NCBI RefSeq assembly: GCF_037055275.1
Contig: NZ_CP146343.1
Location: forward strand, 3,134,501-3,198,500
DNA from: Pseudomonas sp. ML2-2023-3
GTDB taxonomy: Bacteria; Pseudomonadota; Gammaproteobacteria; Pseudomonadales; Pseudomonadaceae
Length of the DNA stretch: 64,000 nt
Reading direction: 5' to 3'
Made by a program: the position numbers and the translations under genes. The notes under the pieces were generated by a model that was given only the letters and a program-made list of their open reading frames with translations, made no database searches and was not told where the DNA came from. Below, piece after piece: positions 1 through 64,000 of this stretch; within the stretch, counting starts at the first letter, position 1, and each line of letters begins with the position of its first letter.

Positions 1-371
1 AATTTCAACGCCCTTATGGATGGAATCACACGTATCAATCGCCGGTTCGGCTCACACTTCGCATCCCTGATTGCGAGTTGTGGGCCTCACGTCAAATGCT
101 GCAGTCATGCAGTCACAGGGTTTGTTTCCCGCCTTCTTGCACACACCGCATTACCTCTGCTCAGGCCCTGCTTTCCGGGCAACTGCGCCAACTGGCGCCA
201 TTGTTACGTCCCCCCACCTGATTATTGCTGACCACTCGCCGTTCCGGTGCGCTCACGCCCCGCTTTCAATGGTGCGTCCTGCTGCCCGGCATTTGTATTT
301 GAAACCACTTTTTGATCCGAAGCGTTTCAGCGAGCGAAGCCAAAAGCCTCGCCTTACAAGGAGCTGTGCTC
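1..371. other. Intergenic stretch upstream of mtlD
   Basis: I find no convincing gene here. Short open frames exist but lack ribosome binding sites and look like noncoding translation. The last bases carry the AAGGAG ribosome binding site (358-363) of the next gene. Confidence 0.5.
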
Positions 372-2492
372 ATGATTTATTTTCAGGGTAAACGAATTTT
401 CAGTGCCATCTTCGATATGGACGGCACCATGTTTGACACCGAGCGCTTGCGCTTTAAAACCCTCAAACAGGCAGCCCTCGAGATTCACGGCACGCCGCTC
501 AGTGAAGAAACACTGATGGGGTCACTGGGCTTGAGCGCCAAAAAAGCCGAGGCGCTGGCCAAGGCCAATCACGGCGAAGACTTCCCGTATGCGCAAGTCC
601 GCCAGCGTGCCGATGAGCTTGAACTGGCCCATGTGCGCAATCAGGGCGTGCCGATCAAGGACGGCCTGCTGGAAGTGCTGGAGCGTTTGCGCAAGTACGG
701 TCTGACCATGGCCGTGGCCACGTCGAGTCGCCGGGCCATCGCCGAGGAATACCTGATCAATGCCAACGTGCTCAAGTATTTCGACGTCACGGTGTGTGGC
801 GATGAAGTTAGCCAGGGCAAACCCCACCCCGAGATATTCCTCAAGGCGGCCAGTGCCCTGAATTGCCTGCCACAGCATTGCCTGATGCTGGAGGATTCGG
901 AAAACGGCCTGCTGTCGGCGATCCGCGCCGACGGGCAGCCGATCCTGATCGAAGACATCAAGCCTCCGGCACCCGAGGTCAAGGCCGGAGCACTCATGGC
1001 GTACCAGACCATGCACGGTTTTCTGGGTGACCTGAATGAGTGCATGCCCGACCTGGGCACCCCGGCGCTGACCGAGAGCTTCCCGCCGACACTCAACCAG
1101 TTCAGTGCCGGGATTCATGGTTTTGGCGCGATGGGAGGTGGCTACCTGACGCAAATTTTCTCCCACTGGGATGGCTACACGCGCCCCTGCGAGATCATCG
1201 CCGCCACCCGCTCGCGGATGCTGCGCGAGACCATCCAGGCGTTTGGCCGCTTCAGCGTGCGCTACACCGCCACGTCCTTCGACCAGACCATCGACAACCT
1301 CAGCATGATCGACATGGATGACGCCGAAGCGGTGATCCGGATGTACGACGTGGCGGAAATTGTCGGGTTGAGCCTTCCGGAAACGGCGATCCGCAAGCAG
1401 GCGGGGGTGATTGCCAAGGGCCTGATCCGTCGCTACGAACGCCGGGGTCGGGAGTTGACGATCCTGATCGTGCTGAACAAGGTCGGCGGTGCGGACTTTG
1501 TGCGCCGGCATGTGCAGGCGCAACTCGAACTGCTGGTTTCCCCCCAGCTGTGCCAACAGATTCTGGACAACACCCATTTCGTCGAGACAGTGGTCAGTCG
1601 CATCGTCTCCAAATTGTCCAACGAAGCCCTGGTGCGCCAGTTGCGGATCAAGTCGAAGATATTCCAGAACAGCTTGAGTGACGAGGTCGATACCCCGAAG
1701 GCCGAAACCCGCACACCGGTGCCCGAATATGAGCGCCTGATCAGTCGCTTTCGACCTTTTGCCCAGTCCAGTAACGCCCTGAGCCAGTTGCACCTGATCC
1801 TGTTCAACAGCGAGCCGGACATGCCCCTGTATGCGCAGCGGTGCAGCAACCTGCTTGAGCGATTGCGCCAGGTGAAGACGGTGGACGACATCACCCAGAC
1901 CCAGGTGATCAAGAATCTGCTATGGAATGGTCCCCACGCGATCATTGCCTGGTACGCCAGCCTGCTCGGGTATTCGTGGTTGGGGCAGGGCATGGGCGAT
2001 CCCCGTGTGAGTGCGTTGGCCCGGCGCTTGATCGGCGAGGCTGTCGGCCCGGCCCTGGTGGCCGAAAACCCCCATATGGCGGACGCCGTGGCCGGCTTTT
2101 CGGCTACCTTTCTGGAGCGTTGCAACACCTCCTTCAAGGATCCCTGTGCCCGTGTAGGGCGTGACCCGCTGCGTAAACTGCAACGCAACGAGCGGATTTT
2201 TCGCAGTATCGATCTGGCCAAAAAACACGGGATCGACAGCAGCGCCCTGGAGTACGGCACAGCGCTGGCGCTGCACTATGCCCTGGGCGCAATCGACAGC
2301 AAGGATCAGGAGTGCCAGCAGATGCGCCGGCTGTATCAGGACAGCGCCAGCATCGAGGCGGTACTGACCTGGACCGGCAACTACCACGGCCAACCCTACT
2401 CGGGGCTGGATCCGGTCACTGATGCTGCATTGATCGAGGCCATTGCCGGGCACTTTCACCAGATTGGGCAAGAGCTGCGGCTCAGTGCTTAG
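372..2492 (+). CDS. mtlD: Bifunctional mannitol-1-phosphate phosphatase/dehydrogenase (HAD-MtlD fusion)
   Basis: A 706-residue two-domain protein. Residues about 10-215 are a HAD phosphatase: motif I FDMDGTMFD with D15 and D17, then ATSSR, GKPHPEIF and MLEDSENG. From about residue 247 comes a mannitol-dehydrogenase-type oxidoreductase: Rossmann motif GFGAMGGG, VVSRIV near 405, and the catalytic KxxxxNxxH pattern as KNLLWNGPH near 513. The same fusion is known from Acinetobacter baylyi MtlD, where the dehydrogenase reduces fructose-6-phosphate to mannitol-1-phosphate and the HAD domain removes the phosphate, making mannitol as an osmoprotectant. The ATG at 372 is chosen because AAGGAG lies at 358-363; a longer frame from 312 lacks this. 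It stands alone, with no neighbouring mannitol uptake genes, which fits biosynthesis. Assignment is by architecture. Confidence 0.72.
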   Translation: MIYFQGKRIFSAIFDMDGTMFDTERLRFKTLKQAALEIHGTPLSEETLMGSLGLSAKKAEALAKANHGEDFPYAQVRQRADELELAHVRNQGVPIKDGLLEVLERLRKYGLTMAVATSSRRAIAEEYLINANVLKYFDVTVCGDEVSQGKPHPEIFLKAASALNCLPQHCLMLEDSENGLLSAIRADGQPILIEDIKPPAPEVKAGALMAYQTMHGFLGDLNECMPDLGTPALTESFPPTLNQFSAGIHGFGAMGGGYLTQIFSHWDGYTRPCEIIAATRSRMLRETIQAFGRFSVRYTATSFDQTIDNLSMIDMDDAEAVIRMYDVAEIVGLSLPETAIRKQAGVIAKGLIRRYERRGRELTILIVLNKVGGADFVRRHVQAQLELLVSPQLCQQILDNTHFVETVVSRIVSKLSNEALVRQLRIKSKIFQNSLSDEVDTPKAETRTPVPEYERLISRFRPFAQSSNALSQLHLILFNSEPDMPLYAQRCSNLLERLRQVKTVDDITQTQVIKNLLWNGPHAIIAWYASLLGYSWLGQGMGDPRVSALARRLIGEAVGPALVAENPHMADAVAGFSATFLERCNTSFKDPCARVGRDPLRKLQRNERIFRSIDLAKKHGIDSSALEYGTALALHYALGAIDSKDQECQQMRRLYQDSASIEAVLTWTGNYHGQPYSGLDPVTDAALIEAIAGHFHQIGQELRLSA

Positions 2493-2572
2493 GGTGTAAG
2501 TCCAGGGGAGATTGGCGAGGGCGTTTGTATGCAGCAGTATGTCGGGATACTGATTCACAAGCGGATAGCCCA

Positions 2573-2992
2573 ATGCCTGACGATGCTGAAAATACCGTGC
2601 ACTACATCAATACCGACCTGCTACTGGCTGCGCCGATTGATTTGGGTTTGTTGGCTGCGGCGTTGATTGGGCAGTCTGAGGCCGATGGGTGCGTCAGTTG
2701 TTTGCATATCGGGCGTGACGAGTCCGGGTATCAGGCGCACTTTGAAGCCTTTGGCCCTGACGGGAGTTACTTCACCCCGCAGGAGAGCATCCAGGCCTTG
2801 CTGAATGCGATTGAACACCTCCCGCAATCGATGGAGCCAGCGTGGCAAGCCTGTTCAAAAAGGACCCTGGATATTGGTTACGAAAGCGGTGATGTACCGC
2901 GTAGCGTAAGCCACCCGATTTCGATCGACATGCTGGCGCGTATGCAGATATTGGGGATTGATCTCTGTATCACGGTGTATGCCAGTAGTTGA
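2573..2992 (+). CDS. Hypothetical protein, 139 residues
   Basis: Small acidic protein that I do not recognise. It has no signal peptide or membrane segment and contains two Cys near its middle (DGCVSCLH). It ends in an alternating hydrophobic strand (LCITVYASS), like a small alpha/beta fold. An upstream ATG at 2525, with GAGG ahead of it, would add 16 residues; the shorter start is preferred because the added residues look noncoding. It lies between mtlD and the imino-acid reductase gene, all on the plus strand, with 128 bases to the latter, so it is probably a separate unit. Confidence 0.55.
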   Translation: MPDDAENTVHYINTDLLLAAPIDLGLLAAALIGQSEADGCVSCLHIGRDESGYQAHFEAFGPDGSYFTPQESIQALLNAIEHLPQSMEPAWQACSKRTLDIGYESGDVPRSVSHPISIDMLARMQILGIDLCITVYASS

Positions 2993-3120
2993 GGAGGAAC
3001 GAAGGCTGCGCCCGGCAGCAACCCTGAGCTGTGCTGAATTCGTCATGCAACCGGCTTGAACCGATCAAGCCGTGGAGCCTGTCATGGTCCAGTCTGTAAG
3101 GTCTGTTCAAGGAGCTGATC

Positions 3121-4128
3121 ATGATCCGACTGACCCTGGCCCAGGCTTACGAGCTGGCCGAATCGATCTTGTTGCATAACGGTTTCAATCCGGCCCATGC
3201 CCGCGCGGTGAGTGAAACGGTGCTGGCCGGGGAGCGTGATGGTTGCGCCTCCCACGGCTTGTTCCGGGTGCTGGGCTGTGTCAATTCGCTGCGCGCGGGC
3301 AAGGTCTCGGCCGACGCCGTGCCCCAGGTGATCGATCAGGCGCCTTCGATTGTGCGGGTGGATGCGGGGGGCGGTTTTTCCCAGCTGGCCTTCCAGGCGG
3401 GTTTGCCGATACTGCAGGACAAAACCCGGGCTAACGGTATTGCGGCGTTGGCGATCAATCGGTGTGTGCATTTTTCGGCATTGTGGGTAGAGATCGAACA
3501 ATTGACGGCGGCCGGTCTGGTGGCATTGGCCTGCAACCCGAGTCATGCCTGGGTTGCGCCAGCCGGCGGCAGCCAGCCGGTCTTTGGCACCAACCCGATT
3601 GCGTTTGGCTGGCCACGGGCGGGGCGTGATCCTTTTGTCTTTGACTTTGCCACCAGTGCGATTGCCCGTGGCGACATCGAGTTGCATCGCCGGGCAGGCA
3701 AGTCGATACCTGAAGGCTGGGGGGTTGACGCTCAGGGGTTGCCGAGCACCGACGCCAATGTCGTGCTGGATACGGGCGCGATGCTGACGTTCGGCGGGCA
3801 CAAGGGCTCGGCGCTGGCCGCGATGGTGGAATTGATTGCCGGTCCCTTGATCGGTGATTTGACCAGTGCCGAATCCTTGGCTTACGACGCGGGCAGCAAG
3901 TCGTCGCCATACCATGGCGAGTTGATTATCGCGTTCGATCCGCAGCGCTTTCTGGGGGCTGCAACTGATCAGCATCTGGCACGGGCAGAAGTGTTGTTTG
4001 AGAGTATCGAAGGGCAGGGCGCCCGTTTGCCGTCGCAACGCCGTTACGATGCGCGGGCGCGAAGCCAGGTGGAAGGGGTGCAGATCCCGCAGGCGTTGTA
4101 CAACGATCTGCGGGCATTGTTGAATTAA
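3121..4128 (+). CDS. Ldh-family imino-acid reductase (pyrroline-2-carboxylate / piperideine-2-carboxylate reductase type)
   Basis: A 335-residue member of the malate/lactate dehydrogenase type 2 family. FGTNPIAFGWP, FDFATSAIARGD and FGGHKGSALAAMVELIAG are conserved in the same order as in Pseudomonas DpkA, an NADPH enzyme reducing cyclic 2-imino acids (pyrroline-2-carboxylate to L-proline, piperideine-2-carboxylate to L-pipecolate). The ribosome site AAGGAG ends a few bases before the ATG. The gene converges on the hydroxyproline operon that starts at 5288. In that setting its likely job is to reduce the pyrroline-2-carboxylate released by 3-hydroxyproline dehydratases. Other substrates in this broad family (malate, ureidoglycolate) cannot be excluded from sequence alone. 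Confidence 0.75.
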   Translation: MIRLTLAQAYELAESILLHNGFNPAHARAVSETVLAGERDGCASHGLFRVLGCVNSLRAGKVSADAVPQVIDQAPSIVRVDAGGGFSQLAFQAGLPILQDKTRANGIAALAINRCVHFSALWVEIEQLTAAGLVALACNPSHAWVAPAGGSQPVFGTNPIAFGWPRAGRDPFVFDFATSAIARGDIELHRRAGKSIPEGWGVDAQGLPSTDANVVLDTGAMLTFGGHKGSALAAMVELIAGPLIGDLTSAESLAYDAGSKSSPYHGELIIAFDPQRFLGAATDQHLARAEVLFESIEGQGARLPSQRRYDARARSQVEGVQIPQALYNDLRALLN

Positions 4129-4195
4129 GGACATTGTGCGGGCGGTGAAACCCTCTCGATCGCAGCGACTTCAGCACGGAGTTGGTGACGAATCT

Positions 4196-4356
4196 GTAGT
4201 CGCTGACGAGCCGTGCGAGGCTGCGATCGGCGTGATGCGGCACCCCGACGTAGCCGTCGTAAAATCGGTTCCCACGGTTAGTCAGGCATACCCCGTGCGC
4301 CGGTTTACGACCGCTACACCGCCGATCGCAGCCTCGTTCTACTCGACAGCGACTAC
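4196..4356. repeat. Inverted REP pair, family 2 (GTAGTCGCTGACGAGCC)
   Basis: Two inverted arms, 4196-4230 and 4322-4356. The left arm begins GTAGTCGCTGACGAGCCGTG and ends GCTGCGATCGG; the right arm is its approximate reverse complement, CCGATCGCAGCCTCG then AGCGACTAC. The 91 bases between contain GTCGTAAAATCGG and a CACGGTTAGTCAGG segment also present in the tandem copies at 36965-37402. It fills the gap between two convergent genes, a usual place for REP elements. Confidence 0.8.
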
Positions 4357-4370
4357 GAACGCCTCACCGG

Positions 4371-5288
4371 CTACAAACCGACATCGGGCAACTGCGGACG
4401 GTTGGCCAGGGCCTTGGCCATGATCAGCTCGACAAATTCACGGTCTTCCCGGGGCAAGGCCAGGCGCGGTGGGCGGGTCAGGGCGCTGCCGCGACCGGCA
4501 ATGGCCTCACACAACTTGATGCACTGCACCAGGTCGGCGCGGGCGTCCAGGTGCAAAATCGGCATCAACCACTCATAGATCGGCATGGCCTCGGCAAAAC
4601 GCCCGGCCTTGGCCAGGCGGAAGATGGTTTCGCCTTCTTTGGGGAATACGTTGGACATGCCCGATACCCAACCCTCGGCACCCACGGCGATGCTTTCGAG
4701 CACCACGTCGTCCAGACCAGCAAACAGCACAAAACGGTCGCCGACTTCATTGCGAATGTCGATAAAGCGCCGGGTGTCGCCCGAAGAGTCCTTGAAGCAC
4801 ACCACGTTGTCGCAATCGGCCAGGGAAATCAGGATTTCTGGGGTGACGTCATTTTTGTAGATCGGCGGGTTGTTGTAGACCATCAGCGGTACGTCGGCGT
4901 TTTTGGCCACGTAACGATAATGTTCGGCCGTTTCAAAAGGCTTTGAGCCGTAGACCAGCGCGGGCATCAACATCACCCCGTCAACCCCGACCTTGCGCAC
5001 GGCATTGGCTACCTTGGCGGCTTGCACGCTGGTGAACTCGGCCACGCCACAGATCACCGGTACACGACCGCGAGAGGCATCCACCGCGACTTCGGTCACG
5101 GCGATTTTTTCTTCAGCGGTCAACGAGGTGTTTTCCCCCACCGATCCGCACACCACCAGCCCCGAGACGCCGTCGCGAATAACGTTGGAAATCACCTGAT
5201 GGGTCTTGTCCAGGTTGATGGTGAAGTCATCGTTGAATTGAGTGGTCACCGCAGGGAAGACGCCACTCCAGTTGATGCGCTTGCTCAT
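4371..5288 (-). CDS. lhpC: DapA-family lyase, probable 1-pyrroline-4-hydroxy-2-carboxylate deaminase
   Basis: A 305-residue (beta/alpha)8 aldolase/lyase of the dihydrodipicolinate synthase family. K166 in CFKDSSG is the Schiff-base lysine, Y138 in MVYNNPP the conserved tyrosine, and GSVGEN at 48-53 the usual substrate loop. Next to a proline-racemase-family gene and a hydroxyproline-type transporter, the expected reaction is deamination of pyrroline-4-hydroxy-2-carboxylate to alpha-ketoglutarate semialdehyde. A strong GGAGG site precedes the ATG, and a TCGTATACGA palindrome lies at 5321-5330. The partner enzymes expected for the 4-hydroxyproline route, a D-hydroxyproline oxidase and a ketoglutarate-semialdehyde dehydrogenase, are not in this window. 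Confidence 0.72.
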   Translation of the reverse strand: MSKRINWSGVFPAVTTQFNDDFTINLDKTHQVISNVIRDGVSGLVVCGSVGENTSLTAEEKIAVTEVAVDASRGRVPVICGVAEFTSVQAAKVANAVRKVGVDGVMLMPALVYGSKPFETAEHYRYVAKNADVPLMVYNNPPIYKNDVTPEILISLADCDNVVCFKDSSGDTRRFIDIRNEVGDRFVLFAGLDDVVLESIAVGAEGWVSGMSNVFPKEGETIFRLAKAGRFAEAMPIYEWLMPILHLDARADLVQCIKLCEAIAGRGSALTRPPRLALPREDREFVELIMAKALANRPQLPDVGL

Positions 5289-5320
5289 TGTTTATTGCCT
5301 CCGGTTACATTGATGGTATT

Positions 5321-5330
5321 TCGTATACGA
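5321..5330. promoter_or_regulatory. Palindromic operator TCGTATACGA upstream of the DapA-like gene
   Basis: Perfect 10-base palindrome 33 bases before the start codon at 5288. The same 10 bases occur at 11153-11162 ahead of the binding-protein gene, and a 9/10 match is at 16540-16549 ahead of the GntR gene. Centre-symmetric GTATAC sites are typical of FCD-type GntR regulators, so it is probably the site for the protein encoded at 15838-16518. Confidence 0.65.
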
Positions 5331-5373
5331 TTAAATTCAAAAAAAGGCCTTCGTATCAGCGCTGTGGGGGGGG

Positions 5374-6402
5374 TTAGGCACCCGGCCAGGTATCCGACAG
5401 GCGATAGCCCTGTGGCCACGGGTCGCTTGGGTCCAGCAGTAACTGATGGGTGCCGGTGATCCAGGCCCGGCCAGAGATGCACGGGTAGATCGCGGTGCGT
5501 CCGGCGACTTCGGTCATGGAGTCGATGCGGCAATGGAACTCGGAACCGATGATCGAGCGCCCGATAAAGCGATCACCCACCTTGAGCACGCCCTTGGCCT
5601 GCAATACCGCCATGCGCGCCGAGCAGCCGGTGCCGCAGGGCGAACGATCGATCTTGCCCGGACGGATCACCACCGCGTTGGCCCCACTGGCAATCCCGTT
5701 CTGGTACTCCACGGGGGCTGCAATCTGGCAAAAGGAGATATGCGACCAGTCGGGGTTCAGCGGGTGGACGAAGCCCAATTGCTCGTTGGCCGCACGGGTG
5801 ATTTTCAAGCCGATTTCAACGATGTCTTTCGCTTCGTCCGGGCTGATCGAAAACCCCAGTTCCCGGGCATCGGCGAGCACGAAACTGTCGCCGCCATAGG
5901 CGGTGTCGACCTTGAGCGAGCCAAGGCCTTCAACTTCGATCCAGGCATCCAGACGGTCCGCGAATGACGGTACGTTCTTGATCTCGACCCGTTGCACCTT
6001 GCCGTCCCGGCAATCGGCCACGGCTTCGATCAGTCCGCCCGGGGCTTCGAGCACCAGTCGGGTTTGCGGTTCGGTCATCGGCAAAATGCCGCTGTCGAGC
6101 AACACCGTGGAGACGCATATCGAGTTGGAGCCCGACATCGGCGGCGTGTCGGCCGGCTCCATGATGATCCAGGCCATTTGTGCCCGTGGATCCTTGGCCG
6201 GAACCAGCAGGTTGACGTGGCGGAACACGCCGCCACGGGGTTCGTTGAGGACGAAGTTGCGCAGGGTTTCGTCCTGGGCAATCCACCGCGACTGTTCCCA
6301 CACGGTGGCACCCGGCGGCGGGGCCACGCCACCTACAATCACGTCGCCGACCTCTCCCTCGGCGTGACAACTGACCACATGAACGATTTTCGATGACCGC
6401 AT
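5374..6402 (-). CDS. Proline-racemase-family enzyme of the Ser/Cys class (hydroxyproline epimerase or 3-hydroxyproline dehydratase)
   Basis: A 342-residue diaminopimelate-epimerase-fold protein. In proline racemase the two acid/base residues are cysteines in MCGH and SPCGTG. Here the first motif reads MSGSN, giving S90, and the second is SPCGTGCS, giving C256. From memory, characterised Ser/Cys members are 4-hydroxyproline 2-epimerases, some with trans-3-hydroxyproline dehydratase activity. The ATG at 6402 is chosen for its AGGAG site; a frame extension to 6456 crosses a REP element. It lies downstream of the ABC transporter genes on the same strand and 85 bases upstream of the DapA-like gene. 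Confidence 0.75.
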
Positions 6403-6428
6403 GGCTTGCTCCTGTTGTGTTGAGGTGG

Positions 6429-6458
6429 GCCTTGTCGCGAGCATGCCCGCGCCCACAG
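6429..6458. repeat. Single degenerate REP (family 1)
   Basis: CTTGTCGCGAGCATGCCCGC followed by GCCCACAG, a diverged single arm of the palindrome seen intact at 15352-15451. It sits in the 66-base gap between the racemase-family and ABC ATPase genes. Confidence 0.6.
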
Positions 6459-6468
6459 TGACTGGGGG

Positions 6469-7191
6469 TTATTTGACCGACTTGAGGAAGGCCGCCGTTT
6501 CCGCGTGCACCGGGTTGCCGATGACTTGATCGGGGGAGCCGATTTCGTGCACCAGGCCGTTGCGAAAGAACGCCACACGGTCGGATACATCCCGCGCAAA
6601 ACGGATTTCGTGGGTCACCAGGACCATGGTCATGCCGTCTTCGGCGAGCATGCGCATGGTGTCCAGCACTTCGCCGACCAGTTGCGGGTCGAGGGCCGAG
6701 GTGGCTTCGTCAAACAGCATGTAGTCCGGCGACATGGCCAGGGCACGGGCAATGGCCATGCGCTGTTGCTGACCGCCGGACAGCTTGCCGGGGAATGCCT
6801 TGAGCTTGTCGCCAAGGCCCACATGGGTCAGTTGCTGCACCGCCAGGGCCTCGGCTTCGGCCTTGCTTTTGCCGAGCACCTTGCGCGGTGCAAGCATCAC
6901 GTTTTCGAGCACGGTGAGGTGCGGGAAGGCGTTCCATTGCTGGAACACGATGCCGATTTTCTGCCGCAGGTGGTTGAGGTTAGTGGCGCGGTCATGGACT
7001 TCGATGCCGTCGACGCGAATGTGGCCCTTCTGGATCGGTTCCAGACCGTTGATGCACATCAGCAGGGTCGACTTGCCGGAGCCGGAGCCGCCGATAATTG
7101 AAACCACTTCGCCCTTGTTCACGGTCAGGCTAACGCCCTTGACCACTTCAAGGTCGCCGAAGGATTTGTGTACGTTGACGATCTCAATCAT
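6469..7191 (-). CDS. Amino-acid ABC transporter ATP-binding protein
   Basis: A 240-residue ATPase of the polar amino-acid (HisP/GlnQ) type. Walker A GGSGSGKST near residues 36-44, Q-loop VFQQWNAFPHLTVLENV, signature LSGGQQQR, Walker B YMLFDEATSALDP and switch LVTHE. It powers uptake with the two permeases just upstream, and its start overlaps the end of the first permease gene by 8 bases, indicating translational coupling. The start at 7191 follows an AAGGTGG site. Substrate is inferred as hydroxyproline from the surrounding enzymes. Confidence 0.88.
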   Translation of the reverse strand: MIEIVNVHKSFGDLEVVKGVSLTVNKGEVVSIIGGSGSGKSTLLMCINGLEPIQKGHIRVDGIEVHDRATNLNHLRQKIGIVFQQWNAFPHLTVLENVMLAPRKVLGKSKAEAEALAVQQLTHVGLGDKLKAFPGKLSGGQQQRMAIARALAMSPDYMLFDEATSALDPQLVGEVLDTMRMLAEDGMTMVLVTHEIRFARDVSDRVAFFRNGLVHEIGSPDQVIGNPVHAETAAFLKSVK

Positions 7192-7834
7192 TTTCTTGCC
7201 ACCTTTTTTCCAGGCGAGCGCCAAGGCGGGCAACCACCAGGCTCATGACGTAATAGATAAGGCCTGCGATGCACAGCACCAGCATCGGTTCCTGGATGCG
7301 GGTGACGACGATTTGCGAGGCACGCAACAATTCAACAATGCCGATCCACATCACCAGGGCGGTGTCCTTCATCACACTGAGCACCAGGTTGAGCCAGCCG
7401 GGGAAGGCCACTCGCATGGCGATGGGCAGCACGATATAGCGCAGGTCCTGCAAGTAGCTCAGGCCCAGGGAGCGACTGGCCCGGCGTGTGGTAAATGGCA
7501 CGGCGAGCACGCCACTGCGCACGATCTCGGTGAAGTACGCGGCAGCGTAGACCCCAAGCACGATGCAGCCGACGGTGAAGGCGCTGATGTTCAGGCCGAC
7601 AATGCTCTTGAGCGAGTTGAACAGCACAAACTGGATCAGCAACGGTACGCTGCGAAACACGTCCAGCACCCAGGCCAGCGGCAGACTGGCCCGCGGCAGC
7701 AAAGCGCGCATCAGGCCGAACAGCAGTCCTGCAACAGTACCCAGCAAAATCGCCCAGGTGGTCAGTTGCAGGGTGACCCAGGCCCCGTCCAGCAAAAACA
7801 AAAAGTCGTTCCAGGTAAAACTGGTTGAAAACAT
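7184..7834 (-). CDS. Amino-acid ABC transporter permease (HisMQ type), first copy
   Basis: A 216-residue inner-membrane protein with about five hydrophobic segments. It has the characteristic loop of amino-acid permeases, around EIVRSGVLAVPFTTRRASRSLGLSYLQ, where the EAA-like helix contacts the ATPase. It is paired with a second permease gene upstream (10 bases apart), as expected for a heterodimeric importer. It belongs to the minus-strand operon with the ATPase and the AcnX dehydratase. Confidence 0.87.
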   Translation of the reverse strand: MFSTSFTWNDFLFLLDGAWVTLQLTTWAILLGTVAGLLFGLMRALLPRASLPLAWVLDVFRSVPLLIQFVLFNSLKSIVGLNISAFTVGCIVLGVYAAAYFTEIVRSGVLAVPFTTRRASRSLGLSYLQDLRYIVLPIAMRVAFPGWLNLVLSVMKDTALVMWIGIVELLRASQIVVTRIQEPMLVLCIAGLIYYVMSLVVARLGARLEKRWQEND

Positions 7835-7844
7835 GGGTCAGTCC

Positions 7845-8510
7845 TCAGTAACGAAACAGTCGCCAGGCCAACAGCCGGGCTACTGCAACGATTGCTTTGG
7901 CAATCAGGTAATACAGCACCGCGGCCATGGCGAAGTATTCGAAGGTGCGGAACGTTTTGACGTTGTAGTCCTGGGTCACGCCGGTGAGGTCATTGTTCAG
8001 GCCCACGATCACGCCCAGGGACGTCATCAGTACGGCCCAGACCATCTGGTTGGTCAGCGGGTAGAACACAATGCGCAGCAGCTGCGGGACGACGATCATG
8101 CGGTAGGTCTGGAATGCACTCATGCCCAGCGAGCGAGCAGCACGGACCTGGGTTTCGGGCACGGCTTTGAGGCCGCCACGAAAGTTTTCGGCCAGGTAGC
8201 CGGCGTTGTTGAACGTGATCCCGGCCAGCAGGGCCACCCATGAACTGACATGCAGGCCCATGGAGCCCAGGCCGAAGTACAAAATATAGATTTGAAACAG
8301 CGACGGGGTGTTGCGGGCAATGGATACCCAGGTATTGCCGATGCCGCGCAACCACGGGTTCCTGGTTTCGCGCATCACGGTCAGCGCCAGGGCGATCACT
8401 ACGCCGAAGATCATCGACAGTGCAGCGGTCTCAAAAGTGACCAGGGCACCTGCGAGCATGTCCGGCAAAGCGCGCATTGCCGATCGCCATTGGAAGGTGT
8501 AGTCAAACAT
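7845..8510 (-). CDS. Amino-acid ABC transporter permease (HisMQ type), second copy
   Basis: A 221-residue permease starting MFDYTFQWRSAMRAL, with the family loop NFRGGLKAVPETQVRAARSLGMSAFQ near the middle. The ATG at 8510 lies 8 bases inside the end of the AcnX gene, so the two are translationally coupled. The longer frame to 8633 runs inside that gene and is rejected. With the other permease it forms the membrane channel of the importer. Confidence 0.87.
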   Translation of the reverse strand: MFDYTFQWRSAMRALPDMLAGALVTFETAALSMIFGVVIALALTVMRETRNPWLRGIGNTWVSIARNTPSLFQIYILYFGLGSMGLHVSSWVALLAGITFNNAGYLAENFRGGLKAVPETQVRAARSLGMSAFQTYRMIVVPQLLRIVFYPLTNQMVWAVLMTSLGVIVGLNNDLTGVTQDYNVKTFRTFEYFAMAAVLYYLIAKAIVAVARLLAWRLFRY

Positions 8511-10275
8511 GGGCGTAGTTCTCCAGTGAGGCAGCGGTTTGCAGCCACAGCGGCAAGCGACCGCTGGCCGTGGCGCTGCACGCCGCATCCACACACTCGG
8601 CGAGGCTGGCGAAGTGAACCTTGCGCCCCACAAGGCCGGGTGCGTAGTGGGCGTATTTGCCCGAGTTGGTCATCAGGTTCCTGGCGGACGGCGGGATCAC
8701 CGGCTCACCCAGCATGCACCAGCAGGTATCAGTGACCAGCGTGACGCCGAAGGCTTCGAGTACGGCGATATGCCCGGCGTTGCGTGCCTGCTCCAGTACG
8801 GCACGGCCACAGGTGATCGCCAGTACCACATCAGGGTGGCGATGCCGGCCCTGGCACAGGCGCGCCAAATGAGCGAACTCGGTCAGGGAAAAGTGCGGGT
8901 TGCCCAAGGAGACCACATCCACCCTGGAATCACGGGCACTGTTGAGTTCCTGCCAGCTGAGCAGCAGGTCCTGCACATTGATCTTGATCACCGCCAGGTC
9001 TTGATCCAGGACCTGTGCCGGATTCAGCGCTTCAGGTGTTACCCCGGCAATATGGAACAAAGGCGCCGCGCTGGTGGTGGCAAAAGCCGCACCGAATGCC
9101 TTGAGATCGTCCCGGTCCGGGTGATGGTGTTCCAGCCCCGACACCAGCGGGATATGGCTCCCGGCCAGGGCACCGATGTGGTAGCCGAGCAGGGGATAAA
9201 AGGCGTCGTCGAGGTCAGCCAGTTGCGGCACCTGAACGTGTAAACGGGCTTTGCGCTGACTCTCCAGATGGCAGCCAATCAACGGCGCACGGCCGGTGAG
9301 GGCAATGCAGATATCCAGATAATCAGGGTATTTGAGTGTGCGTGCGCCGAGCACGCTGTTGGCGTACACCACCGCGTTGGACTCTGCCCAGACGATCTGC
9401 TCACCCGCCTTGGGCGCGCTGTCCAGCAGATAAGGCGCGCAGGTGAAACTCAGCTGTGCACCCATGGCCATGTAGGCATCGCCCAGAGCACTGGCCGGTA
9501 CGCCGAGCACAGGGTCGATACCCAGTTCACGCCAGCGGCGCTGGTCTACGGAAATCGAATTGAGGGTAGTGGGCACCCGGACCCGGGCGCCCCATTCAAC
9601 CAGTTGTTGGGCAAAGCGCAGGCTCGCAGGCCCGGTATAGATGCAGCCGTCGATATGCGCCTGGGTGATGTCGATCAGTTGTGCGGCCCCTTGCAATTGC
9701 GCCATGCGCAAAACGATTTGCATCGCGACCTGGGCGGCCTTGCCGTAGCTGCCATCGAGCAGTGCCCTATCGTGCTCGGTCAGCTCGATTCCGGTGCCTG
9801 GGTCTGCAGTGGGGGTATCGCTGATCGATGTTGGTGCGGTGTCGTCAGGCGCTGTATCAAACAGGCTCAGGTGTGTGCCGTCGACACTGGCGAACGCCTT
9901 GCGCTGCAAGCCGGCAAAGGCTTCGCTGCCGATGCAGAGCACCGGCAGGGAGCGTTCGAACAGGGTCTGGGCGACCAGCACGCCAAGGGTCAGAATCTCA
10001 TCGGCCTCAGCCAGCACCAGGGCTGCGGGGGCATGACCATTGCTGATCAGTTCCATCAGCACGCTGCTACCGGTGCAGGAGCCGCGCCCGCTGGGGATCG
10101 CCAGCACCCGGCCCGCCAGGCATTCGCCACTGAGCGGGTGGTGACGGTCGATCACCTCACCGCTGAACGGGTCGACGCCGCCCCAGAAACTCAGGCCGAC
10201 ATCGGCGTAGAGCAGTGGGCCGACCGCTGCGCCATCAACCAGGCTGCGACCGCAGAGAGAAGTTATCCCGGACAT
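8503..10275 (-). CDS. Aconitase-X (DUF126-DUF521 fusion), probable cis-3-hydroxy-L-proline dehydratase
   Basis: A 590-residue fusion. Residues 1 to about 135 form the small swivelling domain, with PSGRGSCTGS at 61-70 and a GHAPAALVLAEAD stretch. A linker rich in Asp, Thr and Pro (about 140-160) leads to the large aconitase-X catalytic domain, containing YTGPASLRFAQQLVEWGARV, WAESNAVVYANSVLGART and LAITCGRAV. Fused type-I AcnX proteins near hydroxyproline genes dehydrate cis-3-hydroxy-L-proline to pyrroline-2-carboxylate; mevalonate-5-phosphate dehydratase is the archaeal alternative. Placement inside the transporter operon, plus an Ldh-type reductase gene nearby, supports the hydroxyproline role. 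Confidence 0.8.
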   Translation of the reverse strand: MSGITSLCGRSLVDGAAVGPLLYADVGLSFWGGVDPFSGEVIDRHHPLSGECLAGRVLAIPSGRGSCTGSSVLMELISNGHAPAALVLAEADEILTLGVLVAQTLFERSLPVLCIGSEAFAGLQRKAFASVDGTHLSLFDTAPDDTAPTSISDTPTADPGTGIELTEHDRALLDGSYGKAAQVAMQIVLRMAQLQGAAQLIDITQAHIDGCIYTGPASLRFAQQLVEWGARVRVPTTLNSISVDQRRWRELGIDPVLGVPASALGDAYMAMGAQLSFTCAPYLLDSAPKAGEQIVWAESNAVVYANSVLGARTLKYPDYLDICIALTGRAPLIGCHLESQRKARLHVQVPQLADLDDAFYPLLGYHIGALAGSHIPLVSGLEHHHPDRDDLKAFGAAFATTSAAPLFHIAGVTPEALNPAQVLDQDLAVIKINVQDLLLSWQELNSARDSRVDVVSLGNPHFSLTEFAHLARLCQGRHRHPDVVLAITCGRAVLEQARNAGHIAVLEAFGVTLVTDTCWCMLGEPVIPPSARNLMTNSGKYAHYAPGLVGRKVHFASLAECVDAACSATASGRLPLWLQTAASLENYAHV

Positions 10276-10285
10276 GCTGGATACC

Positions 10286-11104
10286 TCAGTAGTAAACGTG
10301 AGGTACGGTCAGATCAGCCGGTGGAATCTCGGTGCCGACCCACTTGACCCACAGATCCTTGTAGCGACCGGTGCGTACTTGCTGGTTGACGAACAGGTTC
10401 AGGTAATTGAGCAGGCCGTACTCGCTGCGCTTGGCGCCCAGGGACACGTAATCAACCACGTAAGGTGCGTTGCCGGCGACTTTCAGGTTTTTGTACTTGC
10501 CAGACTTAATGGTCGCAGCGGCCACGGTGTTGGTGACGACGGTGGCTTCGATATGGCCCTGGGCAACGGCCAGCAGGGTGTCGTTTTGCGACTGATAGGC
10601 ACGGAACGATCCGCTGCCCCAGCTCTTCACGTCTTTTTCCAGGGCGATGGCTTCATAGGTGCCGCTGGTATTGCCCACGGCCTTGCCCTTGAGATCGTCG
10701 AAGTTGTTGATGCCGGTATCGTCGCGGGTCAGCACCACCATCTGGAAGGCGAAGTAAGGGATGCTCAGGCCAACGGTTTTTGCACGTTCCAGGGTGTCCG
10801 AGGTAGAGGCCACGATCACGTCGGCACGGCCGGAGACCAGCGCCGGGATACGGTCAGGGAAGGGGGTTTCAACGATTTCGGCATCGACTCCGAGCACTTT
10901 CGCCAGATCGTTGCAGTAGTCCACATCGAAGCCTACCGGCTTGTTGGATGCATCACGCGAGCCCATCGGTGGGAAGTCCAGGGTAACGGCGCAGCGCAGT
11001 TTGCCCGATCCAATGATGTCGTCGAGCTTGTCGGCCTGGGCCGTGGCGATAAAGGAACTACTGAGAACAGCGCTGAGGGCTACGGCAAGTACGGGGTTTT
11101 TCAT
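10286..11104 (-). CDS. Periplasmic amino-acid-binding protein of the hydroxyproline ABC transporter
   Basis: A 272-residue family-3 solute-binding protein with a clear signal peptide (MKNPVLAVALSAVLSSSFIATAQA, cleavage near residue 24). The mature protein shows GKLRCAVTLDFPPMG and the ligand-binding GFDVDYCNDLAKVLG. It is the first gene of the minus-strand unit that continues into AcnX, permeases and ATPase. The ATG at 11104 is used because the signal peptide begins there. The TCGTATACGA palindrome lies 49 bases upstream. Ligand inferred from context. Confidence 0.85.
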   Translation of the reverse strand: MKNPVLAVALSAVLSSSFIATAQADKLDDIIGSGKLRCAVTLDFPPMGSRDASNKPVGFDVDYCNDLAKVLGVDAEIVETPFPDRIPALVSGRADVIVASTSDTLERAKTVGLSIPYFAFQMVVLTRDDTGINNFDDLKGKAVGNTSGTYEAIALEKDVKSWGSGSFRAYQSQNDTLLAVAQGHIEATVVTNTVAAATIKSGKYKNLKVAGNAPYVVDYVSLGAKRSEYGLLNYLNLFVNQQVRTGRYKDLWVKWVGTEIPPADLTVPHVYY

Positions 11105-11152
11105 GGAAGCCTCGGAGTCGTTGAAGTGCTGTTGAAAATCAGATTGAGGATT

Positions 11153-11162
11153 TCGTATACGA
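11153..11162. promoter_or_regulatory. Palindromic operator TCGTATACGA upstream of the binding-protein gene
   Basis: Identical 10-base palindrome to that at 5321-5330, in an AT-rich stretch (TTTCGTATACGATATTTAAT) that could overlap the promoter of the transport operon. Likely bound by the GntR-type regulator at 15838-16518. Confidence 0.65.
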
Positions 11163-11387
11163 TATTTAATTAGCAAATCGTGTGCCGATTTTCCTGCTGG
11201 CCCGTAAATAGTGCGCAGGCGGTGATTTCGGGTTAGCGAGGCGCAGATGGCTTGAGCCGTTGGGGTGCTGTGGGGTGGGGCGGTGTTACAGAAGGGAGCA
11301 TGACTGCAGGCAATGCCCCGAAAGGAAACATTTGTGTGGGGCAAGGCGGCCAGGGTTTGCGACGACTACGCAGCCAAACGCTGCCCG

Positions 11388-12320
11388 TCAGGGTGTGCCC
11401 AGGTTATTGACGTAAAAGCCGCTCAAGCGAAACTCGCTGGGGGACAGGGAGAACGCACGGCGGAACAGTTTGGAAAAATAATTGGGGTCGCCGATCCCCA
11501 CGGACAATGACACTGCCTTGATCGACAGGTCGGTCATTTCAAGAAGGTGCGCCGCGCGTTTCATACGTTCGTGCAATACATACTCTGCCGGGGACATGCC
11601 GGTCGTACGGGTGAACACCCGGGAGAAATGGGCGCGGCTCAAGCCAGCAAGGCGGGCGAGACTGGCTACGTCCAGTTCGTCCGTGGCGGTGGGGTGGGCG
11701 TGTTTGTCCGGCCCCGTTTTCAGGCAGGCATGCACATGATTCTGGATAGTCGCGACCACACCCGAGCCACGGGTAGGCAGGGTGCAGTCCTGAACGCTCA
11801 AATCATCATGGAGCAGCATCAGGGCGTCATAGGCCAGGGCAGATGCCCGGCCTGCGGTGAGTTCCGGGGTGTGGACCAAGGTATCAATGGTGGTGGCCAG
11901 GGCTTCAATGGTCTGGTTGCTCAGCTTTAGCACCGGCCCGCGCTCTGCCAGCAGTGCCCGTTGCAGGCGCAACGCCTCCTTGCCGTACATGGCAATCCAG
12001 AAGAACTCCCAACTGTTGCCTTCCTCCAGCCAGTAGCAATGGTCGTGTGGCACCAGCAGCAACATGGTGTCCCCGGCATGGAGGCGGTGGTGGCGGCCTT
12101 CGAAGCGCAAATTGCCTTCGCCCGCGAGGGTGTGCTGCAAGATCACGAACGGGGTGTCCCCGCGCCTGCGCCCGTCCCAGCAATAGGAGGTGTCCTGGGC
12201 CCGGTCGTAACCGGCGTTGGTGGGCATGGTGTGCAGTTGATGCCTGCCGCGGGGCAGTGAAATGACCGTGGTTGACGGCCCTCTTGCCATCATCTCGCTG
12301 AGCACAGAATTACCCGTCAT
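11388..12320 (-). CDS. AraC-family regulator of the alpha-galactoside genes
   Basis: A 310-residue regulator. The N-terminal half resembles an AraC cupin sensor (HHRLHAGDTMLLLVPHDHCYWLEEG near residues 77-101). The C-terminal third is the double helix-turn-helix: LARLAGLSRAHFSRVFTRTTGMSPAEYVLHERMKRA, then IKAVSLSVGIGDPNYFSKLFRRAFSLSPSEFR. It is transcribed divergently from melA with about 146 bases between, the usual arrangement for a MelR/RafR-like activator of its neighbour. The sugar effector is inferred. Confidence 0.85.
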   Translation of the reverse strand: MTGNSVLSEMMARGPSTTVISLPRGRHQLHTMPTNAGYDRAQDTSYCWDGRRRGDTPFVILQHTLAGEGNLRFEGRHHRLHAGDTMLLLVPHDHCYWLEEGNSWEFFWIAMYGKEALRLQRALLAERGPVLKLSNQTIEALATTIDTLVHTPELTAGRASALAYDALMLLHDDLSVQDCTLPTRGSGVVATIQNHVHACLKTGPDKHAHPTATDELDVASLARLAGLSRAHFSRVFTRTTGMSPAEYVLHERMKRAAHLLEMTDLSIKAVSLSVGIGDPNYFSKLFRRAFSLSPSEFRLSGFYVNNLGTP

Positions 12321-12466
12321 CGCATAAAACTCGTCTATTCAGGGGGTGGGTCGCCTCCTACCATAGGAATCAAGCGGTTCCCAGGCAGCCTCAACAGGCA
12401 TGGACTGCGGTGATGCTCTGATATTTTTTTACCTGTGTCCACTGCGAATAGAACAAGGATAAGCAG

Positions 12467-13792
12467 ATGACTTTCAAGACCACGAAGATTGCCCTGATAG
12501 GTGCCGGCTCCACGGTATTCATGAAAAACGTGCTGGGCGATCTGTTGCACGTCGAGCTGTTGCGCAATGCGCATTTTGCGTTGATGGATATCGATCTGCA
12601 TCGCCTGGAAACCTCGAAGATGGTGGCGGGCAAGATCGCCGAGACCCTGGGTGTGTCCCCCGTGTTCGAGGTGACGACCGATCGCCGTCGAGCACTGGAA
12701 GGGGCCGATTATGTGGTCACGATGATTCAGGTCGCAGGCTACAAACCGGGTACCGTGACCGATTTCGAGATCCCCAGGCGCTTCGGCCTGCGCCAGACCA
12801 TCGGCGACACCCTGGGCATCGGCGGCATCATGCGTGGCTTGCGTACCGCCCCGGTACTGGTGGACATCGCCAAGGACATGGGCGAACTCTGCCCCGGTGC
12901 CCTGATGCTGCAATACGTCAACCCGATGGCCATTAACTGCATGGCGCTCAATCGCTTCGTTCCTCAGGTGCGTACGGTGGGGCTGTGCCATTCCGTGCAG
13001 GGCACGGCAAAGGAGCTGTCCCTGGACATCGGCGTACCGATCGAAGAAATTCGCTATCGCTGCGCCGGCATCAATCACATGTCCTTCTACACCTCGTTCG
13101 AGCGCCTGTTGGCCGATGGCAGCGTCGAAGATCTTTACCCGCGTATCCGCGCCGTACTTGATGAAGGAAAGGTCCCGGACTGGAACCGGGTACGTTATGA
13201 GGTGTTCAAGCACTTCGGCCATTTTGCGACCGAGTCTTCCGAGCATCTGGCCGAGTACGTGCCGTGGTTTATCAAGCGCCATCGCCCGGACCTGATCGAG
13301 CAGTTCAATATTCCGCTTGATGAATACCTGCGCCGCTGCGAGGAGCAGATCAGCGAGTGGGGCGTGCAGGAGCAGGCGCTGATCAACGGTGAAGGGCTCA
13401 AGGTGTGCCGCAGCCACGAATACGCTTCAAAAATCATCGAGGCCGAACTCACGGGTATTCCGACCGTGATCAACGGCAACGTGATGAACGCCGGATTGAT
13501 CAGCAATCTGCCTGATAATGCCTGCGTAGAGGTACCCTGTGTGGTTGACCACAACGGTATTCAACCTACCCGTGTGGGTCATCTGCCGGTAGGCCTTGCC
13601 GCGTTGATGCAAACCAATATCAATGTTCAGCTCCTGACCGTGGAAGCCCTGGCCAGCGGTCGTCGTGAGCATGTCAAACAGGCCGTGATGCTTGATCCCC
13701 ACGCGGCGGCAGAGCTGAGCCTCGACGAAATCGCGACCATGGTTGACGACTTGATCGAGGCTCACGAAGGCTGGTTGCCGCACTTGGGTTAA
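12467..13792 (+). CDS. melA: Alpha-galactosidase, glycoside hydrolase family 4
   Basis: A 441-residue NAD- and manganese-dependent hydrolase. It starts with the dinucleotide fold IALIGAGSTVF (8-18). C174 in the CHSVQGT motif and H204 in RCAGINHM are the expected metal ligands, and VTDFEIPRR and GIGGIMRGLRT are family blocks. Similarity to E. coli MelA is close throughout, including the VEVPCVVDHNGIQP region. It hydrolyses melibiose or raffinose-type alpha-galactosides in the cytoplasm, consistent with the LacY-type permease downstream and AraC regulator upstream. GH4 also contains alpha-glucosidases and alpha-galacturonidases, so substrate remains inferred. Confidence 0.88.
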   Translation: MTFKTTKIALIGAGSTVFMKNVLGDLLHVELLRNAHFALMDIDLHRLETSKMVAGKIAETLGVSPVFEVTTDRRRALEGADYVVTMIQVAGYKPGTVTDFEIPRRFGLRQTIGDTLGIGGIMRGLRTAPVLVDIAKDMGELCPGALMLQYVNPMAINCMALNRFVPQVRTVGLCHSVQGTAKELSLDIGVPIEEIRYRCAGINHMSFYTSFERLLADGSVEDLYPRIRAVLDEGKVPDWNRVRYEVFKHFGHFATESSEHLAEYVPWFIKRHRPDLIEQFNIPLDEYLRRCEEQISEWGVQEQALINGEGLKVCRSHEYASKIIEAELTGIPTVINGNVMNAGLISNLPDNACVEVPCVVDHNGIQPTRVGHLPVGLAALMQTNINVQLLTVEALASGRREHVKQAVMLDPHAAAELSLDEIATMVDDLIEAHEGWLPHLG

Positions 13793-13968
13793 GCGCAGAA
13801 AACCTGCTGCCTTAGCCTGAAATTCTACCCGAAGTACCCGTCAAACGGCCTTGACGGGCGGCCAGTTCCTGCGCGATCAACAGATCCGCCGGGGCTGGCG
13901 CTCACGCTCGCGCAAGTGAGCACTCACGGCACGTTTGTCCATAAAAACAATGAGTCCAGGGTGGACCT

Positions 13969-15282
13969 ATGAACGTGACGCTAGGTACTGCAATTGGCGG
14001 GGTTCTGCCGTTTTTCAAATACGGCATGATCTTCTTTTTCTACTACTTCATCACGGGCGGTACGGCGCCTTTTCTTGCGGTGTGGCTGGGAGATGTCGGC
14101 ACGCTGGATGCTGGCGCCATCGGCTTGATGTTCGGCTCCCAGGCGGTCTTTGCAATGCTGTTCCAGCCGCTCTTTGGCGTGCTGAGTGATCGCCTGGATC
14201 ATCGCAAACACCTGCTGTGTGTGGTCATCGGCCTGCTGATTTTGTTGGCACCCTTCATGAACTGGGTATTTGCGCCGCTGCTGCGCACCCACCTGATGCT
14301 GGCGGCACTGGTGGGCGGCGTGTACCTGGGGATTACCTTCGCCGCTGGCGGCGGGGCGTTGGAGGTGTACATCGAAAAAGCCTGCCGGGCCAACCGTATT
14401 CCCTACGGTCGGGTGCGAATGTTCGGTGCCATTGGTTTCGGTTTCTCGGCGGCAATTTCCGGGATGTTGATCAGCACCAGTCCCGAATCCATTTTCTGGC
14501 TGGGCTCGCTCTGTGCGGTGCTGATGGCCGTGCTCGTCTACCGGATCAAGCCGTGCCTGGGTGTTGTGCCGACAGGGGATGGCGCCGAGAAAACGCCCCC
14601 GGTTTCCTATGCCGCCATCGGGAGCCTGTTGCTGGATCGGCGTTTCTGGTTTCTGGTGCTCTACGTCGTCGGAGTCGCATGCCTGTACGACATTTTCGAC
14701 CAGCAGTTTGTGAACTACTTCCGTGGTTTTTTCGAATCGCCGCAGCAGGGCATGCAAGTGTTCGGGTTTGTCACCACGCTGACGGAGTGCATGGTTGCAT
14801 TGGGCATGTTCCTGATCCCGGGCGTGCTGAACCGTATCGGTGGCAAAAATGCCCTGATCATTGCGGGGCTGGTGATGTGGCTGCGCATTACCGGTTCGGG
14901 GCTCGCAACCACGCCGTATGAAATGGTGGCGTTGAAGATGCTCCATGCCCTGGAAGTGCCACTGGTGTTTATCGGCATGTTCAAGTACATCGAGGATGTC
15001 TTCGGTACGCGTTTGTCGGCAACGATTTACATGGTGGGGTTTGTGTTTGCCAAGGGAGTAGGGGCGACGTTCATTTCACCGCTGGCAGGGCACATGTACG
15101 AAGTCTTCGGCTTCCGGCACACCTATATCGTGCTGGGCAGCTCGGCCTTGTTGTTCACCATCATTTCAATGTTCAGCCTCGACAGTGGCAAACACAGGAA
15201 GCCTGCCCGGCTGGACTTGCGCAAGTCGCGCTCGGCGGTGGTCAAGCCTCAGGTCATGAGGCAGCCGGTGGTTGCAAAGTAA
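13969..15282 (+). CDS. LacY-family oligosaccharide:proton symporter
   Basis: A 437-residue, 12-helix carrier of the LacY/RafB/MelY family, not a generic MFS protein. The LacY mechanistic residues are preserved: E132 (LEVYIEK) for LacY E126, R150 (GRVRMFG) for R144, the paired aspartates in YDIFDQQF, the lysine and histidine/glutamate set in LKMLHALEVP for K319, H322 and E325, and an arginine in LRITGSG for R302. The sugar-binding and proton-coupling chemistry should therefore work as in lactose permease. It follows melA by 176 bases containing a CCCGTCAA/TTGACGGG inverted repeat (13837-13858). Likely substrate is melibiose or raffinose. Confidence 0.87.
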   Translation: MNVTLGTAIGGVLPFFKYGMIFFFYYFITGGTAPFLAVWLGDVGTLDAGAIGLMFGSQAVFAMLFQPLFGVLSDRLDHRKHLLCVVIGLLILLAPFMNWVFAPLLRTHLMLAALVGGVYLGITFAAGGGALEVYIEKACRANRIPYGRVRMFGAIGFGFSAAISGMLISTSPESIFWLGSLCAVLMAVLVYRIKPCLGVVPTGDGAEKTPPVSYAAIGSLLLDRRFWFLVLYVVGVACLYDIFDQQFVNYFRGFFESPQQGMQVFGFVTTLTECMVALGMFLIPGVLNRIGGKNALIIAGLVMWLRITGSGLATTPYEMVALKMLHALEVPLVFIGMFKYIEDVFGTRLSATIYMVGFVFAKGVGATFISPLAGHMYEVFGFRHTYIVLGSSALLFTIISMFSLDSGKHRKPARLDLRKSRSAVVKPQVMRQPVVAK

Positions 15283-15319
15283 GGCTAAAGTCCTGCAGCC
15301 GGGTGCGCAGTCTGTTCTA

Positions 15320-15464
15320 GTGCTGTTCACTTGAAAGCAACGCTGCTCGAGTGTGGGAGCGGGCTTGCTCGCGATGATCGTTAACGATGACGCGTAATGA
15401 CTGAGTCAATCCGGCGTTCTGAAGACCATCGCGAGCAAGCCCGCTCCCACAGAGGCAGAAATCG
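15320..15464. repeat. REPIN copy A (family 1)
   Basis: A 145-base unit containing perfect 25-base inverted arms at 15352-15376 and 15427-15451. The core is GTGGGAGCGGGCTTGCTCGC and its complement GCGAGCAAGCCCGCTCCCAC. Paired REPs facing each other form a REPIN, typical of Pseudomonas intergenic space. Confidence 0.9.
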
Positions 15465-15529
15465 TGTATCGGGGTCTTGGTCAGCCGTTAACAGCCATAG
15501 TACGCAGGGTTAATCAGGATCTGGTCGCA

Positions 15530-15674
15530 ATGCTGTTCACTTGAGAGCAACGCTGCTCGAGTGTGGGAGCGGGCTTGCTCGCGATGATCGTTAACGATGA
15601 CGCGTAATGACTGAATCAATTCGGCGTTCTGAAGACCATCGCGAGCAAGCCCGCTCCCACAGGGGCAGAAATCG
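15530..15674. repeat. REPIN copy B (family 1)
   Basis: Direct repeat of copy A at an offset of exactly 210 bases, with 4 mismatches over 145 bases. Inverted arms at 15562-15586 and 15637-15661 are unchanged. Homology also covers flanking, non-palindromic sequence (TGCTGTTCACTTGA side), so the second copy arose by segmental duplication or co-insertion. Confidence 0.9.
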
Positions 15675-15837
15675 TTTAAGTGAACAATATTGGGGGGCTG
15701 CGGCCGGGGTCCAGTTGCTCGCCACGTGGATCAGCCTTGATCACCGGATAAAACCCTTACAGGTCGACTGAGCCGTCGGGCAGGTGGTTAACCGTTACCC
15801 GTGCCCGTCCGAGTGGAAAATAGCGTTGATTGCGGGA

Positions 15838-16518
15838 TCAGTGGCTTTGCGGCAAATGCTCGAACAGGGTTTTGCACACCCCGGCGATATGTTCATCCAG
15901 CAGCCCGACGGCCCGCTCCACATCACCGGCGCGGCAAGCATCGAGTATCTCCCGGTGTTCGTGATCTGCGCGGTGCTTGCCTGCCGACAAACTCATCTGG
16001 ATACGCAGATAGCGTTCAAGCTTGTCGTTGACTGAGCGGATCAGGCTGATCATGAAGGGCCGCTGCGCCGGCTCGTAGAGGCAGGCGTGAAGTTCCCAGT
16101 TGAGTTCGGCCCAGCGACCCACGTCATCCTCGCCGACAAACTCCTTACAGATGCGTTCGGCGCGAGCGAAGGTGTCCGCGGTCATGTTGGGGATGGCCAG
16201 GCGCAGCAATTTGTCTTCGAGCAGCATGCGCACTTCAAACATCTGGGCCAGCTCGGCCTCGGAAATCCGCGTGACCATGGCCCCGCGATTACGCTGGAAC
16301 ATCACCAGGCCTTCAGCCTCCAGACGCTTGAGGGCTTCGCGTACAGGAATTTTGCTGACATTGAACTGGCGGGCGATTTCGTCCTGACGAATCGGCTCAT
16401 CCTCGGCAAAGTGCCCGGCGACGATGGCATCGCGCAGATGCAAGGTGATGATTTCCGAGGTGGACGGTGAGTTGCCCAGGTCGGGAGCATTGAATTTTGG
16501 GTGGGCCACGGTCGTCAT
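15838..16518 (-). CDS. GntR-family (FCD subfamily) regulator, probable hydroxyproline regulon repressor
   Basis: A 226-residue regulator. The winged helix-turn-helix (about 25-85) contains EPIRQDEIARQFNVSKIPVREALKRLEAEGLV, followed by an all-helical FCD domain with metal-site-type histidines (ELNWELHACLYE, and HREILDACRAGDVERAVGLLDEHI). The site TGGTATACGA at 16540-16549, just upstream, matches the palindromes ahead of the hydroxyproline genes at 9 of 10 positions. This suggests autoregulation and control of that block, from which it is separated by the alpha-galactoside genes. Confidence 0.82.
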   Translation of the reverse strand: MTTVAHPKFNAPDLGNSPSTSEIITLHLRDAIVAGHFAEDEPIRQDEIARQFNVSKIPVREALKRLEAEGLVMFQRNRGAMVTRISEAELAQMFEVRMLLEDKLLRLAIPNMTADTFARAERICKEFVGEDDVGRWAELNWELHACLYEPAQRPFMISLIRSVNDKLERYLRIQMSLSAGKHRADHEHREILDACRAGDVERAVGLLDEHIAGVCKTLFEHLPQSH

Positions 16519-16539
16519 CGTTCACTGGTAAAAAAGATA

Positions 16540-16549
16540 TGGTATACGA
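16540..16549. promoter_or_regulatory. Operator-like TGGTATACGA upstream of the GntR gene
   Basis: It lies 22-31 bases before the start codon at 16518 and differs from TCGTATACGA (5321 and 11153) at one base. The GTATAC centre is identical. Probable autoregulatory site. Confidence 0.55.
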
Positions 16550-16669
16550 AAGTCGAAAGGTATTCCTTGTGCCGATGGTCGGCCAGGCCTGGTGGGCTGG
16601 CTGTTTTTGAGTGATTGGCGGGTTGGCAGGGTAATCCGGCGATCGGTTGCACCGCCGTTAACCCCTGAT

Positions 16670-18055
16670 TTAGCAGCTGTTTTCAAACCTGAGCACGGCA
16701 TCCAGCCCGCCGTCGGGTCGATTGTGCAGTTCCAGTGTTCCACCGTGGGCCGCCGCGACGGTCTGGGCGATGCTCAGTCCCAGGCCATAGCCACCGGTGC
16801 TGCTGTTGCGCGATGACTCCAGGCGATAGAACGGTTCCAGAACCTGGGTCAGCTGTTCGGGCGCAATCCCCGGGCCGCTGTCCCTGACCGTGATGGTCAG
16901 GCTGGCGGGCTGCTCGTCGACGATCACGTGCACGTCGCGGGCATACCGCACGGCATTTTCCAGCAGGTTCTGGACGCAGCGTTTCAGGCTGCGGGCATAA
17001 CCCGAGAACGGTCGGGTAGCCCGGCCGGTGAGGGTGATGTGTTCACCCACATCCTGCAGGTCGGCCTGAAGGCTTTGCAGCAATGCGTTGATATCGATGC
17101 TCTGGCGGGGCTCGTTGATTTCACCGCTGCTGACGAAGTCCAGAGTGGTGGACACCAGCCCCTCCATATCGGTCAGGTCTTTGCGAAAACGCTCCTTGAG
17201 CGGCTCGTTGTCGAGCATCTCGGTGCGCAGTCGCAGGCGCGTGATGGGCGAGCGCAAGTCATGGGACACCGCCGCCAGAAAACGCGTGCGCTCGGCCAGG
17301 CTGGCCAGCAGGCGTTGTTGCATCAGGTTGAACGCCTGGGCTGCACGTTGCACTTCCACCGGCCCCTTGATGGGCAGCGGCTGGCGCCGGATGTCCTGGC
17401 CCAGCGCCTGGGCAGCCTGTGCCAGTTGATTGAGCGGGCGAACGGCCAGGCGCACCGCGAGCAAGACAATGATGGCCACTACGATGATCCGCACCAGATA
17501 AATGCGCAGAAAGTAATCGATCATCACATCCGCCGGCGCCAGGCTGGTCCAGCCCTGATCCTCGCGGGCTTGTACATGCAGCCATCGGCCATCGGCCAGG
17601 CGCAGCTCAAGGGTAAATTGACCGGCGGCGGGGCTTGAACCGAACAGCGTATCGATCCCGGCCTTGTGCCCCTGATTGTCGAGCAGGGTCAGGTTGAGCA
17701 GGTTCAAGGGTGTTTGCGTTGCCGTCTTTTCATTGATCAGGCTGCGCAGCAGCGACTCGGTTGCCCGATCCTGGGCCGTGAGCGGCGCACGTTCGGCACT
17801 GGGGGCATTACGCAGTTCAAGGTTGAAGGCGGGGGTGCTCAAGCTTTGCAGCAAAAGCCCGGTGCGCCGGGGATCGGTCGTTGCCACGCGGACAATATCG
17901 GCCAGGCGACTGGCGATCAGGCGCGTGGGGATTTCCAGTACCTGGCTGTGGCGCACGTCATACCAGATGCTGCTGGTCAGCACTTGGGCTGCCAGCATGC
18001 CGCTGACCAGAATCACCACCAGCCGCCCATAGAGGGTGCGGGGCAACAGGGTCAT
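16670..18055 (-). CDS. Sensor histidine kinase paired with an OmpR-type regulator
   Basis: A 461-residue inner-membrane kinase. TM1 spans about residues 10-30, a periplasmic sensor of about 150 residues follows, TM2 is near 180-200 (IYLVRIIVVAIIVLLAVRLAV), then HAMP. The HisKA domain has the phospho-acceptor histidine in AVSHDLRSPITRLRLR; ATPase boxes are LLENAVRYA, DSGPGI and GYGLGLS. The start overlaps the regulator stop (ATGA), so the two are cotranslated. They diverge from a siderophore-receptor operon, which matches the PirR/PirS systems controlling catecholate-siderophore receptors in P. aeruginosa. The signal sensed is inferred. Confidence 0.85.
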   Translation of the reverse strand: MTLLPRTLYGRLVVILVSGMLAAQVLTSSIWYDVRHSQVLEIPTRLIASRLADIVRVATTDPRRTGLLLQSLSTPAFNLELRNAPSAERAPLTAQDRATESLLRSLINEKTATQTPLNLLNLTLLDNQGHKAGIDTLFGSSPAAGQFTLELRLADGRWLHVQAREDQGWTSLAPADVMIDYFLRIYLVRIIVVAIIVLLAVRLAVRPLNQLAQAAQALGQDIRRQPLPIKGPVEVQRAAQAFNLMQQRLLASLAERTRFLAAVSHDLRSPITRLRLRTEMLDNEPLKERFRKDLTDMEGLVSTTLDFVSSGEINEPRQSIDINALLQSLQADLQDVGEHITLTGRATRPFSGYARSLKRCVQNLLENAVRYARDVHVIVDEQPASLTITVRDSGPGIAPEQLTQVLEPFYRLESSRNSSTGGYGLGLSIAQTVAAAHGGTLELHNRPDGGLDAVLRFENSC

Positions 18056-18762
18056 GACTCGCTCGTCACGCAGGCCGAGGTGAGCATATAGCCCTCATTG
18101 CGCACGGTCTTGATCAGGCCGGGCGCCAATTGCTGGCGCAAACGGCTGACGCAGACATCAATGGATCGGTCGAAGGGCGTGCTGTCCTTGTCGAACACAT
18201 GGTTGAGCAAAAAGTCCCGGCTCAACGGCCGGTTGGGGTGCTGCAACAGCAAGCGCAGCACGCGGTAGTCGGAGTTTCCCAGGCTGATCACCAGACCGTC
18301 GGCGGACAGCACTTGCCGGGCGCGGGTGTCGAGCCGCCACTCATCAAAGCGCACATAAGTGGCCTCATCGACCCGGGCACGCTGCGGAAAACTCTGCGCC
18401 CGGCGCAACACCACTTTGATGCGCACCAGTAACTCCCGGGGGTCGAAGGGCTTGGGCAGATAGTCATCCGCACCGATCTCCAGGCCCACGATACGGTCTA
18501 TCAGGCTGGCGCGTGCGGTCAGCATGATCACCGGGATATTGGAGCTGCCGCGCAGCGTGCGGCACAGGCTCAGGCCGTCTTCACCGGGCAGCATCAGATC
18601 GAGCACGATCAGGTCGATAACGCTCAATTCCAGGCGGCGGCGCATTTCCTTGCCATCGCAGGCGGTGGACGCCTGATACCCCGCGTCGCGCAGATAGTCG
18701 GCCAGCAACTGGCGGATGTCGGGGTCGTCATCGACGATTAACACATGATCTTGCTTGGACAT
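18052..18762 (-). CDS. OmpR-family response regulator
   Basis: A 236-residue two-domain regulator. The receiver (3-120) has the acidic pair VDDDPD, the phospho-acceptor aspartate in VLDLMLPGEDG (about D54) and K in DDYLPKPFDP. The C-terminal winged helix ends with DRSIDVCVSRLRQQLAPGLIKTVRNEGYML. It is first in a two-gene operon with the kinase and is divergent from the iron-uptake operon at 18974, which it probably controls. Confidence 0.88.
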   Translation of the reverse strand: MSKQDHVLIVDDDPDIRQLLADYLRDAGYQASTACDGKEMRRRLELSVIDLIVLDLMLPGEDGLSLCRTLRGSSNIPVIMLTARASLIDRIVGLEIGADDYLPKPFDPRELLVRIKVVLRRAQSFPQRARVDEATYVRFDEWRLDTRARQVLSADGLVISLGNSDYRVLRLLLQHPNRPLSRDFLLNHVFDKDSTPFDRSIDVCVSRLRQQLAPGLIKTVRNEGYMLTSACVTSES

Positions 18763-18941
18763 GGGCAGTACAGACGCCTTGAGTCAGATGAACATTGAGC
18801 CGGGGAGGGCCGCACAAATAGCCGATTCCACGGCGCGCAGCCGGGCTAAATGTAATGGAATGTTGTGGGTGCTGTTTTCATGCACTGGCAATACAAAGTC
18901 AGGCGATCCGCTGCAATGACGCTCTTTAGAATGGCGAATCT

Positions 18942-18957
18942 AAATGCGAGTCATTGT
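18942..18957. promoter_or_regulatory. Possible Fur box upstream of the siderophore receptor gene
   Basis: AAATGCGAGTCATTGT, 16-31 bases before the start codon at 18974, resembles Pseudomonas Fur sites (AATGnGAnTCATT core). Its position in the leader of a TonB receptor gene supports iron repression. Match judged by eye. Confidence 0.5.
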
Positions 18958-18973
18958 AATTAAGGAAGGCCCG

Positions 18974-21352
18974 ATGCCATCGTCACCCGATGCGGCAGTA
19001 GTTCGCAATACCCCTTGTGCATTGAACGGTACGCTTGCCCCCGTGTTCAGCCTGCTGGCCCTCGGCGTATTGAGCCCGGCGAGCCAGGCGGCGCAGTCCT
19101 CGACAGAGGTGCTGACCCTGCCAGCATCGAACGTGGAGGGCACTTATGACTCGCCGTTCAAGGTCGATGAAGTGTCATCGCGCAAGGTCATGACGCCGCT
19201 GCTGGATGCCCCGCAGAGCATCACCATCGTGCCCCAGCAGGTGCTCAAGGAGCAGAACGCCCAGAGCTTGCAGGACATCTTGCGCAACGTGCCGGGCATC
19301 ACCTTCATGTCCGGCGAGGGCAATCTCGGCTGGGGTGATCTGTTTTCCATCCGCGGGTTTTCTTCCGAGCAGAGCCTGACCGTCGATGGTGTGCGCGATG
19401 CGGGCATGTCCAGCCGCAACGACACCTTCAACCTGCAACAGGCCGAGGTGTTCAAGGGCACCGGCGCCATCGAGTCGGGTATTTCGGCAGTGGGCGGCAG
19501 CGTCAATCTGGTGAGCAAGGAAGCCCATCTGGGGGATGCCAATCGGGTGTCTGCCGGTGTCGGGACCGATGGCTATCGACGCCTGACCGCTGATATCAAC
19601 CATGAGTTGAATGACACCAGCGCGGTGCGCATCAACCTGATGAAGCACCAAAGCCAGGTGGCTGAACGCGATGAGGTCGACTACGACCGCTGGGGCATTG
19701 CCACCTCGCTGGCCCTGGGGCTGTCGACGCCGACCCGGGGCTTTGTCGATTTTTTCTACCAGAAGGATGACAACACCCCGGACGGCGGCCTGCCGATCTT
19801 GCGCGGCACAGATGGCAAGCGCATGCCCGGCGTCAAACGCAGCAACTGGTACGGCGACTCCAGCCTGTACACCCAGCAAACCGAGACCACTTCGTTGACC
19901 GGGCGCCTGGAACACGACTTCGACAATGGGACGTTGCTGACCAACCAGGTGCGCTGGCAGCGCACCGACAACTTTTCGGTGCTGTCCCCGGCGCGTTTTA
20001 CCGCCGCAGGCGCCGACGGCGCGAAAACCTGTACCGCCAACCGTTGCGCAACCCTGGGTTATGTCGGCGTGGGGCCGGTATCGACGGTCAACGGGGTCAA
20101 TGTCTACACCGACTACACCAACACCGGCAGCACCGCCAACGGGATACTGCGGGGCAGTGATTTCGGCTTGTCCAAACGCTACACCATCCTCGATAACCAG
20201 ACCGACCTGAGCTTTGAATTCGACACCGGCGCCATCAGCCACAAGGCCGTGGCCGGGCTCGATGTCTACCATGAAACCTACGGTGGCCTTGAGCGCAACG
20301 CCAAGGTGCCGGCGCCGAACATGACGTTCGACATGGCTGACCCACAGCATGACTTTGCGGCGGTCTACACCACCAAGGGCGTCGGCGAGCCGCGTTCGAG
20401 CATCGACAACGCCGGGCTGTTTTTTGGCGATACCCTGACCCTGAATCAGTGGTGGCAGGTCATGGGGTCCCTGCGCTATGACCACTGGAGTGCCGAAACG
20501 ACCCAGCGTGGCCAGGACGATGTCAAGGACACCTCGGGTGCCTGGAGCGGTCGCGCCGGGGTGGTATTCAAGCCACAACCCAACGGCACGATTTACGCGT
20601 CGTACAGTGAGTCGACCCAGCCTTCGGCGCTGGGTGCCTCGACCAACAACCAGATCTACGGTGCTGCCAGTACCCGTCGCTATACCCCGGCCAAGTCCAG
20701 GACTTACGAGCTTGGCACCAAGTGGGACCTGCTGGACAAAGGCATGAGCGTGACCGCGGCGGTGTTCCGCACTGAGCTGGTCAACTCCTGGGAATACGCC
20801 GAGGGTGAAGCATCGCCGGTGCGTGCCTTGCCTGCCAAACGGGTCGATGGCGTCGAGCTGGGCCTGCAAGGCACCTTGACCGATCGCTGGACGGCCTACA
20901 GCGGTTTCTCGGCCCTCAAAAGCGAACAGACCAAGGGTGTCAACAAAGGCGCAGAGGCCAAGAACGTGCCCGACCTGACGGCCAACCTGTGGACCACCTA
21001 CGCCTTTACCGATGACCTGAGCTTGAGCTATGGCGCCAACTACGTGGGTCGTCGTCGCTACACCGACAACAAATACGTGGGTGGCCTGAACAACAACAGC
21101 AGCTATGCCGACGGTCCTTCAGGGGTGCTTGCGATCTACACCCAGGACAAGGAAAAGGCCCCCGGCTACTGGGTGCACTACCTGGCAGCGCAGTGCAGGT
21201 TCAATCGCCAGACCACGGTCAACCTCAATGTCGACAACCTGTTCAACACCTTCTACTTCAGCCGCGTCGGCGCCTCGCTAGATGGCTTTCAGCTGTATGG
21301 CGTGCCGGGAGCCGGACGCACGCTGACGGCGAGTATCGATTATGACTTCTGA
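18974..21352 (+). CDS. piuA: TonB-dependent catecholate-type siderophore receptor (PiuA-like)
   Basis: A 792-residue outer-membrane receptor. The signal region ends near SPASQAA, followed by a plug domain with APQSITIVPQQVLKEQNAQSLQDILRNVPG and FSIRGF, then a 22-strand-type barrel ending in an aromatic residue (SIDYDF), the outer-membrane insertion signal. The start at 18974 follows AAGGAAGG; an ATG 30 bases earlier lacks this. The PiuC-type hydroxylase gene comes 24 bases later, the pairing seen for piuA-piuC and E. coli fiu-ybiX. It imports ferric catecholates using TonB energy. Confidence 0.82.
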   Translation: MPSSPDAAVVRNTPCALNGTLAPVFSLLALGVLSPASQAAQSSTEVLTLPASNVEGTYDSPFKVDEVSSRKVMTPLLDAPQSITIVPQQVLKEQNAQSLQDILRNVPGITFMSGEGNLGWGDLFSIRGFSSEQSLTVDGVRDAGMSSRNDTFNLQQAEVFKGTGAIESGISAVGGSVNLVSKEAHLGDANRVSAGVGTDGYRRLTADINHELNDTSAVRINLMKHQSQVAERDEVDYDRWGIATSLALGLSTPTRGFVDFFYQKDDNTPDGGLPILRGTDGKRMPGVKRSNWYGDSSLYTQQTETTSLTGRLEHDFDNGTLLTNQVRWQRTDNFSVLSPARFTAAGADGAKTCTANRCATLGYVGVGPVSTVNGVNVYTDYTNTGSTANGILRGSDFGLSKRYTILDNQTDLSFEFDTGAISHKAVAGLDVYHETYGGLERNAKVPAPNMTFDMADPQHDFAAVYTTKGVGEPRSSIDNAGLFFGDTLTLNQWWQVMGSLRYDHWSAETTQRGQDDVKDTSGAWSGRAGVVFKPQPNGTIYASYSESTQPSALGASTNNQIYGAASTRRYTPAKSRTYELGTKWDLLDKGMSVTAAVFRTELVNSWEYAEGEASPVRALPAKRVDGVELGLQGTLTDRWTAYSGFSALKSEQTKGVNKGAEAKNVPDLTANLWTTYAFTDDLSLSYGANYVGRRRYTDNKYVGGLNNNSSYADGPSGVLAIYTQDKEKAPGYWVHYLAAQCRFNRQTTVNLNVDNLFNTFYFSRVGASLDGFQLYGVPGAGRTLTASIDYDF

Positions 21353-21376
21353 TTCCGGGTTGTTGCGGAGCGAGAG

Positions 21377-22057
21377 ATGCTGATCGAAATCGCCGACCTG
21401 TTCAGCCCGCAGGAAGTGACCGAGATGCGCCGCGTGCTGCTCGATCAGCCGTGGGTCGATGGCAAACAGACCGCCGGAGTGCGTTCGGCGCGGGGCAAGT
21501 TCAACCGCCAACTGGCCGAAGACAACGAGGTCGGCCTGCTGCTGGGCCAGCGCATTCTGCAGCGGCTGTCCGATAACGCGTTGTTCATGTCTGGCGCGTT
21601 GCCCAAGCGCATCTACCCGCCCTTGTTCAACCGCTACAGCGCAGGCGAGTCGTTCGGTTTTCATATCGACAACGCCATTCGCGGCATCAAGGGCGTTCGT
21701 GAGCGGGTGCGCACGGACGTGTCCGCGACCCTGTTTCTGGCCGATCCCCACAGTTATGACGGCGGCGAACTGGTGATCCGCGACACCTTTGGCGAGCGCA
21801 GCGTCAAGTTGCCCGCCGGGCATCTGGTGCTGTACCCGGGCAGCAGCGTGCACAAGGTCAACCCGGTGACCCGGGGCGAGCGTGTTGCGAGTTTTTTCTG
21901 GATCGAAAGCCTGGTGCGCGAAGACAGCCAGCGCAGCCTGTTGCTGGACATGGACGTGGCCATTCAACGCTTGACCGCCCAGCAGGCGGATGACGAATCA
22001 CTGCTGCAACTGAGCGGCGTGTATCACAACCTCTTGCGGCGCTGGAGCGACGTTTGA
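21377..22057 (+). CDS. piuC: Fe(II)/2-oxoglutarate-dependent hydroxylase, PiuC/YbiX family
   Basis: A 226-residue cytoplasmic prolyl-4-hydroxylase-fold enzyme. The metal triad is visible as H-x-D in [11 protein letters not shown] and the distal His in [12 protein letters not shown], with the 2-oxoglutarate arginine in [11 protein letters not shown]. Members accompany catecholate siderophore receptors; their substrate is not established. The stop lies shortly before the GTG of the binding-protein gene, so it is in the same operon. Confidence 0.9.
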
Positions 22058-22083
22058 GCCTTTTATTCAGCGGGAGATTTGCC

Positions 22084-23202
22084 GTGTCGAGAGTGTTTTT
22101 GCGTCAGGCCTTTGTACGCCTTGGGGCCATGCTGGTGCTGGTGGCGTTGGGGACTTCGTGCGCCAGTGCCAAAGAGGTCACTGATGCCTTGGGGCGGGTG
22201 GTCAAGGTGCCGGACCAGGTGCAGCGGGTGGTGCTGGGGGAAGGGCGGCTGATTTCGGCCTTCGCGCTGCTCGACCGCGATCAGCCGTTCAAACGTATCG
22301 TTGGCTGGCAGAACGACCTGCGCAAGCTTGACCCCAACACCTACGCGGCTTACGTGGCGAAGTTCCCCGAGGTCAAGGACATCCCGTTGATCGGCCAGGC
22401 CTCCGAGCAGAGTGTCAGTGCCGAGCAGATCCTGGCGCTCAAGCCGGATCTGGCGGTGTTCAGTATTTCCGGGCATGGCCCCACCGATCACAGCCCGGTG
22501 GCCGATGTGCTGGAAAAAGCCGGGATTGCGGTGTTGTTCGTCGATTTCCGGGTCAACCCGATGCAAGGCACCGAGGACAGCATGACAGCACTGGGCCAGG
22601 CGTTGGGGCGCGAAGCCCGGGCCAGTGCCTTTCTTGATTTCTACCGCCAGCACATCGAACGCATCACCCAGACCCTGGGCGCGATCGATGACAGCCAGCG
22701 CCCAAAGGTGTTTCTGGAACTGCTGGGCGGGGTCTGGGCCAATCCCGGGCATACCACCGGCAAGGGCGGCATGGGCGAGCTGATCCGCCTGGTGGGCGGG
22801 CGCAATATTGCCGAGGGCGTGGTGCCCGGCGCGCTGGGTGACATCAGTGTTGAATACGCGCTCAAGGCCGATCCCGATGTGTACATCCTCTCGGGCAATC
22901 AAAAGCCCGGTGTGATGCTGGGCGCGGGCATCGATGAACAGACGGCCCGGGCGTCGCTCAAGCACGTGCTCAAGCGTCCGGAGTTTGTCGAGCTGCGGGC
23001 GGTGCGCGAGGGTAATGTCCATGGCCTGTGGCACGACTTTTACAATTCGCCGTACAACATTCTCGCCATTGAGGCGATGGCCAGGTGGATTCACCCCGAA
23101 AGGTTTGCCGACCTTGATCCACAGCAGACGCTGGCTGAAATCAACCGACAGTTCCTCGACACGCCGCTGGCGGGCCAGTACTGGATCAGTGAGCAGAAAT
23201 GA
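22084..23202 (+). CDS. Iron-siderophore ABC transporter binding protein (FecB/FhuD-like)
   Basis: A 372-residue periplasmic protein. The GTG at 22084 with GGGAG ahead is preferred; the frame extends upstream to a TTG overlapping piuC without a better site. A hydrophobic signal segment ends near SCASA. Mature features of class III binding proteins include EVTDALGRVVKVPDQVQRVV, LKPDLAVF, and KGGMGELIRLVGGRNIAEG. It probably receives a ferric siderophore from the receptor encoded upstream and hands it to the FecCD-type permease. The overlap with the permease start confirms coupling. Confidence 0.85.
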   Translation: MSRVFLRQAFVRLGAMLVLVALGTSCASAKEVTDALGRVVKVPDQVQRVVLGEGRLISAFALLDRDQPFKRIVGWQNDLRKLDPNTYAAYVAKFPEVKDIPLIGQASEQSVSAEQILALKPDLAVFSISGHGPTDHSPVADVLEKAGIAVLFVDFRVNPMQGTEDSMTALGQALGREARASAFLDFYRQHIERITQTLGAIDDSQRPKVFLELLGGVWANPGHTTGKGGMGELIRLVGGRNIAEGVVPGALGDISVEYALKADPDVYILSGNQKPGVMLGAGIDEQTARASLKHVLKRPEFVELRAVREGNVHGLWHDFYNSPYNILAIEAMARWIHPERFADLDPQQTLAEINRQFLDTPLAGQYWISEQK

Positions 23203-24260
23203 CTTCAATCGCCAACCCGGCAGTGATTGCTGCCAGCCAGGGTTATCGGCGTCTACTGGCTAGACGGTGTTGCCTGTTACTGGTGATGGGCTGCGCGCTG
23301 GTGGGTGCCGTGCTGCTCGACCTGTCCACCGGCTCGTCAGGCATGGGGCTGGGGGACTTGATCCAGGGGCTGCTGCACCCGCAAACCCTGGACGTGACTG
23401 ACCGCGTGATCATCTGGAATGTGCGCCTGCCCTATGCGCTGATGGCCGTGATGGTCGGCGCAGCCCTGTCTCTGGCCGGTGCGGAAATGCAGGCGATCCT
23501 CAATAACCCGCTGGCCAGCCCGTTCACCCTGGGCGTGTCGTCGGCCGCTGCGCTGGGGGCTTCGCTGGTGATCGTGTTTCCGGTTAGCAGCGCCTTGTTG
23601 AGTCGCGACTCCCTGGTGGCCCTGTCGGCTTTTGTGTTTGCCTGCGGCTCGATGTTCCTGCTGCACGGCATGTCGCGGCTGCGCGGGGCAGGGGTCGAGA
23701 CCCTGGTGCTGTTCGGTATTGCGCTGGTGTTCAGTTGCAACGCACTGGTTGCCCTGTTGCAGTTGCTGGCCACTGAAGACGTCCTGCAGCAACTGGTGTT
23801 CTGGAGCCTGGGCAGCGTGGCCCGGGCCAATTGGGACAAGCTGGGGATTCTGGCCCTGGTGGTGGCGTTGACTGCGCCGTTTTCCCTGCACGCGGCTTCA
23901 CGCATGACGTTGCTGCGCATGGGCGAGGAGCGGGCGCAGAGCTTTGGCGTGGATGTGCGGCGGCTGCGATTTTTCTCGTTGCTGCGCATCAGCCTGTTGG
24001 CCGCCACGGCGGTGGCGTTTGTCGGCACCATTGGCTTTATCGGCCTGGTGGGGCCGCATATTGCGCGGATCCTGATCGGAGAGGACCAGCGCTTTCTGTT
24101 CCCGGCCAGTGCGCTGGTGGGCGCGTTGTTGCTGTCGCTGTCCTCGGTGGTCAGCAAAATCATCATGCCGGGCGTCATCGTGCCGGTGGGCATCGTCACC
24201 GCGCTGGTGGGGGTGCCGATTTTTGTGGCGCTGGTCTACAAGCGGGGCAGGCAGTTATGA
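23199..24260 (+). CDS. FecCD-family iron-siderophore ABC permease
   Basis: A 353-residue permease with about ten hydrophobic helices. It contains the family blocks RLPYALMAVMVGAALSLAGAEMQAILNNPLASPFTLGVSSAAALGA and VGTIGFIGLVGPHIARILIGEDQRFLFPASALVGA. One gene encodes the permease, so a homodimer is expected. It starts inside the end of the binding-protein gene, and its stop overlaps the ATPase start (ATGA). Confidence 0.92.
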   Translation: MTSIANPAVIAASQGYRRLLARRCCLLLVMGCALVGAVLLDLSTGSSGMGLGDLIQGLLHPQTLDVTDRVIIWNVRLPYALMAVMVGAALSLAGAEMQAILNNPLASPFTLGVSSAAALGASLVIVFPVSSALLSRDSLVALSAFVFACGSMFLLHGMSRLRGAGVETLVLFGIALVFSCNALVALLQLLATEDVLQQLVFWSLGSVARANWDKLGILALVVALTAPFSLHAASRMTLLRMGEERAQSFGVDVRRLRFFSLLRISLLAATAVAFVGTIGFIGLVGPHIARILIGEDQRFLFPASALVGALLLSLSSVVSKIIMPGVIVPVGIVTALVGVPIFVALVYKRGRQL

Positions 24261-25054
24261 GTGAGCAGGGGTTGTTGATCCGTCACGGGCACGTGAAGTA
24301 CGGGCGCCGGGTGGTGATTGGCGATGTCTCGTTGCCAGAGCTGCGTCCCGGCACGCTGACCGCCCTGATCGGGCCCAACGGTGCCGGCAAATCAACCTTG
24401 TTGCGTGGGCTGGCGGGGCTTGAGCCCATGACCGGTTCCGTCAGTCTGCAAGGTCGGCCACTGGCGCCGATGTCCGTGGCCCAGCGCGCCCGTCTCATCA
24501 CCTACATGCCCCAGCACTTGCCACCCGGACTGGGGTTGAGTGTGACCGAAAGCGTCATGGCGGCGTTGCGGGTGGGGGCAGGCGGCGGCGATTACCTGTT
24601 GCAAGCCTATGAGGCCTTGCAGCGCATCGGCATCCAGCACTTGGCCGATAACCTGCTCAACGCATTGTCCGGTGGTCAGCGGCAACTGGTCAGCCTGGCA
24701 CAACTGATTGCCCGCAGGCCCCGTGTGATGCTGCTGGATGAGCCCACCAGTGCGCTGGACCTGAGCTATCAACTGCGGGTAATGGAATGCGTGCGGGCGA
24801 TGGTGCGTCAGCACGGGCTGATTGCCGTGATCGTCATGCACGACATCAGCCTGGCGGCCCGTTACGCAGACCGGATTGCCGTATTGCGCGAGGGCGCGCT
24901 GATCGGTTTCGGTCCCCCGGAGCAGGTGCTGACCCCGCAACTTTTCGCCGAGGTTTATGGGGTTAATGCGCGCGTTGAACGCTGTTCGCAGCAGACGATC
25001 CAGATTCTGGTGGATGGTGCGCTGGAGGTGATTCAGGTCGGACATCAGGGGTAG
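24257..25054 (+). CDS. Iron-siderophore ABC transporter ATPase (FecE-like)
   Basis: A 265-residue ATPase. Walker A GPNGAGKST (about 39-47), Q-loop TYMPQ, signature LSGGQRQLV, Walker B VMLLDEPTSALD and switch VMHD are all present. It is the last gene of the receptor-hydroxylase-binding protein-permease-ATPase operon and energises transport of the iron chelate across the inner membrane. Confidence 0.92.
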   Translation: MSEQGLLIRHGHVKYGRRVVIGDVSLPELRPGTLTALIGPNGAGKSTLLRGLAGLEPMTGSVSLQGRPLAPMSVAQRARLITYMPQHLPPGLGLSVTESVMAALRVGAGGGDYLLQAYEALQRIGIQHLADNLLNALSGGQRQLVSLAQLIARRPRVMLLDEPTSALDLSYQLRVMECVRAMVRQHGLIAVIVMHDISLAARYADRIAVLREGALIGFGPPEQVLTPQLFAEVYGVNARVERCSQQTIQILVDGALEVIQVGHQG

Positions 25055-25078
25055 GGGCTGAATTCAACGCACATCAAT

Positions 25079-25123
25079 CTGGTAAGGCCAATTCAATTAT
25101 TTTGAAAACTGGTCTTGCCAATT
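25079..25123. promoter_or_regulatory. Twin operator-like sites CTGGTnnnGCCAATT
   Basis: CTGGTAAGGCCAATT at 25079-25093 and CTGGTCTTGCCAATT at 25109-25123 are two copies of a dyad, spaced 30 bases centre to centre (about three helical turns). The form resembles TGGTnnnACCA sites of FadR-type GntR regulators. They sit in the leader of the sugar-acid operon, and the GntR gene at 33913-34614 is the natural candidate. Confidence 0.5.
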
Positions 25124-25200
25124 TTTTTGGCTGCGTGTAATTTTCGAGGCGTGATCATCCAAGCGGCACTCAAGCCTGCACACAATAAGAGGAGATCCAG

Positions 25201-25311
25201 ATGCCCTGTCTTTTCCCCTCCGTTGTTGCAGCCCTCCCTGTTTGTCACCCCTCTATCACCTCGCCTGTACCCGTAGCCCCCGGGCTAACGACGGAGAATA
25301 AAAAATGCTGA
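25201..25311 (+). CDS. Possible 36-residue leader peptide overlapping the dehydrogenase start
   Basis: An ATG at 25201 is preceded by a strong AAGAGGAGA site and opens a 36-codon frame rich in Pro, Val and Ser. It ends TGC TGA, with the stop at 25309-25311, 4 bases beyond the ATG (25305) of the next gene and out of frame with it. The overlap would allow translational coupling. No homology is known to me, and it may be a chance frame. Confidence 0.3.
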   Translation: MPCLFPSVVAALPVCHPSITSPVPVAPGLTTENKKC

Positions 25312-26315
25312 CTGTGATCTGTAACGAGCCGCGCTCGCTCACCGCCATCGAAAGTCCGATTCCCGAGCGCCAGCCCGGCGAAACCCTGATCAGGGTCAAG
25401 CGCGTGGGCGTGTGTGGCACTGACCTGCACATTTACACCGGCAACCAGCCGTTCCTTGAGTACCCTCGGGTCATGGGCCACGAGTTTTCCGGCATCGTCG
25501 AAACCAGTGAAGAGGGCAGCGGTCTGGTCGCTGGGGACGTGGTCTACGTGATGCCCTATATCTCGTGCGGCACGTGCATCGCCTGCCGTCAGGGCAAGAC
25601 CAACTGCTGCACCCGGATTCAGGTGCTCGGCGTGCATTGCGACGGCGCCTTTACCCAATACCTGAGCGTGGCCCATCAATTCATTCACAAGGCCGAGGGC
25701 GTGTCGCTGGACCAGGCGGCAATGATCGAGTTCCTGTCCATCGGCGCCCATGCGGTGCGCCGCTCGAACATCCAGGCCGGGCAGCGCACGCTGATCGTCG
25801 GAACCGGACCGATCGGCATGGCGGCGGCGATCTTTGCAGGGCTGCGCGGGGCCATCGTCACCGTGCTCGATACCCGTGACGACCGCCTGGATTTTTGCCG
25901 CAAGCACCTCAATGTTCACGCCGCAGTGAAAATTGGCGAGGGTGACAAAGAGGCCCTTGCCGACCTCACCGAAGGCGATTTCTATGACGTGGTGTTCGAC
26001 GCCACCGGCAACGCCCGGGCCATGGAACGCGGCTTTGAATTTATCGCCCACGGCGGCACCTACGTGATGATTTCCGTGGTGCGTGACTCGATCACCTTCT
26101 CCGATCCCGAGTTCCACAAGCGCGAAGCCACCCTGATGGGCAGCCGCAATGCCACTGTCGAAGACTTCCGCTACGTCGAGCAATGCCTGCGCGATGGCCT
26201 GATCCCGGACCAGGCGCTCAATACCCACCGTATCCCGCTCAGCGAAGTCGTGAACCAATTCACCACGCTGCTGGATCCGCAGCAAGGCGTGGTCAAAGCC
26301 ATTATCGAGTGCTGA
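25305..26315 (+). CDS. Zinc-type medium-chain dehydrogenase, probable L-galactonate 5-dehydrogenase type
   Basis: A 336-residue MDR oxidoreductase. Catalytic zinc residues are in RVGVCGTDLHIY and MGHEFSG; the structural-zinc cysteine cluster is CGTCIACRQGKTNCC; the NAD fold is IVGTGPIGMAA. It is first in an operon followed by a tagaturonate-type reductase, altronate dehydratase and KDG kinase. The simplest fit is oxidation of L-galactonate at C5 to D-tagaturonate (or L-gulonate to fructuronate). Threonine/sorbitol dehydrogenases share the fold, so substrate is inferred from the pathway. Confidence 0.75.
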   Translation: MLTVICNEPRSLTAIESPIPERQPGETLIRVKRVGVCGTDLHIYTGNQPFLEYPRVMGHEFSGIVETSEEGSGLVAGDVVYVMPYISCGTCIACRQGKTNCCTRIQVLGVHCDGAFTQYLSVAHQFIHKAEGVSLDQAAMIEFLSIGAHAVRRSNIQAGQRTLIVGTGPIGMAAAIFAGLRGAIVTVLDTRDDRLDFCRKHLNVHAAVKIGEGDKEALADLTEGDFYDVVFDATGNARAMERGFEFIAHGGTYVMISVVRDSITFSDPEFHKREATLMGSRNATVEDFRYVEQCLRDGLIPDQALNTHRIPLSEVVNQFTTLLDPQQGVVKAIIEC

Positions 26316-26325
26316 GGGGGTGGTG

Positions 26326-27465
26326 ATGAGCGATAGCCAATTTCCGCCGATCCTGCAGTTCGGAACCAGCCGGTTTCTTCAGGCTCACGTTGACTTGTTC
26401 GTGTCCCAAGCCCTGGAGCGTGGCGCAGCCCTGGGCCGCATCGCCGTGGTACAGAGCACCGACAGCCCGGCCAGCACTGCGCGCACCGCAGCACTGGCCA
26501 GCGGTACACCGTACCGTGTGCTGATCCAGGGCATCGAAAACGGTCAGGTGGTGGAGCAGAACCTGTGGGCCTCGGCCATCAGCCGCGCGGTGCATGCCAC
26601 CGAGCAATGGCCGGTGCTGCGCAAGGGCTTTGTGGAGCAGGTCAAAGTCGTGGTGTCCAATACCGGGGACCGGGGTTATCAACTGGATTCGCGGGATACG
26701 CCAGCGTTGCTCGACGCGGATGCCCCGGCACCGGTCAGCTTCCCGGCCAAGCTGTTGGTGTTGTTGCATGACCGCTGGGTAAACAACCCCCAGTCCACCT
26801 TGTCGCTGTTCCCCTGTGAACTGGTCGCGCGTAACGGCGACGTGCTGCGCGACCTGCTGGTAACGCTGGCCCGTAGTTGGGCGCTGGGCGATGCATTCGA
26901 GGCCTACCTGATCCACACCTGCCGTTGGGCGAACTCCCTGGTCGACCGCATTGTTTCCCAGGCCCTAGAGCCGGTGGGCGCGGTGGCTGAGCCCTATGCC
27001 CTGTGGGCGATCGAGCGCCAGGAGGGGCTGACCCTGCCGTGCAGCCATGAGGCCATTGTCCTGACCGATGACCTGGACGATTTCGAGCGCCTCAAGCTGT
27101 TTACCCTGAACCTGGGCCACAGCTATCTGGCCGAGCGCTGGTTGAGCGATGGCCGACCGGCCACCGAGACGGTCTACCAGGCCATGCAAAGCCCTGCCTT
27201 GCGCGCCGACCTGGAAGCCCTGTGGGCCAGCGAAGTGTTGCCGGTGTTCGCTGCCCTCGGCCAGTTCGACGCGGCGCAGCGTTACGTCGACAGCGTGCGT
27301 GAACGCTTTGGCAACCCGTTCCTGCAACACCGTCTCGCTGATATTGCGGTTAACCATAAAGACAAGAAAACACGCCGTTTGCTGCCCCTGGTCGAGCTGG
27401 CTGAACAGCTTGCTCCCGGTCTTGAGCAGCCGATGTTGCGGGCCGTCCTGCTCAGCCAGCACTGA
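26326..27465 (+). CDS. uxaB: Mannitol-dehydrogenase-family reductase, probable tagaturonate reductase
   Basis: A 379-residue polyol/hexuronate dehydrogenase. ILQFGTSRFLQAH forms the N-terminal nucleotide-binding turn, VVVSNTGDRGY the core, NSLVDRIV is the family tag (compare VDRI), and the catalytic KxxxxNxxH reads KLFTLNLGH (about K257, N262, H265). It is shorter than E. coli UxaB (about 480). It would reduce D-tagaturonate to D-altronate, feeding the dehydratase encoded next. The ATG at 26326 is preferred over two in-frame GTG codons just upstream. Confidence 0.75.
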   Translation: MSDSQFPPILQFGTSRFLQAHVDLFVSQALERGAALGRIAVVQSTDSPASTARTAALASGTPYRVLIQGIENGQVVEQNLWASAISRAVHATEQWPVLRKGFVEQVKVVVSNTGDRGYQLDSRDTPALLDADAPAPVSFPAKLLVLLHDRWVNNPQSTLSLFPCELVARNGDVLRDLLVTLARSWALGDAFEAYLIHTCRWANSLVDRIVSQALEPVGAVAEPYALWAIERQEGLTLPCSHEAIVLTDDLDDFERLKLFTLNLGHSYLAERWLSDGRPATETVYQAMQSPALRADLEALWASEVLPVFAALGQFDAAQRYVDSVRERFGNPFLQHRLADIAVNHKDKKTRRLLPLVELAEQLAPGLEQPMLRAVLLSQH

Positions 27466-27495
27466 GTGGCGCGCCATAACCGTTGAGGATCCACC

Positions 27496-29025
27496 ATGAA
27501 CCTTGCAAGCTCATCCTTACTGGTACTGACTGTGGGCGATGACGTCGCGGTCGCACGCGGCGATATCGCCCAAGGTCAGGTACTGCATGCCGACGGCCTG
27601 GCCATCATCGCCCGGGCCGACATTCCCTCGGGCCACAAGATCGCCCTGCGCGGTGTGGTTTGCGGGCAGCCGATTCGCAAATACGGTCAAATCATCGGGC
27701 AGGCCACCGCGGACGTGAAGCCCGGTGACTACGTCCATGTACACAACCTTGAAATGCCCTCGGGCAGTTCCACCCACACCCTGGCCAACGTCTATCAGCC
27801 CACTGTTTTCAACAACAACGACGTCAGTTTTGACGGCTATGTCCGGGCCGATGGCCGTGTGGGTACGCGCAATTACATCGGGGTCATTTCCAGCGTCAAT
27901 TGTTCGGCCACCGTGTGCAAGCAGATTGCTGCGGCGTTCGATGCCGCCCACCTGCGCGATTACCCCAATGTCGACGGCGTGGTTGCAATCACCCACGGCA
28001 GCGGCTGTGGCATGGGGGCCAAGGGCGACGGGATCGAGATCCTCAAGCGAACCCTTCGCGGCTATGCAGACCATGTGAATTTTGCCGGTGTACTGGTGAT
28101 CGGCCTGGGGTGTGAAGTCAACCAATTGGCCCCGCTGATGGAGCAACTGGCCGATCGGCCGGCAGCGCTCAAGGCCAGTCTGGTGATCCAGGAGGCGGGC
28201 GGCACCCGCGAAACGGTGCAGCGGGGGATCGAGCTGGTACAGGCGATGCTGGCGCCCGTAAACAGCCAGCAGCGCAGCCGTGTATCGGCCCGCCACCTCA
28301 CCGTGGGCCTGCAGTGCGGCGGTTCGGACGGGTATTCGGGGATCACCGCCAACCCGGCCCTGGGTGCGGCGGTGGACCTGGTGGTGCGCCACGGGGGGAC
28401 GGCGATTTTGTCGGAAACTCCCGAGATTTATGGTGCCGAGCACTTGCTGACCGCCCGTGCCGCTACACCGCAGATCGCAGAAAAATTGATGAGCCGGATT
28501 CATTGGTGGGAAGACTACGTGCGTCATCACGACGGAGACATGAACAACAACCCGTCACCGGGGAACAAGGCCGGTGGCATTACCACCATCCTTGAAAAAT
28601 CCCTGGGCGCAGTGGCCAAGGCGGGTGCCACCGGCCTGATGGGGGTTTACGAGTATGGCGAGACGATCGTACAGACAGGCCTGGTGTTCATGGACACCCC
28701 TGGCTACGACCCGGTGTCCGCAACCGGCCAGGTGGCGGGCGGGGCGAACCTGATCTGCTTCACAACCGGGCGCGGTTCGACCTACGGCTGCAAACCGACG
28801 CCGTCCCTGAAAATCGCCACCAATACCCGACTGTTCGAGCGCATGGCGCTGGACATGGATTTCAATGCCGGTGCGATCGTCGAGGGTGCAGAGTCAGTGG
28901 CCGAAGCCGGTGAGCGGCTCTTCCAGTTGATGCTCGCAACCGCGTCGGGTCGCCCCACCTGCAGCGAAGAAAACGGCATGGGCGACAACGAATTCCTGCC
29001 TTGGCAAATCGGTGCGGTGATGTGA
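27496..29025 (+). CDS. uxaA: Altronate dehydratase (UxaA/GarD family)
   Basis: A 509-residue dehydratase. An N-terminal SAF-like domain (about 1-95, with ADIPSGHKIAL) is followed by the large catalytic region with GYVRADGRVGTRNYIGVISSVNCSATV, THGSGCGMGAKG, GLQCGGSDGYSGITANPALG and NPSPGNKAGGITTILEKSLG. Conserved cysteines in these blocks fit an iron-dependent enzyme. It converts D-altronate to 2-keto-3-deoxy-D-gluconate. It lies 30 bases after the reductase and 1 base before the kinase start, so the four genes form an operon. Galactarate dehydratase is the main alternative, less likely given the flanking reductase. Confidence 0.82.
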   Translation: MNLASSSLLVLTVGDDVAVARGDIAQGQVLHADGLAIIARADIPSGHKIALRGVVCGQPIRKYGQIIGQATADVKPGDYVHVHNLEMPSGSSTHTLANVYQPTVFNNNDVSFDGYVRADGRVGTRNYIGVISSVNCSATVCKQIAAAFDAAHLRDYPNVDGVVAITHGSGCGMGAKGDGIEILKRTLRGYADHVNFAGVLVIGLGCEVNQLAPLMEQLADRPAALKASLVIQEAGGTRETVQRGIELVQAMLAPVNSQQRSRVSARHLTVGLQCGGSDGYSGITANPALGAAVDLVVRHGGTAILSETPEIYGAEHLLTARAATPQIAEKLMSRIHWWEDYVRHHDGDMNNNPSPGNKAGGITTILEKSLGAVAKAGATGLMGVYEYGETIVQTGLVFMDTPGYDPVSATGQVAGGANLICFTTGRGSTYGCKPTPSLKIATNTRLFERMALDMDFNAGAIVEGAESVAEAGERLFQLMLATASGRPTCSEENGMGDNEFLPWQIGAVM

Positions 29026-29026
29026 C

Positions 29027-29986
29027 ATGAGCGACTCAACAGAAACGATCGACATTGTGACCTGCGGCGAGGCGATGGGCCTGTTCAGCGCCATGACCGA
29101 CGGCAGCCTGCATGAGGCCGAACAGTATGTGCGTGCCGCCGCAGGCGCCGAGCTGAATGTGGCCACCGGCCTGGCACGCCTTGGTTTTCGGGTCGGCTAT
29201 ATCAGCCGCCTGGGGGATGACACCCTCGGCCACTGGCTGCGCGAGGTCATGGCGCGTGACGGTATTGACCACCGGCACACCGTGCAGGACAGCGAACACG
29301 CCACGGGCCTGATGTTCAAGTCGCGCCGTTCGGACGGTGGCGACCCGGACATCGAGTACTACCGCAAAGGTTCGGCGGCCAGTCACTTGAGCCTGGCCGA
29401 TTATCCGGCCGGGTACTGCCGAGGCGCCAGGCATCTGCATATCACGGGCATCAGCCCGGCACTGGGTGACAGCGTGTGCGAGCTGATTGTGCACATGGCC
29501 CGTGACATGCGTGCCGCAGGCTGCAGCGTGTCATTCGACCCCAACCTGCGGCCACGGCTCTGGGCGTCCCAAGCCCATATGGTGGCTTGCCTGAATGATC
29601 TGGCCGGGCTGGCCGACTGGGTGTTCCCCGGTCTTGCCGAAGGCCGCTTGCTCAGTGGCCTGGAACAGCCCGCCGACATTGCCCGGTACTTCCTGGACAG
29701 AGGCTGCTCCCTGGTGGTCATCAAGCTCGGTGCCGAGGGCGCCTATTACGCCAGCGCCACTAAAAGCGGCTACAGCCCCGGCTACCCGGTGAGCAACGTC
29801 GTGGACACCGTGGGCGCGGGCGACGGTTTTGCCGTGGGCGTCATCAGCGCCTTGCTCGAAGGCTCAAGCGTTGCCGTGGCCGTGGCCAGGGGCAACCTGA
29901 TCGGCGCCCGGGTGCTGGGTTTCCCGGGGGACAGCGATGGATTACCGACACACGCAGAACTGGCGAGGTTTGCCGAACACACGTGA
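29027..29986 (+). CDS. kdgK: PfkB-family sugar kinase, probable 2-keto-3-deoxygluconate kinase
   Basis: A 319-residue ribokinase-fold kinase. The substrate-side motif GAELNVATGLARLG is near residues 40-53, and the C-terminal PfkB signature DTVGAGDGFAVG holds the catalytic aspartate. EYYRKGSAASHLS matches KDG kinases. It phosphorylates the product of the dehydratase to KDPG, which enters the Entner-Doudoroff lower branch. The stop codon of the dehydratase and this ATG are separated by a single base. Confidence 0.83.
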   Translation: MSDSTETIDIVTCGEAMGLFSAMTDGSLHEAEQYVRAAAGAELNVATGLARLGFRVGYISRLGDDTLGHWLREVMARDGIDHRHTVQDSEHATGLMFKSRRSDGGDPDIEYYRKGSAASHLSLADYPAGYCRGARHLHITGISPALGDSVCELIVHMARDMRAAGCSVSFDPNLRPRLWASQAHMVACLNDLAGLADWVFPGLAEGRLLSGLEQPADIARYFLDRGCSLVVIKLGAEGAYYASATKSGYSPGYPVSNVVDTVGAGDGFAVGVISALLEGSSVAVAVARGNLIGARVLGFPGDSDGLPTHAELARFAEHT

Positions 29987-30056
29987 TACGCAGAGTGAAG
30001 ATGCCTGAGTGCATCCTGGATAACACCTACTCCAACAATAAGAAGAGGTACGTTCC

Positions 30057-31400
30057 ATGAGTTATCAAGCGTTGTATGACTCGCCCGCGCTGGCGAGCGG
30101 CGTCAAGAAAGCAGCGATCCGGCTATTGCCGTTTCTCGCCCTGATGTACGCCCTGGCGTTTATCGACCGCGCCAACGTCGGTTTTGCCAAGATCGCCTAT
30201 CAAGCCGACACCGGTATCGGTGACGCCGCATTTGCCTTGGGTGCGGGGATATTTTTTATCGGTTATGCGCTGTTTGAAGTGCCCAGCAACCTGATCCTGC
30301 AGCGAGTGGGCGCACGGGTGTGGATGGCTCGGATCATGGTCACCTGGGGGCTGGTCTCGGCGTCGATGATGTTTGCCACCAGCGAGACATCCTTCTACGT
30401 CATCCGCTTTTTGCTGGGGGTGTCCGAGGCGGGCTTCATGCCCGGGATCATCCTGTACCTGACGTACTGGTTTCCGGCCAAGCAACGTTCCCGCGCCATT
30501 GGCCTGTTCTACTTTGGCGTACCGGTGGCGATGCTGATCGGCAGCCCGTTGTCGGGGTTCATCCTCGATACCAGCAACCCCTTTGGCCTGACCAACTGGC
30601 AGTGGATGTTTGTGGTCGAAGGCCTGGCGGCCTCGGTGGTCGGGGTGATTGCGTTCTTTTATCTGGCGAGCCGTCCAAGCGAAGCCAAATGGCTGACCGC
30701 TGAAGAAAAACACGCCATGAACACCGTCATTGAAGGCGAAGAAAAGGCCAAGGGCTACGCCAGCCACGGCTCGATCTTTGGTGTACTCAAAGACAAGCGT
30801 GTACTGATGTTTATCGCCATTTACTTTTGCGTACAGATCGGTAATGCACCGCTGGCGTTCTACTTGCCGGCCAAGCTGGCCTCGACCCTGGGTGGTCAGG
30901 TCAACACCTCGGTCGGCCTGCTGCTGATGATCCCCTGGCTCTGCACCATCGTCGCCATGCGTATCGCCACGGTGTATGCCGACAAACACAACAACCATCG
31001 CCTGGTCGCATCCTCCATGCTTGCCGTTGGCACGCTGGCCTTTGCATCGCTGTCGGTGATCAACACGCCAGTGCTGACCCTGTTGGCGTTCTGTATCGCC
31101 ATACCGGGGCTGGTGGCCAGTCAGCCCGTGTTCTGGAGCCTGCCGACCCGTCATTTGGGCGGCACCAGCGCGGCCACCGGGATCGCCTTCATCATCTCGA
31201 TCGGTAACCTGGGCGGCTTTGTCTCGCCGCAGATCAAGGCCTACGCCGATGCGGTGACCGGCAACAGCAGCACCGGCTTCCAGGTCGTGGCAGCGCTGTG
31301 CTTTGTCAGTGTGTTGTTGCTGCTGATGCTCAAACGCACACCGTCGACGGCGACCACTGCTTACGTGCCGCCTGCCGACCTGACGTCTAGTCGCCCGTAA
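30057..31400 (+). CDS. MFS sugar-acid transporter (anion:cation symporter family)
   Basis: A 447-residue, 12-helix carrier of the ACS family. The opening helix FLALMYALAFIDRANVGFAK and the loop RFLLGVSEAGFMPGIILYLTYWFPAKQRSRAIGLFY are typical of hexuronate/galactonate/phthalate carriers. It follows the kinase by 70 bases with an AAGAAGAGG-type site, so it may be the last gene of the operon. Likely imports the sugar acid degraded by the upstream enzymes. Its last 14 bases overlap the convergent LysR gene. Confidence 0.83.
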   Translation: MSYQALYDSPALASGVKKAAIRLLPFLALMYALAFIDRANVGFAKIAYQADTGIGDAAFALGAGIFFIGYALFEVPSNLILQRVGARVWMARIMVTWGLVSASMMFATSETSFYVIRFLLGVSEAGFMPGIILYLTYWFPAKQRSRAIGLFYFGVPVAMLIGSPLSGFILDTSNPFGLTNWQWMFVVEGLAASVVGVIAFFYLASRPSEAKWLTAEEKHAMNTVIEGEEKAKGYASHGSIFGVLKDKRVLMFIAIYFCVQIGNAPLAFYLPAKLASTLGGQVNTSVGLLLMIPWLCTIVAMRIATVYADKHNNHRLVASSMLAVGTLAFASLSVINTPVLTLLAFCIAIPGLVASQPVFWSLPTRHLGGTSAATGIAFIISIGNLGGFVSPQIKAYADAVTGNSSTGFQVVAALCFVSVLLLLMLKRTPSTATTAYVPPADLTSSRP

Positions 31401-32343
31401 CCCCGCCTGTACCCTCAAGGCCGGCCTGCACCCGCAGTTCGGCCTTGACCACTTCCATCGCCGCCGTGGGCACCCGTCCTTTGCGGCTGATCAGGCCGAA
31501 AGGCATCAAGCGCGCCGCCACCTTGATCGGCAGCGGTGCCAGCACCCCCAGTTCGCTGTAGTACTCCACCAGTGACAGCGGCATCAAGGCGAGCATGTCG
31601 GTTTGCTGGAGCAGTGAGACCGTGAGCATGGTCGAGGCGGTTTCAAGTGGGCTGGCAGGAGCCTGCACCTGGGATTGGCGAAAAATCTGCTGATAGATTT
31701 CCCGCAGCGGCGCGGGTTGCGATTGCACGATCCAGGGGTAGCAGGCCAGGGTTTCCAGGGTGACGTCGCTGTTGTGCTGCTGCGGATGGCCGGTGCGCGC
31801 GACGATCTGAATCACCTCTTCATCGAACGCTTCGAAGTTCAGGTCTTCGGTCGGCCAGCCATCGGTGATTCGGGCGATGACCAGGTCCAGTTGATCAAGA
31901 CTCAAGGCCTGGAGCAGCACGTCACTGGTGTCGATGACCACGGTGATGTTCAGCTTGGGATGGCGTTGGGTCAATTGCGCCAGGGTGCGTGGCAACAGGC
32001 CGCCCACCAGTGACCCCATTGAACCGATGCGCAATGTCCCGAGATTGCCCGATTGCAGGGCCGTCATTTCTTCGTGCAGGCCGCTCATGTCAGCGAATAC
32101 CAGCTGCGCATAACGAATGGCCGCTTCCCCCAGCGTGTTCGCGACCAGGCCCTTGTGGGTGCGGATAAACAACGCTTCGCCCACCAGACTCTCAAGCTCG
32201 TGCAGGGCCTTGGTCACTGCAGGCTGGGTCAGCGCCATGATGTTTGCGGTCTTGCGCAGCGAGCCTTCTTCAGACAGGACAAACAGCAGTTGCAGGTGGC
32301 GCATGCGCAGGCGACTGCGAAACTGTTCAAGCGGCTTGATCAT
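31387..32343 (-). CDS. LysR-family regulator (GbpR/GalR-like)
   Basis: A 318-residue LysR regulator. The helix-turn-helix is RMRHLQLLFVLSEEGSLRKTANIMALTQPAVTKALHELESLVGEALFIR near residues 12-60, and the effector domain begins around GNLGTLRIGSMGSL. It is convergent with the MFS gene and divergent from the fuconate dehydratase gene (152 bases between), so it probably controls the latter. The start MIKPLEQFR is used; the frame upstream lacks LysR character. Confidence 0.85.
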   Translation of the reverse strand: MIKPLEQFRSRLRMRHLQLLFVLSEEGSLRKTANIMALTQPAVTKALHELESLVGEALFIRTHKGLVANTLGEAAIRYAQLVFADMSGLHEEMTALQSGNLGTLRIGSMGSLVGGLLPRTLAQLTQRHPKLNITVVIDTSDVLLQALSLDQLDLVIARITDGWPTEDLNFEAFDEEVIQIVARTGHPQQHNSDVTLETLACYPWIVQSQPAPLREIYQQIFRQSQVQAPASPLETASTMLTVSLLQQTDMLALMPLSLVEYYSELGVLAPLPIKVAARLMPFGLISRKGRVPTAAMEVVKAELRVQAGLEGTGGVTGD

Positions 32344-32495
32344 GGGGCGATTACCTGGAGTGATCGGTGTAGTCGAAACATTCAATTTCGCAGAGGGGTC
32401 GTGCAGGACAGACTGCGGGTGCGGCACGAAAATAACATGAATAAGCCTGCATCCACCGCAGATGGCGGGGCAAGCTTCAACTTCAGGATAACCCC

Positions 32496-33815
32496 ATGTC
32501 TACCCTTATTACCCAGGTCGCTGTTCGCGATATTCGCTTTCCTACTTCCAGAAGCATGGACGGCTCGGATGCGATGAATTCGACGTCGGACTACTCAGCC
32601 ACCTATGTCACCTTGCACACCGATTCGGGCGACGGCCTGGAAGGGCACGGCCTGACATTCACCATCGGGCGCGGTAACGATTTGTGCGTTGCCGCGGTCA
32701 AGGAACTGGCCAAGCTGTTTGTCACCGGTCGTACCCTGGAAAGCATCACCGGCAACTTCGGGGCCTACTGGCATGAAATCGTTGCCGGTGACTGCCAGCT
32801 GCGCTGGGTCGGCCCGGAAAAAGGGGTGGTGCACCTGGCCACCGCGGCCATCATCAACGCGCTGTGGGACCTGTGGGCCAAGAAGGAGGGCAAGCCGGTC
32901 TGGAAGCTGCTTGCCGACATGAGCCCCGAAGAGCTGGTGCGCTGCGTCGACTTCACGTTTATCACCGATGCCCTGACGCCACAGGAAGCCATAGCGATGT
33001 TGCGTCGCGCGGCACCGGGCAAGGCCGAGCGGGAGCAACAGATGCTGCGCGAAGGCTACCCCGGCTATACCACCGCTGCCGGCTGGCTGGGTTATTCCGA
33101 AGAAAAAATGCGCCGCCTGGCTCGTGAGGCGGTGGACGCAGGCTGGACCCATCTCAAGCAGAAGGTGGGTGCCGATATCGAGCAAGACATGCGCCGCGCC
33201 CAGATCCTGCGTGAGGAACTGGGTTGGGATCGCAAACTGATGATGGACGCCAACCAGACCTGGGACGTGGACGAGGCGGTCAGCAACATGCGGCGTCTGG
33301 CCGAGTTCGATCCCTGGTGGATTGAAGAACCCACCAGCCCGGACGACGTGCTCGGTCACGCGGCGATTCGCCAGCGCATCCACCCGATCGGCGTGGCCAC
33401 CGGTGAGCATGCGCACAACCGGGTCATGTTCAAGCAGTTCTTCCAGGCCGGTGCCCTGGACTTCTGTCAGCTCGACCCGGCGCGCCTGGGTGGCCTGAAC
33501 GAAGTGCTGGCAGTGGTGTTGATGGCCGCCAAGTTCGGTGTGCCCGTGTGTCCCCATGGCGGGGGTGTCGGCTTGTGCCAGTACTCGCAAAACATTGTGC
33601 TGTTCGATTACATCGCGGTCTCGGCGTCGCTGGAGAAACGCGTGCTGGAATACGTGGATCACCTGCACGAAAACTTCCTCGAACCGATCGTGATACGCCG
33701 CGGACGTTACATGCCGCCCCAACAGCCGGGATACAGCGTGACGATGAAACAATCGTCCCTGGAGCACTTTGAGTACCCCAATGGCCCGGAGTGGCAAGAC
33801 CAGCATCAGGGCTGA
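32496..33815 (+). CDS. fucD: L-fuconate dehydratase (enolase superfamily)
   Basis: A 439-residue mandelate-racemase-group enzyme. Active-site residues are all visible: the KxK pair K221 and K223 in LKQKVG, metal ligands D251 (MMDANQ), E277 (WWIEEP) and E304 (ATGEH), and the base H354 in CPHGGG. Each is offset by three from the positions I recall for Xanthomonas FucD. The N-terminal FPTSRSMDGSDAMNSTSDYSA is also FucD-like. FucD dehydrates L-fuconate and, more weakly, L-galactonate to 2-keto-3-deoxy acids, so it may give this cluster a second entry route. The rest of a fucose pathway is not present here. Confidence 0.85.
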   Translation: MSTLITQVAVRDIRFPTSRSMDGSDAMNSTSDYSATYVTLHTDSGDGLEGHGLTFTIGRGNDLCVAAVKELAKLFVTGRTLESITGNFGAYWHEIVAGDCQLRWVGPEKGVVHLATAAIINALWDLWAKKEGKPVWKLLADMSPEELVRCVDFTFITDALTPQEAIAMLRRAAPGKAEREQQMLREGYPGYTTAAGWLGYSEEKMRRLAREAVDAGWTHLKQKVGADIEQDMRRAQILREELGWDRKLMMDANQTWDVDEAVSNMRRLAEFDPWWIEEPTSPDDVLGHAAIRQRIHPIGVATGEHAHNRVMFKQFFQAGALDFCQLDPARLGGLNEVLAVVLMAAKFGVPVCPHGGGVGLCQYSQNIVLFDYIAVSASLEKRVLEYVDHLHENFLEPIVIRRGRYMPPQQPGYSVTMKQSSLEHFEYPNGPEWQDQHQG

Positions 33816-33912
33816 TCTGCCAGATGAAGTGTCCAGGGCTGCCACCGAGGTTTCTCCAGTCCACCTCGGCCTCTGTGGTAGCCTTTGGCATCATTTCTCG
33901 GACTCAGACTCG

Positions 33913-34614
33913 ATGGTCTCCTCCTTTCCTGCTCCAGAGCGCAAGCTCTACCAGAAAATCGCCGACAGGCTTCGTGAATACATCGTTCAGGGCGACTTCA
34001 AGGTCGGCTCGCGCTTGCCTCCTGAACGCGACTTGACGCAGTTGCTGGGGGTGTCACGGCCTTCGTTGAGGGAGGCGCTGATTGCCCTGGAAATAGAAGG
34101 CAGTATCGAAATCAAGATGGGCTCCGGGGTCTATGTTGCCGCGCGCGTGCCCGAGGGCGGCGCACGCACGGTGACCCTGGGTGAGAGCCCCACCGAACTG
34201 ATGCAGGCGCGGGCACTGATCGAAGGCGAGGCCGTGGTGCTGGCCTGCATGCACGGGAAGAAAAGCGATTACCGCTACCTCAAGGACTGCATCGACGCCA
34301 TGCGTGAGAGCATCAAGGCCAATCGGCCGCCTCTGGATGACGACCGCAAGTTTCACCATCGCCTGGCGAAAATGACCGGCAACTCCGCGCTGGTGCGGAT
34401 CATTACGTCGTTGTTCGACGAGCGCCACAGCCCGATTTCATCGCACCTTAGCGAACACTCCGAAAACCCCGGGACCTGGGATGCCGCCGTGATCGAGCAC
34501 GAATCGATCCTGCACGCCCTGGAGTGCAAGGACGTGATCGCTGCGCAGACAGCCATCCGCCAGCATTTGCTGCGCTCAGAAGCCCGTTGGCTGGGGGCGC
34601 TGGAGGCGGAGTGA
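33913..34614 (+). CDS. GntR-family (FadR/FCD) regulator of the sugar-acid genes
   Basis: A 233-residue regulator. The winged helix carries LREYIVQGDFKVGSRLPPERDLTQLLGVSRPSLREALIALEIEGSI (about 20-65) and an FCD domain contains HHRLAKMTGN and EHESILHALECKD. It is closest in style to UxuR/ExuR hexuronate regulators. It follows fucD by 97 bases. The chosen ATG has only a weak ribosome site, and the open frame extends back into fucD. Likely binds the paired CTGGTnnnGCCAATT sites at 25079-25123. Confidence 0.82.
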   Translation: MVSSFPAPERKLYQKIADRLREYIVQGDFKVGSRLPPERDLTQLLGVSRPSLREALIALEIEGSIEIKMGSGVYVAARVPEGGARTVTLGESPTELMQARALIEGEAVVLACMHGKKSDYRYLKDCIDAMRESIKANRPPLDDDRKFHHRLAKMTGNSALVRIITSLFDERHSPISSHLSEHSENPGTWDAAVIEHESILHALECKDVIAAQTAIRQHLLRSEARWLGALEAE

Positions 34615-34618
34615 TATC

Positions 34619-34640
34619 TGGCCCCCGCGAGGGGGCGCCA
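34619..34640. terminator. GC-rich hairpin after the GntR gene
   Basis: CCCCC (34622-34626) pairs with GGGGG (34631-34635) around a GCGA tetraloop, with flanking TGG/CCA complementarity. It starts 5 bases after the stop codon. No T-run follows, so it is only a possible terminator or RNA-stabilising hairpin. Confidence 0.4.
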
Positions 34641-34787
34641 TAATGGAGCGTATTGCCCCGGGTGCACCGGCTTGAGGCGTGAGCTGTCGCGTTCCACCCT
34701 TGCAAGGCATGGCCGTGAGGGCGGCTTCGAGTTGGCCTGGTAGTTGCTATCAATTTGACATCATTTATGTCATTGAGAGTGTATTGA

Positions 34788-36944
34788 ATGCCGCTATCCA
34801 GCAGTTCCATGACGCTGTCCTCTCGAGAGAAGCACTGGCTACCCTGGTTCGGCAAAACCGGAAAAATCATGATGGGCTGGTCGTGCTGGCTTAATCGTGC
34901 GGCTTACCCTGTGATTGAACAGACATTCGAAGCCATCGCAGAAACCCGTGTGCAGTTGTTGCAAAACTGGACTCGCGAGCAATGGGAGCACCTGGCTGAA
35001 CTGGCAGAAAGCCTGGCCGGTGACTTTGCCCAACTCGATAGCACTTCGCTGACGGACAAGCTCGCTCAGGCAGAAGACTTTTCAGAATTATTTGTGCTGG
35101 ATACCCGCGCCAATGTCCTGGCCTCGACCTGGAGTCGGCGCGCGAGCACCAGTCTGGAACATGCACGGGCATTGGCAGAAGGCTTGAAGGCGCCGTTTCT
35201 GCAGGGGCCTTACTGCGACCCGCTGACCTTGCAGATCGGCCCGTCTTCTTCCCGCTTTCACGATGAAGTGACGTTGATGTTCTATCAGCCGATCAAGGTC
35301 GGCGCCACCGTGCTGGGCTGCCTGTGCGGTCGCGTACCCAACGATGTGCTGGGTGATCTGATCCAGCGCGAGGCCGGGCACATCTTTGCCGAGTCCGGTG
35401 ACAACTACCTGTTCATGGCCCAGTCCCGTTTTGACCCGGCCATTGCGCCAGGGACCGCCTTGTCCCGATCGCGCTTCGAGGACGGTACATTCACCCATGG
35501 AGAAAACCTCAAAAGCGGGGTGCAAACGCCCTGGAGAACCGTCCAGATACAGCGCCATACCGAGCTGGAACTGCGCTTCACCGACCCTGCCACGCAGCAA
35601 CTGCACGCAGGTGTTCGCGAGACCATCCGTACGGGTTCCAACCTGTTCGTGACCTATCCCGGTTATTCGGACTACCGGCACATTCCGGTGGTGGGCAAGG
35701 GCGTCACGTTTCAGTTGCCGGGTTCACCGGATCGCTGGGGCATGATGTGCGAGGCCGACCTGGAGGAAGTCTATCGTCGGCGCTCCCTCAGTTATGGCTT
35801 GATGAAGCCGTACCTTGCGACCATGGCAGGCCTGTTTGCCTGCAACTACGTGGTCCGGCATTACAGTGGCCTGGGCCAGGACATGATTGATGCCGCCGAA
35901 ATTCTGAGCATGGTGTGTGCGGCAGTGCTGTTCAGTCGGTGGGGGCCAAAAAGACTGGCTGCCAGGTTGAACGTGATGACGGGCGTGATCATGACCATCG
36001 CCGAGGGTGAGGGCAACCTGCGCCAGCGACTGGACACCACGAAAATGGCCAATGACGAAACCGGGGACATGGGGCGCTGGATCAACAGCTTCATCGACCA
36101 TCTGGACTCGGTGGTCGGCCAGGTGGTGAAAGCCAGCAGCACGGTCGGCAGCACCAACCGGATGATGCTGGGGCGTAGCCAGCAAGCCAGTGTGACGTCT
36201 GCCGAGGTCGGCGAAGCGGTTCATCGCATGATGATTATCGTCGAAGACCAATTGGGCGAGATCCAGCAGGCCTCGGCCAGTGCCGAGCACATGAAGCAGG
36301 CAATGGATGAAGTTGTCGCACGTGCCCGCGAACAGTTTCTTGCCGTACAGGAAGGCACGCAGTCCATCAGGGATGTGGTTGAGCGTTCATCTTCGAGCGT
36401 GCAGTTGCTCGACAGCAAGATGACTCAGATTGGCAACATCACCGGTCTGATCAGCGCCATCACCCATCAGACCAATCTGCTGGCGCTCAATGCTGCCATT
36501 GAAGCTGCGCGAGCGGGGGAGCATGGGCGGGGATTTGCGGTGGTTGCCGATGAAGTGCGAAGCCTGGCCTCACGCACATCGCGCGCGGCAGAAGACATCA
36601 GGCACATGGTCGAAGGTTTGCAGAGCGAAACGCAAAGAGCGGTCAGCTTCATGGAAGAGGGCGTCAAGGACGTCGATAACAGCTTGCGCCTGGCCGAAGA
36701 TGCGTCCTCGGAAAACGTACACCTGCACCAGGCGGTTGAAAGCATGTTTGCGATCATCCAGCAACTCAACATGCGCAGCCTCGATTATGGCAGGACGATC
36801 AAGCAGGTCGACCATAGCTCCACGCAAATGCGCCAGACTGTTGTGATGCTGCAAAACAGTGCTGAAACCGTGCGGCTCAATGCCAATAAACTGCAAAAAC
36901 TGGTGGGGCAGTTTGAAGTGAGTCGAGTGCTGGTGAAGGCTTAA
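34788..36944 (+). CDS. Methyl-accepting chemotaxis protein with mid-protein membrane hairpin
   Basis: A 718-residue chemoreceptor. Residues 549-598 form the canonical signalling tip ([20 protein letters not shown], then [20 protein letters not shown]), flanked by long coiled-coil helices. The N-terminal 300 or so residues form a soluble-looking sensor ([39 protein letters not shown]) with no signal or first membrane helix. Two adjacent hydrophobic segments follow ([15 protein letters not shown] and [14 protein letters not shown]), then a HAMP-like stretch. A short periplasmic turn between two membrane helices would put the sensor in the cytoplasm. The ligand is unknown. It is monocistronic. 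Confidence 0.85.
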
Positions 36945-37413
36945 TAATTGGGGGGGGGGCGGACGGTCAGTCAGGCACACCGTGTGTACCGGTTTTGCGA
37001 CCGCTGCGCGCTCGATCGCAGCCTCGTTCTACTCGTCAGCGACTACACGCGGTATACCCGGGATGGGTGCCGAAGCCTGTAGTCGCTGACGAGCCGTGCG
37101 AGGCTGCGTCCGGCTGCGAAGCAGTCGTAAAGTCGGCTTTCACGGTCAATCTGGCACACCGCGTGTACTGGTCTTGCGACCGCTTCGCGCTCGATCGCAG
37201 CCTCGTTCTACTCGTCAGCGGCTACACGCGGTACACGCGGGATGGGTGGCGAATCTGTAGTCGCTGACGAGCCGTGCGAGGCTGCGTCCGGCTGCGAAGC
37301 AGTCGTAAAATCGGCTTTCACGGTCAATCTGGCACACCGCATGTACCGGTCTCGCGACCGCTGCCCACACGAACTCAGCCTCGTTCCTTCGCCAGCGGCT
37401 ACAAGGAGTGCAG
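36945..37413. other. Gene-free stretch filled by REP array
   Basis: No gene. It starts with a run of Gs and then holds two and a half tandem copies of the family 2 repeat, between the chemoreceptor gene and the convergent end of ddpF. Confidence 0.8.
36965..37402. repeat. Tandem array of REP family 2 units (2.5 copies of about 178 bases)
   Basis: Units at 36965-37143, 37144-37321 and a truncated third at 37322-37402. Each full unit carries an inverted pair: CGATCGCAGCCTCGTTCTAC ... then GTAGTCGCTGACGAGCCGTG. Units begin GGTCAATCTGGCACACCG and end GCAGTCGTAAAATCGGCTTT. The same sequence blocks, circularly permuted, occur once at 4196-4356. Confidence 0.88.
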
Positions 37414-38385
37414 TCAGTCCTGTACGTGGCACCTGACTTGCTGGTGTTGACCTCCGCGCATCACTTGAGGCTGCTTGCAGCCCTCTCTGTTCAAACCACA
37501 GCGCTCAAGGAAAAAACAACCCTCGGGCAGGTTCCTGTTGCCCGGCAACTCGGTAGGTGCCGCCACTTGCTCGGCAAGCAACGGTACACCCAGTCGCGGC
37601 ACGGCTTCGAACAGCAGGCGTGTGTAAGGGTGACGCGGCTGCTCCAGAACCTGGGCGGCACTGCCCAGTTCGACGATCTGTCCCAGGTACATGACCGCCA
37701 CCCGATCAGCCATATGGCGTACGACCGAAACGTTGTGGGAAATCAGGATGTAGGTCAGGTTGCGCGCCTGCTGCAGTTCGGCCAGCAAGTTGAGGATCTG
37801 GGCCTGCACCGAGATGTCCAGGGCAGAGGTCGGTTCGTCGAGGACGATGATGTCAGGGTCTGATGACAAGGCCCTGGCGATCGCAATGCGCTGGCGCTGG
37901 CCACCGGAAAACTGGTGCGCAAAACGGTCCAGGTATTCCGGGCGGATGCCCACCTGGGCAGCGACTTTGGCGGCAATGCTGCGCATCTGCTCGCGTGAGC
38001 GCATGCCTCGGGCGTACAGCGGTTCGGTGATGATGCGCCAGATGGGCAGGCGAGGGTTCAGGGACGATTGCGGGTCCTGGAACACGATCTGGACGTTACT
38101 GCTGCCCTCGCCATTTTGTCCGTTGGCCCAGCTCAGTTCACCGCTGCTGGGCTTGAGCAGGCCCATGAGCAATTGGGCCAGGGTGCTTTTGCCGCACCCC
38201 GACTCGCCAACGATGCCCAGGGTTTCCCCGGCCCGGACTTGAAGGTCGATGCCGTTGAGTGCGTGGGCGTAGCCCCGGGGACGGCCCAGCCAGTCATTGC
38301 TGACGGGGAAGCGCACGCGAACGTCGGTCAGCTTGAGAATCTCGGGTCCCGTGTCGATTGCAGGGTAAATCAGCGCACTGTTCAT
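37414..38385 (-). CDS. ddpF: Dipeptide ABC transporter ATPase, DdpF/DppF type
   Basis: A 323-residue oligopeptide-transport ATPase. Walker A GESGCGKST, signature FSGGQRQR, Walker B IIVLDEPTSALDIS, and the C-terminal cysteine motif of OppF/DppF proteins (CFFLERCGLNREGC) that may bind an iron-sulfur cluster. The ATG at 38385 shares one base with the ddpD stop (TGATG), with AGGAG ahead. Last gene of the operon. Confidence 0.88.
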   Translation of the reverse strand: MNSALIYPAIDTGPEILKLTDVRVRFPVSNDWLGRPRGYAHALNGIDLQVRAGETLGIVGESGCGKSTLAQLLMGLLKPSSGELSWANGQNGEGSSNVQIVFQDPQSSLNPRLPIWRIITEPLYARGMRSREQMRSIAAKVAAQVGIRPEYLDRFAHQFSGGQRQRIAIARALSSDPDIIVLDEPTSALDISVQAQILNLLAELQQARNLTYILISHNVSVVRHMADRVAVMYLGQIVELGSAAQVLEQPRHPYTRLLFEAVPRLGVPLLAEQVAAPTELPGNRNLPEGCFFLERCGLNREGCKQPQVMRGGQHQQVRCHVQD

Positions 38386-39380
38386 CACGAAAGCTCCTCT
38401 TGCGCCAGCCAGCACGCGCTCTTGCGTTGCTCATCCCGGTTGATGGCGGTCAGCACCGGGCGTTTTGCGCACACCGGCATGGCCTGTGTGCAGCGCTCGG
38501 CGAAGGTGCAACCGGTGGGCAGTTGTGAAAGGTTGGGGACTTGTCCGGGAATGGTCATGAGTGGCTGTCCAGGCTCGACCATCTCGGGCAGGCCACTGAG
38601 CAAACCCTGGGTGTAAGGGTGACGGGGATTGCTCATGACCTCGGCGGTCAGGCCCTGTTCTACCACTGCCCCGGTGTACATCACGTAGACCCGGTCGCAG
38701 AACTGCGACACCAGCGCCATGTCGTGGGTGATCAACAGGATGGCCGTGCCTTTTTGCCGGGCCTTTTCGCGCAGCAACAACAGCACCTGGCGTTGCACCG
38801 TCACGTCGAGGGCGGTGGTGGGCTCATCGGCGATCAGCAGTTGCGGCTCGCACGAGAACGCCAGCGCAATCATCACCCGCTGGCGCATGCCACCGGACAG
38901 TTCGAACGGGTAGCTTTCCAGCACCTGCTCGGGGCTGGCGATGTGCATGTCGCGCAGCAGGGCGACCGCCTTGGCGTGGGCAGCACTGATGCTGATCTTC
39001 TGGTGGTGAATGATGACGTCGAGCATTTGCCGGCCAATTCGACGGGTCGGATTCAGGGCGGTCATCGGCTCCTGGAAGATCATGGCCGCATCGCGACCAC
39101 GAATTTTCAGCAAGTCTTTTTCAGGTGCGCTGAGCATGTCGCGGTTGAGCATGCTCAGGCTGCCGGAGGTGATGCGATAGCTGCGTTCGGGAAGCAGCCG
39201 CATGCTCAGCATCGCGGTCACGGACTTGCCCGATCCGGACTCGCCGACCACGCCGACTATTTCGCCGGGGTTGACGTGCAGGGACACACCGTTCAGCGCC
39301 TTGACGCTGCTCTTGTAGGCAGGGAACTCAAGGCTCAAGTTGTCGATGGCCAGCACAGGATTGCACGTAGTCATGGTCAT
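38385..39380 (-). CDS. ddpD: Dipeptide ABC transporter ATPase, DdpD/DppD type
   Basis: A 331-residue ATPase. Walker A GESGSGKSV, signature LSGGMRQRV, Walker B LLIADEPTTALDVT, and the DppD-type cysteine tail CTFAERCTQAMPVC. The start at 39380 overlaps the permease stop as ATGA; a second ATG six bases on is possible. It works as a heterodimer with DdpF. Confidence 0.88.
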   Translation of the reverse strand: MTMTTCNPVLAIDNLSLEFPAYKSSVKALNGVSLHVNPGEIVGVVGESGSGKSVTAMLSMRLLPERSYRITSGSLSMLNRDMLSAPEKDLLKIRGRDAAMIFQEPMTALNPTRRIGRQMLDVIIHHQKISISAAHAKAVALLRDMHIASPEQVLESYPFELSGGMRQRVMIALAFSCEPQLLIADEPTTALDVTVQRQVLLLLREKARQKGTAILLITHDMALVSQFCDRVYVMYTGAVVEQGLTAEVMSNPRHPYTQGLLSGLPEMVEPGQPLMTIPGQVPNLSQLPTGCTFAERCTQAMPVCAKRPVLTAINRDEQRKSACWLAQEELS

Positions 39381-40258
39381 TTCCCCTGTTGGCGTGGGTC
39401 GAGCAGATCGCGCACGCCATCGCCCAGCAAGTTGAAACCGGTGGCGGTGATCAATATCGCCAGCCCCGGAAAGGTGGAGTACCACCAGTTATCCAGGATG
39501 TAGTTGCGTCCCGTGGCGACCATTGCGCCCCATTCAGCCGTAGGCTGCTGTGCGCCCAGGCCAATAAAACCCAGGGCTGAAGCCATCAGGATGGCGCTGC
39601 CGATGTCCAGGCTCAGTTGCACCAGCAAGGGCGGCATGGCGTTGCGGGCGACGTGCCAGTGCACCATGTGCCAGCGCCTGGCGCCGAACGTCTCGGCGGC
39701 CTTCACGTAGCCCATCTGGCGGATGCCCAGCGCCTGGCCGCGTGCCAGGCGGACATAGGAGGGAATTCGCACCAGGGTGATTGCCAGCATGGCATTGAAC
39801 AGGCTGGCACCCAGTGCGGCGGCTAGGGCCATGATCAGCACCAGTGATGGGACCGAGAGCATGATGTCCATCAAGCGCATGGTCAGGGCGTCAAAGCGCC
39901 CGCCGATCACTCCGGAAAAACAACCCAGCAGGCCGCCGATGAAACACGATGAAAAGGCCACGAACAGGCCAACCCCCACTGACTGCTGGCTGCCGTAAAG
40001 CACTCGGCTGAACAGGTCCCGGCCCACTTCATCGGTGCCGAACCAGTGCTCGGCGGACGGTGGTGCCAGACGCTCGGCCAGGTTCAGGGCGTTGGGGTCG
40101 TGGCTGGCCAGCCAGGGGGCGAAGATCATGGACGCCACGACCATCAAGGTGATCACCAGGCCCGCCATGGTCAGCGGGCTGCGGCGGACCTGATAGGCCA
40201 GGTAGGTCAGTTTTTCACGCCATTGCGGGCCGTGTGTTGCGCTAAGGGGGACCGACAT
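39377..40258 (-). CDS. ddpC: Dipeptide ABC transporter permease, DdpC/DppC type
   Basis: A 293-residue inner-membrane permease. It has the family N-terminal helix (MAGLVITLMVVASMIFAPWLA), the signature FGTDEVGRDLFSRVLYG and the EAA loop GYVKAAETFGARRWHMVHWHVARN. It lies one base from ddpB and overlaps ddpD. Confidence 0.9.
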   Translation of the reverse strand: MSVPLSATHGPQWREKLTYLAYQVRRSPLTMAGLVITLMVVASMIFAPWLASHDPNALNLAERLAPPSAEHWFGTDEVGRDLFSRVLYGSQQSVGVGLFVAFSSCFIGGLLGCFSGVIGGRFDALTMRLMDIMLSVPSLVLIMALAAALGASLFNAMLAITLVRIPSYVRLARGQALGIRQMGYVKAAETFGARRWHMVHWHVARNAMPPLLVQLSLDIGSAILMASALGFIGLGAQQPTAEWGAMVATGRNYILDNWWYSTFPGLAILITATGFNLLGDGVRDLLDPRQQGK

Positions 40259-40259
40259 T

Positions 40260-41276
40260 TCAATTCACCTCGCCAATGCGTGGATCGATCACGCGGTACA
40301 GCAGATCGATGGCCATGTTCAGCAGTACATAGATAAACGACACCAGGATGGCGAAGCCCATCACCGCCGGGAAATCCAGGGACTGGATCGACTTGACGAC
40401 ATAGGCACCCATGCCCGGCCAGGCAAATACGGTTTCGGTCAGGACTGCGCCGTAGAGCAGGTCGCCCAGGGTCAGGCCCAGAACGGTTACTGACGGAATC
40501 AGCGCATTGGGCAGGGCGTGGCGCAGGATCACGGTCCAGCGCGACAGGCCATAGGCCCGGGCGGTACGGATATAGTCCTCGCCCAGTTGATCGAGCATGG
40601 CGGAGCGGATCTGCCGCGAGATGACGCCTAGGGTCACGAAACCGAGGGTGGCCGCGGGCAGGATCAAGTGCTTGAGTGCATCGAAAAACAGGGTGAAGTT
40701 ACCGGCCAGCAGGGAGTCGATCAGGTAGAAGCCGGTGATGGTCGTCGGTGGCGTGAGCCCTTCGGACAGGCGACCACCGCCGGGCAGCCAGCCAAGGTGG
40801 CCATAAAACAGCACGATGGCGCCCAGGCCGAGCCAGAACGCCGGAGTAGAAATGCCGGTCACGGCCAGTGTGCGTGCGATCTGATCGATGGCGCGGTTGT
40901 GGTAGACCGCCGACAGCACGCCCAGCGGCACGCCGACCAGGATGGCGAAGAACAACGCCACCAGGGCCAGTTCCAGGGTCGCCGGGAAGAACGCCTGTAG
41001 ATCTTCCAGTACCGGGCGGTTGGTACGGATCGATGTGCCGAGATCACCCTGGACCAGGTCCAGCACGTAGCGGCCGTATTGCTGGTACAGGGGCAAGTCC
41101 AGCCCCAGTTGATGGCGGATACCGGCGACCAGCGCATCGCTGGCACGGTCACCGGCGATCAACCGGGCGGGGTCGCCGGGAATCAGGTGGGAGATGGTAA
41201 AGGTAATCAGCGAGACACCGAACACGACCAGTAACAGGCCAAGCAGGCGCTTGCGCAACAACGTCAGGAAGGCCAT
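40260..41276 (-). CDS. ddpB: Dipeptide ABC transporter permease, DdpB/DppB type
   Basis: A 338-residue permease starting with the DppB-type helix LLVVFGVSLITFTISHLIPGDPARLIAG. It has the EAA-like loop DQLGEDYIRTARAYGLSRWTVILRHALPNALIPSVTVLGL. With DdpC it forms the channel. It follows the binding-protein gene by 75 bases. Confidence 0.9.
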   Translation of the reverse strand: MAFLTLLRKRLLGLLLVVFGVSLITFTISHLIPGDPARLIAGDRASDALVAGIRHQLGLDLPLYQQYGRYVLDLVQGDLGTSIRTNRPVLEDLQAFFPATLELALVALFFAILVGVPLGVLSAVYHNRAIDQIARTLAVTGISTPAFWLGLGAIVLFYGHLGWLPGGGRLSEGLTPPTTITGFYLIDSLLAGNFTLFFDALKHLILPAATLGFVTLGVISRQIRSAMLDQLGEDYIRTARAYGLSRWTVILRHALPNALIPSVTVLGLTLGDLLYGAVLTETVFAWPGMGAYVVKSIQSLDFPAVMGFAILVSFIYVLLNMAIDLLYRVIDPRIGEVN

Positions 41277-41351
41277 AGGGCACCTCAGTCACTCTAACGA
41301 CAGAAATCCAACGCCATGCGCGCCATTGCTGGCGCGCACGCAGCAGCAGGT

Positions 41352-42932
41352 TTACTTGCTCATGCTGCCCAGGTTGAACACCTGTTCGAGCATCGGGTTG
41401 AACACGTAGCCCTTGACCGAATCACGCATCGGCAGGGTGTAGCTCTTCTGATAGAGGTAAACGTAGGCGCTGTCGTTGAGCACCACTTTCTGCGCCTGCT
41501 GGTACAGCTCGGTGCGTTTGGCGGTGTCGCTGGTGGTGGCGGCTTCGCGGATCAGGGTATCGACCTGCGGGTTGCTGTAGAACGAACGATTGCCCTGCAG
41601 GCCCTGCATCTTGGAGTCGAACCAGAAGTTCATGAACATGTACGGGTCGGCGAAGTCCGGGCTCCAGGTGCCGACGGCGATGTCGTAGTCGGCCTGACCA
41701 ACGCGCTCACGCAGGGTGGCGTTGGCGGTTTTCTCCAGCTTGAGGTTGATGCCCAGAGGGGCGAGGGCGGCTTGCAGGGTCAGGCCGATCGGCTCCCAGT
41801 TGGCGTCCTTGTCGGAGTACATGTAGCTCAGGTTGGTGATTTTCTTTGGCACCTTGGCCAGGCTGGCCATGGCCGCAGGCATGTCCTGCTTCATGTTGGG
41901 CAGCGAGCTGTCGTAGGCCCACATGCCGTCCGGGATCGGTCCGTTCAGCAGTTCGGCCTTGCCCTTCAGGATGCCTTTGACGATGCCGTTGTAGTCCACG
42001 GCTTCGGTGATTGCACGGCGCGCATCGACGTTGGTCAGGGGGCCTTGCTTGTTGTTCAGGTACAGGTAGGTGACCCGCAGCGACGGGAACTCCTTGACCA
42101 CGACGCCCGGTTTGCTGGCCAGAGAGCCCAGTTGGTCTTCAGGCATGTCTTCGATAATGTCCAGATCACCGCGCTCCAGTTGCAGGCGGCGTACCGAAGG
42201 CTCGGCGATGATCTTGAGCACGACGGTCTTGAGCGCAGGTTTGGCACCGGCGTAATGGGGGTTCGGTTCCATGGTCAGCGACTGGCCTTTCTGCCAGTTG
42301 CTCAGGCGGTAAGGGCCAGAACCTGCGGTGTGGCTGGACAGCCAGGCATTGGCCTCTGCGCCTTTGTTGGCCACCAGCGGATTGACGATCGAGGCACCGT
42401 TGTGGGCCAGTGTGAACAGGAAGGGCGCGAACGGTGTCTTGAGGGTGAAACGCACGGTCTGCGGGTCGATCACCTCCACCACCATGTCTTCCGGGAATGC
42501 ACCGGACGGCCCTTGCTTGAGGGTCATCAGACGGTCGAAGGAAAACTTGACGGCCGCAGCGTCTACGCCCGTGCCGTCATCGAACTTGTTGCCGGGCTTG
42601 AGTTTGAATTCCCAGACCAGATTGTCCGGGGAAACAGTCCAGCTCTCGGCCAGGTCTCCCTGGACTTCGGTGCTGCTCTTGTCGCCGTCGGTCTTGTAGC
42701 CCACCAGCCGCTGGTAAGACGGGTAGGTGATGGTCCAGTCGTTGTTGTCAAACGTCACGGCCGGGTCGAGGGTCTGCGGGTCGGCGGGTTTGCCGATGAC
42801 TAGCGTGTCCTGTGCGGTGGCTGCTGTCGCCGCTTGCCAGGCGCCAAGGCTCAAGGCTGCGCAGAGCAAGCCAGGCAACAGTTTCAGGGTACGGGAAGCG
42901 GTGGAGCGGTTCACGGTCTTGATGAGGGTCAT
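41352..42932 (-). CDS. ddpA: Periplasmic dipeptide-binding protein, DdpA/DppA type
   Basis: A 526-residue family-5 solute-binding protein with a signal peptide ending near AATAATA. Family blocks include QDTLVIGKPADPQTLDPAVT, AGSGPYRLSNWQKG and YDIAVGTWSPDFADPYMFMNFWF. The ATG at 42932 follows AAGGAAACC; a frame start 18 bases earlier is less likely. Its place directly after a D-Ala-D-Ala dipeptidase gene suggests the ligand is that dipeptide or a muropeptide fragment. Confidence 0.88.
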   Translation of the reverse strand: MTLIKTVNRSTASRTLKLLPGLLCAALSLGAWQAATAATAQDTLVIGKPADPQTLDPAVTFDNNDWTITYPSYQRLVGYKTDGDKSSTEVQGDLAESWTVSPDNLVWEFKLKPGNKFDDGTGVDAAAVKFSFDRLMTLKQGPSGAFPEDMVVEVIDPQTVRFTLKTPFAPFLFTLAHNGASIVNPLVANKGAEANAWLSSHTAGSGPYRLSNWQKGQSLTMEPNPHYAGAKPALKTVVLKIIAEPSVRRLQLERGDLDIIEDMPEDQLGSLASKPGVVVKEFPSLRVTYLYLNNKQGPLTNVDARRAITEAVDYNGIVKGILKGKAELLNGPIPDGMWAYDSSLPNMKQDMPAAMASLAKVPKKITNLSYMYSDKDANWEPIGLTLQAALAPLGINLKLEKTANATLRERVGQADYDIAVGTWSPDFADPYMFMNFWFDSKMQGLQGNRSFYSNPQVDTLIREAATTSDTAKRTELYQQAQKVVLNDSAYVYLYQKSYTLPMRDSVKGYVFNPMLEQVFNLGSMSK

Positions 42933-43082
42933 GCCGGTTTCCTTCAACATTCGATGTCTGGAAGTAGGTTTATTTTTGGAATCTATAACCGGGCAGTAGC
43001 AGATGAAGCATGTTTGAAACGTTTTTTTTGTTGTCGTAAAGCGGTGTCACTGGCATCGAAACTCTATGGTTTCGTGGCCGGA

Positions 43083-43634
43083 TTACTCGTGGAGCAAGGG
43101 GTAATCGTCTGCGTTGGGCAGCTCGAAATGCCACCACTCCGTAGGGATCGCCTGGAAGCCCGCGCCCAGCATGATGCCCAGTAACAGCAGGCGATTGCGC
43201 TGCACGTTGACCGGCAGGTCGGGGTAGAACTGGTGGGACTTGTCTTCCATCGCGTCGAACGCGGTGCCCATGTCCAGCGGCTGGCCGTTGTCGTCCACAA
43301 GGGTCAGGTCCACGGCAACACCGCGACTGTGGTGAGAGCCCAGATGCGGATCGCGCACGTAGTCGCCGTTGGGCAATGCCTCCCATAGCAAAAACTGGGC
43401 ATAGGGCGGGCGATAGGCGTCATAGATGAGCAGGCTGTAGCCCGCCAGATTCGCCAGCTGGCTGGCCTTGCGCAAACAGACGGCTGCATCGCGGTGCAAC
43501 TGGCAACGGGCCGTCGGGTAGATGATTTTGCCGGCCAGGTTGTCGGCAGTGGCGTAGATCATTTCGATCTGCACCTGGTACTGCTCGACATCGATTTCAA
43601 CGAGCGGGCTTGGGTTGGCAACGCATTGGTTCAC
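43083..43634 (-). CDS. ddpX: D-alanyl-D-alanine dipeptidase (VanX/DdpX, peptidase M15D)
   Basis: A 183-residue zinc dipeptidase. The metal motif SHHSRGVAVD gives H102 and D109, matching VanX H116 and D123. EWWHF gives the catalytic E166 and third ligand H169, and YRPP contains the substrate-site R75. A GTG start at 43634 is chosen because GGAG precedes it and it gives the usual family length; the frame runs open to 43874 inside the regulator gene. No export signal, so it cleaves imported D-Ala-D-Ala in the cytoplasm. Gene order ddpX-A-B-C-D-F equals that of E. coli. Confidence 0.88.
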   Translation of the reverse strand: MNQCVANPSPLVEIDVEQYQVQIEMIYATADNLAGKIIYPTARCQLHRDAAVCLRKASQLANLAGYSLLIYDAYRPPYAQFLLWEALPNGDYVRDPHLGSHHSRGVAVDLTLVDDNGQPLDMGTAFDAMEDKSHQFYPDLPVNVQRNRLLLLGIMLGAGFQAIPTEWWHFELPNADDYPLLHE

Positions 43635-43652
43635 ACAAACACTCCATTTGTG

Positions 43653-43660
43653 ATTTGTTT
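43653..43660. promoter_or_regulatory. ATTTGTTT element ahead of ddpX
   Basis: One copy of an octamer also present twice upstream of the RpiR gene (44571-44578 and 44600-44607). All three are in the same orientation. Possible regulator half-sites, weakly supported because the octamer is AT-rich and short. Confidence 0.3.
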
Positions 43661-43672
43661 GAGGCGATCGGC

Positions 43673-44533
43673 TCAGCCTTCGAACTGGCCGAAGGCTTTT
43701 TGCAACTGACGATTTTTTGCCAGGCGTACATCCAGATGCTCGCCGTATTTTTCTGCCACGGCCGACACCATCAGGTTCAGCAGGCATGCCAGGGGAGCCG
43801 GGGAATCCCAGAACTGCCCGACGTCGGTCTTGATCTGCAGCAGGTCCAGCGGGTAATCCCGGGCCCAGGGGCATTGCAGGTCGGTGATCAGGGCCAGGGG
43901 CAAATCGTTGTCGCTGGCCGCGTCGCAGAAGGTCTGGGTCACGCTGGAGTACGCCCGGAAGTCGGCAATGATTGCGTACGGATTGGCGAAACCGGAGTTC
44001 AGGGTTTCGGCGTAGATGCCCGACAGGCCGTCAACGTAGTAGACCTTGGGGCGGATGTACTCAAGGTGACTGTGAAAAGCAGTCAGGATGCCGCGGGTGG
44101 ACTGGATGCCGAGGATAAACACGGCATCGGCTTCGTGAATGCGTTGCACGATCCGGGCAAAGGTTTCGCTGCGGGCCAGTTCATAGACCTGCTGGATGGC
44201 CTCGATTTCACGGTGCAGGGAACGGTCCAGTGCATCATCGCAGCTGTTTTCGGCGCGGAAGGCGCCGATACGGTCGGTGATCAACCACGAGGTAGGGGCT
44301 TCACCGCGCAGGCTCTGCTTGACCTCATCCAGGTTCTGATAACCCAGGGAACGCAGGAAACGGCCCACGGAAATGCCCGTGGTAGAGGTTTGCTGCGCAA
44401 TGCTGTCAGCGGACTCGAAGGGCAACTGTTGCGGATTGCCCAACAAGTAACTGGCAATACGCTTGCCGGTGGGTGTCAGGTTGGAGAACTCTTGTTCCAG
44501 CAACTGAAGAAAGCTGTTTTTTTCCAAGGACAT
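43673..44533 (-). CDS. RpiR/MurR-family regulator of the ddp operon
   Basis: A 286-residue regulator. An HTH_6 domain (about 1-75: SNLTPTGKRIASYLLGNP, DSIAQQTSTTGISVGRFLRSLGYQNLDEVKQSLR) is followed by a SIS sugar-phosphate isomerase-like domain (ADAVFILGIQSTRGILTAF, YVDGLSGIYAETL). RpiR proteins sense phosphosugars, for example MurNAc-6-phosphate for MurR, so control of a peptidoglycan-peptide uptake operon makes sense. It is transcribed ahead of ddpX on the same strand, 38 bases away. Confidence 0.87.
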   Translation of the reverse strand: MSLEKNSFLQLLEQEFSNLTPTGKRIASYLLGNPQQLPFESADSIAQQTSTTGISVGRFLRSLGYQNLDEVKQSLRGEAPTSWLITDRIGAFRAENSCDDALDRSLHREIEAIQQVYELARSETFARIVQRIHEADAVFILGIQSTRGILTAFHSHLEYIRPKVYYVDGLSGIYAETLNSGFANPYAIIADFRAYSSVTQTFCDAASDNDLPLALITDLQCPWARDYPLDLLQIKTDVGQFWDSPAPLACLLNLMVSAVAEKYGEHLDVRLAKNRQLQKAFGQFEG

Positions 44534-44570
44534 AAGAGCGCGCCGACACTGTGGTTGTTATTGGTATGTC

Positions 44571-44607
44571 ATTTGTTTGCTTCGTGTTAGCAACATAACA
44601 TTTGTTT
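44571..44607. promoter_or_regulatory. Direct ATTTGTTT repeats upstream of the RpiR gene
   Basis: Octamers at 44571-44578 and 44600-44607, 29 bases apart, about 38 and 67 bases upstream of the start codon at 44533. The region is AT-rich compared with its surroundings, consistent with a promoter and regulator sites. Confidence 0.35.
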
Positions 44608-44668
44608 TCACGGCAACACAACGCCTTTTCTGAAGCGTGTGCAGTGAAGTGTTTTTTGCGGGTATCAC

Positions 44669-44685
44669 GAGCGCCTTGGGCGCTC
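44669..44685. repeat. GAGCGCC/GGGCGCTC hairpin after the acetyltransferase gene
   Basis: Short GC palindrome 11 bases beyond the 3' end of the minus-strand gene at 44696. A near copy with a similar CACAGA/GACAGA flank is at 61115-61133. No T-run on the minus strand, so it is not a classical terminator. Confidence 0.45.
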
Positions 44686-44695
44686 GCACAGATAC

Positions 44696-45193
44696 TCAGA
44701 CAGCCATGACCATCTCATGCCAGGCCATGCCGCCATGTTCGGAGGGGGATGGCTGAACGTACTGATAACCCAGCCGGGTGTAGAGCCCGACGTGCTGTTC
44801 TTTGCACATCAGGTGGATGGTTTTTTTTCCGAGGCTGCGCATCTGCTCGACAAACTCGTGCATCAGCAGCGTTGAAAAGCCCTTGCCCTGATGTTCAGGG
44901 GACACCACCACGGACATGATCACCACATTGGGCGCCGCTGGGTCGTGCCCGATCAGTTCCTTGAAGGCCTCATCCGACATGACCACGTCGTGGGCACAGC
45001 CGCTATTGATGAAACCCACCACCTGGCTGGCCTGCTCAAGGATCAGAAACCCCTGGGGATACTGGGCGATCCGTGTACGAATCTTTTCCAGAGTGGCGGC
45101 TTCATCGCCTTCATAGGCTGAAATTTCGATCTGGTAGCAGCGCTCCGCGTCCTGTGGGGTCGCGTGTCTGAATAGGGGGGGTGGTAGAACCAT
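44696..45193 (-). CDS. GNAT-family N-acetyltransferase
   Basis: A 165-residue acetyltransferase of the arylalkylamine (AANAT-like) type. The acetyl-CoA site is visible in VIMSVVVSPEHQGKGFSTLLMHEF (motif A, Q-x-x-G-x-G/S as HQGKGFS). The C-terminal GLYTRLGYQYV is motif B. The acceptor is unknown. It lies 160 bases upstream of the RpiR gene on the same strand, with a promoter-like AT-rich gap between, so it is probably independent. Confidence 0.85.
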   Translation of the reverse strand: MVLPPPLFRHATPQDAERCYQIEISAYEGDEAATLEKIRTRIAQYPQGFLILEQASQVVGFINSGCAHDVVMSDEAFKELIGHDPAAPNVVIMSVVVSPEHQGKGFSTLLMHEFVEQMRSLGKKTIHLMCKEQHVGLYTRLGYQYVQPSPSEHGGMAWHEMVMAV

Positions 45194-45456
45194 GGGCTGC
45201 TCTCTGGGGATGGGGTGAGTTTTGGAGGGGGTGTTCAGCCAGCTATCAGGCGACCGGGCTTGCTGAGATTGGATAGTTACCGTTGGTGCTCGCTTGGCAT
45301 TGGCCCAGTTTACGAACTCCCTTCACTAAAAGCTGTGTGTTTATTTCAGGCGCGGATTCCGCGATCTGACGTGGGTGTGTGGCTGCGACACAGAATGTCG
45401 CATGCCTGATGGAGGATGTGTCCCAACGCCACAATCAATGTGCCCGGAGTGTCCTC

Positions 45457-45600
45457 ATGAAAGAATTAGTCTGTTTTGCAATCGGTGTAGTAGTTGGCGT
45501 CGTGATGATGAAAAAAAGCCAGGCAATCAACGAGTTGAAGAAGGAGCTGGATCGGGAAAAATGTCGTAACAGCACAGCTTTCAGTGCCGGTCAGACATGA
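45457..45600 (+). CDS. Small single-span membrane protein, 47 residues
   Basis: MKELVCFAIGVVVGVVMMKK forms one hydrophobic span ending in lysines. It is followed by a charged helix (INELKKELDREKCRN) and a short tail. A GGAG site precedes the ATG. I recognise no family. It ends about 20 bases before an inverted repeat (45620-45653) and 128 bases before the WYL regulator gene, on the same strand, so it may be the first member of that locus or stand alone. Confidence 0.5.
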   Translation: MKELVCFAIGVVVGVVMMKKSQAINELKKELDREKCRNSTAFSAGQT

Positions 45601-45619
45601 GGCAGCAGGCAATCAAAAA

Positions 45620-45653
45620 TGGCTTTTTAATATCATATAGTGCTAAAAAGCCA
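45620..45653. promoter_or_regulatory. Inverted repeat TGGCTTTTTA / TAAAAAGCCA
   Basis: Perfect 10-base arms at 45620-45629 and 45644-45653 with a 14-base AT-rich loop, between the small membrane protein and the WYL gene. It could act as a terminator for the first or as an operator/promoter for the second. Confidence 0.5.
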
Positions 45654-45663
45654 CTATTGGAAT

Positions 45664-45691
45664 GTTCGCCAGCGGCTTGATGCTGGCGAAC
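45664..45691. promoter_or_regulatory. Inverted repeat GTTCGCCAGC / GCTGGCGAAC
   Basis: Perfect 10-base arms at 45664-45673 and 45682-45691 with an 8-base loop. It ends 36 bases before the WYL start codon. Either a leader RNA hairpin or the dyad recognised by the WYL protein in autoregulation. Confidence 0.5.
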
Positions 45692-45727
45692 CATCAAGAT
45701 CAAGGCCGATACGAGTTAACTGCCCTC

Positions 45728-46777
45728 ATGTCAGATCCCAAAGACCGGTTGTTCAGACACCTGGCCCTTTTGCGCCACATCCCTCGTGCGCCCAAAAGCA
45801 TTTCGACGAGTGAGCTGCAAAAAAAGCTCAAAGCTGAAGAGTTCAACATTGATTCGCGGACCTTGCAGCGTGACCTGAGTGGCCGCCTTGCGCTGGATTT
45901 CCCTTTGCTGTGTGACGAGAGTCGGCGCCCTTATCTGTGGAGCTTCCCGAAAGACACTCCGCGTTTTGATTTCCCCGCGCTGGATACGCCAACTGCCTTG
46001 GCTTTTGCACTCGCGCAAAGCCATCTGGGCAAGTTGCTGCCACCGAGTGTGCTTGAGCTATTGGCCCCCCATTTCGACCTGGCGCAGAGGCAGCTTCAGG
46101 GGCTGGAGCACAATAAATTGGTGCACTGGCTCAACTGTGTACGTGCCGTGCCCAACGGCAAGGCACTGCAGCCTGCTGAAGTGCAAGCGAGTATCTGGTC
46201 TCCGGTGGCCACCGCATTGCTGGAAGCGCGCCAACTGGAGATGGTCTACCTGAGTCGCAGCAAAGGTGAGAACAAGAACCTACGCGTTCATCCAGCAGGG
46301 ATGGTTTCGCGCCATTGCGTGAGCTATCTGATTGGTACTGTTGAAGGTTATTCGGATTATCGCCAGTTCGCCCTGCATCGAATCAAGCATGCAGTCTGTC
46401 TGGATGCGCCAGTCCGCGAGCAGGCCGATTTCGATATAGATCAGTACGTCCATAGCGGGGGGTTCAACAATCCTGGCCCCGTCGAGTTCGTGGATCTGGT
46501 TGCTGATGTCTCGCCTCAAATTGCCTGGCTCTTGAGCGAAACGCCCCTCGGGTCGCAACAGACACTGAAACAATTGCCAGACAGTGACTGGCAACGCCTG
46601 AATGCCCGCGTGCCAAGCGACCAGGAGACACTCTGGTGGGTATTTGGTGTGGGAGAGAGCCTGAGGCTGTATGAACCGCAAGGCTGGGTGGATGAAATCC
46701 TGGTCAGATTTAACAAAATCCAAGGGTTGTACACACGACCCAAACTGCATTGCGCAAATGCCTGCGAGGAGGCTTGA
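45728..46777 (+). CDS. WYL-domain transcriptional regulator
   Basis: A 349-residue regulator. A DeoR-like winged helix (about 10-65) contains ISTSELQKKLKAEEFNIDSRTLQRDL. The WYL domain (about 145-220) contains EARQLEMVYLSRSKGENKNLRVHPAGMVSRHCVSYLIGTVEGY, with SYL at the namesake position. A C-terminal WCX extension (about 255-335) ends VRFNKIQGLY. WYL proteins bind nucleic-acid or nucleotide ligands and often sit beside phage-defence genes. The stop lies one base before the ATG of the next gene, so it is the first gene of the operon. Two inverted repeats precede it. Confidence 0.87.
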   Translation: MSDPKDRLFRHLALLRHIPRAPKSISTSELQKKLKAEEFNIDSRTLQRDLSGRLALDFPLLCDESRRPYLWSFPKDTPRFDFPALDTPTALAFALAQSHLGKLLPPSVLELLAPHFDLAQRQLQGLEHNKLVHWLNCVRAVPNGKALQPAEVQASIWSPVATALLEARQLEMVYLSRSKGENKNLRVHPAGMVSRHCVSYLIGTVEGYSDYRQFALHRIKHAVCLDAPVREQADFDIDQYVHSGGFNNPGPVEFVDLVADVSPQIAWLLSETPLGSQQTLKQLPDSDWQRLNARVPSDQETLWWVFGVGESLRLYEPQGWVDEILVRFNKIQGLYTRPKLHCANACEEA

Positions 46778-46778
46778 T

Positions 46779-48335
46779 ATGTTCGACGACCAGGACAGCC
46801 CTGAAAAAAGCAACAGAGATGAAATTGCACGAGATGGCATCAACACGACAATCTCGCTTTCTACCAGTGAGGTTGTCAGCCGTTTCGGCAGTGCTAACGC
46901 TGAATACCTCAAAGGTTACAGTGGCGTTGATAACGAAACTCAGCAGAAGTTTGCCAAGGGCCTGGCGGGTATTGCCAAGCACAAGGTCAATGCCGACCCC
47001 AGGTATGCCGAGCAAAACATCAAGCAGCAGGCAGGCTACAGCGCCGAAGTTGCGGCGACGAGTCGCGACAATGCTGAATCCATTATCAACGGCTCAAAAA
47101 TCCGTGTTTCACGCAGTGACGACTTGCCGGAGTACGGCAAGAATCACACTGTTGTGGATCGGGTACAGCTTCTGGATGGGGAAATCATTCAGGGCACACA
47201 AACACAGATGAAATTTGTCGGTAAGCGCGACGAGTTGTTCGCCAAAATTGCAAAGGAGGATGGAGAGTTCACTCGCTATCGCGGTGTGACGCTTGAGCTG
47301 CCTTCTGAACAATACGTGGGTGCTGAGTCGTTTTGTCGTGACAAGGCCCAGCAACTGCGGGATCAGGCTGCCAAGGTCGAGCAACTGGGCAAAGACAATG
47401 TTGCCAAAAAGCTGCGCCACGAAGCAGACAATTATGAGCAGCTTGCGGATCACCTGAGTGACAGTGGCCTGACCACAGATCAGGCAATTTTTTACCGTAC
47501 ACACCCGAAGATGGCGACGGCGATGGACATTGCTCGCACCAGCCATCGTGCCGGGCTGCAGGGCGCCCAATACGGAGCGGCAATTGGCGGCAGCATTTCG
47601 CTGCTGCAAAACCTGTTGGCGACTGCGCAGGGCCAGAAAGAGATGGGTGAGGCGGCCCAGAACGTGGCCGTAGATACGCTCAAGGCAGGGGCGCTTGGTT
47701 ATGGCACGGCGTTTGTCGGGGCAGCGATCAAAGGCAGCCTTCAGCAGTCGGGCAACTCTACGCTGCGCTCGCTCGCGGGTACCTCGGCTCCAGCCCTGGC
47801 GGTCAATATCTGTTTGTCTCTGGCCAGTTCCATCAACCGCTATGTCTGCGGCGAGATCAGCGAGGCGCAATTGCTGAGCGAAGTGGGCGAGAAGGGGGCA
47901 GGCATGCTCTCCAGCAGCATGATGGCCGCTCTTGGGCAATTGGCCATTCCTGTGCCCTTTGTCGGTGCTGCTATTGGGGCAATGATCGGCTACACCCTGT
48001 CATCGCTGTTTTACCAAAGTGCATTGGACGCTGCGCGTGGCGCAGAGCTTTCCCGTGAGCAGTTGGCACGCACCCGATTCATTGAAGCCGCAGCCCGTGA
48101 CCGTATCGCTCAAGAGCAAGCACAACTGGATGATTTTACCCGCCGTGAAATCCCCCAACTGCAGCGAGAAACCCTGCATCTGTTTTCTATTGTGAATGCG
48201 CCGGGAGCCAACAGTGCTGATTGTTTTGCAGCGGCTATCAATCAATACGCCACCTTGCTGGGTAAACAATTGCAGTTCCATTCAATCGATGAGTTCAACG
48301 ATTTCATGAGCAGTGACAGTCCGCTGTCGCTGTGA
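46779..48335 (+). CDS. Unassigned 518-residue protein with glycine-rich hydrophobic hairpins
   Basis: I do not recognise this protein. Residues 1-180 are polar. Residues 183-230 look like a charged coiled coil (FCRDKAQQLRDQAAKVEQLG, KKLRHEADNYEQLADHL). Three Gly/Ala-rich hydrophobic blocks follow at about 258-282, 301-320 (KAGALGYGTAFVGAAIKG) and 374-411 (LAIPVPFVGAAIGAMIGYTL). A helical tail of about 100 residues closes it. There is no signal peptide. The layout resembles a protein that inserts a glycine-zipper hairpin into a membrane, as pore-formers or membrane remodellers do. A GAGGAGG site overlaps the end of the WYL gene. Function unknown. Confidence 0.85.
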   Translation: MFDDQDSPEKSNRDEIARDGINTTISLSTSEVVSRFGSANAEYLKGYSGVDNETQQKFAKGLAGIAKHKVNADPRYAEQNIKQQAGYSAEVAATSRDNAESIINGSKIRVSRSDDLPEYGKNHTVVDRVQLLDGEIIQGTQTQMKFVGKRDELFAKIAKEDGEFTRYRGVTLELPSEQYVGAESFCRDKAQQLRDQAAKVEQLGKDNVAKKLRHEADNYEQLADHLSDSGLTTDQAIFYRTHPKMATAMDIARTSHRAGLQGAQYGAAIGGSISLLQNLLATAQGQKEMGEAAQNVAVDTLKAGALGYGTAFVGAAIKGSLQQSGNSTLRSLAGTSAPALAVNICLSLASSINRYVCGEISEAQLLSEVGEKGAGMLSSSMMAALGQLAIPVPFVGAAIGAMIGYTLSSLFYQSALDAARGAELSREQLARTRFIEAAARDRIAQEQAQLDDFTRREIPQLQRETLHLFSIVNAPGANSADCFAAAINQYATLLGKQLQFHSIDEFNDFMSSDSPLSL

Positions 48336-48383
48336 TTTTTCAGTTTGCCTCGATGCTCAAAAACATAAAAGGACGATACGTTC

Positions 48384-49007
48384 ATGCTAATCAAGCTCCT
48401 GTCCGCTGCGGACAAACACCATCTGGTTGCCCTGGCGAAACTGATGGCTTTAGCCGACAAACCACTGCTCTGGGATGGGCAAACACCTGATGAGTTCACC
48501 GTTAATACCAACTTAAACAACTTGTCCATTCAAAAGGGTGAGTCGGAAGTTGAAATTATCAGGGAGCTGGAACGCTCAGCCGGCGATCCTCCGACGATAT
48601 CGGCCACGGTCTCTTCGTCCATGTTTACGTCCATGTTTTCATCTTCATCTGGAACGTCGACAGTGCCATCGTCCGTGGATGTTGAATCACGGCTTATTGA
48701 TGTTCTGAAATCGTTTCCGCTGATCAAAATCAAAAGACCAGAAGGCCGTGTGCAAGCCGCGATTGTGGTGCTGAAAGAGTTGCTCAAGGACAAGAAGTTC
48801 GAGCTGCCGGCAACGCCGAAGGTCGTGTTGTTCGAGTTGCTGTTGATTGCTTTGCGCGATGGGAATATCTCCAATATCGAGTGGGCTCTGCTCAAGGAGT
48901 TTCAGCAACACCACCAACTGGATGACTTCATTTTCGATGATTTGCTGGAGCGTGCCGAGACGCTCAACCGGGAAGTCAACAAAACCATTTCCATTATTCT
49001 TGAGTAA
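48384..49007 (+). CDS. TerB-like protein, 207 residues
   Basis: The last 65 residues (FELLLIALRDGNISNIEWAL, LKEFQQHHQLDDFIFDDLLERAETL) look like the TerB helical fold, where an acidic D-G-x-I-S turn recurs. The first 35 residues (LSAADKHHLVALAKLMALADKPLLWDG) could be a first helical pair of the same fold. Between them lies a Ser/Thr-rich, low-complexity linker at about 70-95. TerB domains occur in tellurite-resistance and membrane-stress complexes. The gene follows the 518-residue protein by 48 bases and precedes the next gene by 11, so all three are one operon. Confidence 0.75.
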   Translation: MLIKLLSAADKHHLVALAKLMALADKPLLWDGQTPDEFTVNTNLNNLSIQKGESEVEIIRELERSAGDPPTISATVSSSMFTSMFSSSSGTSTVPSSVDVESRLIDVLKSFPLIKIKRPEGRVQAAIVVLKELLKDKKFELPATPKVVLFELLLIALRDGNISNIEWALLKEFQQHHQLDDFIFDDLLERAETLNREVNKTISIILE

Positions 49008-49018
49008 GGAGCAAGACC

Positions 49019-50047
49019 ATGCCTATCCCCTTGATTATTGGTGGTGTTGCCGCCGCTGCCGCGTTGTATGGTGCAACCAAAGGCGTGAGTGGTGCGATGG
49101 ACCACAGTAACGCCAAAGACGTCAATAATGACGCCGCTGCTCTGGTCAATTCAGCCAATCAGAAAGTTGAAAAACAGCGTCAGGCTACCAACACTACGCT
49201 GGAAGATTATGGTCAGCGCAAATTACGTGCTTTCAACGGTGTGATTGTCGAGTTCATTGAAACATTCGAGCGTCTGAAAAACGTCGAACTGTCCCAGAAC
49301 CCTGAACTGGACAAACTCACGGCAGGGGATTTTTCCAACAAGGCGCTTGCCGGTTTGCGTCAAGATTATCAAGCGCTCAAAGACGCCGGTCTTGGATTGG
49401 GGACAGGAGTGGGTGGCGGTGCCGCACTGGCGTTTGGCGCCTATAACGGCACGATGCTGTTGGCGACCGCCAGCACGGGTACAGCCATCTCATCGCTCAG
49501 CGGCGTTGCAGCCACCAACGCCACATTGGCCTGGCTGGGTGGTGGCTCCCTGGCTGCCGGTGGATGGGGTATGGCAGGGGGCATGATGGTACTGGGCGGT
49601 ATCGTCGCCGGTCCTGCACTGGCAATTTTTGGTCATGTACTGGGCAACAAGGGTGAAGAAGCCCTTAACATCGCCAATAGCAATATGGAACAGGCCGTAA
49701 CCCTCCGTGATCAAGCCGACTTGATGGCAGGTAAACTGCGAGCGATCGAGCAAGTTACTTCACTGGCGAACAGCACTTTCTCGACGACCAGTTCACAGCT
49801 GCGTCGCAGCGTGGGTGAATTGAAGAAAGTGATCGACAACCACGGTGTTGATTACCCGACATTCTCGGTTGAAAGCAAGGGCGTGGTGTTCCGCTCGGTC
49901 AAGCTGGTACAACTGCTCAAAGCCATGATCGATACTGCGATTCTGGATAAAGACGGCAATTTGATCCTGGCCACGCAAAAGCGCATCGAAGACGTTGCAG
50001 CCGTTGCCAGTGGACAAAAAGAAACCCTGGATACACCGGCCGCATGA
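49019..50047 (+). CDS. Unassigned 342-residue glycine-zipper membrane protein
   Basis: It starts with a hydrophobic stretch (IIGGVAAAAALYGATKG). A helical region follows (ANQKVEKQRQATNTTLEDYG). A long Gly/Ala-rich hydrophobic centre spans about 115-200, including GLGLGTGVGGGAALAFGAYN and LAWLGGGSLAAGGWGMAGGM, then VLGGIVAGPALAIFG. The C-terminal 140 residues are helical and polar. It looks like a two-helix glycine-zipper hairpin held between soluble coiled coils. Ribosome site AAGGAGC precedes the ATG. No enzyme motif. Last gene of the WYL operon; function unknown. Confidence 0.82.
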   Translation: MPIPLIIGGVAAAAALYGATKGVSGAMDHSNAKDVNNDAAALVNSANQKVEKQRQATNTTLEDYGQRKLRAFNGVIVEFIETFERLKNVELSQNPELDKLTAGDFSNKALAGLRQDYQALKDAGLGLGTGVGGGAALAFGAYNGTMLLATASTGTAISSLSGVAATNATLAWLGGGSLAAGGWGMAGGMMVLGGIVAGPALAIFGHVLGNKGEEALNIANSNMEQAVTLRDQADLMAGKLRAIEQVTSLANSTFSTTSSQLRRSVGELKKVIDNHGVDYPTFSVESKGVVFRSVKLVQLLKAMIDTAILDKDGNLILATQKRIEDVAAVASGQKETLDTPAA

Positions 50048-50143
50048 CAAGCAGTTGCCCGCGCACTGTGCGGGCAACTGTGCAAAGGCCAACAGGTTTG
50101 GGGCCATCCTGCGCGATGAAACTTCACAACCAAGAGTCTGCCC

Positions 50144-50449
50144 ATGTCCACTTCAGTCTTCCCTTGTACCCAATGCGGTTTGTGCTGCCAGCATGTGCAC
50201 ATGGCCGCTGAAACCCGGTTTCTGGATCGGGGCGACGGTACATGCAGGCATTACGATGCCGGGCGCAAGGGCTGCAGCATTTACAACGAACGCCCGGACA
50301 TTTGCCGTGTGGACCTGCAATACGCGATCCATTACGCCAAACAGTTTACCTGGGAGTCTTTTGTTGAAATGAACCTGCACGTGTGTGGTGTTCTACAGGC
50401 GAAAGAGGAGCAGGCGGCTCTGCAGCGCATTAAAGTACGGTCTGTTTAG
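50144..50449 (+). CDS. YkgJ-family cysteine-cluster protein
   Basis: A 101-residue protein with CTQCGLCC at the N-terminus and further cysteines (CRHYD, GCSIYNERPDICR, and HVCG). This is the CxxCxxCC pattern of the YkgJ family, thought to bind zinc or an iron-sulfur cluster. It is 97 bases after the glycine-zipper gene on the same strand. Whether it belongs to that operon is unclear, since YkgJ genes also occur alone. Confidence 0.82.
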   Translation: MSTSVFPCTQCGLCCQHVHMAAETRFLDRGDGTCRHYDAGRKGCSIYNERPDICRVDLQYAIHYAKQFTWESFVEMNLHVCGVLQAKEEQAALQRIKVRSV

Positions 50450-50653
50450 GGCTAGCCATTTCTGGCCCTGTACTCCCGGCAGGGAGCACAAGTATTTGGG
50501 GTGATGCACAGTACAACTCAAGTTCTGCTAGCGCCGCGTGCAAGACTTAAAGATTTGGCTGCGAGTACTGGAGCCCGCAGTCTCCCCCCCCCCGAAAGCC
50601 ATTCCAACCAATGGAAATTCCCGGCTATCGGGGGTGAAACCTGTCGCGGTGGA

Positions 50654-51844
50654 CTACACCAGTACGCCAATCACCGGCACGATCAGCAAGGTGCTGATTG
50701 CCATCGACAAGACATTGCCGATATAGGAGTGCATGTAACCGGGCACCCGCCGGGCGATGGCGCACGCCAGGGGCGGAGCGATCAAGGCGCCGAGCACTGC
50801 GCTGGCAATCATCACCATCGGGCTGGCGCCGTAGGTGAGCACCGCCGCAGGCACAACGGAAACCAGCGGCACGTACGTGGGATACCAGCCACGTTTTCGC
50901 CATTCCCCACGCCACACAATGACGCCCACCAATGAGGTCAGCGCCTGCGCAGCGACCATCTGCAACAGCACGCCTGAACCATAGGCGGGGCTGAGCGGGT
51001 TCAAGGTGAAGGCCAGTAAAACCCCCGCCAGCATGCCCAGGCTGGCCCACTCGTTGCCATAAAACGGCGCCTCTGAAAAATCAGCCAGCACACGGCGTGC
51101 TATCCAGACCACTCCGTAGTCCGGCGTATTGGCGGGCGTTGCAGGCGCAGTTGGCGGTTTTTGCTCGTGACGGGGTGTCACCAGCGCTGGCAGCGCCCGG
51201 CACAGGCCAAAGGCAATCACGCTCCCCAGTGCCATGCCCAGCACATTGCCGATGACCACGGGCAAGCCCAAGGGCAGGCACACGTAGTTGACGATCAACA
51301 GGCACGATGGCGTGACGAGCAGGGCGCCGAGGATTGCTCCGTTGAGGGTGACTTTCCAGCCGCCGCCAAACAGCAGCACCATCGCTGCCGGCAAAGACAC
51401 AAAGGCGGCGAAGGTGGGCTGCCAGGTGTCAGCCGTCAGAGTCCAGCCCCACAGCGCATTGCTGAGCAACAACCCCAGCAATGAACTGGTCACCAGCCAC
51501 GGCCATAAGCCGGTGCCATAGCTGATGCTGAACCCTTGCCAGGTTTGGGCGTAGCGACTGGCCCAGTACCCCAGGGCGCCACCCAGCAACAAGCCCAGCG
51601 AGGCCAGTTCGTGTTTGTAAAACGCGACTTCGCTGATATCGCCCAACACCCAGCGCAGCCAGGCCAGGGGGGAGGGCATGCTCGACATCATGTCGCTGTA
51701 GGCGGGCCAATACACCGTGCCAGCGCTGGAGTACGTCACGGCCACCCAGGCCGTCACTGCGCCAACCATCAGCACGGTGCCGACCAGCAGGATCAGAAAA
51801 CGGGCAGCGGGCCCGCGGGTTTCTCTGTCGGAAAAGATCTGCAT
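50654..51844 (-). CDS. Polytopic membrane protein with internal duplication
   Basis: A 396-residue protein with many hydrophobic helices. Its two halves are related: LRWVLGDISEVAFYKHELASLGLLLGGALG in the first and ARRVLADFSEAPFYGNEWASLGMLAGVLLA in the second. Each continues into PAAMVLLFGGG or PAAVLTYGASP and then an IGNVLGMALG or IGNVLSMAIS block. This suggests a transporter with two inverted or parallel repeats. I do not recognise the family. It starts 14 bases after the stop of a nitrilase-superfamily remnant, so it was once the second gene of an operon with that hydrolase. The upstream in-frame extension to 51910 lies inside the remnant. Confidence 0.72.
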   Translation of the reverse strand: MQIFSDRETRGPAARFLILLVGTVLMVGAVTAWVAVTYSSAGTVYWPAYSDMMSSMPSPLAWLRWVLGDISEVAFYKHELASLGLLLGGALGYWASRYAQTWQGFSISYGTGLWPWLVTSSLLGLLLSNALWGWTLTADTWQPTFAAFVSLPAAMVLLFGGGWKVTLNGAILGALLVTPSCLLIVNYVCLPLGLPVVIGNVLGMALGSVIAFGLCRALPALVTPRHEQKPPTAPATPANTPDYGVVWIARRVLADFSEAPFYGNEWASLGMLAGVLLAFTLNPLSPAYGSGVLLQMVAAQALTSLVGVIVWRGEWRKRGWYPTYVPLVSVVPAAVLTYGASPMVMIASAVLGALIAPPLACAIARRVPGYMHSYIGNVLSMAISTLLIVPVIGVLV

Positions 51845-51857
51845 GATGTTCACCCGC

Positions 51858-52121
51858 TCAACGCGGCAAGCGCGGGTGATGGCAATAGCCGAGCAGCTCG
51901 TCATACACATCGGTACGACGGTCGCGTAGCAGGTCGTTCAGATTGTTCCAGATCGGTGCGCTGCGGGCGGTCGAGAGGTCGATGTCAGCGTAGAGAATGG
52001 TCTGCTCGTCGGCCGATGCAATTTTGCCGATGGGCCAGCCATTGGTTCCGGCAATCAGCGAACAGCCCAGGTAGCGCGCATCCTGTTCCTTGCCAATGCG
52101 GTCGGCCGCGGCAATAAACAG
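51858..52121 (-). pseudogene. 3' remnant of a nitrilase-superfamily (carbon-nitrogen hydrolase) gene
   Basis: The minus strand encodes the C-terminal 87 or so residues of a carbon-nitrogen hydrolase. It contains FIAAADRIGKEQDARYLGCS, LIAGTNGWPIGKIASADEQT and LYADIDLSTARSAPIWNNLN, then a stop at 51858-51860. The catalytic Glu-Lys-Cys part is missing. Upstream, from 52119, the sequence becomes that of the duplicated lipoprotein gene (identity with 53180 onward). No start codon is available, so the gene is dead. Its former operon partner is the membrane protein that follows. Confidence 0.82.
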
Positions 52122-52864
52122 TCCCGTCCATCAGGCATTTTGAAAGGTTTGAATTGAGGGGGAGTTACACAGAGTTCCTCAATGTCGCGTCCCCAATTGC
52201 CCTTGCATGGTTTCCATCCTCTGATCGTTTTTATCCAGTAGCGATCAAAATACGGCAGCTCTTCTTTCGCCTCCGTGAGCACCAACTTCACAGTCTTGCC
52301 CGCTAACTGATCGCGCAGTAACGCTCCGCCCGCCAGGCTTTTTTGCACGACGCCATTCGTGTCGAGTGCCCGGCACTGCAAGATTTTCCTGATAAATCGT
52401 TTTGAGCCCACTGTGCGGAAAAACCACTGGCACTGGCCCTGAAAGACCAGCGGCCCGGATGCGGGAAAAGGGCGGAGCGTTTCTGTTGGTTCATCAAGAA
52501 TGGACAAACCGGCCCTTTGCAGACTCATGTCCAGCTCACGTTTACCCCACTGACCTTCGATATGCAGCACCACGTTTGTCAAAACCATTGAACAACCCCT
52601 GGTTGTATCCGTCAGCGGCAGCTTGAACTCAACCGGGCGCGCGCCTATGGATTGCCCATTTTGGATACGGTTTTTACTGGAGCATGAATCGCCGGAGTTC
52701 GAAGCGTAATACGCCACTGGACTAATGGTGAAGTTTTCAGGTATCTCGGCTTGAAAGGTAAAACTCTCGGTCTGCGCCATTGAACAGCCCGAAACTACAA
52801 GTGCCATTGCACTCGCAAACAAAACCCGCAGGAACAGAGGAGACATATGTCGTTCGCTCATCAT
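52055..52864 (-). CDS. Lipoprotein, copy 1, with chimeric C-terminus (probable T6SS immunity-like)
   Basis: A 269-residue lipoprotein with lipobox VVSGCS near residue 27. It matches copy 2 (53152-53925) without gaps up to residue 248 (PDGRDC), with about 28 differences, all in the first 180 residues. After that the frame runs out of phase into the nitrilase remnant and adds LLPRPTALARNRMRATWAVR, replacing the native ending TVYPNCTE and its last cysteine. Six or more cysteines suggest disulfides in the periplasm. Position after adaptor sequence of a type VI island suggests an immunity protein, but no effector is present. Confidence 0.7.
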   Translation of the reverse strand: MMSERHMSPLFLRVLFASAMALVVSGCSMAQTESFTFQAEIPENFTISPVAYYASNSGDSCSSKNRIQNGQSIGARPVEFKLPLTDTTRGCSMVLTNVVLHIEGQWGKRELDMSLQRAGLSILDEPTETLRPFPASGPLVFQGQCQWFFRTVGSKRFIRKILQCRALDTNGVVQKSLAGGALLRDQLAGKTVKLVLTEAKEELPYFDRYWIKTIRGWKPCKGNWGRDIEELCVTPPQFKPFKMPDGRDCLLPRPTALARNRMRATWAVR

Positions 52865-53139
52865 GTTGATTGCTCTCCTGACCAGAACTTCACTTCACTT
52901 AAAAGGCGCTCGAAGTGAAACTGCGGAGCTTTGTAGGCAACTGACAACCAACCTCTCAACAAGGTTGACTCAGTTTTATTGAATGTGTTGATGACCAAAA
53001 AGTGCAGTTGTACATGGGTAGACCACCTCGACGGGCTAACTTGTGAGTGATGTTCTGCTGGCCAAACACTTAAACTTTCTAATGTTTTTCCGCTAAAAGC
53101 TGGATTGTCCCCATCTTCCATGGATTTATACGAATTCAT
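52861..53139 (-). pseudogene. Remnant of a DUF4123 adaptor gene (C-terminal end)
   Basis: A 92-residue frame whose last 65 residues follow the C-terminus of the complete DUF4123 protein encoded at 53922-54767: QLHFLVINTF against QLHFLIINTL, and FHFERLLSEVKFWSGEQST against VHFERLLNEVKFWSGEQSA. The first 27 residues are unrelated and the DUF4123 domain is absent. It keeps the 4-base overlap with the lipoprotein gene, as in the intact copy. It may still be translated from an AAGG site. Confidence 0.72.
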
Positions 53140-53151
53140 GCCTTGATATCC

Positions 53152-53925
53152 TTATTCGGTGCAGTTGGGGTATACGGTGCAGTCACGTCCATCAGGCATT
53201 TTGAAAGGTTTGAATTGAGGGGGAGTTACACAGAGTTCCTCAATGTCGCGTCCCCAATTGCCCTTGCATGGTTTCCATCCTCTGATCGTTTTTATCCAGT
53301 AGCGATCAAAATACGGCAGCTCTTCTTTCGCCTCCGTGAGCACCAACTTCACAGTCTTGCCCGCTAACTGATCGCGCAGTAACGCTTCGCCCGCCAGGCT
53401 TTTTTGCACGACGCCATTCGCGTCGAGCGCACGGCACTCCAAGATTTTTACGATGTAACGGTATGGACCCATCGTGCGGAAAAACCATTGGCACTGACCC
53501 TGAAAGACCAGCGGTCCGGATGTGGGGAAAGGGCGAAGGTTTTCTGTTGGCTCATCACGAATGGAAATACCGGCCCTTTGCAGACTCATGTCCAGTTCAC
53601 GAGTGCCCCACTGACCTCTGATATGCAGCACCACGTTTGTCAAAACCATTGAACAACCCTTGGTTGTATCCGTCAGCGGCAGCTTGAACTCAACCGGGCG
53701 CGTTTCTATGGATTGCCCGCTTTGGATACGGTTTTTACTGGAACATGAATCGCCGGAGTTCGATGCGTAATACGCCACTGGACTAATGGTGAAGTTTTCA
53801 GGCATCTCGGCTTGAAAGGTAAAATGTTCTGGTTGTGCCAATGAACAGCCCGAAACGACAAAGGCCATTGCATTCACAAACAAGACCCGCAGGAACCTGG
53901 GAGACATATCTCGTTCGTTCATCAT
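53152..53925 (-). CDS. Lipoprotein, copy 2 (complete; probable T6SS immunity-like)
   Basis: A 257-residue protein with signal peptide and lipobox VVSGCS. The beta-rich mature part begins FTFQAEMPENFTISPVAYYA and contains cysteine pairs (GDSCSSKN, KGCSMV, GQCQWFF, LECRAL, KPCKGN, EELCV, and DCTVYPNC). The start overlaps the DUF4123 stop by 4 bases. In vgrG-adaptor islands the usual order is vgrG, adaptor, effector, immunity. Here a lipoprotein directly follows the adaptor and no effector gene lies between. I know no family for it. Confidence 0.75.
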   Translation of the reverse strand: MMNERDMSPRFLRVLFVNAMAFVVSGCSLAQPEHFTFQAEMPENFTISPVAYYASNSGDSCSSKNRIQSGQSIETRPVEFKLPLTDTTKGCSMVLTNVVLHIRGQWGTRELDMSLQRAGISIRDEPTENLRPFPTSGPLVFQGQCQWFFRTMGPYRYIVKILECRALDANGVVQKSLAGEALLRDQLAGKTVKLVLTEAKEELPYFDRYWIKTIRGWKPCKGNWGRDIEELCVTPPQFKPFKMPDGRDCTVYPNCTE

Positions 53926-54767
53926 GCTGATTGCTCTCCTGACCAGAACTTCACTTCATTCAAAAGGCGCTCGAAGTGAACCTGCGGGTCTTCGTCGGCA
54001 TGTGGCAGCCAGTTGCTCAACAAGGGTGGCTTGAGTGTATTGATGATCAAAAAGTGCAGTTGCTCAGGGGTGGACCAGCCCCATTGCCGAGCCTGGGAGA
54101 GTTGTTCTGCGAGCCAGGTACTTGGGTCCTGGCGCTGGCTGAGTCGCATCAGCTCGTCGCTGTGTTCTGCCCACAGATACCGGTAGATATTGGAATGAAG
54201 CATCGCCATCGTCTGGCTCGCGGGCACTGGGACGTTCAGCCACGCCGGGTCAGCAGGTACCGGATGCATTCCGGGAGCAGGATTGTTAACGACTGCCCAC
54301 TGTGAACCCTGCCAAAAACACACACTGATCGCAGGCCCCAGGTATTCGGGGCGGGCCTCTTCAGGGAGATGCCCCAAGGCACGGGTAAGGGCTCGATTAT
54401 CGTGGAAACGGTACAGCGCCTGATGGGGTCGAGTGCCGGTAATCACGCGTTCGCGCCAGTGCCGGGTCAGCGCAGGCAGGTCATCTTTGCCAATACTGGC
54501 AAGCCAGCCCCAATTACGTTCAGGCACCTCAAGCAGCGCTTTGATGTGTTCGTTATCGGGACTGTTGATGAGGAAGATGAAGGGCCCCGCATCAGCGAGG
54601 TCTGCGAGCGGAGTCTCGCTGTACACCCTGCAGTATTGCTCCAGGCCGTGGTTTTTCAGCAGGGCCTGGCGGGCAGCACGCTGGCCTTCAGAGTCCAGAA
54701 TCAAGCACAGCGAGTGGCCGAGCGTTAGCTGTTCTGCCATCCATTGCCGCACAGAGGCAATCTTCAT
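53922..54767 (-). CDS. DUF4123 (Tap/TEC) type VI effector adaptor
   Basis: A 281-residue protein. The DUF4123 domain occupies about residues 15-140: LCLILDSEG, DAGPFIFLI, NWGWLASI, then RHWRERVITGTRPHQALYRFHDNRAL, the usual R-x-x-x-RFYDPRVL-type region. Such proteins load effectors onto VgrG. The start overlaps the vgrG stop as ATGA. The C-terminal 65 residues recur in the remnant at 52861-53139. Confidence 0.85.
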   Translation of the reverse strand: MKIASVRQWMAEQLTLGHSLCLILDSEGQRAARQALLKNHGLEQYCRVYSETPLADLADAGPFIFLINSPDNEHIKALLEVPERNWGWLASIGKDDLPALTRHWRERVITGTRPHQALYRFHDNRALTRALGHLPEEARPEYLGPAISVCFWQGSQWAVVNNPAPGMHPVPADPAWLNVPVPASQTMAMLHSNIYRYLWAEHSDELMRLSQRQDPSTWLAEQLSQARQWGWSTPEQLHFLIINTLKPPLLSNWLPHADEDPQVHFERLLNEVKFWSGEQSA

Positions 54768-56839
54768 GAGTTCACTCCATTCGGTAGGCAAAGCCCGTCT
54801 TTGCACGCCACGCAAATCGGGCAGGCGTCCATGTTTTTAACTTTCGTTCCCGCCATCAGGGCGGTGAGTGTCGGAGCGAACATGGGCTGTGCCGAGCGTG
54901 CCTGGGCGGCTTGCAGCGGTGGAACACCCGCCACGGGCGCGCCCCCCTGAACAATGTCCACGCTGCTGAAAATGCCGCCTGCGGTGATGAGGATGTGTTG
55001 ACCACCGGCCTGTAGCGTCAGGCTCATGCCGGCATTGATCACCACATGGGCGGCAGTGACATGGGCGTGTGCCCCGGCCTGAATCACCAGCGTGCCGTCG
55101 GCCGTCGTGCTGCTGTTGCCGGTGATGCTGATCAGTTCGTTGCCACCGATTACCGTGTTACGCAGGCCTTGGGTGGTGTGCAGTTCGTCACCCTTGATCA
55201 GGCTGGCGCTGTTGTTGTCCACCTGCTCAACGCGGTCGTTGCTGATCAGGCTGTGGCTGTCACGGGTGATGTGCTCGCGGCGGTCGTTACCGATGCGGGT
55301 GTCGCTGTCGTTGAGGATCACCTGTTCGATGTCGCGCTGCGCCCGCAGGTGAATCAACTCCTGCCCGGCCTGGTCTTCAATCGACAGTTCGTTATAGCCG
55401 CCATTGGCGGGTGAGCTGTGGCTACGCAGTACCGTTTTGGTCTTGTGCGCGGGCAAGGGGTAGGGCACCGGTGTGACCTTGTTGGGGACGCAACCGGTAA
55501 TCAGCGGATGGTCGGGATTCCCCTCCAGATACGTCACGACGACTTCCATGCCGATGCGCGGGATAGTCACCGCACCGAAACCTTCCCCCGCCCAACTGGA
55601 TGACACCCGCAGCCAGCAACTGCTCTTGTCGCTGCCCAGCTCGGCGCGGTCCCAATGGAACTCGACCTTGACCCGGCCGTATTCATCGCAAAAAATCTCT
55701 TCCCCTACAGGCCCCGTAACGCGGGCCGTCTGGCTGACCAATACGGATTTGCGCGTGACCAAAGGGGGGCGGTAGAACACGTCCCAGGGGATCGCACTGA
55801 AGGTGTTGCGGTAACCCTGGGTGAAGCCGTCTTCGGGGTTAACATCGTGGGTGATCGCTTCCTCCAGCGCCTGAGGTTGCTTGCCTGTGTGCGTCACGCT
55901 GAGCAACAGCCACAAGTCGTTGCAGGCTTTACGGGGGTGTTCGGTCAGGTCGAAGAAGTGGCCGCTGCGCAGAGTCGGCTGGTCGCTTTTGCCTTCGGCT
56001 AACTGGTAGTCGGTGCGGTGTCGCTCCAGGGCTTGCCGGACACGCTGCTTGCCGAGCTTTTCATTCTCGTGCGGTATCGGGTAACGGTAGTCTTCAAGCG
56101 CAGGGCTGAACTCGGCAGTGAAGTGGCTTTGCAGCAACAGGCTTGGGCGTTTTAGATCATAGCCCCGGCGTGTGGTAGTGCTGGTTCGGGTGCTGTAACG
56201 CATCGAGAACTGGCTGACGACCGGGTGATCCGCCACCAGACCGGAGCCTTGCAGGTAGGGCGTACCCCCCAGCTTTGGGAAATAGGTCTGATCGTCGGTG
56301 AATACCAGAAGGTGGCCATCCTGGCTGTGCTGGTGGTGCCATGAAATGCCATCTTCACTGCATAACCGCTGGATGAACTCGAAGTCGTTTTCCCCGTATT
56401 GGGTGCAGTACTCGCGTTCCGGGCTGGTGTTGACGTGGAAGCTGTACGCATCGGCCTGGATGCCGTGGCCTTTAAGGACCTGGGCCACGATCTGCGGCAC
56501 CGTCAGGTGCTGAAAAATCCGTTGGTTGTGGCTGAACTGCACGTAGTGCAGGGCAGGCACGAGGGTTAATTGATAACGGGTCAGGCGTCGACCGGACTCG
56601 CCCACGAAGACCTCCTCGATATGCCCATGAATGCCTTCACCATTGAGGTCAAACTGAAGAAAAGCGGGCTGACAGAGCAGGCTCTCCAGATCGAAGTCGG
56701 GGTACTCGCTGACCAGTTCGATGTGGATCGCATACAAGCAGCTGATGGCTTCAGTGCCATCAAAGGCCAGGACCTTGAAGTCGTTGCGAACAGAGGGGAT
56801 CAGTAGCGTGAAATGCGCAGTATTCGCCGGCGCGAACAT
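54764..56839 (-). CDS. vgrG: Type VI secretion spike protein VgrG (TssI)
   Basis: A 691-residue VgrG. The gp27-like part includes the region around SEDGISWHHQHSQDGHLLVFTDD. The gp5-like OB domain contains RVKVEFHWDRAELGSDKSSCWLRVSSSWAGEGFGAVTIPRIGMEVVV. The needle helix (about 520-600) is followed by a DUF2345-like strand repeat. The last 40 residues form an unusual tail with CPICVACKDGLC, perhaps a metal-binding docking tag for the adaptor or cargo. No enzymatic C-terminal domain is visible. No other T6SS structural genes are in the window, so this is an orphan island. AAGGA precedes the ATG. Confidence 0.93.
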   Translation of the reverse strand: MFAPANTAHFTLLIPSVRNDFKVLAFDGTEAISCLYAIHIELVSEYPDFDLESLLCQPAFLQFDLNGEGIHGHIEEVFVGESGRRLTRYQLTLVPALHYVQFSHNQRIFQHLTVPQIVAQVLKGHGIQADAYSFHVNTSPEREYCTQYGENDFEFIQRLCSEDGISWHHQHSQDGHLLVFTDDQTYFPKLGGTPYLQGSGLVADHPVVSQFSMRYSTRTSTTTRRGYDLKRPSLLLQSHFTAEFSPALEDYRYPIPHENEKLGKQRVRQALERHRTDYQLAEGKSDQPTLRSGHFFDLTEHPRKACNDLWLLLSVTHTGKQPQALEEAITHDVNPEDGFTQGYRNTFSAIPWDVFYRPPLVTRKSVLVSQTARVTGPVGEEIFCDEYGRVKVEFHWDRAELGSDKSSCWLRVSSSWAGEGFGAVTIPRIGMEVVVTYLEGNPDHPLITGCVPNKVTPVPYPLPAHKTKTVLRSHSSPANGGYNELSIEDQAGQELIHLRAQRDIEQVILNDSDTRIGNDRREHITRDSHSLISNDRVEQVDNNSASLIKGDELHTTQGLRNTVIGGNELISITGNSSTTADGTLVIQAGAHAHVTAAHVVINAGMSLTLQAGGQHILITAGGIFSSVDIVQGGAPVAGVPPLQAAQARSAQPMFAPTLTALMAGTKVKNMDACPICVACKDGLCLPNGVNS

Positions 56840-57068
56840 ATGCTTGTCCTTAAGCGGGGGATAAAGGGGCGTTGCGATACCTGAGCCTGAGCAGGCTCAA
56901 AAGTGCCGTGCAAGCTAGCAGGGCACCAAACGGATTGATGTAAGACGCTTCCTAAAGAAGGAGAGAATTTTCAGGTGTTCGAAATTGCTTCTTCAGATAA
57001 GGGCAGAAGAAGTAAGGATTGAATGGGGCAGAGCAGGCGTTAGCGTCAACGCGACCTGAGCGTGTGGT

Positions 57069-58097
57069 TCAAACAACCCGCGCAGAACTCGCCCGCACCT
57101 GCAGTTGCGGGGTCAGGGTGATGGACTCGGCAGCCTCGCCCCGGATGCGCTTGAGCAGCAGTTCAACGGCATGTTGCCCCATCTCTGACAAAGGCAGGCG
57201 CACGCTGGTCAACGGCACCATCAGTTCGCTGGCCAGGGGGATGTCGTTGAAGCCGACCACGGCAATGTCTTTGCCGGGCATCAAGCCCTTGTCGCGCGCA
57301 GCACCCATCAAGCCGATGGCAAGGAAGTCGTTGACCGCGAAAAACGCCTTCGGTTGCGGGGTGAGCCCCAGCAGGTACTCGCCCTGTTTATGCCCGGTGA
57401 GGCTGTCGAACGGGCCATTGAGGGTCCACTCCGGGCGCAATGTGATGCCTTGCTCGCGGTAATAACGGGTAAAACCGCGAGTACGGTCCGCCCCGGTGGA
57501 GGCATGCCGTTCGCCTGCGAGAATCGCCACATCCCTACAGCCCAATTGAAACAGGTGCTCGGCCGCCAGCCAGCCCCCCAACTCATCGTCGCTGCAAGCC
57601 GCCAGTTGCCCGGCGATCTGGCGGCTGACCAGTACGTAGGGAATGTGCTTGCGTGCCAGCAGGTCGAGCAGGGGCTGGGTGTCTCCCACATGGGAGTCGC
57701 CCACGATCAGCCCGGCCACCGAGCGGCGCAGGGCATGTTCGGCACGGGCCATCTGACGCGGTTGCTGGTCGTCGGTGTTGGACACGAACGTGAGGTAGCC
57801 GGCCTGCTCGGCCGCACTGTCAATGCTGTCGTAGATGGTCGCCATCACCAGGTCGGTGAGGCGCGGCATGAGCACGCAGATTTCCTGACTTTTACGCAAT
57901 TTCAGGTTAGATGCCTGCGTGTTCGGTCGATAATCCAGCTCTTTTGCCAATGCTCGAATACGCGCCACCACCTCGGCCGACGCGGCTCGCTCGACCCCGG
58001 CCGGATCGCCATTGAGCACCCGTGACACCGTGGAAACATGCACTCCCAGTGCAGTAGCCATGGACTTCAGGGTGGCGGGGCGCGATTGATTTGGCAT
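57069..58097 (-). CDS. LacI-family regulator
   Basis: A 342-residue repressor. The helix-turn-helix and hinge are TLKSMATALGVHVSTVSRVLNGD followed by ELDYRPNTQASNLKLRKS; the periplasmic-binding-like effector domain contains GLIVGDSHVGDTQPLLDLL and VVGFNDIPLASELMVPLTSV. It diverges from an MFS carrier gene. The 280-base gap holds two LacI-type palindromes (58179-58194 and 58224-58239), so it probably represses itself and the carrier-amidase pair. Confidence 0.88.
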   Translation of the reverse strand: MPNQSRPATLKSMATALGVHVSTVSRVLNGDPAGVERAASAEVVARIRALAKELDYRPNTQASNLKLRKSQEICVLMPRLTDLVMATIYDSIDSAAEQAGYLTFVSNTDDQQPRQMARAEHALRRSVAGLIVGDSHVGDTQPLLDLLARKHIPYVLVSRQIAGQLAACSDDELGGWLAAEHLFQLGCRDVAILAGERHASTGADRTRGFTRYYREQGITLRPEWTLNGPFDSLTGHKQGEYLLGLTPQPKAFFAVNDFLAIGLMGAARDKGLMPGKDIAVVGFNDIPLASELMVPLTSVRLPLSEMGQHAVELLLKRIRGEAAESITLTPQLQVRASSARVV

Positions 58098-58178
58098 GTT
58101 CTTGGGATTTCCGGCAGTCCGTTGTTTAGCGCGCGAATTCTACCCGAATAGGGCGCACCTTCCCGGAAATAAATCTTT

Positions 58179-58239
58179 ACCCAAACGTTTGACTAAAACT
58201 TTTCTGCGCTCTACATTTCGCCAACCCAAACGTTTGGGT
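58179..58239. promoter_or_regulatory. Two LacI-type operators ACCCAAACGTTTGGGT
   Basis: ACCCAAACGTTTGACT at 58179-58194 and the perfect palindrome ACCCAAACGTTTGGGT at 58224-58239, centres 45 bases apart. The central CG and AAACGTTT core are classic for LacI/GalR regulators, matching the adjacent LacI gene. Confidence 0.8.
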
Positions 58240-58269
58240 AAAACAATAAAAATACGCCGACACCGGCTA

Positions 58270-58320
58270 ATGCCAGTCAGTCAGGGGAGAGGTGGAGCTC
58301 CACCCAACACTGACCGGCAT
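58270..58320 (+). promoter_or_regulatory. Nested hairpin in the MFS gene leader
   Basis: Outer arms ATGCCAGTCAGT (58270-58281) and ACTGACCGGCAT (58309-58320) pair over 12 positions with one mismatch that becomes a U-G pair or bulge in RNA. They enclose the perfect palindrome GGTGGAGCTCCACC (58291-58304). A GGCCGACTTTTTGACTT stretch follows about 13 bases later. It could be a leader RNA structure or a further operator. Confidence 0.45.
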
Positions 58321-58377
58321 CAGTGGACACCGGCCGACTTTTTGACTTCTGCCATCACTTGAAGAGTCAGATCCCCT

Positions 58378-59709
58378 ATGAACAGCCCCGTTATCCCGTC
58401 TTTTCGCTACCAGATTTTCTTCCTGATCATGCTCATGGCACTGCTCAATTACATTGACCGCGGCGCCATTGCCTATGCGTCGGCGAGCATTCTTCCCGAG
58501 TACGGTTTCGACAAGGCCGATTGGGGCAATGTCCTGGGCTACTTCGGTTACGGTTACATCCTCGGCGCGCTGGTCGGCGGCATCCTGGCCGACCGCTATG
58601 GGGCCAAACGCATCTGGTTGATTGCGGGGGCTACCTGGTCGATTTTCGAAATTGCCACCGCCTTTGCCGGCGACTTCGGGCTGGCGTTTCTGGGCGGTTC
58701 GGCCATGGCCGGCTTTGCCACGATCCGCGTGATGTTCGGCTTTGCCGAAGGCCCGGCCTACTCGGTCATCAACAAGAGCGTGGCCAACTGGGCCACACCC
58801 AAGGAGCGGGGCTTCGTGGTTTCGGTCGGCCTGCTCAGTACACCTCTGGGCGCACTGTTGACCGCTCCGGTAGCGGTCGGCCTGCAAACCCTGACCGGGG
58901 ACTGGCGCAGCATGTTCGTGGTGCTGGGGGTGGTCAGCCTTGCGCTGCTGATTTTCTTCATGACACGGTTCACCAACACCCCTGATGAAAACCCGCGTGT
59001 GTCCAAGGCTGAACTCGATTTCCTGCGCAAGGAGCGCGCCGAGGCCGTCAATGCCTCGACACCGACCACCAGTGTCGCGCCGGTTTGGCACTTCTTCAAA
59101 AACAAGGATCTGTTGCTCAATGCGATCGGGTATTTCTCGTTTGTGTACGTGACCTTCCTGTTGCTGACCTGGACCCCCAAATACCTGCAGGACGAGTTTC
59201 ACTACAACCTCTCGTCGCTGTGGTACATGGGCATGATTCCGTGGACCGGCGCCTGCTTCACCGTGCTGCTGGGGGGCAAGATCTCCGACTTGCTGCTGCG
59301 CCGCACCGGCAATCTGAAAGTGGCGCGCAGCTGGCTGGCCGCGACCTGCCTGCTGTTGACCACGCTGTGTTTCATTCTGGTATCCCAGGCCCAGACCGTA
59401 TGGGGCGTGATTGCCCTGATGACCCTGGCCAACGCCCTCAACGCGCTGCCTAACTCGGTCTACTGGGCGGTTGTTATCGACACTGCCCCTTCCAACCGGG
59501 TCGGTGCCTACAGCGGCATGACCCACTTCATCGCCAACACCGCTTCGTTCATCGCTCCGATGCTCACCGGTTACCTGACGGTTCGATACGGCTACTCGTC
59601 GATGTTCGTGGCGGCTGCGGTGGCGACGGCACTGGGCATGAGCGCAATGCTGATGGTGCGTCCGGGCGGTCGGCAGTCGGTCACGTCCCCTATCCCTGCA
59701 GTTGTTTGA
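58378..59709 (+). CDS. MFS transporter, anion:cation symporter type
   Basis: A 443-residue, 12-helix carrier. Typical ACS blocks are MALLNYIDRGAIAYASASILPEYGFDKADWGNVLGYFGYGYILGALVGGILADRYGAKRIW and the GFAEGPAYSVINKSVANWATPKERG loop. It is the first gene of a two-gene unit with the amidase (13-base gap), divergent from the LacI gene. Substrate unknown; organic or amidated acids would fit the neighbour. Confidence 0.83.
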   Translation: MNSPVIPSFRYQIFFLIMLMALLNYIDRGAIAYASASILPEYGFDKADWGNVLGYFGYGYILGALVGGILADRYGAKRIWLIAGATWSIFEIATAFAGDFGLAFLGGSAMAGFATIRVMFGFAEGPAYSVINKSVANWATPKERGFVVSVGLLSTPLGALLTAPVAVGLQTLTGDWRSMFVVLGVVSLALLIFFMTRFTNTPDENPRVSKAELDFLRKERAEAVNASTPTTSVAPVWHFFKNKDLLLNAIGYFSFVYVTFLLLTWTPKYLQDEFHYNLSSLWYMGMIPWTGACFTVLLGGKISDLLLRRTGNLKVARSWLAATCLLLTTLCFILVSQAQTVWGVIALMTLANALNALPNSVYWAVVIDTAPSNRVGAYSGMTHFIANTASFIAPMLTGYLTVRYGYSSMFVAAAVATALGMSAMLMVRPGGRQSVTSPIPAVV

Positions 59710-59722
59710 TGGAGTTGAGTGT

Positions 59723-61078
59723 ATGAACCTGGCGAAGCCTACCCACGCTGGATATTTCCTTGGCCAATCGGTCATCGCGCTGGCCGAGCGCCTTCGCGCA
59801 GGGAGCCTGACGAGTGTCGAACTGACCCAGGCAGCCCTGGACAGCATCGAGCGCCTGAATCCGGTCCTCAATGCCTTCGTTCAGGTCGACGCCCCCGTCG
59901 CACTGGCCCAGGCCCGCAAGGCCGATGAGCTGTTTGCCCAAGGCCGGGACCTGGGTCCGCTGCAAGGCATACCGATAGCGGTCAAAGACAATATCGATAC
60001 GTTTGATTACGTGACGACTTATGGTTCGGCACATTTCGAGGGCTGCACACCGGGGCGGGATGCTCTGTGCGTGCAGCGTTTGCGTGAGGCGGGTGCCGTG
60101 ATTGTCGGCAAGACCCTGACTCACGAATTTGCCTACGGCCCGACCGGCGACCGTTCATTGCAAGGTGCGGCACGTAACCCCTGGGATGCCCGTTGCATCA
60201 CGGGAGGCTCCAGCGCCGGCAGCGCGGCGGCGGTGGCCAGCGGCATGGTGCCGCTGGCGTTGGGCACCGACACCGGAGGGTCGATCCGGATTCCGGCGGC
60301 GTTGTGTGGAGCGGTCGGCTTCAAGCCATCCTTTGCCAGTGTGCCGCTGGATGGGGTTTTCCCGCTGTCGTCGAGCCTCGACCATGTGGGCCCGATTGCC
60401 AGCAGTGTCGAGGATGCGCGGCTGCTGTTTGAAGTCATCGCCGGTCGCCCGGTCGCCAAGGCGCCCGACGTGCATTCGCTGCGGGTGGGCTGGATCACGT
60501 CGGGCAGCTTCGGCCCGGTGGATGCCGAAGTGGACCGGCAGGTCTATCAGGTGGCGCAGCAGCTGTTTGGCAACGGGTTGCAGGACACCGGCGAAGTGGC
60601 ACCCCTGGCGGCCGGGATGAAAGACACCCTGTTGACCCTGCAACGTGCCGAAGCCTTTGACGTGCATGCCGAGCGCATGCACGAGGCCCCACAACTGTTC
60701 GATCAGGAAGTACGCGAACGGCTGGAGTTGTCCCGGGAGGTCAGGGGCTGGCAATACATCCGCGCCCAGGCCAGTCAGGCGCAGTACAAGGCGGCATTGG
60801 CGCGTTTGTTTGAACGTTATGACTTTCTGGTTTCGCCCAGCGTGCCGATCACCGCGACTGAGGTTGATGCCCGTGAAGTTCGGGTAGGGGAGCAGGATAT
60901 TGATGTGCGTGCCGCGGTACTCAGCCACACCAGTGCCTGGAACCTGACAGGGTTGCCAGCGATCAGCCTGCCTGCGGGGCAGGTGAGGGGGATGCCGGTG
61001 GGGCTGCAGGTGATTGGCGCGGCGGGTGACGATGATCGATTGTTGCAAGTGATGGCCAGGTTGTATGTGCCGGGTTGA
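59723..61078 (+). CDS. Amidase-signature family hydrolase
   Basis: A 451-residue amidase of the GatA/AtzF-like group. The Ser-cisSer-Lys triad is visible: K88 in IPIAVKDN, S163 in GGSSAGSAAAVA and the nucleophile S187 in TDTGGSIRIPA. There is no signal peptide, so it acts in the cytoplasm, probably on a compound imported by the MFS carrier. It is not GatA itself, since gatB and gatC are absent. The start at 59723 follows a GGAG site. Confidence 0.87.
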   Translation: MNLAKPTHAGYFLGQSVIALAERLRAGSLTSVELTQAALDSIERLNPVLNAFVQVDAPVALAQARKADELFAQGRDLGPLQGIPIAVKDNIDTFDYVTTYGSAHFEGCTPGRDALCVQRLREAGAVIVGKTLTHEFAYGPTGDRSLQGAARNPWDARCITGGSSAGSAAAVASGMVPLALGTDTGGSIRIPAALCGAVGFKPSFASVPLDGVFPLSSSLDHVGPIASSVEDARLLFEVIAGRPVAKAPDVHSLRVGWITSGSFGPVDAEVDRQVYQVAQQLFGNGLQDTGEVAPLAAGMKDTLLTLQRAEAFDVHAERMHEAPQLFDQEVRERLELSREVRGWQYIRAQASQAQYKAALARLFERYDFLVSPSVPITATEVDAREVRVGEQDIDVRAAVLSHTSAWNLTGLPAISLPAGQVRGMPVGLQVIGAAGDDDRLLQVMARLYVPG

Positions 61079-61114
61079 GCAAGGCGCCCCATCTTGACGT
61101 TGCAATGAGTCTGA

Positions 61115-61133
61115 CGAGCGCCCCGGGCGCTCG
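61115..61133. repeat. GAGCGCC/GGGCGCTC hairpin after the amidase gene
   Basis: CGAGCGCCC pairs with GGGCGCTCG. It starts 37 bases after the amidase stop. Closely resembles the hairpin at 44669-44685, including a following ACAGA. May end the amidase transcript, though no T-run follows. Confidence 0.45.
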
Positions 61134-61297
61134 GACAGACCGTCAAATCTCATTGGCCCATTCATGCCTTGCGAGCTGCGCTTGCATCGCTCATCCCCTC
61201 ATCCTGGCTACACCGCCGCTAAAAATGGAGCTAGACTCGCTGCAAGCTGAAACGATTCATCTAGTCAGCGAATTATAATTCCAAGAAAGGATCCGCC

Positions 61298-62512
61298 ATG
61301 AAACTGCTTCCCGTGACCTGCGCCATTGCAGCCCTGTCCTTTGGAACTCACGCGTTTGCCTGGGACTTTGTGCTGCTCGACAGCGACAAGCCTGCCAGCA
61401 ATCAGCGTATTACCAGCGAGCAGCTCGGCCTCAAGGTCGACAAGCCCTTTTCAATCACCCTGCGCACCTTGCACGGCGGTCGTCAGGAAGGCGTGAGTCT
61501 GATCGACATCGATAACGGCACGATGAAATTGACGGTGGTGCCGACGCGGGGCATGAACGTGCTCAGTGCCCAGGTCGGCAGTGCGCGGATGGGGTGGGAT
61601 TCGCCGGTCAAGGATGTGGTCAATCCCGCGTTCATAGAGCTTAACGGTCGCGGTGGCCTGGGTTGGCTTGAAGGTTTCAACGAACTGGTCGCCCGCTGTG
61701 GCTACGAATGGGTAGGCCATCCGGGCATGGACAATGGCGAGTTGCTGACCTTGCACGGTCGAGCGGCGAACATCCCTGCCAGCAAGGTGACGGTGCATAT
61801 CGACGAAACCCCGCCCTATGCCATTCATGTGCGCGGTGAGTTGAAAGAGCAGGCGTTCAAAAAAGTGGACTTCAGCGTGCAAACGGAGCTGGTCACTGAA
61901 CCGGGTGCGGCGCGTTTTGTGCTCAATGACACGTTGACCAACAACGGTGATTACCCCAAAGAGTACCAAGCGCTGTACCACAGCAACTTCAGCACGCCGT
62001 TTCTGGAGGAGGGCGCCCGTTTTGCGGCACCGGTCAAACAGGTGTCTCCTTTCAATGACAAGGCCAAAGCTGACCTTGGCGACTGGCAGACGTATCGCGC
62101 ACCGACCCCTGACTACGATGAAACCGTGTACAACGTGGTGCCTTACGGTGATGCCAAGGGCAACACCTTGACGGTACTGCACAACAAGGACGCCAGCCTC
62201 GGCGTCTCGGTCGGCTTCAATGTCCAGCAGTTGCCGGTGTTCTCGCTGTGGAAAAACACTGATACGAAGGGCCAGGGCTATGTCACCGGGCTTGAGCCAG
62301 GTACCAGTTTTTCCTACAACCGCCGTTACCAGAGGCCGCTGAACCTGGTCCCGACCATTGGCCCCAAAGAACAGCGCCAGTTCAGCATCAGTTACTCATT
62401 GCTGGCTGACAAACCGGCGGTGGACAAGGCGTTGCATCAGGTCAAATCGATCCAGGACGGACGTGGGACCGAAGTGCGGCAGACGCCGTTGGTGGATTTG
62501 AGTAAAGAGTGA
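61298..62512 (+). CDS. Exported DUF4432 (aldose-epimerase-like) protein
   Basis: A 404-residue protein with a signal peptide (MKLLPVTCAIAALSFGTHAFA, cleaved near 21), then a galactose-mutarotase-like beta-sandwich: LTVVPTRGMNVLSAQVGSARMGWDSP, GRGGLGWLEGFNELVARCGYEW and LHGRAANIPASKV. DUF4432 proteins near sugar genes are thought to be epimerases or mutarotases. Most known to me are cytoplasmic, so export is notable. A GAAAGGATCC-type ribosome site precedes the ATG. Monocistronic, ending at a shared hairpin terminator. Confidence 0.78.
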   Translation: MKLLPVTCAIAALSFGTHAFAWDFVLLDSDKPASNQRITSEQLGLKVDKPFSITLRTLHGGRQEGVSLIDIDNGTMKLTVVPTRGMNVLSAQVGSARMGWDSPVKDVVNPAFIELNGRGGLGWLEGFNELVARCGYEWVGHPGMDNGELLTLHGRAANIPASKVTVHIDETPPYAIHVRGELKEQAFKKVDFSVQTELVTEPGAARFVLNDTLTNNGDYPKEYQALYHSNFSTPFLEEGARFAAPVKQVSPFNDKAKADLGDWQTYRAPTPDYDETVYNVVPYGDAKGNTLTVLHNKDASLGVSVGFNVQQLPVFSLWKNTDTKGQGYVTGLEPGTSFSYNRRYQRPLNLVPTIGPKEQRQFSISYSLLADKPAVDKALHQVKSIQDGRGTEVRQTPLVDLSKE

Positions 62513-62541
62513 TCGCCCGTTGATTGAATGAACGCTGTAAC

Positions 62542-62586
62542 GCACTCCGGTCATAGCGCTTTTTTGACGCGCCGTGACCGGAGTGC
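62542..62586. terminator. Convergent hairpin terminator
   Basis: Perfect 12-base inverted arms GCACTCCGGTCA (62542-62553) and TGACCGGAGTGC (62575-62586), between the convergent DUF4432 and dctA genes, ending 8 bases before the dctA stop. CTATTTTTG follows on the plus strand after a few bases. Probably terminates transcription from both sides. Confidence 0.65.
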
Positions 62587-62594
62587 AGTGCGGG

Positions 62595-63902
62595 CTATTT
62601 TTGCGCCAGCAAGGCTTTCCGTTGTGCCTTTTCGTGTTGCATTGCGGCGATTTCGCGTTCGCAGGCCTCGACATCGAACGAGTTGTCCCACTTGGCAATG
62701 GCGATGGTGCCGATGCCGTTGCCGATCAGGTTGGTCACGGCCCGCGCCTCATTCAGGAAGCGGTCAATGCCCAGGAGTAAAACGAGCCCGACCAGAGGAA
62801 TGGAGTGGATGGTGGTGAGCGTTGCAGCCAGCGTCACAAACCCTGCGCCCGCCACGCCAGCCGAGCCTTTGGACGTGAGCAGGAAGACACCGAGCAGAAT
62901 CATCTGGTCCACGAACGTCAAGGGTGTATTGGTCGCCTGGGCGATAAAAATGGCGGCCATTGTGAGATAGATGCAGGTGCCGTCGGCATTGAAGGTATAC
63001 CCCGTTGGCAACACCATGCCCACGACTGATTTTTTGCAGCCAAGCTTTTCAAGCTTCACCATCATCCGCGGCAGTACCGCTTCGGTTGAGCAGGTGCCAA
63101 GGGTGATCAGAATTTCATCTTTGAAATATCGAAGAAAGTGCATGAGTGGCATCCCCGACCATCTGGCAACCGTCCCCAGCACCACCACGATGAAAATCAA
63201 GGTTGTGATGTAAAGCGCGATCAGCAATTGACCGAGTGACAGCAAGGTGCCAATCCCGTACTTGCCAATGGTGAAGGCCATGCCAGCCCCCGCACCAATC
63301 GGCGCCAGGCGCATGACCATAGCAACGATCTTGAACAGGCCTTGCAGGAACAGATCAATGGTGTTGATGAGCGGCTTGCTGGTCTCGCCCATTTGCACCA
63401 GGGCAACGCCCATCAGTACCGAAAGCAGGATGACCTGAAGCATCACGCCATTGGAAAATGCGCCGATGAACGTGTGCGGGATGATGTTGAGAAAGAATTC
63501 AATGGTGCCACCTTGCTCACTGGCGGCCTGGCTGTATTTACTGATTGCGCTTGCATCCAAGGCGTTGACGTTGATGTTCATGCCGACGCCAGGCTTCACG
63601 ATGTTGACCACAATCAGGCCGACGACCAGGGCGATGGTTGACAGAATCTCGAAGTAGATCAGCGCTTTCACACCGATGCGTCCGACCTCTTTAATACTGC
63701 CCATCTTTGCGATACCGACCACAACCGTGCCGAAGATGATGGGCGCCAACAGCATTTTGATCAGCTTGATAAAACCATCGGCAAAAGGTTGGAGCTTGGC
63801 GCCAATATCAGGCATGAAGTAACCGATGGCTGCACCGATCACGATACCGATCAGTACTTGGACATACAGCTGGCTGTACCAGCGGGACTTGGATATTTCC
63901 AC
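62595..63902 (-). CDS. dctA: C4-dicarboxylate:cation symporter DctA
   Basis: A 435-residue DAACS-family carrier. The family signature is complete: TLGTCSTEAVLPRMMVKLEKLGCKKSVVGMVLPTGYTFNADGTCIYLTMA, with the re-entrant serine-rich loop variant TCSTE and the second NDGT-like motif NADGT. LLTSKGSAGVAGAGFVTLAATL is the second hairpin. It imports succinate, fumarate and malate. A GTG start at 63902 with GAGGTG ahead is used; no other start fits. No dctBD two-component genes are in the window, and the 98 bases upstream show no obvious sigma-54 site. Confidence 0.92.
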   Translation of the reverse strand: MEISKSRWYSQLYVQVLIGIVIGAAIGYFMPDIGAKLQPFADGFIKLIKMLLAPIIFGTVVVGIAKMGSIKEVGRIGVKALIYFEILSTIALVVGLIVVNIVKPGVGMNINVNALDASAISKYSQAASEQGGTIEFFLNIIPHTFIGAFSNGVMLQVILLSVLMGVALVQMGETSKPLINTIDLFLQGLFKIVAMVMRLAPIGAGAGMAFTIGKYGIGTLLSLGQLLIALYITTLIFIVVVLGTVARWSGMPLMHFLRYFKDEILITLGTCSTEAVLPRMMVKLEKLGCKKSVVGMVLPTGYTFNADGTCIYLTMAAIFIAQATNTPLTFVDQMILLGVFLLTSKGSAGVAGAGFVTLAATLTTIHSIPLVGLVLLLGIDRFLNEARAVTNLIGNGIGTIAIAKWDNSFDVEACEREIAAMQHEKAQRKALLAQK

Positions 63903-64000
63903 GAAAGCACCTCATTTTATTGTTGTGATGGGCATGTGGCCGGGCGTCAGTGGGGGACAGCCCGAGGCTGCGGCTCCGGTAAAAGAGACCGCAGTTTGAA

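Follow-up and report, generated by a model that had tools for sequence, protein, structure and literature searches.

At positions 45385-50449 of the window analysed here, a stretch of 64,000 nucleotides from Pseudomonas sp. ML2-2023-3, lies a group of genes that we interpret, with moderate confidence, as a mobile immune cassette in which a WYL regulator controls a membrane-tethered nuclease. Two of the neighbouring proteins match the PADLOC models PDC-M09A (E = 3.1e-28) and PDC-M09B (E = 9.3e-16) and are hereafter called M09A and M09B. A previous reading, made from the sequence only, had proposed a candidate undescribed system, perhaps one that permeabilises or senses membranes. A regulated, probably membrane-associated, mobile and plausibly defensive module, in line with the PDC-M09A/B match, can be retained from it, but the evidence favours a membrane-anchored nuclease over a pore or membrane sensor. 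The M09A/M09B pair is moreover already listed, since it matches the unvalidated PADLOC candidate PDC-M09.

Gene content, regulator and partner proteins

Four open reading frames on the forward strand, separated by 1, 48 and 11 bases, encode the WYL regulator, M09B, a TerB-like protein and M09A (Table 1). Their coordinates, as first read, were borne out by an ORF check. In protein database searches at E ≤ 0.001, the TerB-like protein retrieved 165 proteins (query itself counted), M09B at least 446 (query itself counted, best 7995 candidates scored) and M09A at least 6923 (best 7999 candidates scored). As judged from these counts, a chance origin of the four ORFs is excluded.

The conserved unit is nevertheless larger than the four genes first proposed. 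Comparison of the DNA from 42001 to 53000 with loci L014 and L015 revealed common boundaries at 45385-50415, beyond which no further match to either locus was found in this region at E ≤ 1e-8. The four genes are conserved and closely packed; to them the block shared among Pseudomonas loci adds an upstream palindrome and the genes of two further proteins, a 47-residue membrane protein and one of the CxxCxxCC (YkgJ-type) family, the latter having been missed at first reading. The cassette contains at least six genes.

Table 1. Features of the cassette, in window coordinates
Position	Strand	Feature	Basis or remark
45385..45401	.	17-bp palindrome GCGACACAGAATGTCGC	likely WYL operator; left edge of inter-locus shared block
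45457..45600	+	47-aa protein, one hydrophobic helix, probable small membrane subunit	hydropathy, homologues
45728..46777	+	WYL-WCX transcription regulator	Pfam WYL and WCX above cut-off
46779..48335	+	M09B: predicted PD-(D/E)XK (QxK) nuclease domain and Gly-rich membrane domain	PADLOC PDC-M09B, motif, AF2
46998..47303	+	predicted nuclease core of M09B, residues 74-175	AF2 secondary structure and motif
47496..48332	+	C-terminal membrane half of M09B, residues 240-518; constant part from about residue 330	kept under N-terminal replacement
48384..49007	+	TerB-like helical protein, Ser/Thr-rich linker	weak Pfam TerB; same-slot relative L044
49019..50047	+	M09A: long helices around Gly-rich hydrophobic segment	PADLOC PDC-M09A, AF2
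50052..50080	.	14-bp inverted repeat	between M09A and YkgJ-type gene
50144..50449	+	CxxCxxCC (YkgJ-type) putative metal-binding protein, 101 aa	Pfam PF03692

The regulator is identified as such by its Pfam WYL score (48.1 bits for a cut-off of 21.8) and a WCX domain, which confirms the initial assignment. Within the 5.4-Mb genome, the upstream palindrome, GCGACACAGAATGTCGC, is found in exact form only once. At 22 of 38 loci, the interval from 600 bp upstream of the first operon gene to 30 bp inside it holds a relaxed form, with a density of 25 sites in 23.8 kb versus 12 in 660 kb elsewhere. This distribution makes the palindrome a likely operator for the WYL protein. A sigma-70 promoter scan detected no promoter, and a terminator scan found 7 candidates for 5.9 expected; the 14-bp inverted repeat after M09A is not followed by a T run and is not a clear terminator. 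Two further inverted repeats, 45614-45659 and 45664-45691, were not found in L014 or L015, and a 10-bp repeat in L018 resembles the former.

The assignment of the third ORF product as TerB-like is weak by its own score against Pfam TerB (PF05099), 12.6 bits for a cut-off of 24.4, but a relative occupying the same slot in L044 passes with 31.7 bits. The YkgJ-type protein scores 32.4 bits against PF03692 (cut-off 23), and 53 of the 55 sequences in its family, a set that holds the window's gene twice, carry the CxxCxxCC motif. In 13 of 16 genomes searched this gene gave one match per genome, inside the locus, and in the other 3 none. A literature search for YkgJ and phage defence, with supplementary files outside its scope, returned one paper, concerning genome editing by its title. 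The 47-residue protein (hydropathy peak 1.8, no Pfam match) has homologues that were read in L014, L015 and L018, three of the eight loci looked at; its region also gave a DNA match in L013 and is covered by a DNA alignment, and one cluster groups six loci. In a Pseudomonas subtype (L192-L199), a different membrane protein fills the partner slot. Judged by eye it may be HNH-like; Pfam found no nuclease in the four of these partners that were scanned.

Predicted domains of M09B and M09A

No enzyme motif had been recognized in the locus at first reading. M09B does carry one, G86 / E90 / D127 / Q143-x-K145, of which E90, D127 and QxK are kept in 63 of 71 M09B proteins; no other charged residue of the protein is as conserved in this set as E90, K145 and D127. 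In the AF2 model (mean pLDDT 81.6), E90, D127, Q143 and K145 map onto a predicted alpha-beta-beta-beta-alpha-beta core, made of helix 74-103, strands 108-112, 128-132 and 142-144, helix 150-158 and strand 171-174. Motif and order of core elements correspond to the PD-(D/E)XK nuclease signature, so that a nuclease fold is predicted for this domain, with weak structure and profile matches. The motif order, D then QxK, is that of Mrr-type PD-(D/E)XK nucleases (PF04471), from which M09B differs by giving no significant profile match and by the fusion of this domain to a membrane domain. Profile comparison with Mrr_cat (hhalign), run for two sets of divergent M09B N-termini, brought D and QxK into register in both; the second comparison beats 200 of 200 column-shuffled controls, yet with a probability of only 1.75%. 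Scanned against Pfam at E ≤ 1, M09B matched only SAM_2 and Chap-C, each below its cut-off.

The Gly/Ala hydrophobic stretches announced for two of the proteins were recovered by hydropathy, at residues 331-357 and 374-412 of M09B and at residues 1-24, 123-141, 146-165 and 177-210 of M09A. In L050 and L055 an LRAT domain (E = 1.3e-16 and 1.1e-21) replaces the predicted nuclease domain, and these proteins match the M09B profile at positions 338-523 and 332-525, showing that the C-terminal part is shared. PF26373 is named for some M09B relatives in the protein database search.

M09A is modelled with helices 7-83 and 212-275 (mean pLDDT 68.0, segment 150-209 under 50). Its invariant columns fall mostly in the hydrophobic segment and include T153, G154, G162, A164-W172 and G174-G176, among others; no enzyme motif was noticed. 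Foldseek gave no match at E ≤ 0.001 with this model, which is of low confidence in the hydrophobic part.

Co-occurrence, distribution and mobility

The sequence-only reading had staked its proposal on the co-occurrence of the genes in other genomes, and we observed that they do co-occur. Among 79 M09A loci, M09B is alongside in 77, a YkgJ-type gene lies within 4 kb in 50, a TerB-like family member within 3.5 kb in 40 and a WYL gene within 7 kb in 38; none of the four was present in any of 18 control stretches. Presence in the genus is sporadic, with matches in 27 of 398 genomes at E ≤ 0.001, 15 of which fall under 1e-60; each count includes the genome under study. Protein searches found M09A relatives in Pseudomonas, Clostridium, Campylobacter and one cyanobacterium. 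Relatives are borne on plasmids in 8 records; none was found in phage records, viral contigs gave 5 partial matches, and the Enterobacter version gave no DNA match in E. coli.

A search of 76 genomes for the flanking genes recovered the right-hand gene in 12 (E ≤ 1e-60) and the left-hand one in 26 (E ≤ 1e-40), the genome under study being counted each time. The two occur together in six other genomes, never close to one another; no empty site was found among the 76, and the block shared between loci is the sole argument for insertion. PADLOC recognized 39 families from 141 proteins beside 21 loci, versus 7 from 141 control proteins, and ZacABC adjoins L015.

Proposed mechanism, alternatives and known systems

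Taken with the motif and the shared membrane half, these observations make a defence role plausible, as a prediction. The Gly-rich C-terminal half of M09B would anchor the nuclease to the inner membrane, where it would act together with M09A, whose long helices, predicted to be cytoplasmic, surround a hydrophobic hairpin. The TerB-like and CxxCxxCC proteins would join as partner subunits, with a possible role as metal or redox switch for the CxxCxxCC protein, and the WYL protein would repress the operon through the palindrome. Upon infection, the membrane complex would cut incoming, or possibly host, DNA. More tentatively, M09A and the C-terminal half of M09B may form a common membrane base with interchangeable effectors, triggered through metal or redox state by the CxxCxxCC protein and repressed by the WYL protein, defining a so far unrecognised class of immune platform. 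Its effectors would be mostly the PD-(D/E)XK nuclease, in some loci the LRAT acyltransferase-like domain, and in the Pseudomonas subtype the HNH-like partner.

The Gly/Ala stretches of both proteins would also suit a pore or leak that leads to abortive infection, in which case M09B would use its N-terminal domain only as sensor or latch. That the family is anchored by M09A, with invariant columns mostly in its hydrophobic segment and no enzyme motif noticed, fits this explanation, as does the LRAT domain, compatible with a membrane-directed effector. We consider it unlikely: near-invariant catalytic-type residues are hard to reconcile with a latch, and a pore-forming fold was not recovered for M09A, though its model is poor in the hydrophobic part.

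The CxxCxxCC and TerB-like components would likewise fit a membrane complex responding to metal, tellurite or envelope stress, with the WYL protein as stress regulator and CxxCxxCC as metal binder. Patchy presence, the mobile block and domain swapping in the effector part argue against such a non-immune role, as do ZacABC as a defence neighbour at one locus and the PADLOC listing, so that we regard it as quite improbable. Exclusion by the nuclease of plasmids, conjugation or natural DNA uptake rather than phages appears very unlikely; membrane placement would suit any DNA entering the cell, relatives occur on plasmids and none was found in phage records, and no observation made here counts directly against it, but the PADLOC neighbours belong to known or candidate phage-defence systems.

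Defence operons of the BREX and CBASS types carry the WYL regulators BrxR and CapW. The cassette resembles them in having a WYL regulator beside candidate defence genes and an inverted-repeat putative operator upstream; it differs in its predicted operator and target genes. For PDC-M09, PADLOC gives A and B models without description. To these our analysis would add the WYL, TerB-like, YkgJ-type and small membrane partners, the predicted nuclease motif and the predicted operator. The name PDC-M09 was not found in the collection of papers searched, nor 'PDCM09' or 'PDC M09' among the matches listed, supplementary files being outside the search. The accessible text on PDCs in general, in which M09 is not named, states that validation is pending for most in its core set (PMC12988326).

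Nucleases tethered to the membrane, where they meet entering DNA, have begun to be described only recently (SNIPE, 2026). In the accessible part of its description, SNIPE is a single polypeptide that combines a transmembrane helix close to the N terminus with a DUF4041 domain and a GIY-YIG domain (PMC13190303). As far as that part goes, the two are alike in broad terms, with a nuclease at the inner membrane, as predicted for M09B; the cassette, unrelated, differs by its several genes, its motif of PD-(D/E)XK type and a Gly-rich membrane half that is C-terminal. The Pfam scan of M09B (E ≤ 1) found neither GIY-YIG nor DUF4041. If the membrane-anchored nuclease reading is correct, PDC-M09, so far an orphan computational candidate, acquires a list of genes, an effector whose catalytic residues are named, a regulator together with its predicted operator and a class of mechanism, and a second, unrelated and modular family would make guarding of the entry point a common strategy. 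Effector swapping would offer a means of probing which signal the common membrane base senses; on the platform reading, one base would let bacteria exchange the target, DNA or lipid, at the entry site. The role is a prediction, and the key residues and partner genes, now named, are open to testing.

Sequence searches against solved structures gave three SecY matches for P0004 (E 0.34 or worse), none for A3, 22 for A2 (E 0.15 or worse) and four for A8 (E 0.061 or worse, none named nuclease). A1 gave one weak TIM22 match, and the L199 partner three weak matches, the best of which (0.0084) is a VasX-type toxin over 50 residues.

Gene content and boundaries of the M09 cassette

The sequence-only reading of this region had proposed a four-gene operon composed of a WYL regulator, two glycine-zipper proteins and a TerB-like protein. 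Its frames, strand and spacings proved correct on the window sequence, and Pfam confirmed the upstream gene as a WYL-WCX regulator. For the remaining three genes, neither Pfam (above cut-off) nor NCBIfam gave a family. Two of them matched PADLOC models: 46779-48335 the PDC-M09B model (E 9.3e-16) and 49019-50047 the PDC-M09A model (E 3.1e-28). The system can thus be called undescribed only in part: M09A and M09B were already modelled, and the additions are a small membrane protein, a gene for a YkgJ-type CxxCxxCC protein, and a probable operator together with a predicted effector. Passages of PMC12988326 describe PDCs in general as putative candidates obtained by 'guilt-by-embedding', most of them without validation. 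The name 'PDC-M09' was not found in the literature searched, and other spellings were likewise absent among the matches listed.

Features of the window and of related loci (L-numbers, regions fetched around M09A relatives)
Stretch	Coordinates	Strand	Feature
Window	45385-45401		palindrome
Window	45457-45600		47-aa protein with one hydrophobic helix, inside the shared block
Window	45728-46777	+	WYL regulator
Window	46779-48335	+	M09B
Window	48384-49007	+	TerB-like protein
Window	49019-50047	+	M09A
Window	50052-50080		near-perfect 14-bp inverted repeat without T run, between M09A and CxxCxxCC genes
Window	50144-50449		CxxCxxCC protein
Window	52055-56839	-	VgrG-like protein (Phage_GPD, gp5 C-terminal, base_V), DUF4123 gene, unnamed small genes
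L014	6823-9990		TerB-like gene, split by about 2.4 kb with two frames
L034	8736-9989		two tandem TerB-like genes, flanked by M09B and M09A
L190	3476-5101		protein kinase adjoining a short-partner M09A locus
L191	7495-10518		type III restriction-like enzyme adjoining a short-partner M09A locus
L194	5878-8043	-	single 721-residue frame spanning WYL and M09A

Scanning genome contigs with an M09A alignment gave 254 relatives, of which the best 80 loci were retained (79 after removal of the duplicate L041), and partner genes were called around M09A with iterated profiles. Within 4 kb of M09A, these profiles placed M09B in 77 of the 79 loci (weak or short in L065 and L087) and the CxxCxxCC protein in 50. 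The TerB-like protein was called in 40 loci at up to 3.5 kb from M09A, and the WYL regulator in 38 at up to 7 kb. No match was obtained with these profiles in 18 stretches, each of 12 kb, taken as controls from 13 of the same genomes. The co-occurrence elsewhere on which the proposal depended is therefore observed repeatedly, and the system is real, conserved and partly listed.

The unit is larger than proposed. Nucleotide comparison revealed a block common to the window, L014 and L015, which starts at 45385-45386, ends at 50414-50415 and matches in pieces; beyond it, no match at E<=1e-8 to these two loci was found within 42001-53000. With this corrected boundary, two missed genes are added, for the 47-aa protein and, just beyond the interval originally proposed, the CxxCxxCC protein. 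A search with the latter in 16 of the locus genomes gave one match in 13, always within the fetched locus, and none in the other 3, showing that at that threshold it belongs with the system and is no common bystander. The CxxCxxCC motif is present in 53 of 55 family sequences (the window's gene counted twice), its cysteines being nearly invariant.

Gene content is conserved but gene order varies: the distant loci L061, L063, L082, L091 and L072 read CxxCxxCC - M09A - M09B. Two TerB-like genes occur in L043 and L052, as in L034. The interruption in L014 is probably an insertion element, and the long frame of L194 is possibly a gene fusion joining the WYL regulator and M09A.

M09B as predicted effector

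An AlphaFold2 model of M09B from 79 sequences had a mean pLDDT of 81.6, with the hydrophobic part 381-416 below 50. In this model residues 74-175 form a core of helix, strand, strand, strand, helix and strand, on which E90, D127, Q143 and K145 are all placed. Across 71 sequences the three most conserved charged residues are E90 (0.92), K145 (0.90) and D127 (0.89), and Q143 is conserved at 0.83. The E/D/QxK pattern is that of PD-(D/E)XK nucleases; Mrr uses QxK, and the Mrr sequences that we fetched carry D and QxK. E90, D127 and [QE]xK occur together in 63 of 71 M09B proteins of at least 400 aa, the window's included, with Q in all 63, which overturns the earlier statement that 46779-48335 bears no enzyme motif. 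The 8 proteins lacking the full motif (L069, L070, L076, L078, L079, L080, L086 and L088) come from groups within Bacillota.

Aligning 15 divergent M09B N-termini (down to 16% identity with the first) left only M1, G58, E62, N70, Q110 and K112 invariant, although this is not an independent test of the motif because most members were drawn from relatives in which QxK had been seen and those without it were omitted. These columns contain both G-x3-E and QxK, as in a PD-(D/E)XK nuclease. The D is not invariant: L200-L202 carry E in that column, with D adjacent.

The membrane part is constant in loci with another N-terminal domain. In L050 and L055, apparent cases of a swapped effector, the M09A partner retains the M09B C-terminal part (profile positions 338-523 and 332-525, respectively) and has an LRAT domain at its N-terminal end (E 1.3e-16 and 1.1e-21). 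Twenty further regions with M09A relatives were fetched, of which 18 belong to the window's genus and 2 to a single other genome. L187 and L206 share the window's architecture. In L192-L199, from eight genomes of the genus, M09A and the CxxCxxCC gene lie about 1.7 kb apart and a profile search found no M09B between them; in the four read (L192, L193, L197 and L199) the middle gene encodes a different protein of 542-580 aa, whose DHV...N...NKSK stretch looks HNH-like by eye and in which a Pfam scan found no nuclease. L190, L191 and L205 combine M09A with only a short piece resembling the M09B C-terminus, and in L203 M09B is reduced to its C-terminal part. L200-L202 have M09A and an M09B with QSK, without the CxxCxxCC gene, and L188, L189 and L204 have M09A and M09B among other neighbours. 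Three separate searches gave a weak, in no case significant, likeness of the M09B membrane half to the Tim17/22/23 family, which Gly-rich composition could explain.

Our best reading is a WYL-controlled, membrane-tethered nuclease complex acting on DNA around entry. The WYL regulator would control the complex, which would meet DNA at or close to its entry. The gene content, its co-occurrence, the motif, the constancy of the membrane part and the palindrome are observed; catalysis, location, complex, target and immunity are all predicted. In PMC13190303, SNIPE, a known membrane-bound nuclease, shows that a tethered design is functional, with tethering helping to avoid damage to the cell itself. 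The M09 cassette resembles SNIPE in working principle, and we claim no kinship because a Pfam scan did not find SNIPE's GIY-YIG and DUF4041 domains in M09B.

A candidate operator

The palindrome GCGACACAGAATGTCGC, with which the shared block begins on the left, has no other exact copy in the genome. A relaxed form (RCGACR-N5-YGTCGY), set after near matches in the loci concerned had been seen, was sought in the 600 bp before the first operon gene and in at most 30 bp of its start. It was present in 22 and absent in 16 of 38 loci, hand-picked among loci for which both an operon start and upstream DNA were available, many of them related; as the palindrome was first spotted in the window, L014, L015 and L018, 18 of the remaining 34 is the fairer count. 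Its density was 58-fold higher at operon starts (25 sites in 23.8 kb) than elsewhere (12 in 660 kb). We infer that the palindrome is a putative WYL operator.

Distribution and neighbourhood

M09A is single-copy in the window's 5.4-Mb genome and has a patchy distribution. The PADLOC model matched it in 9 of 194 genomes, and alignment found it in 27 of 398 genomes of the genus, with 15 below 1e-60; the own genome is counted in each. It is found on 8 plasmid records. Many of the closest relatives found by protein searches and the contig scan are annotated as Pseudomonas, and a PDC-M09A match in a control genome, Sulfolobus acidocaldarius, suggests that the family may extend to archaea.

At 21 loci, 143 neighbour proteins were chosen and 141 of them scanned, which matched 39 PADLOC families at E<=1e-10. 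From the 18 control stretches, 141 of 143 proteins were scanned and matched 7 families. The ratio of families overstates the gain because a single protein can match many families. The 25 neighbour families listed include IetA, ZacA/B/C, JukA, HEC-05 and WYL; the control families include DndA/SspA, a match that we take to be a desulfurase. When neighbours were rescanned singly, 4 of 10 matched. ZacA, ZacB and ZacC are consecutive and adjoin L015, and one helicase adjoins L020.

To the left of the cassette in the window, Pfam identified a solute-binding protein, a peptidase, an RpiR-type regulator and an acetyltransferase. To its right are three unnamed genes together with DUF4123, VgrG-like and LacI-type regulator genes; by Pfam, none of these neighbours marks a defence island. 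The stretch with the VgrG-like and DUF4123 genes is probably a type VI secretion effector cluster.
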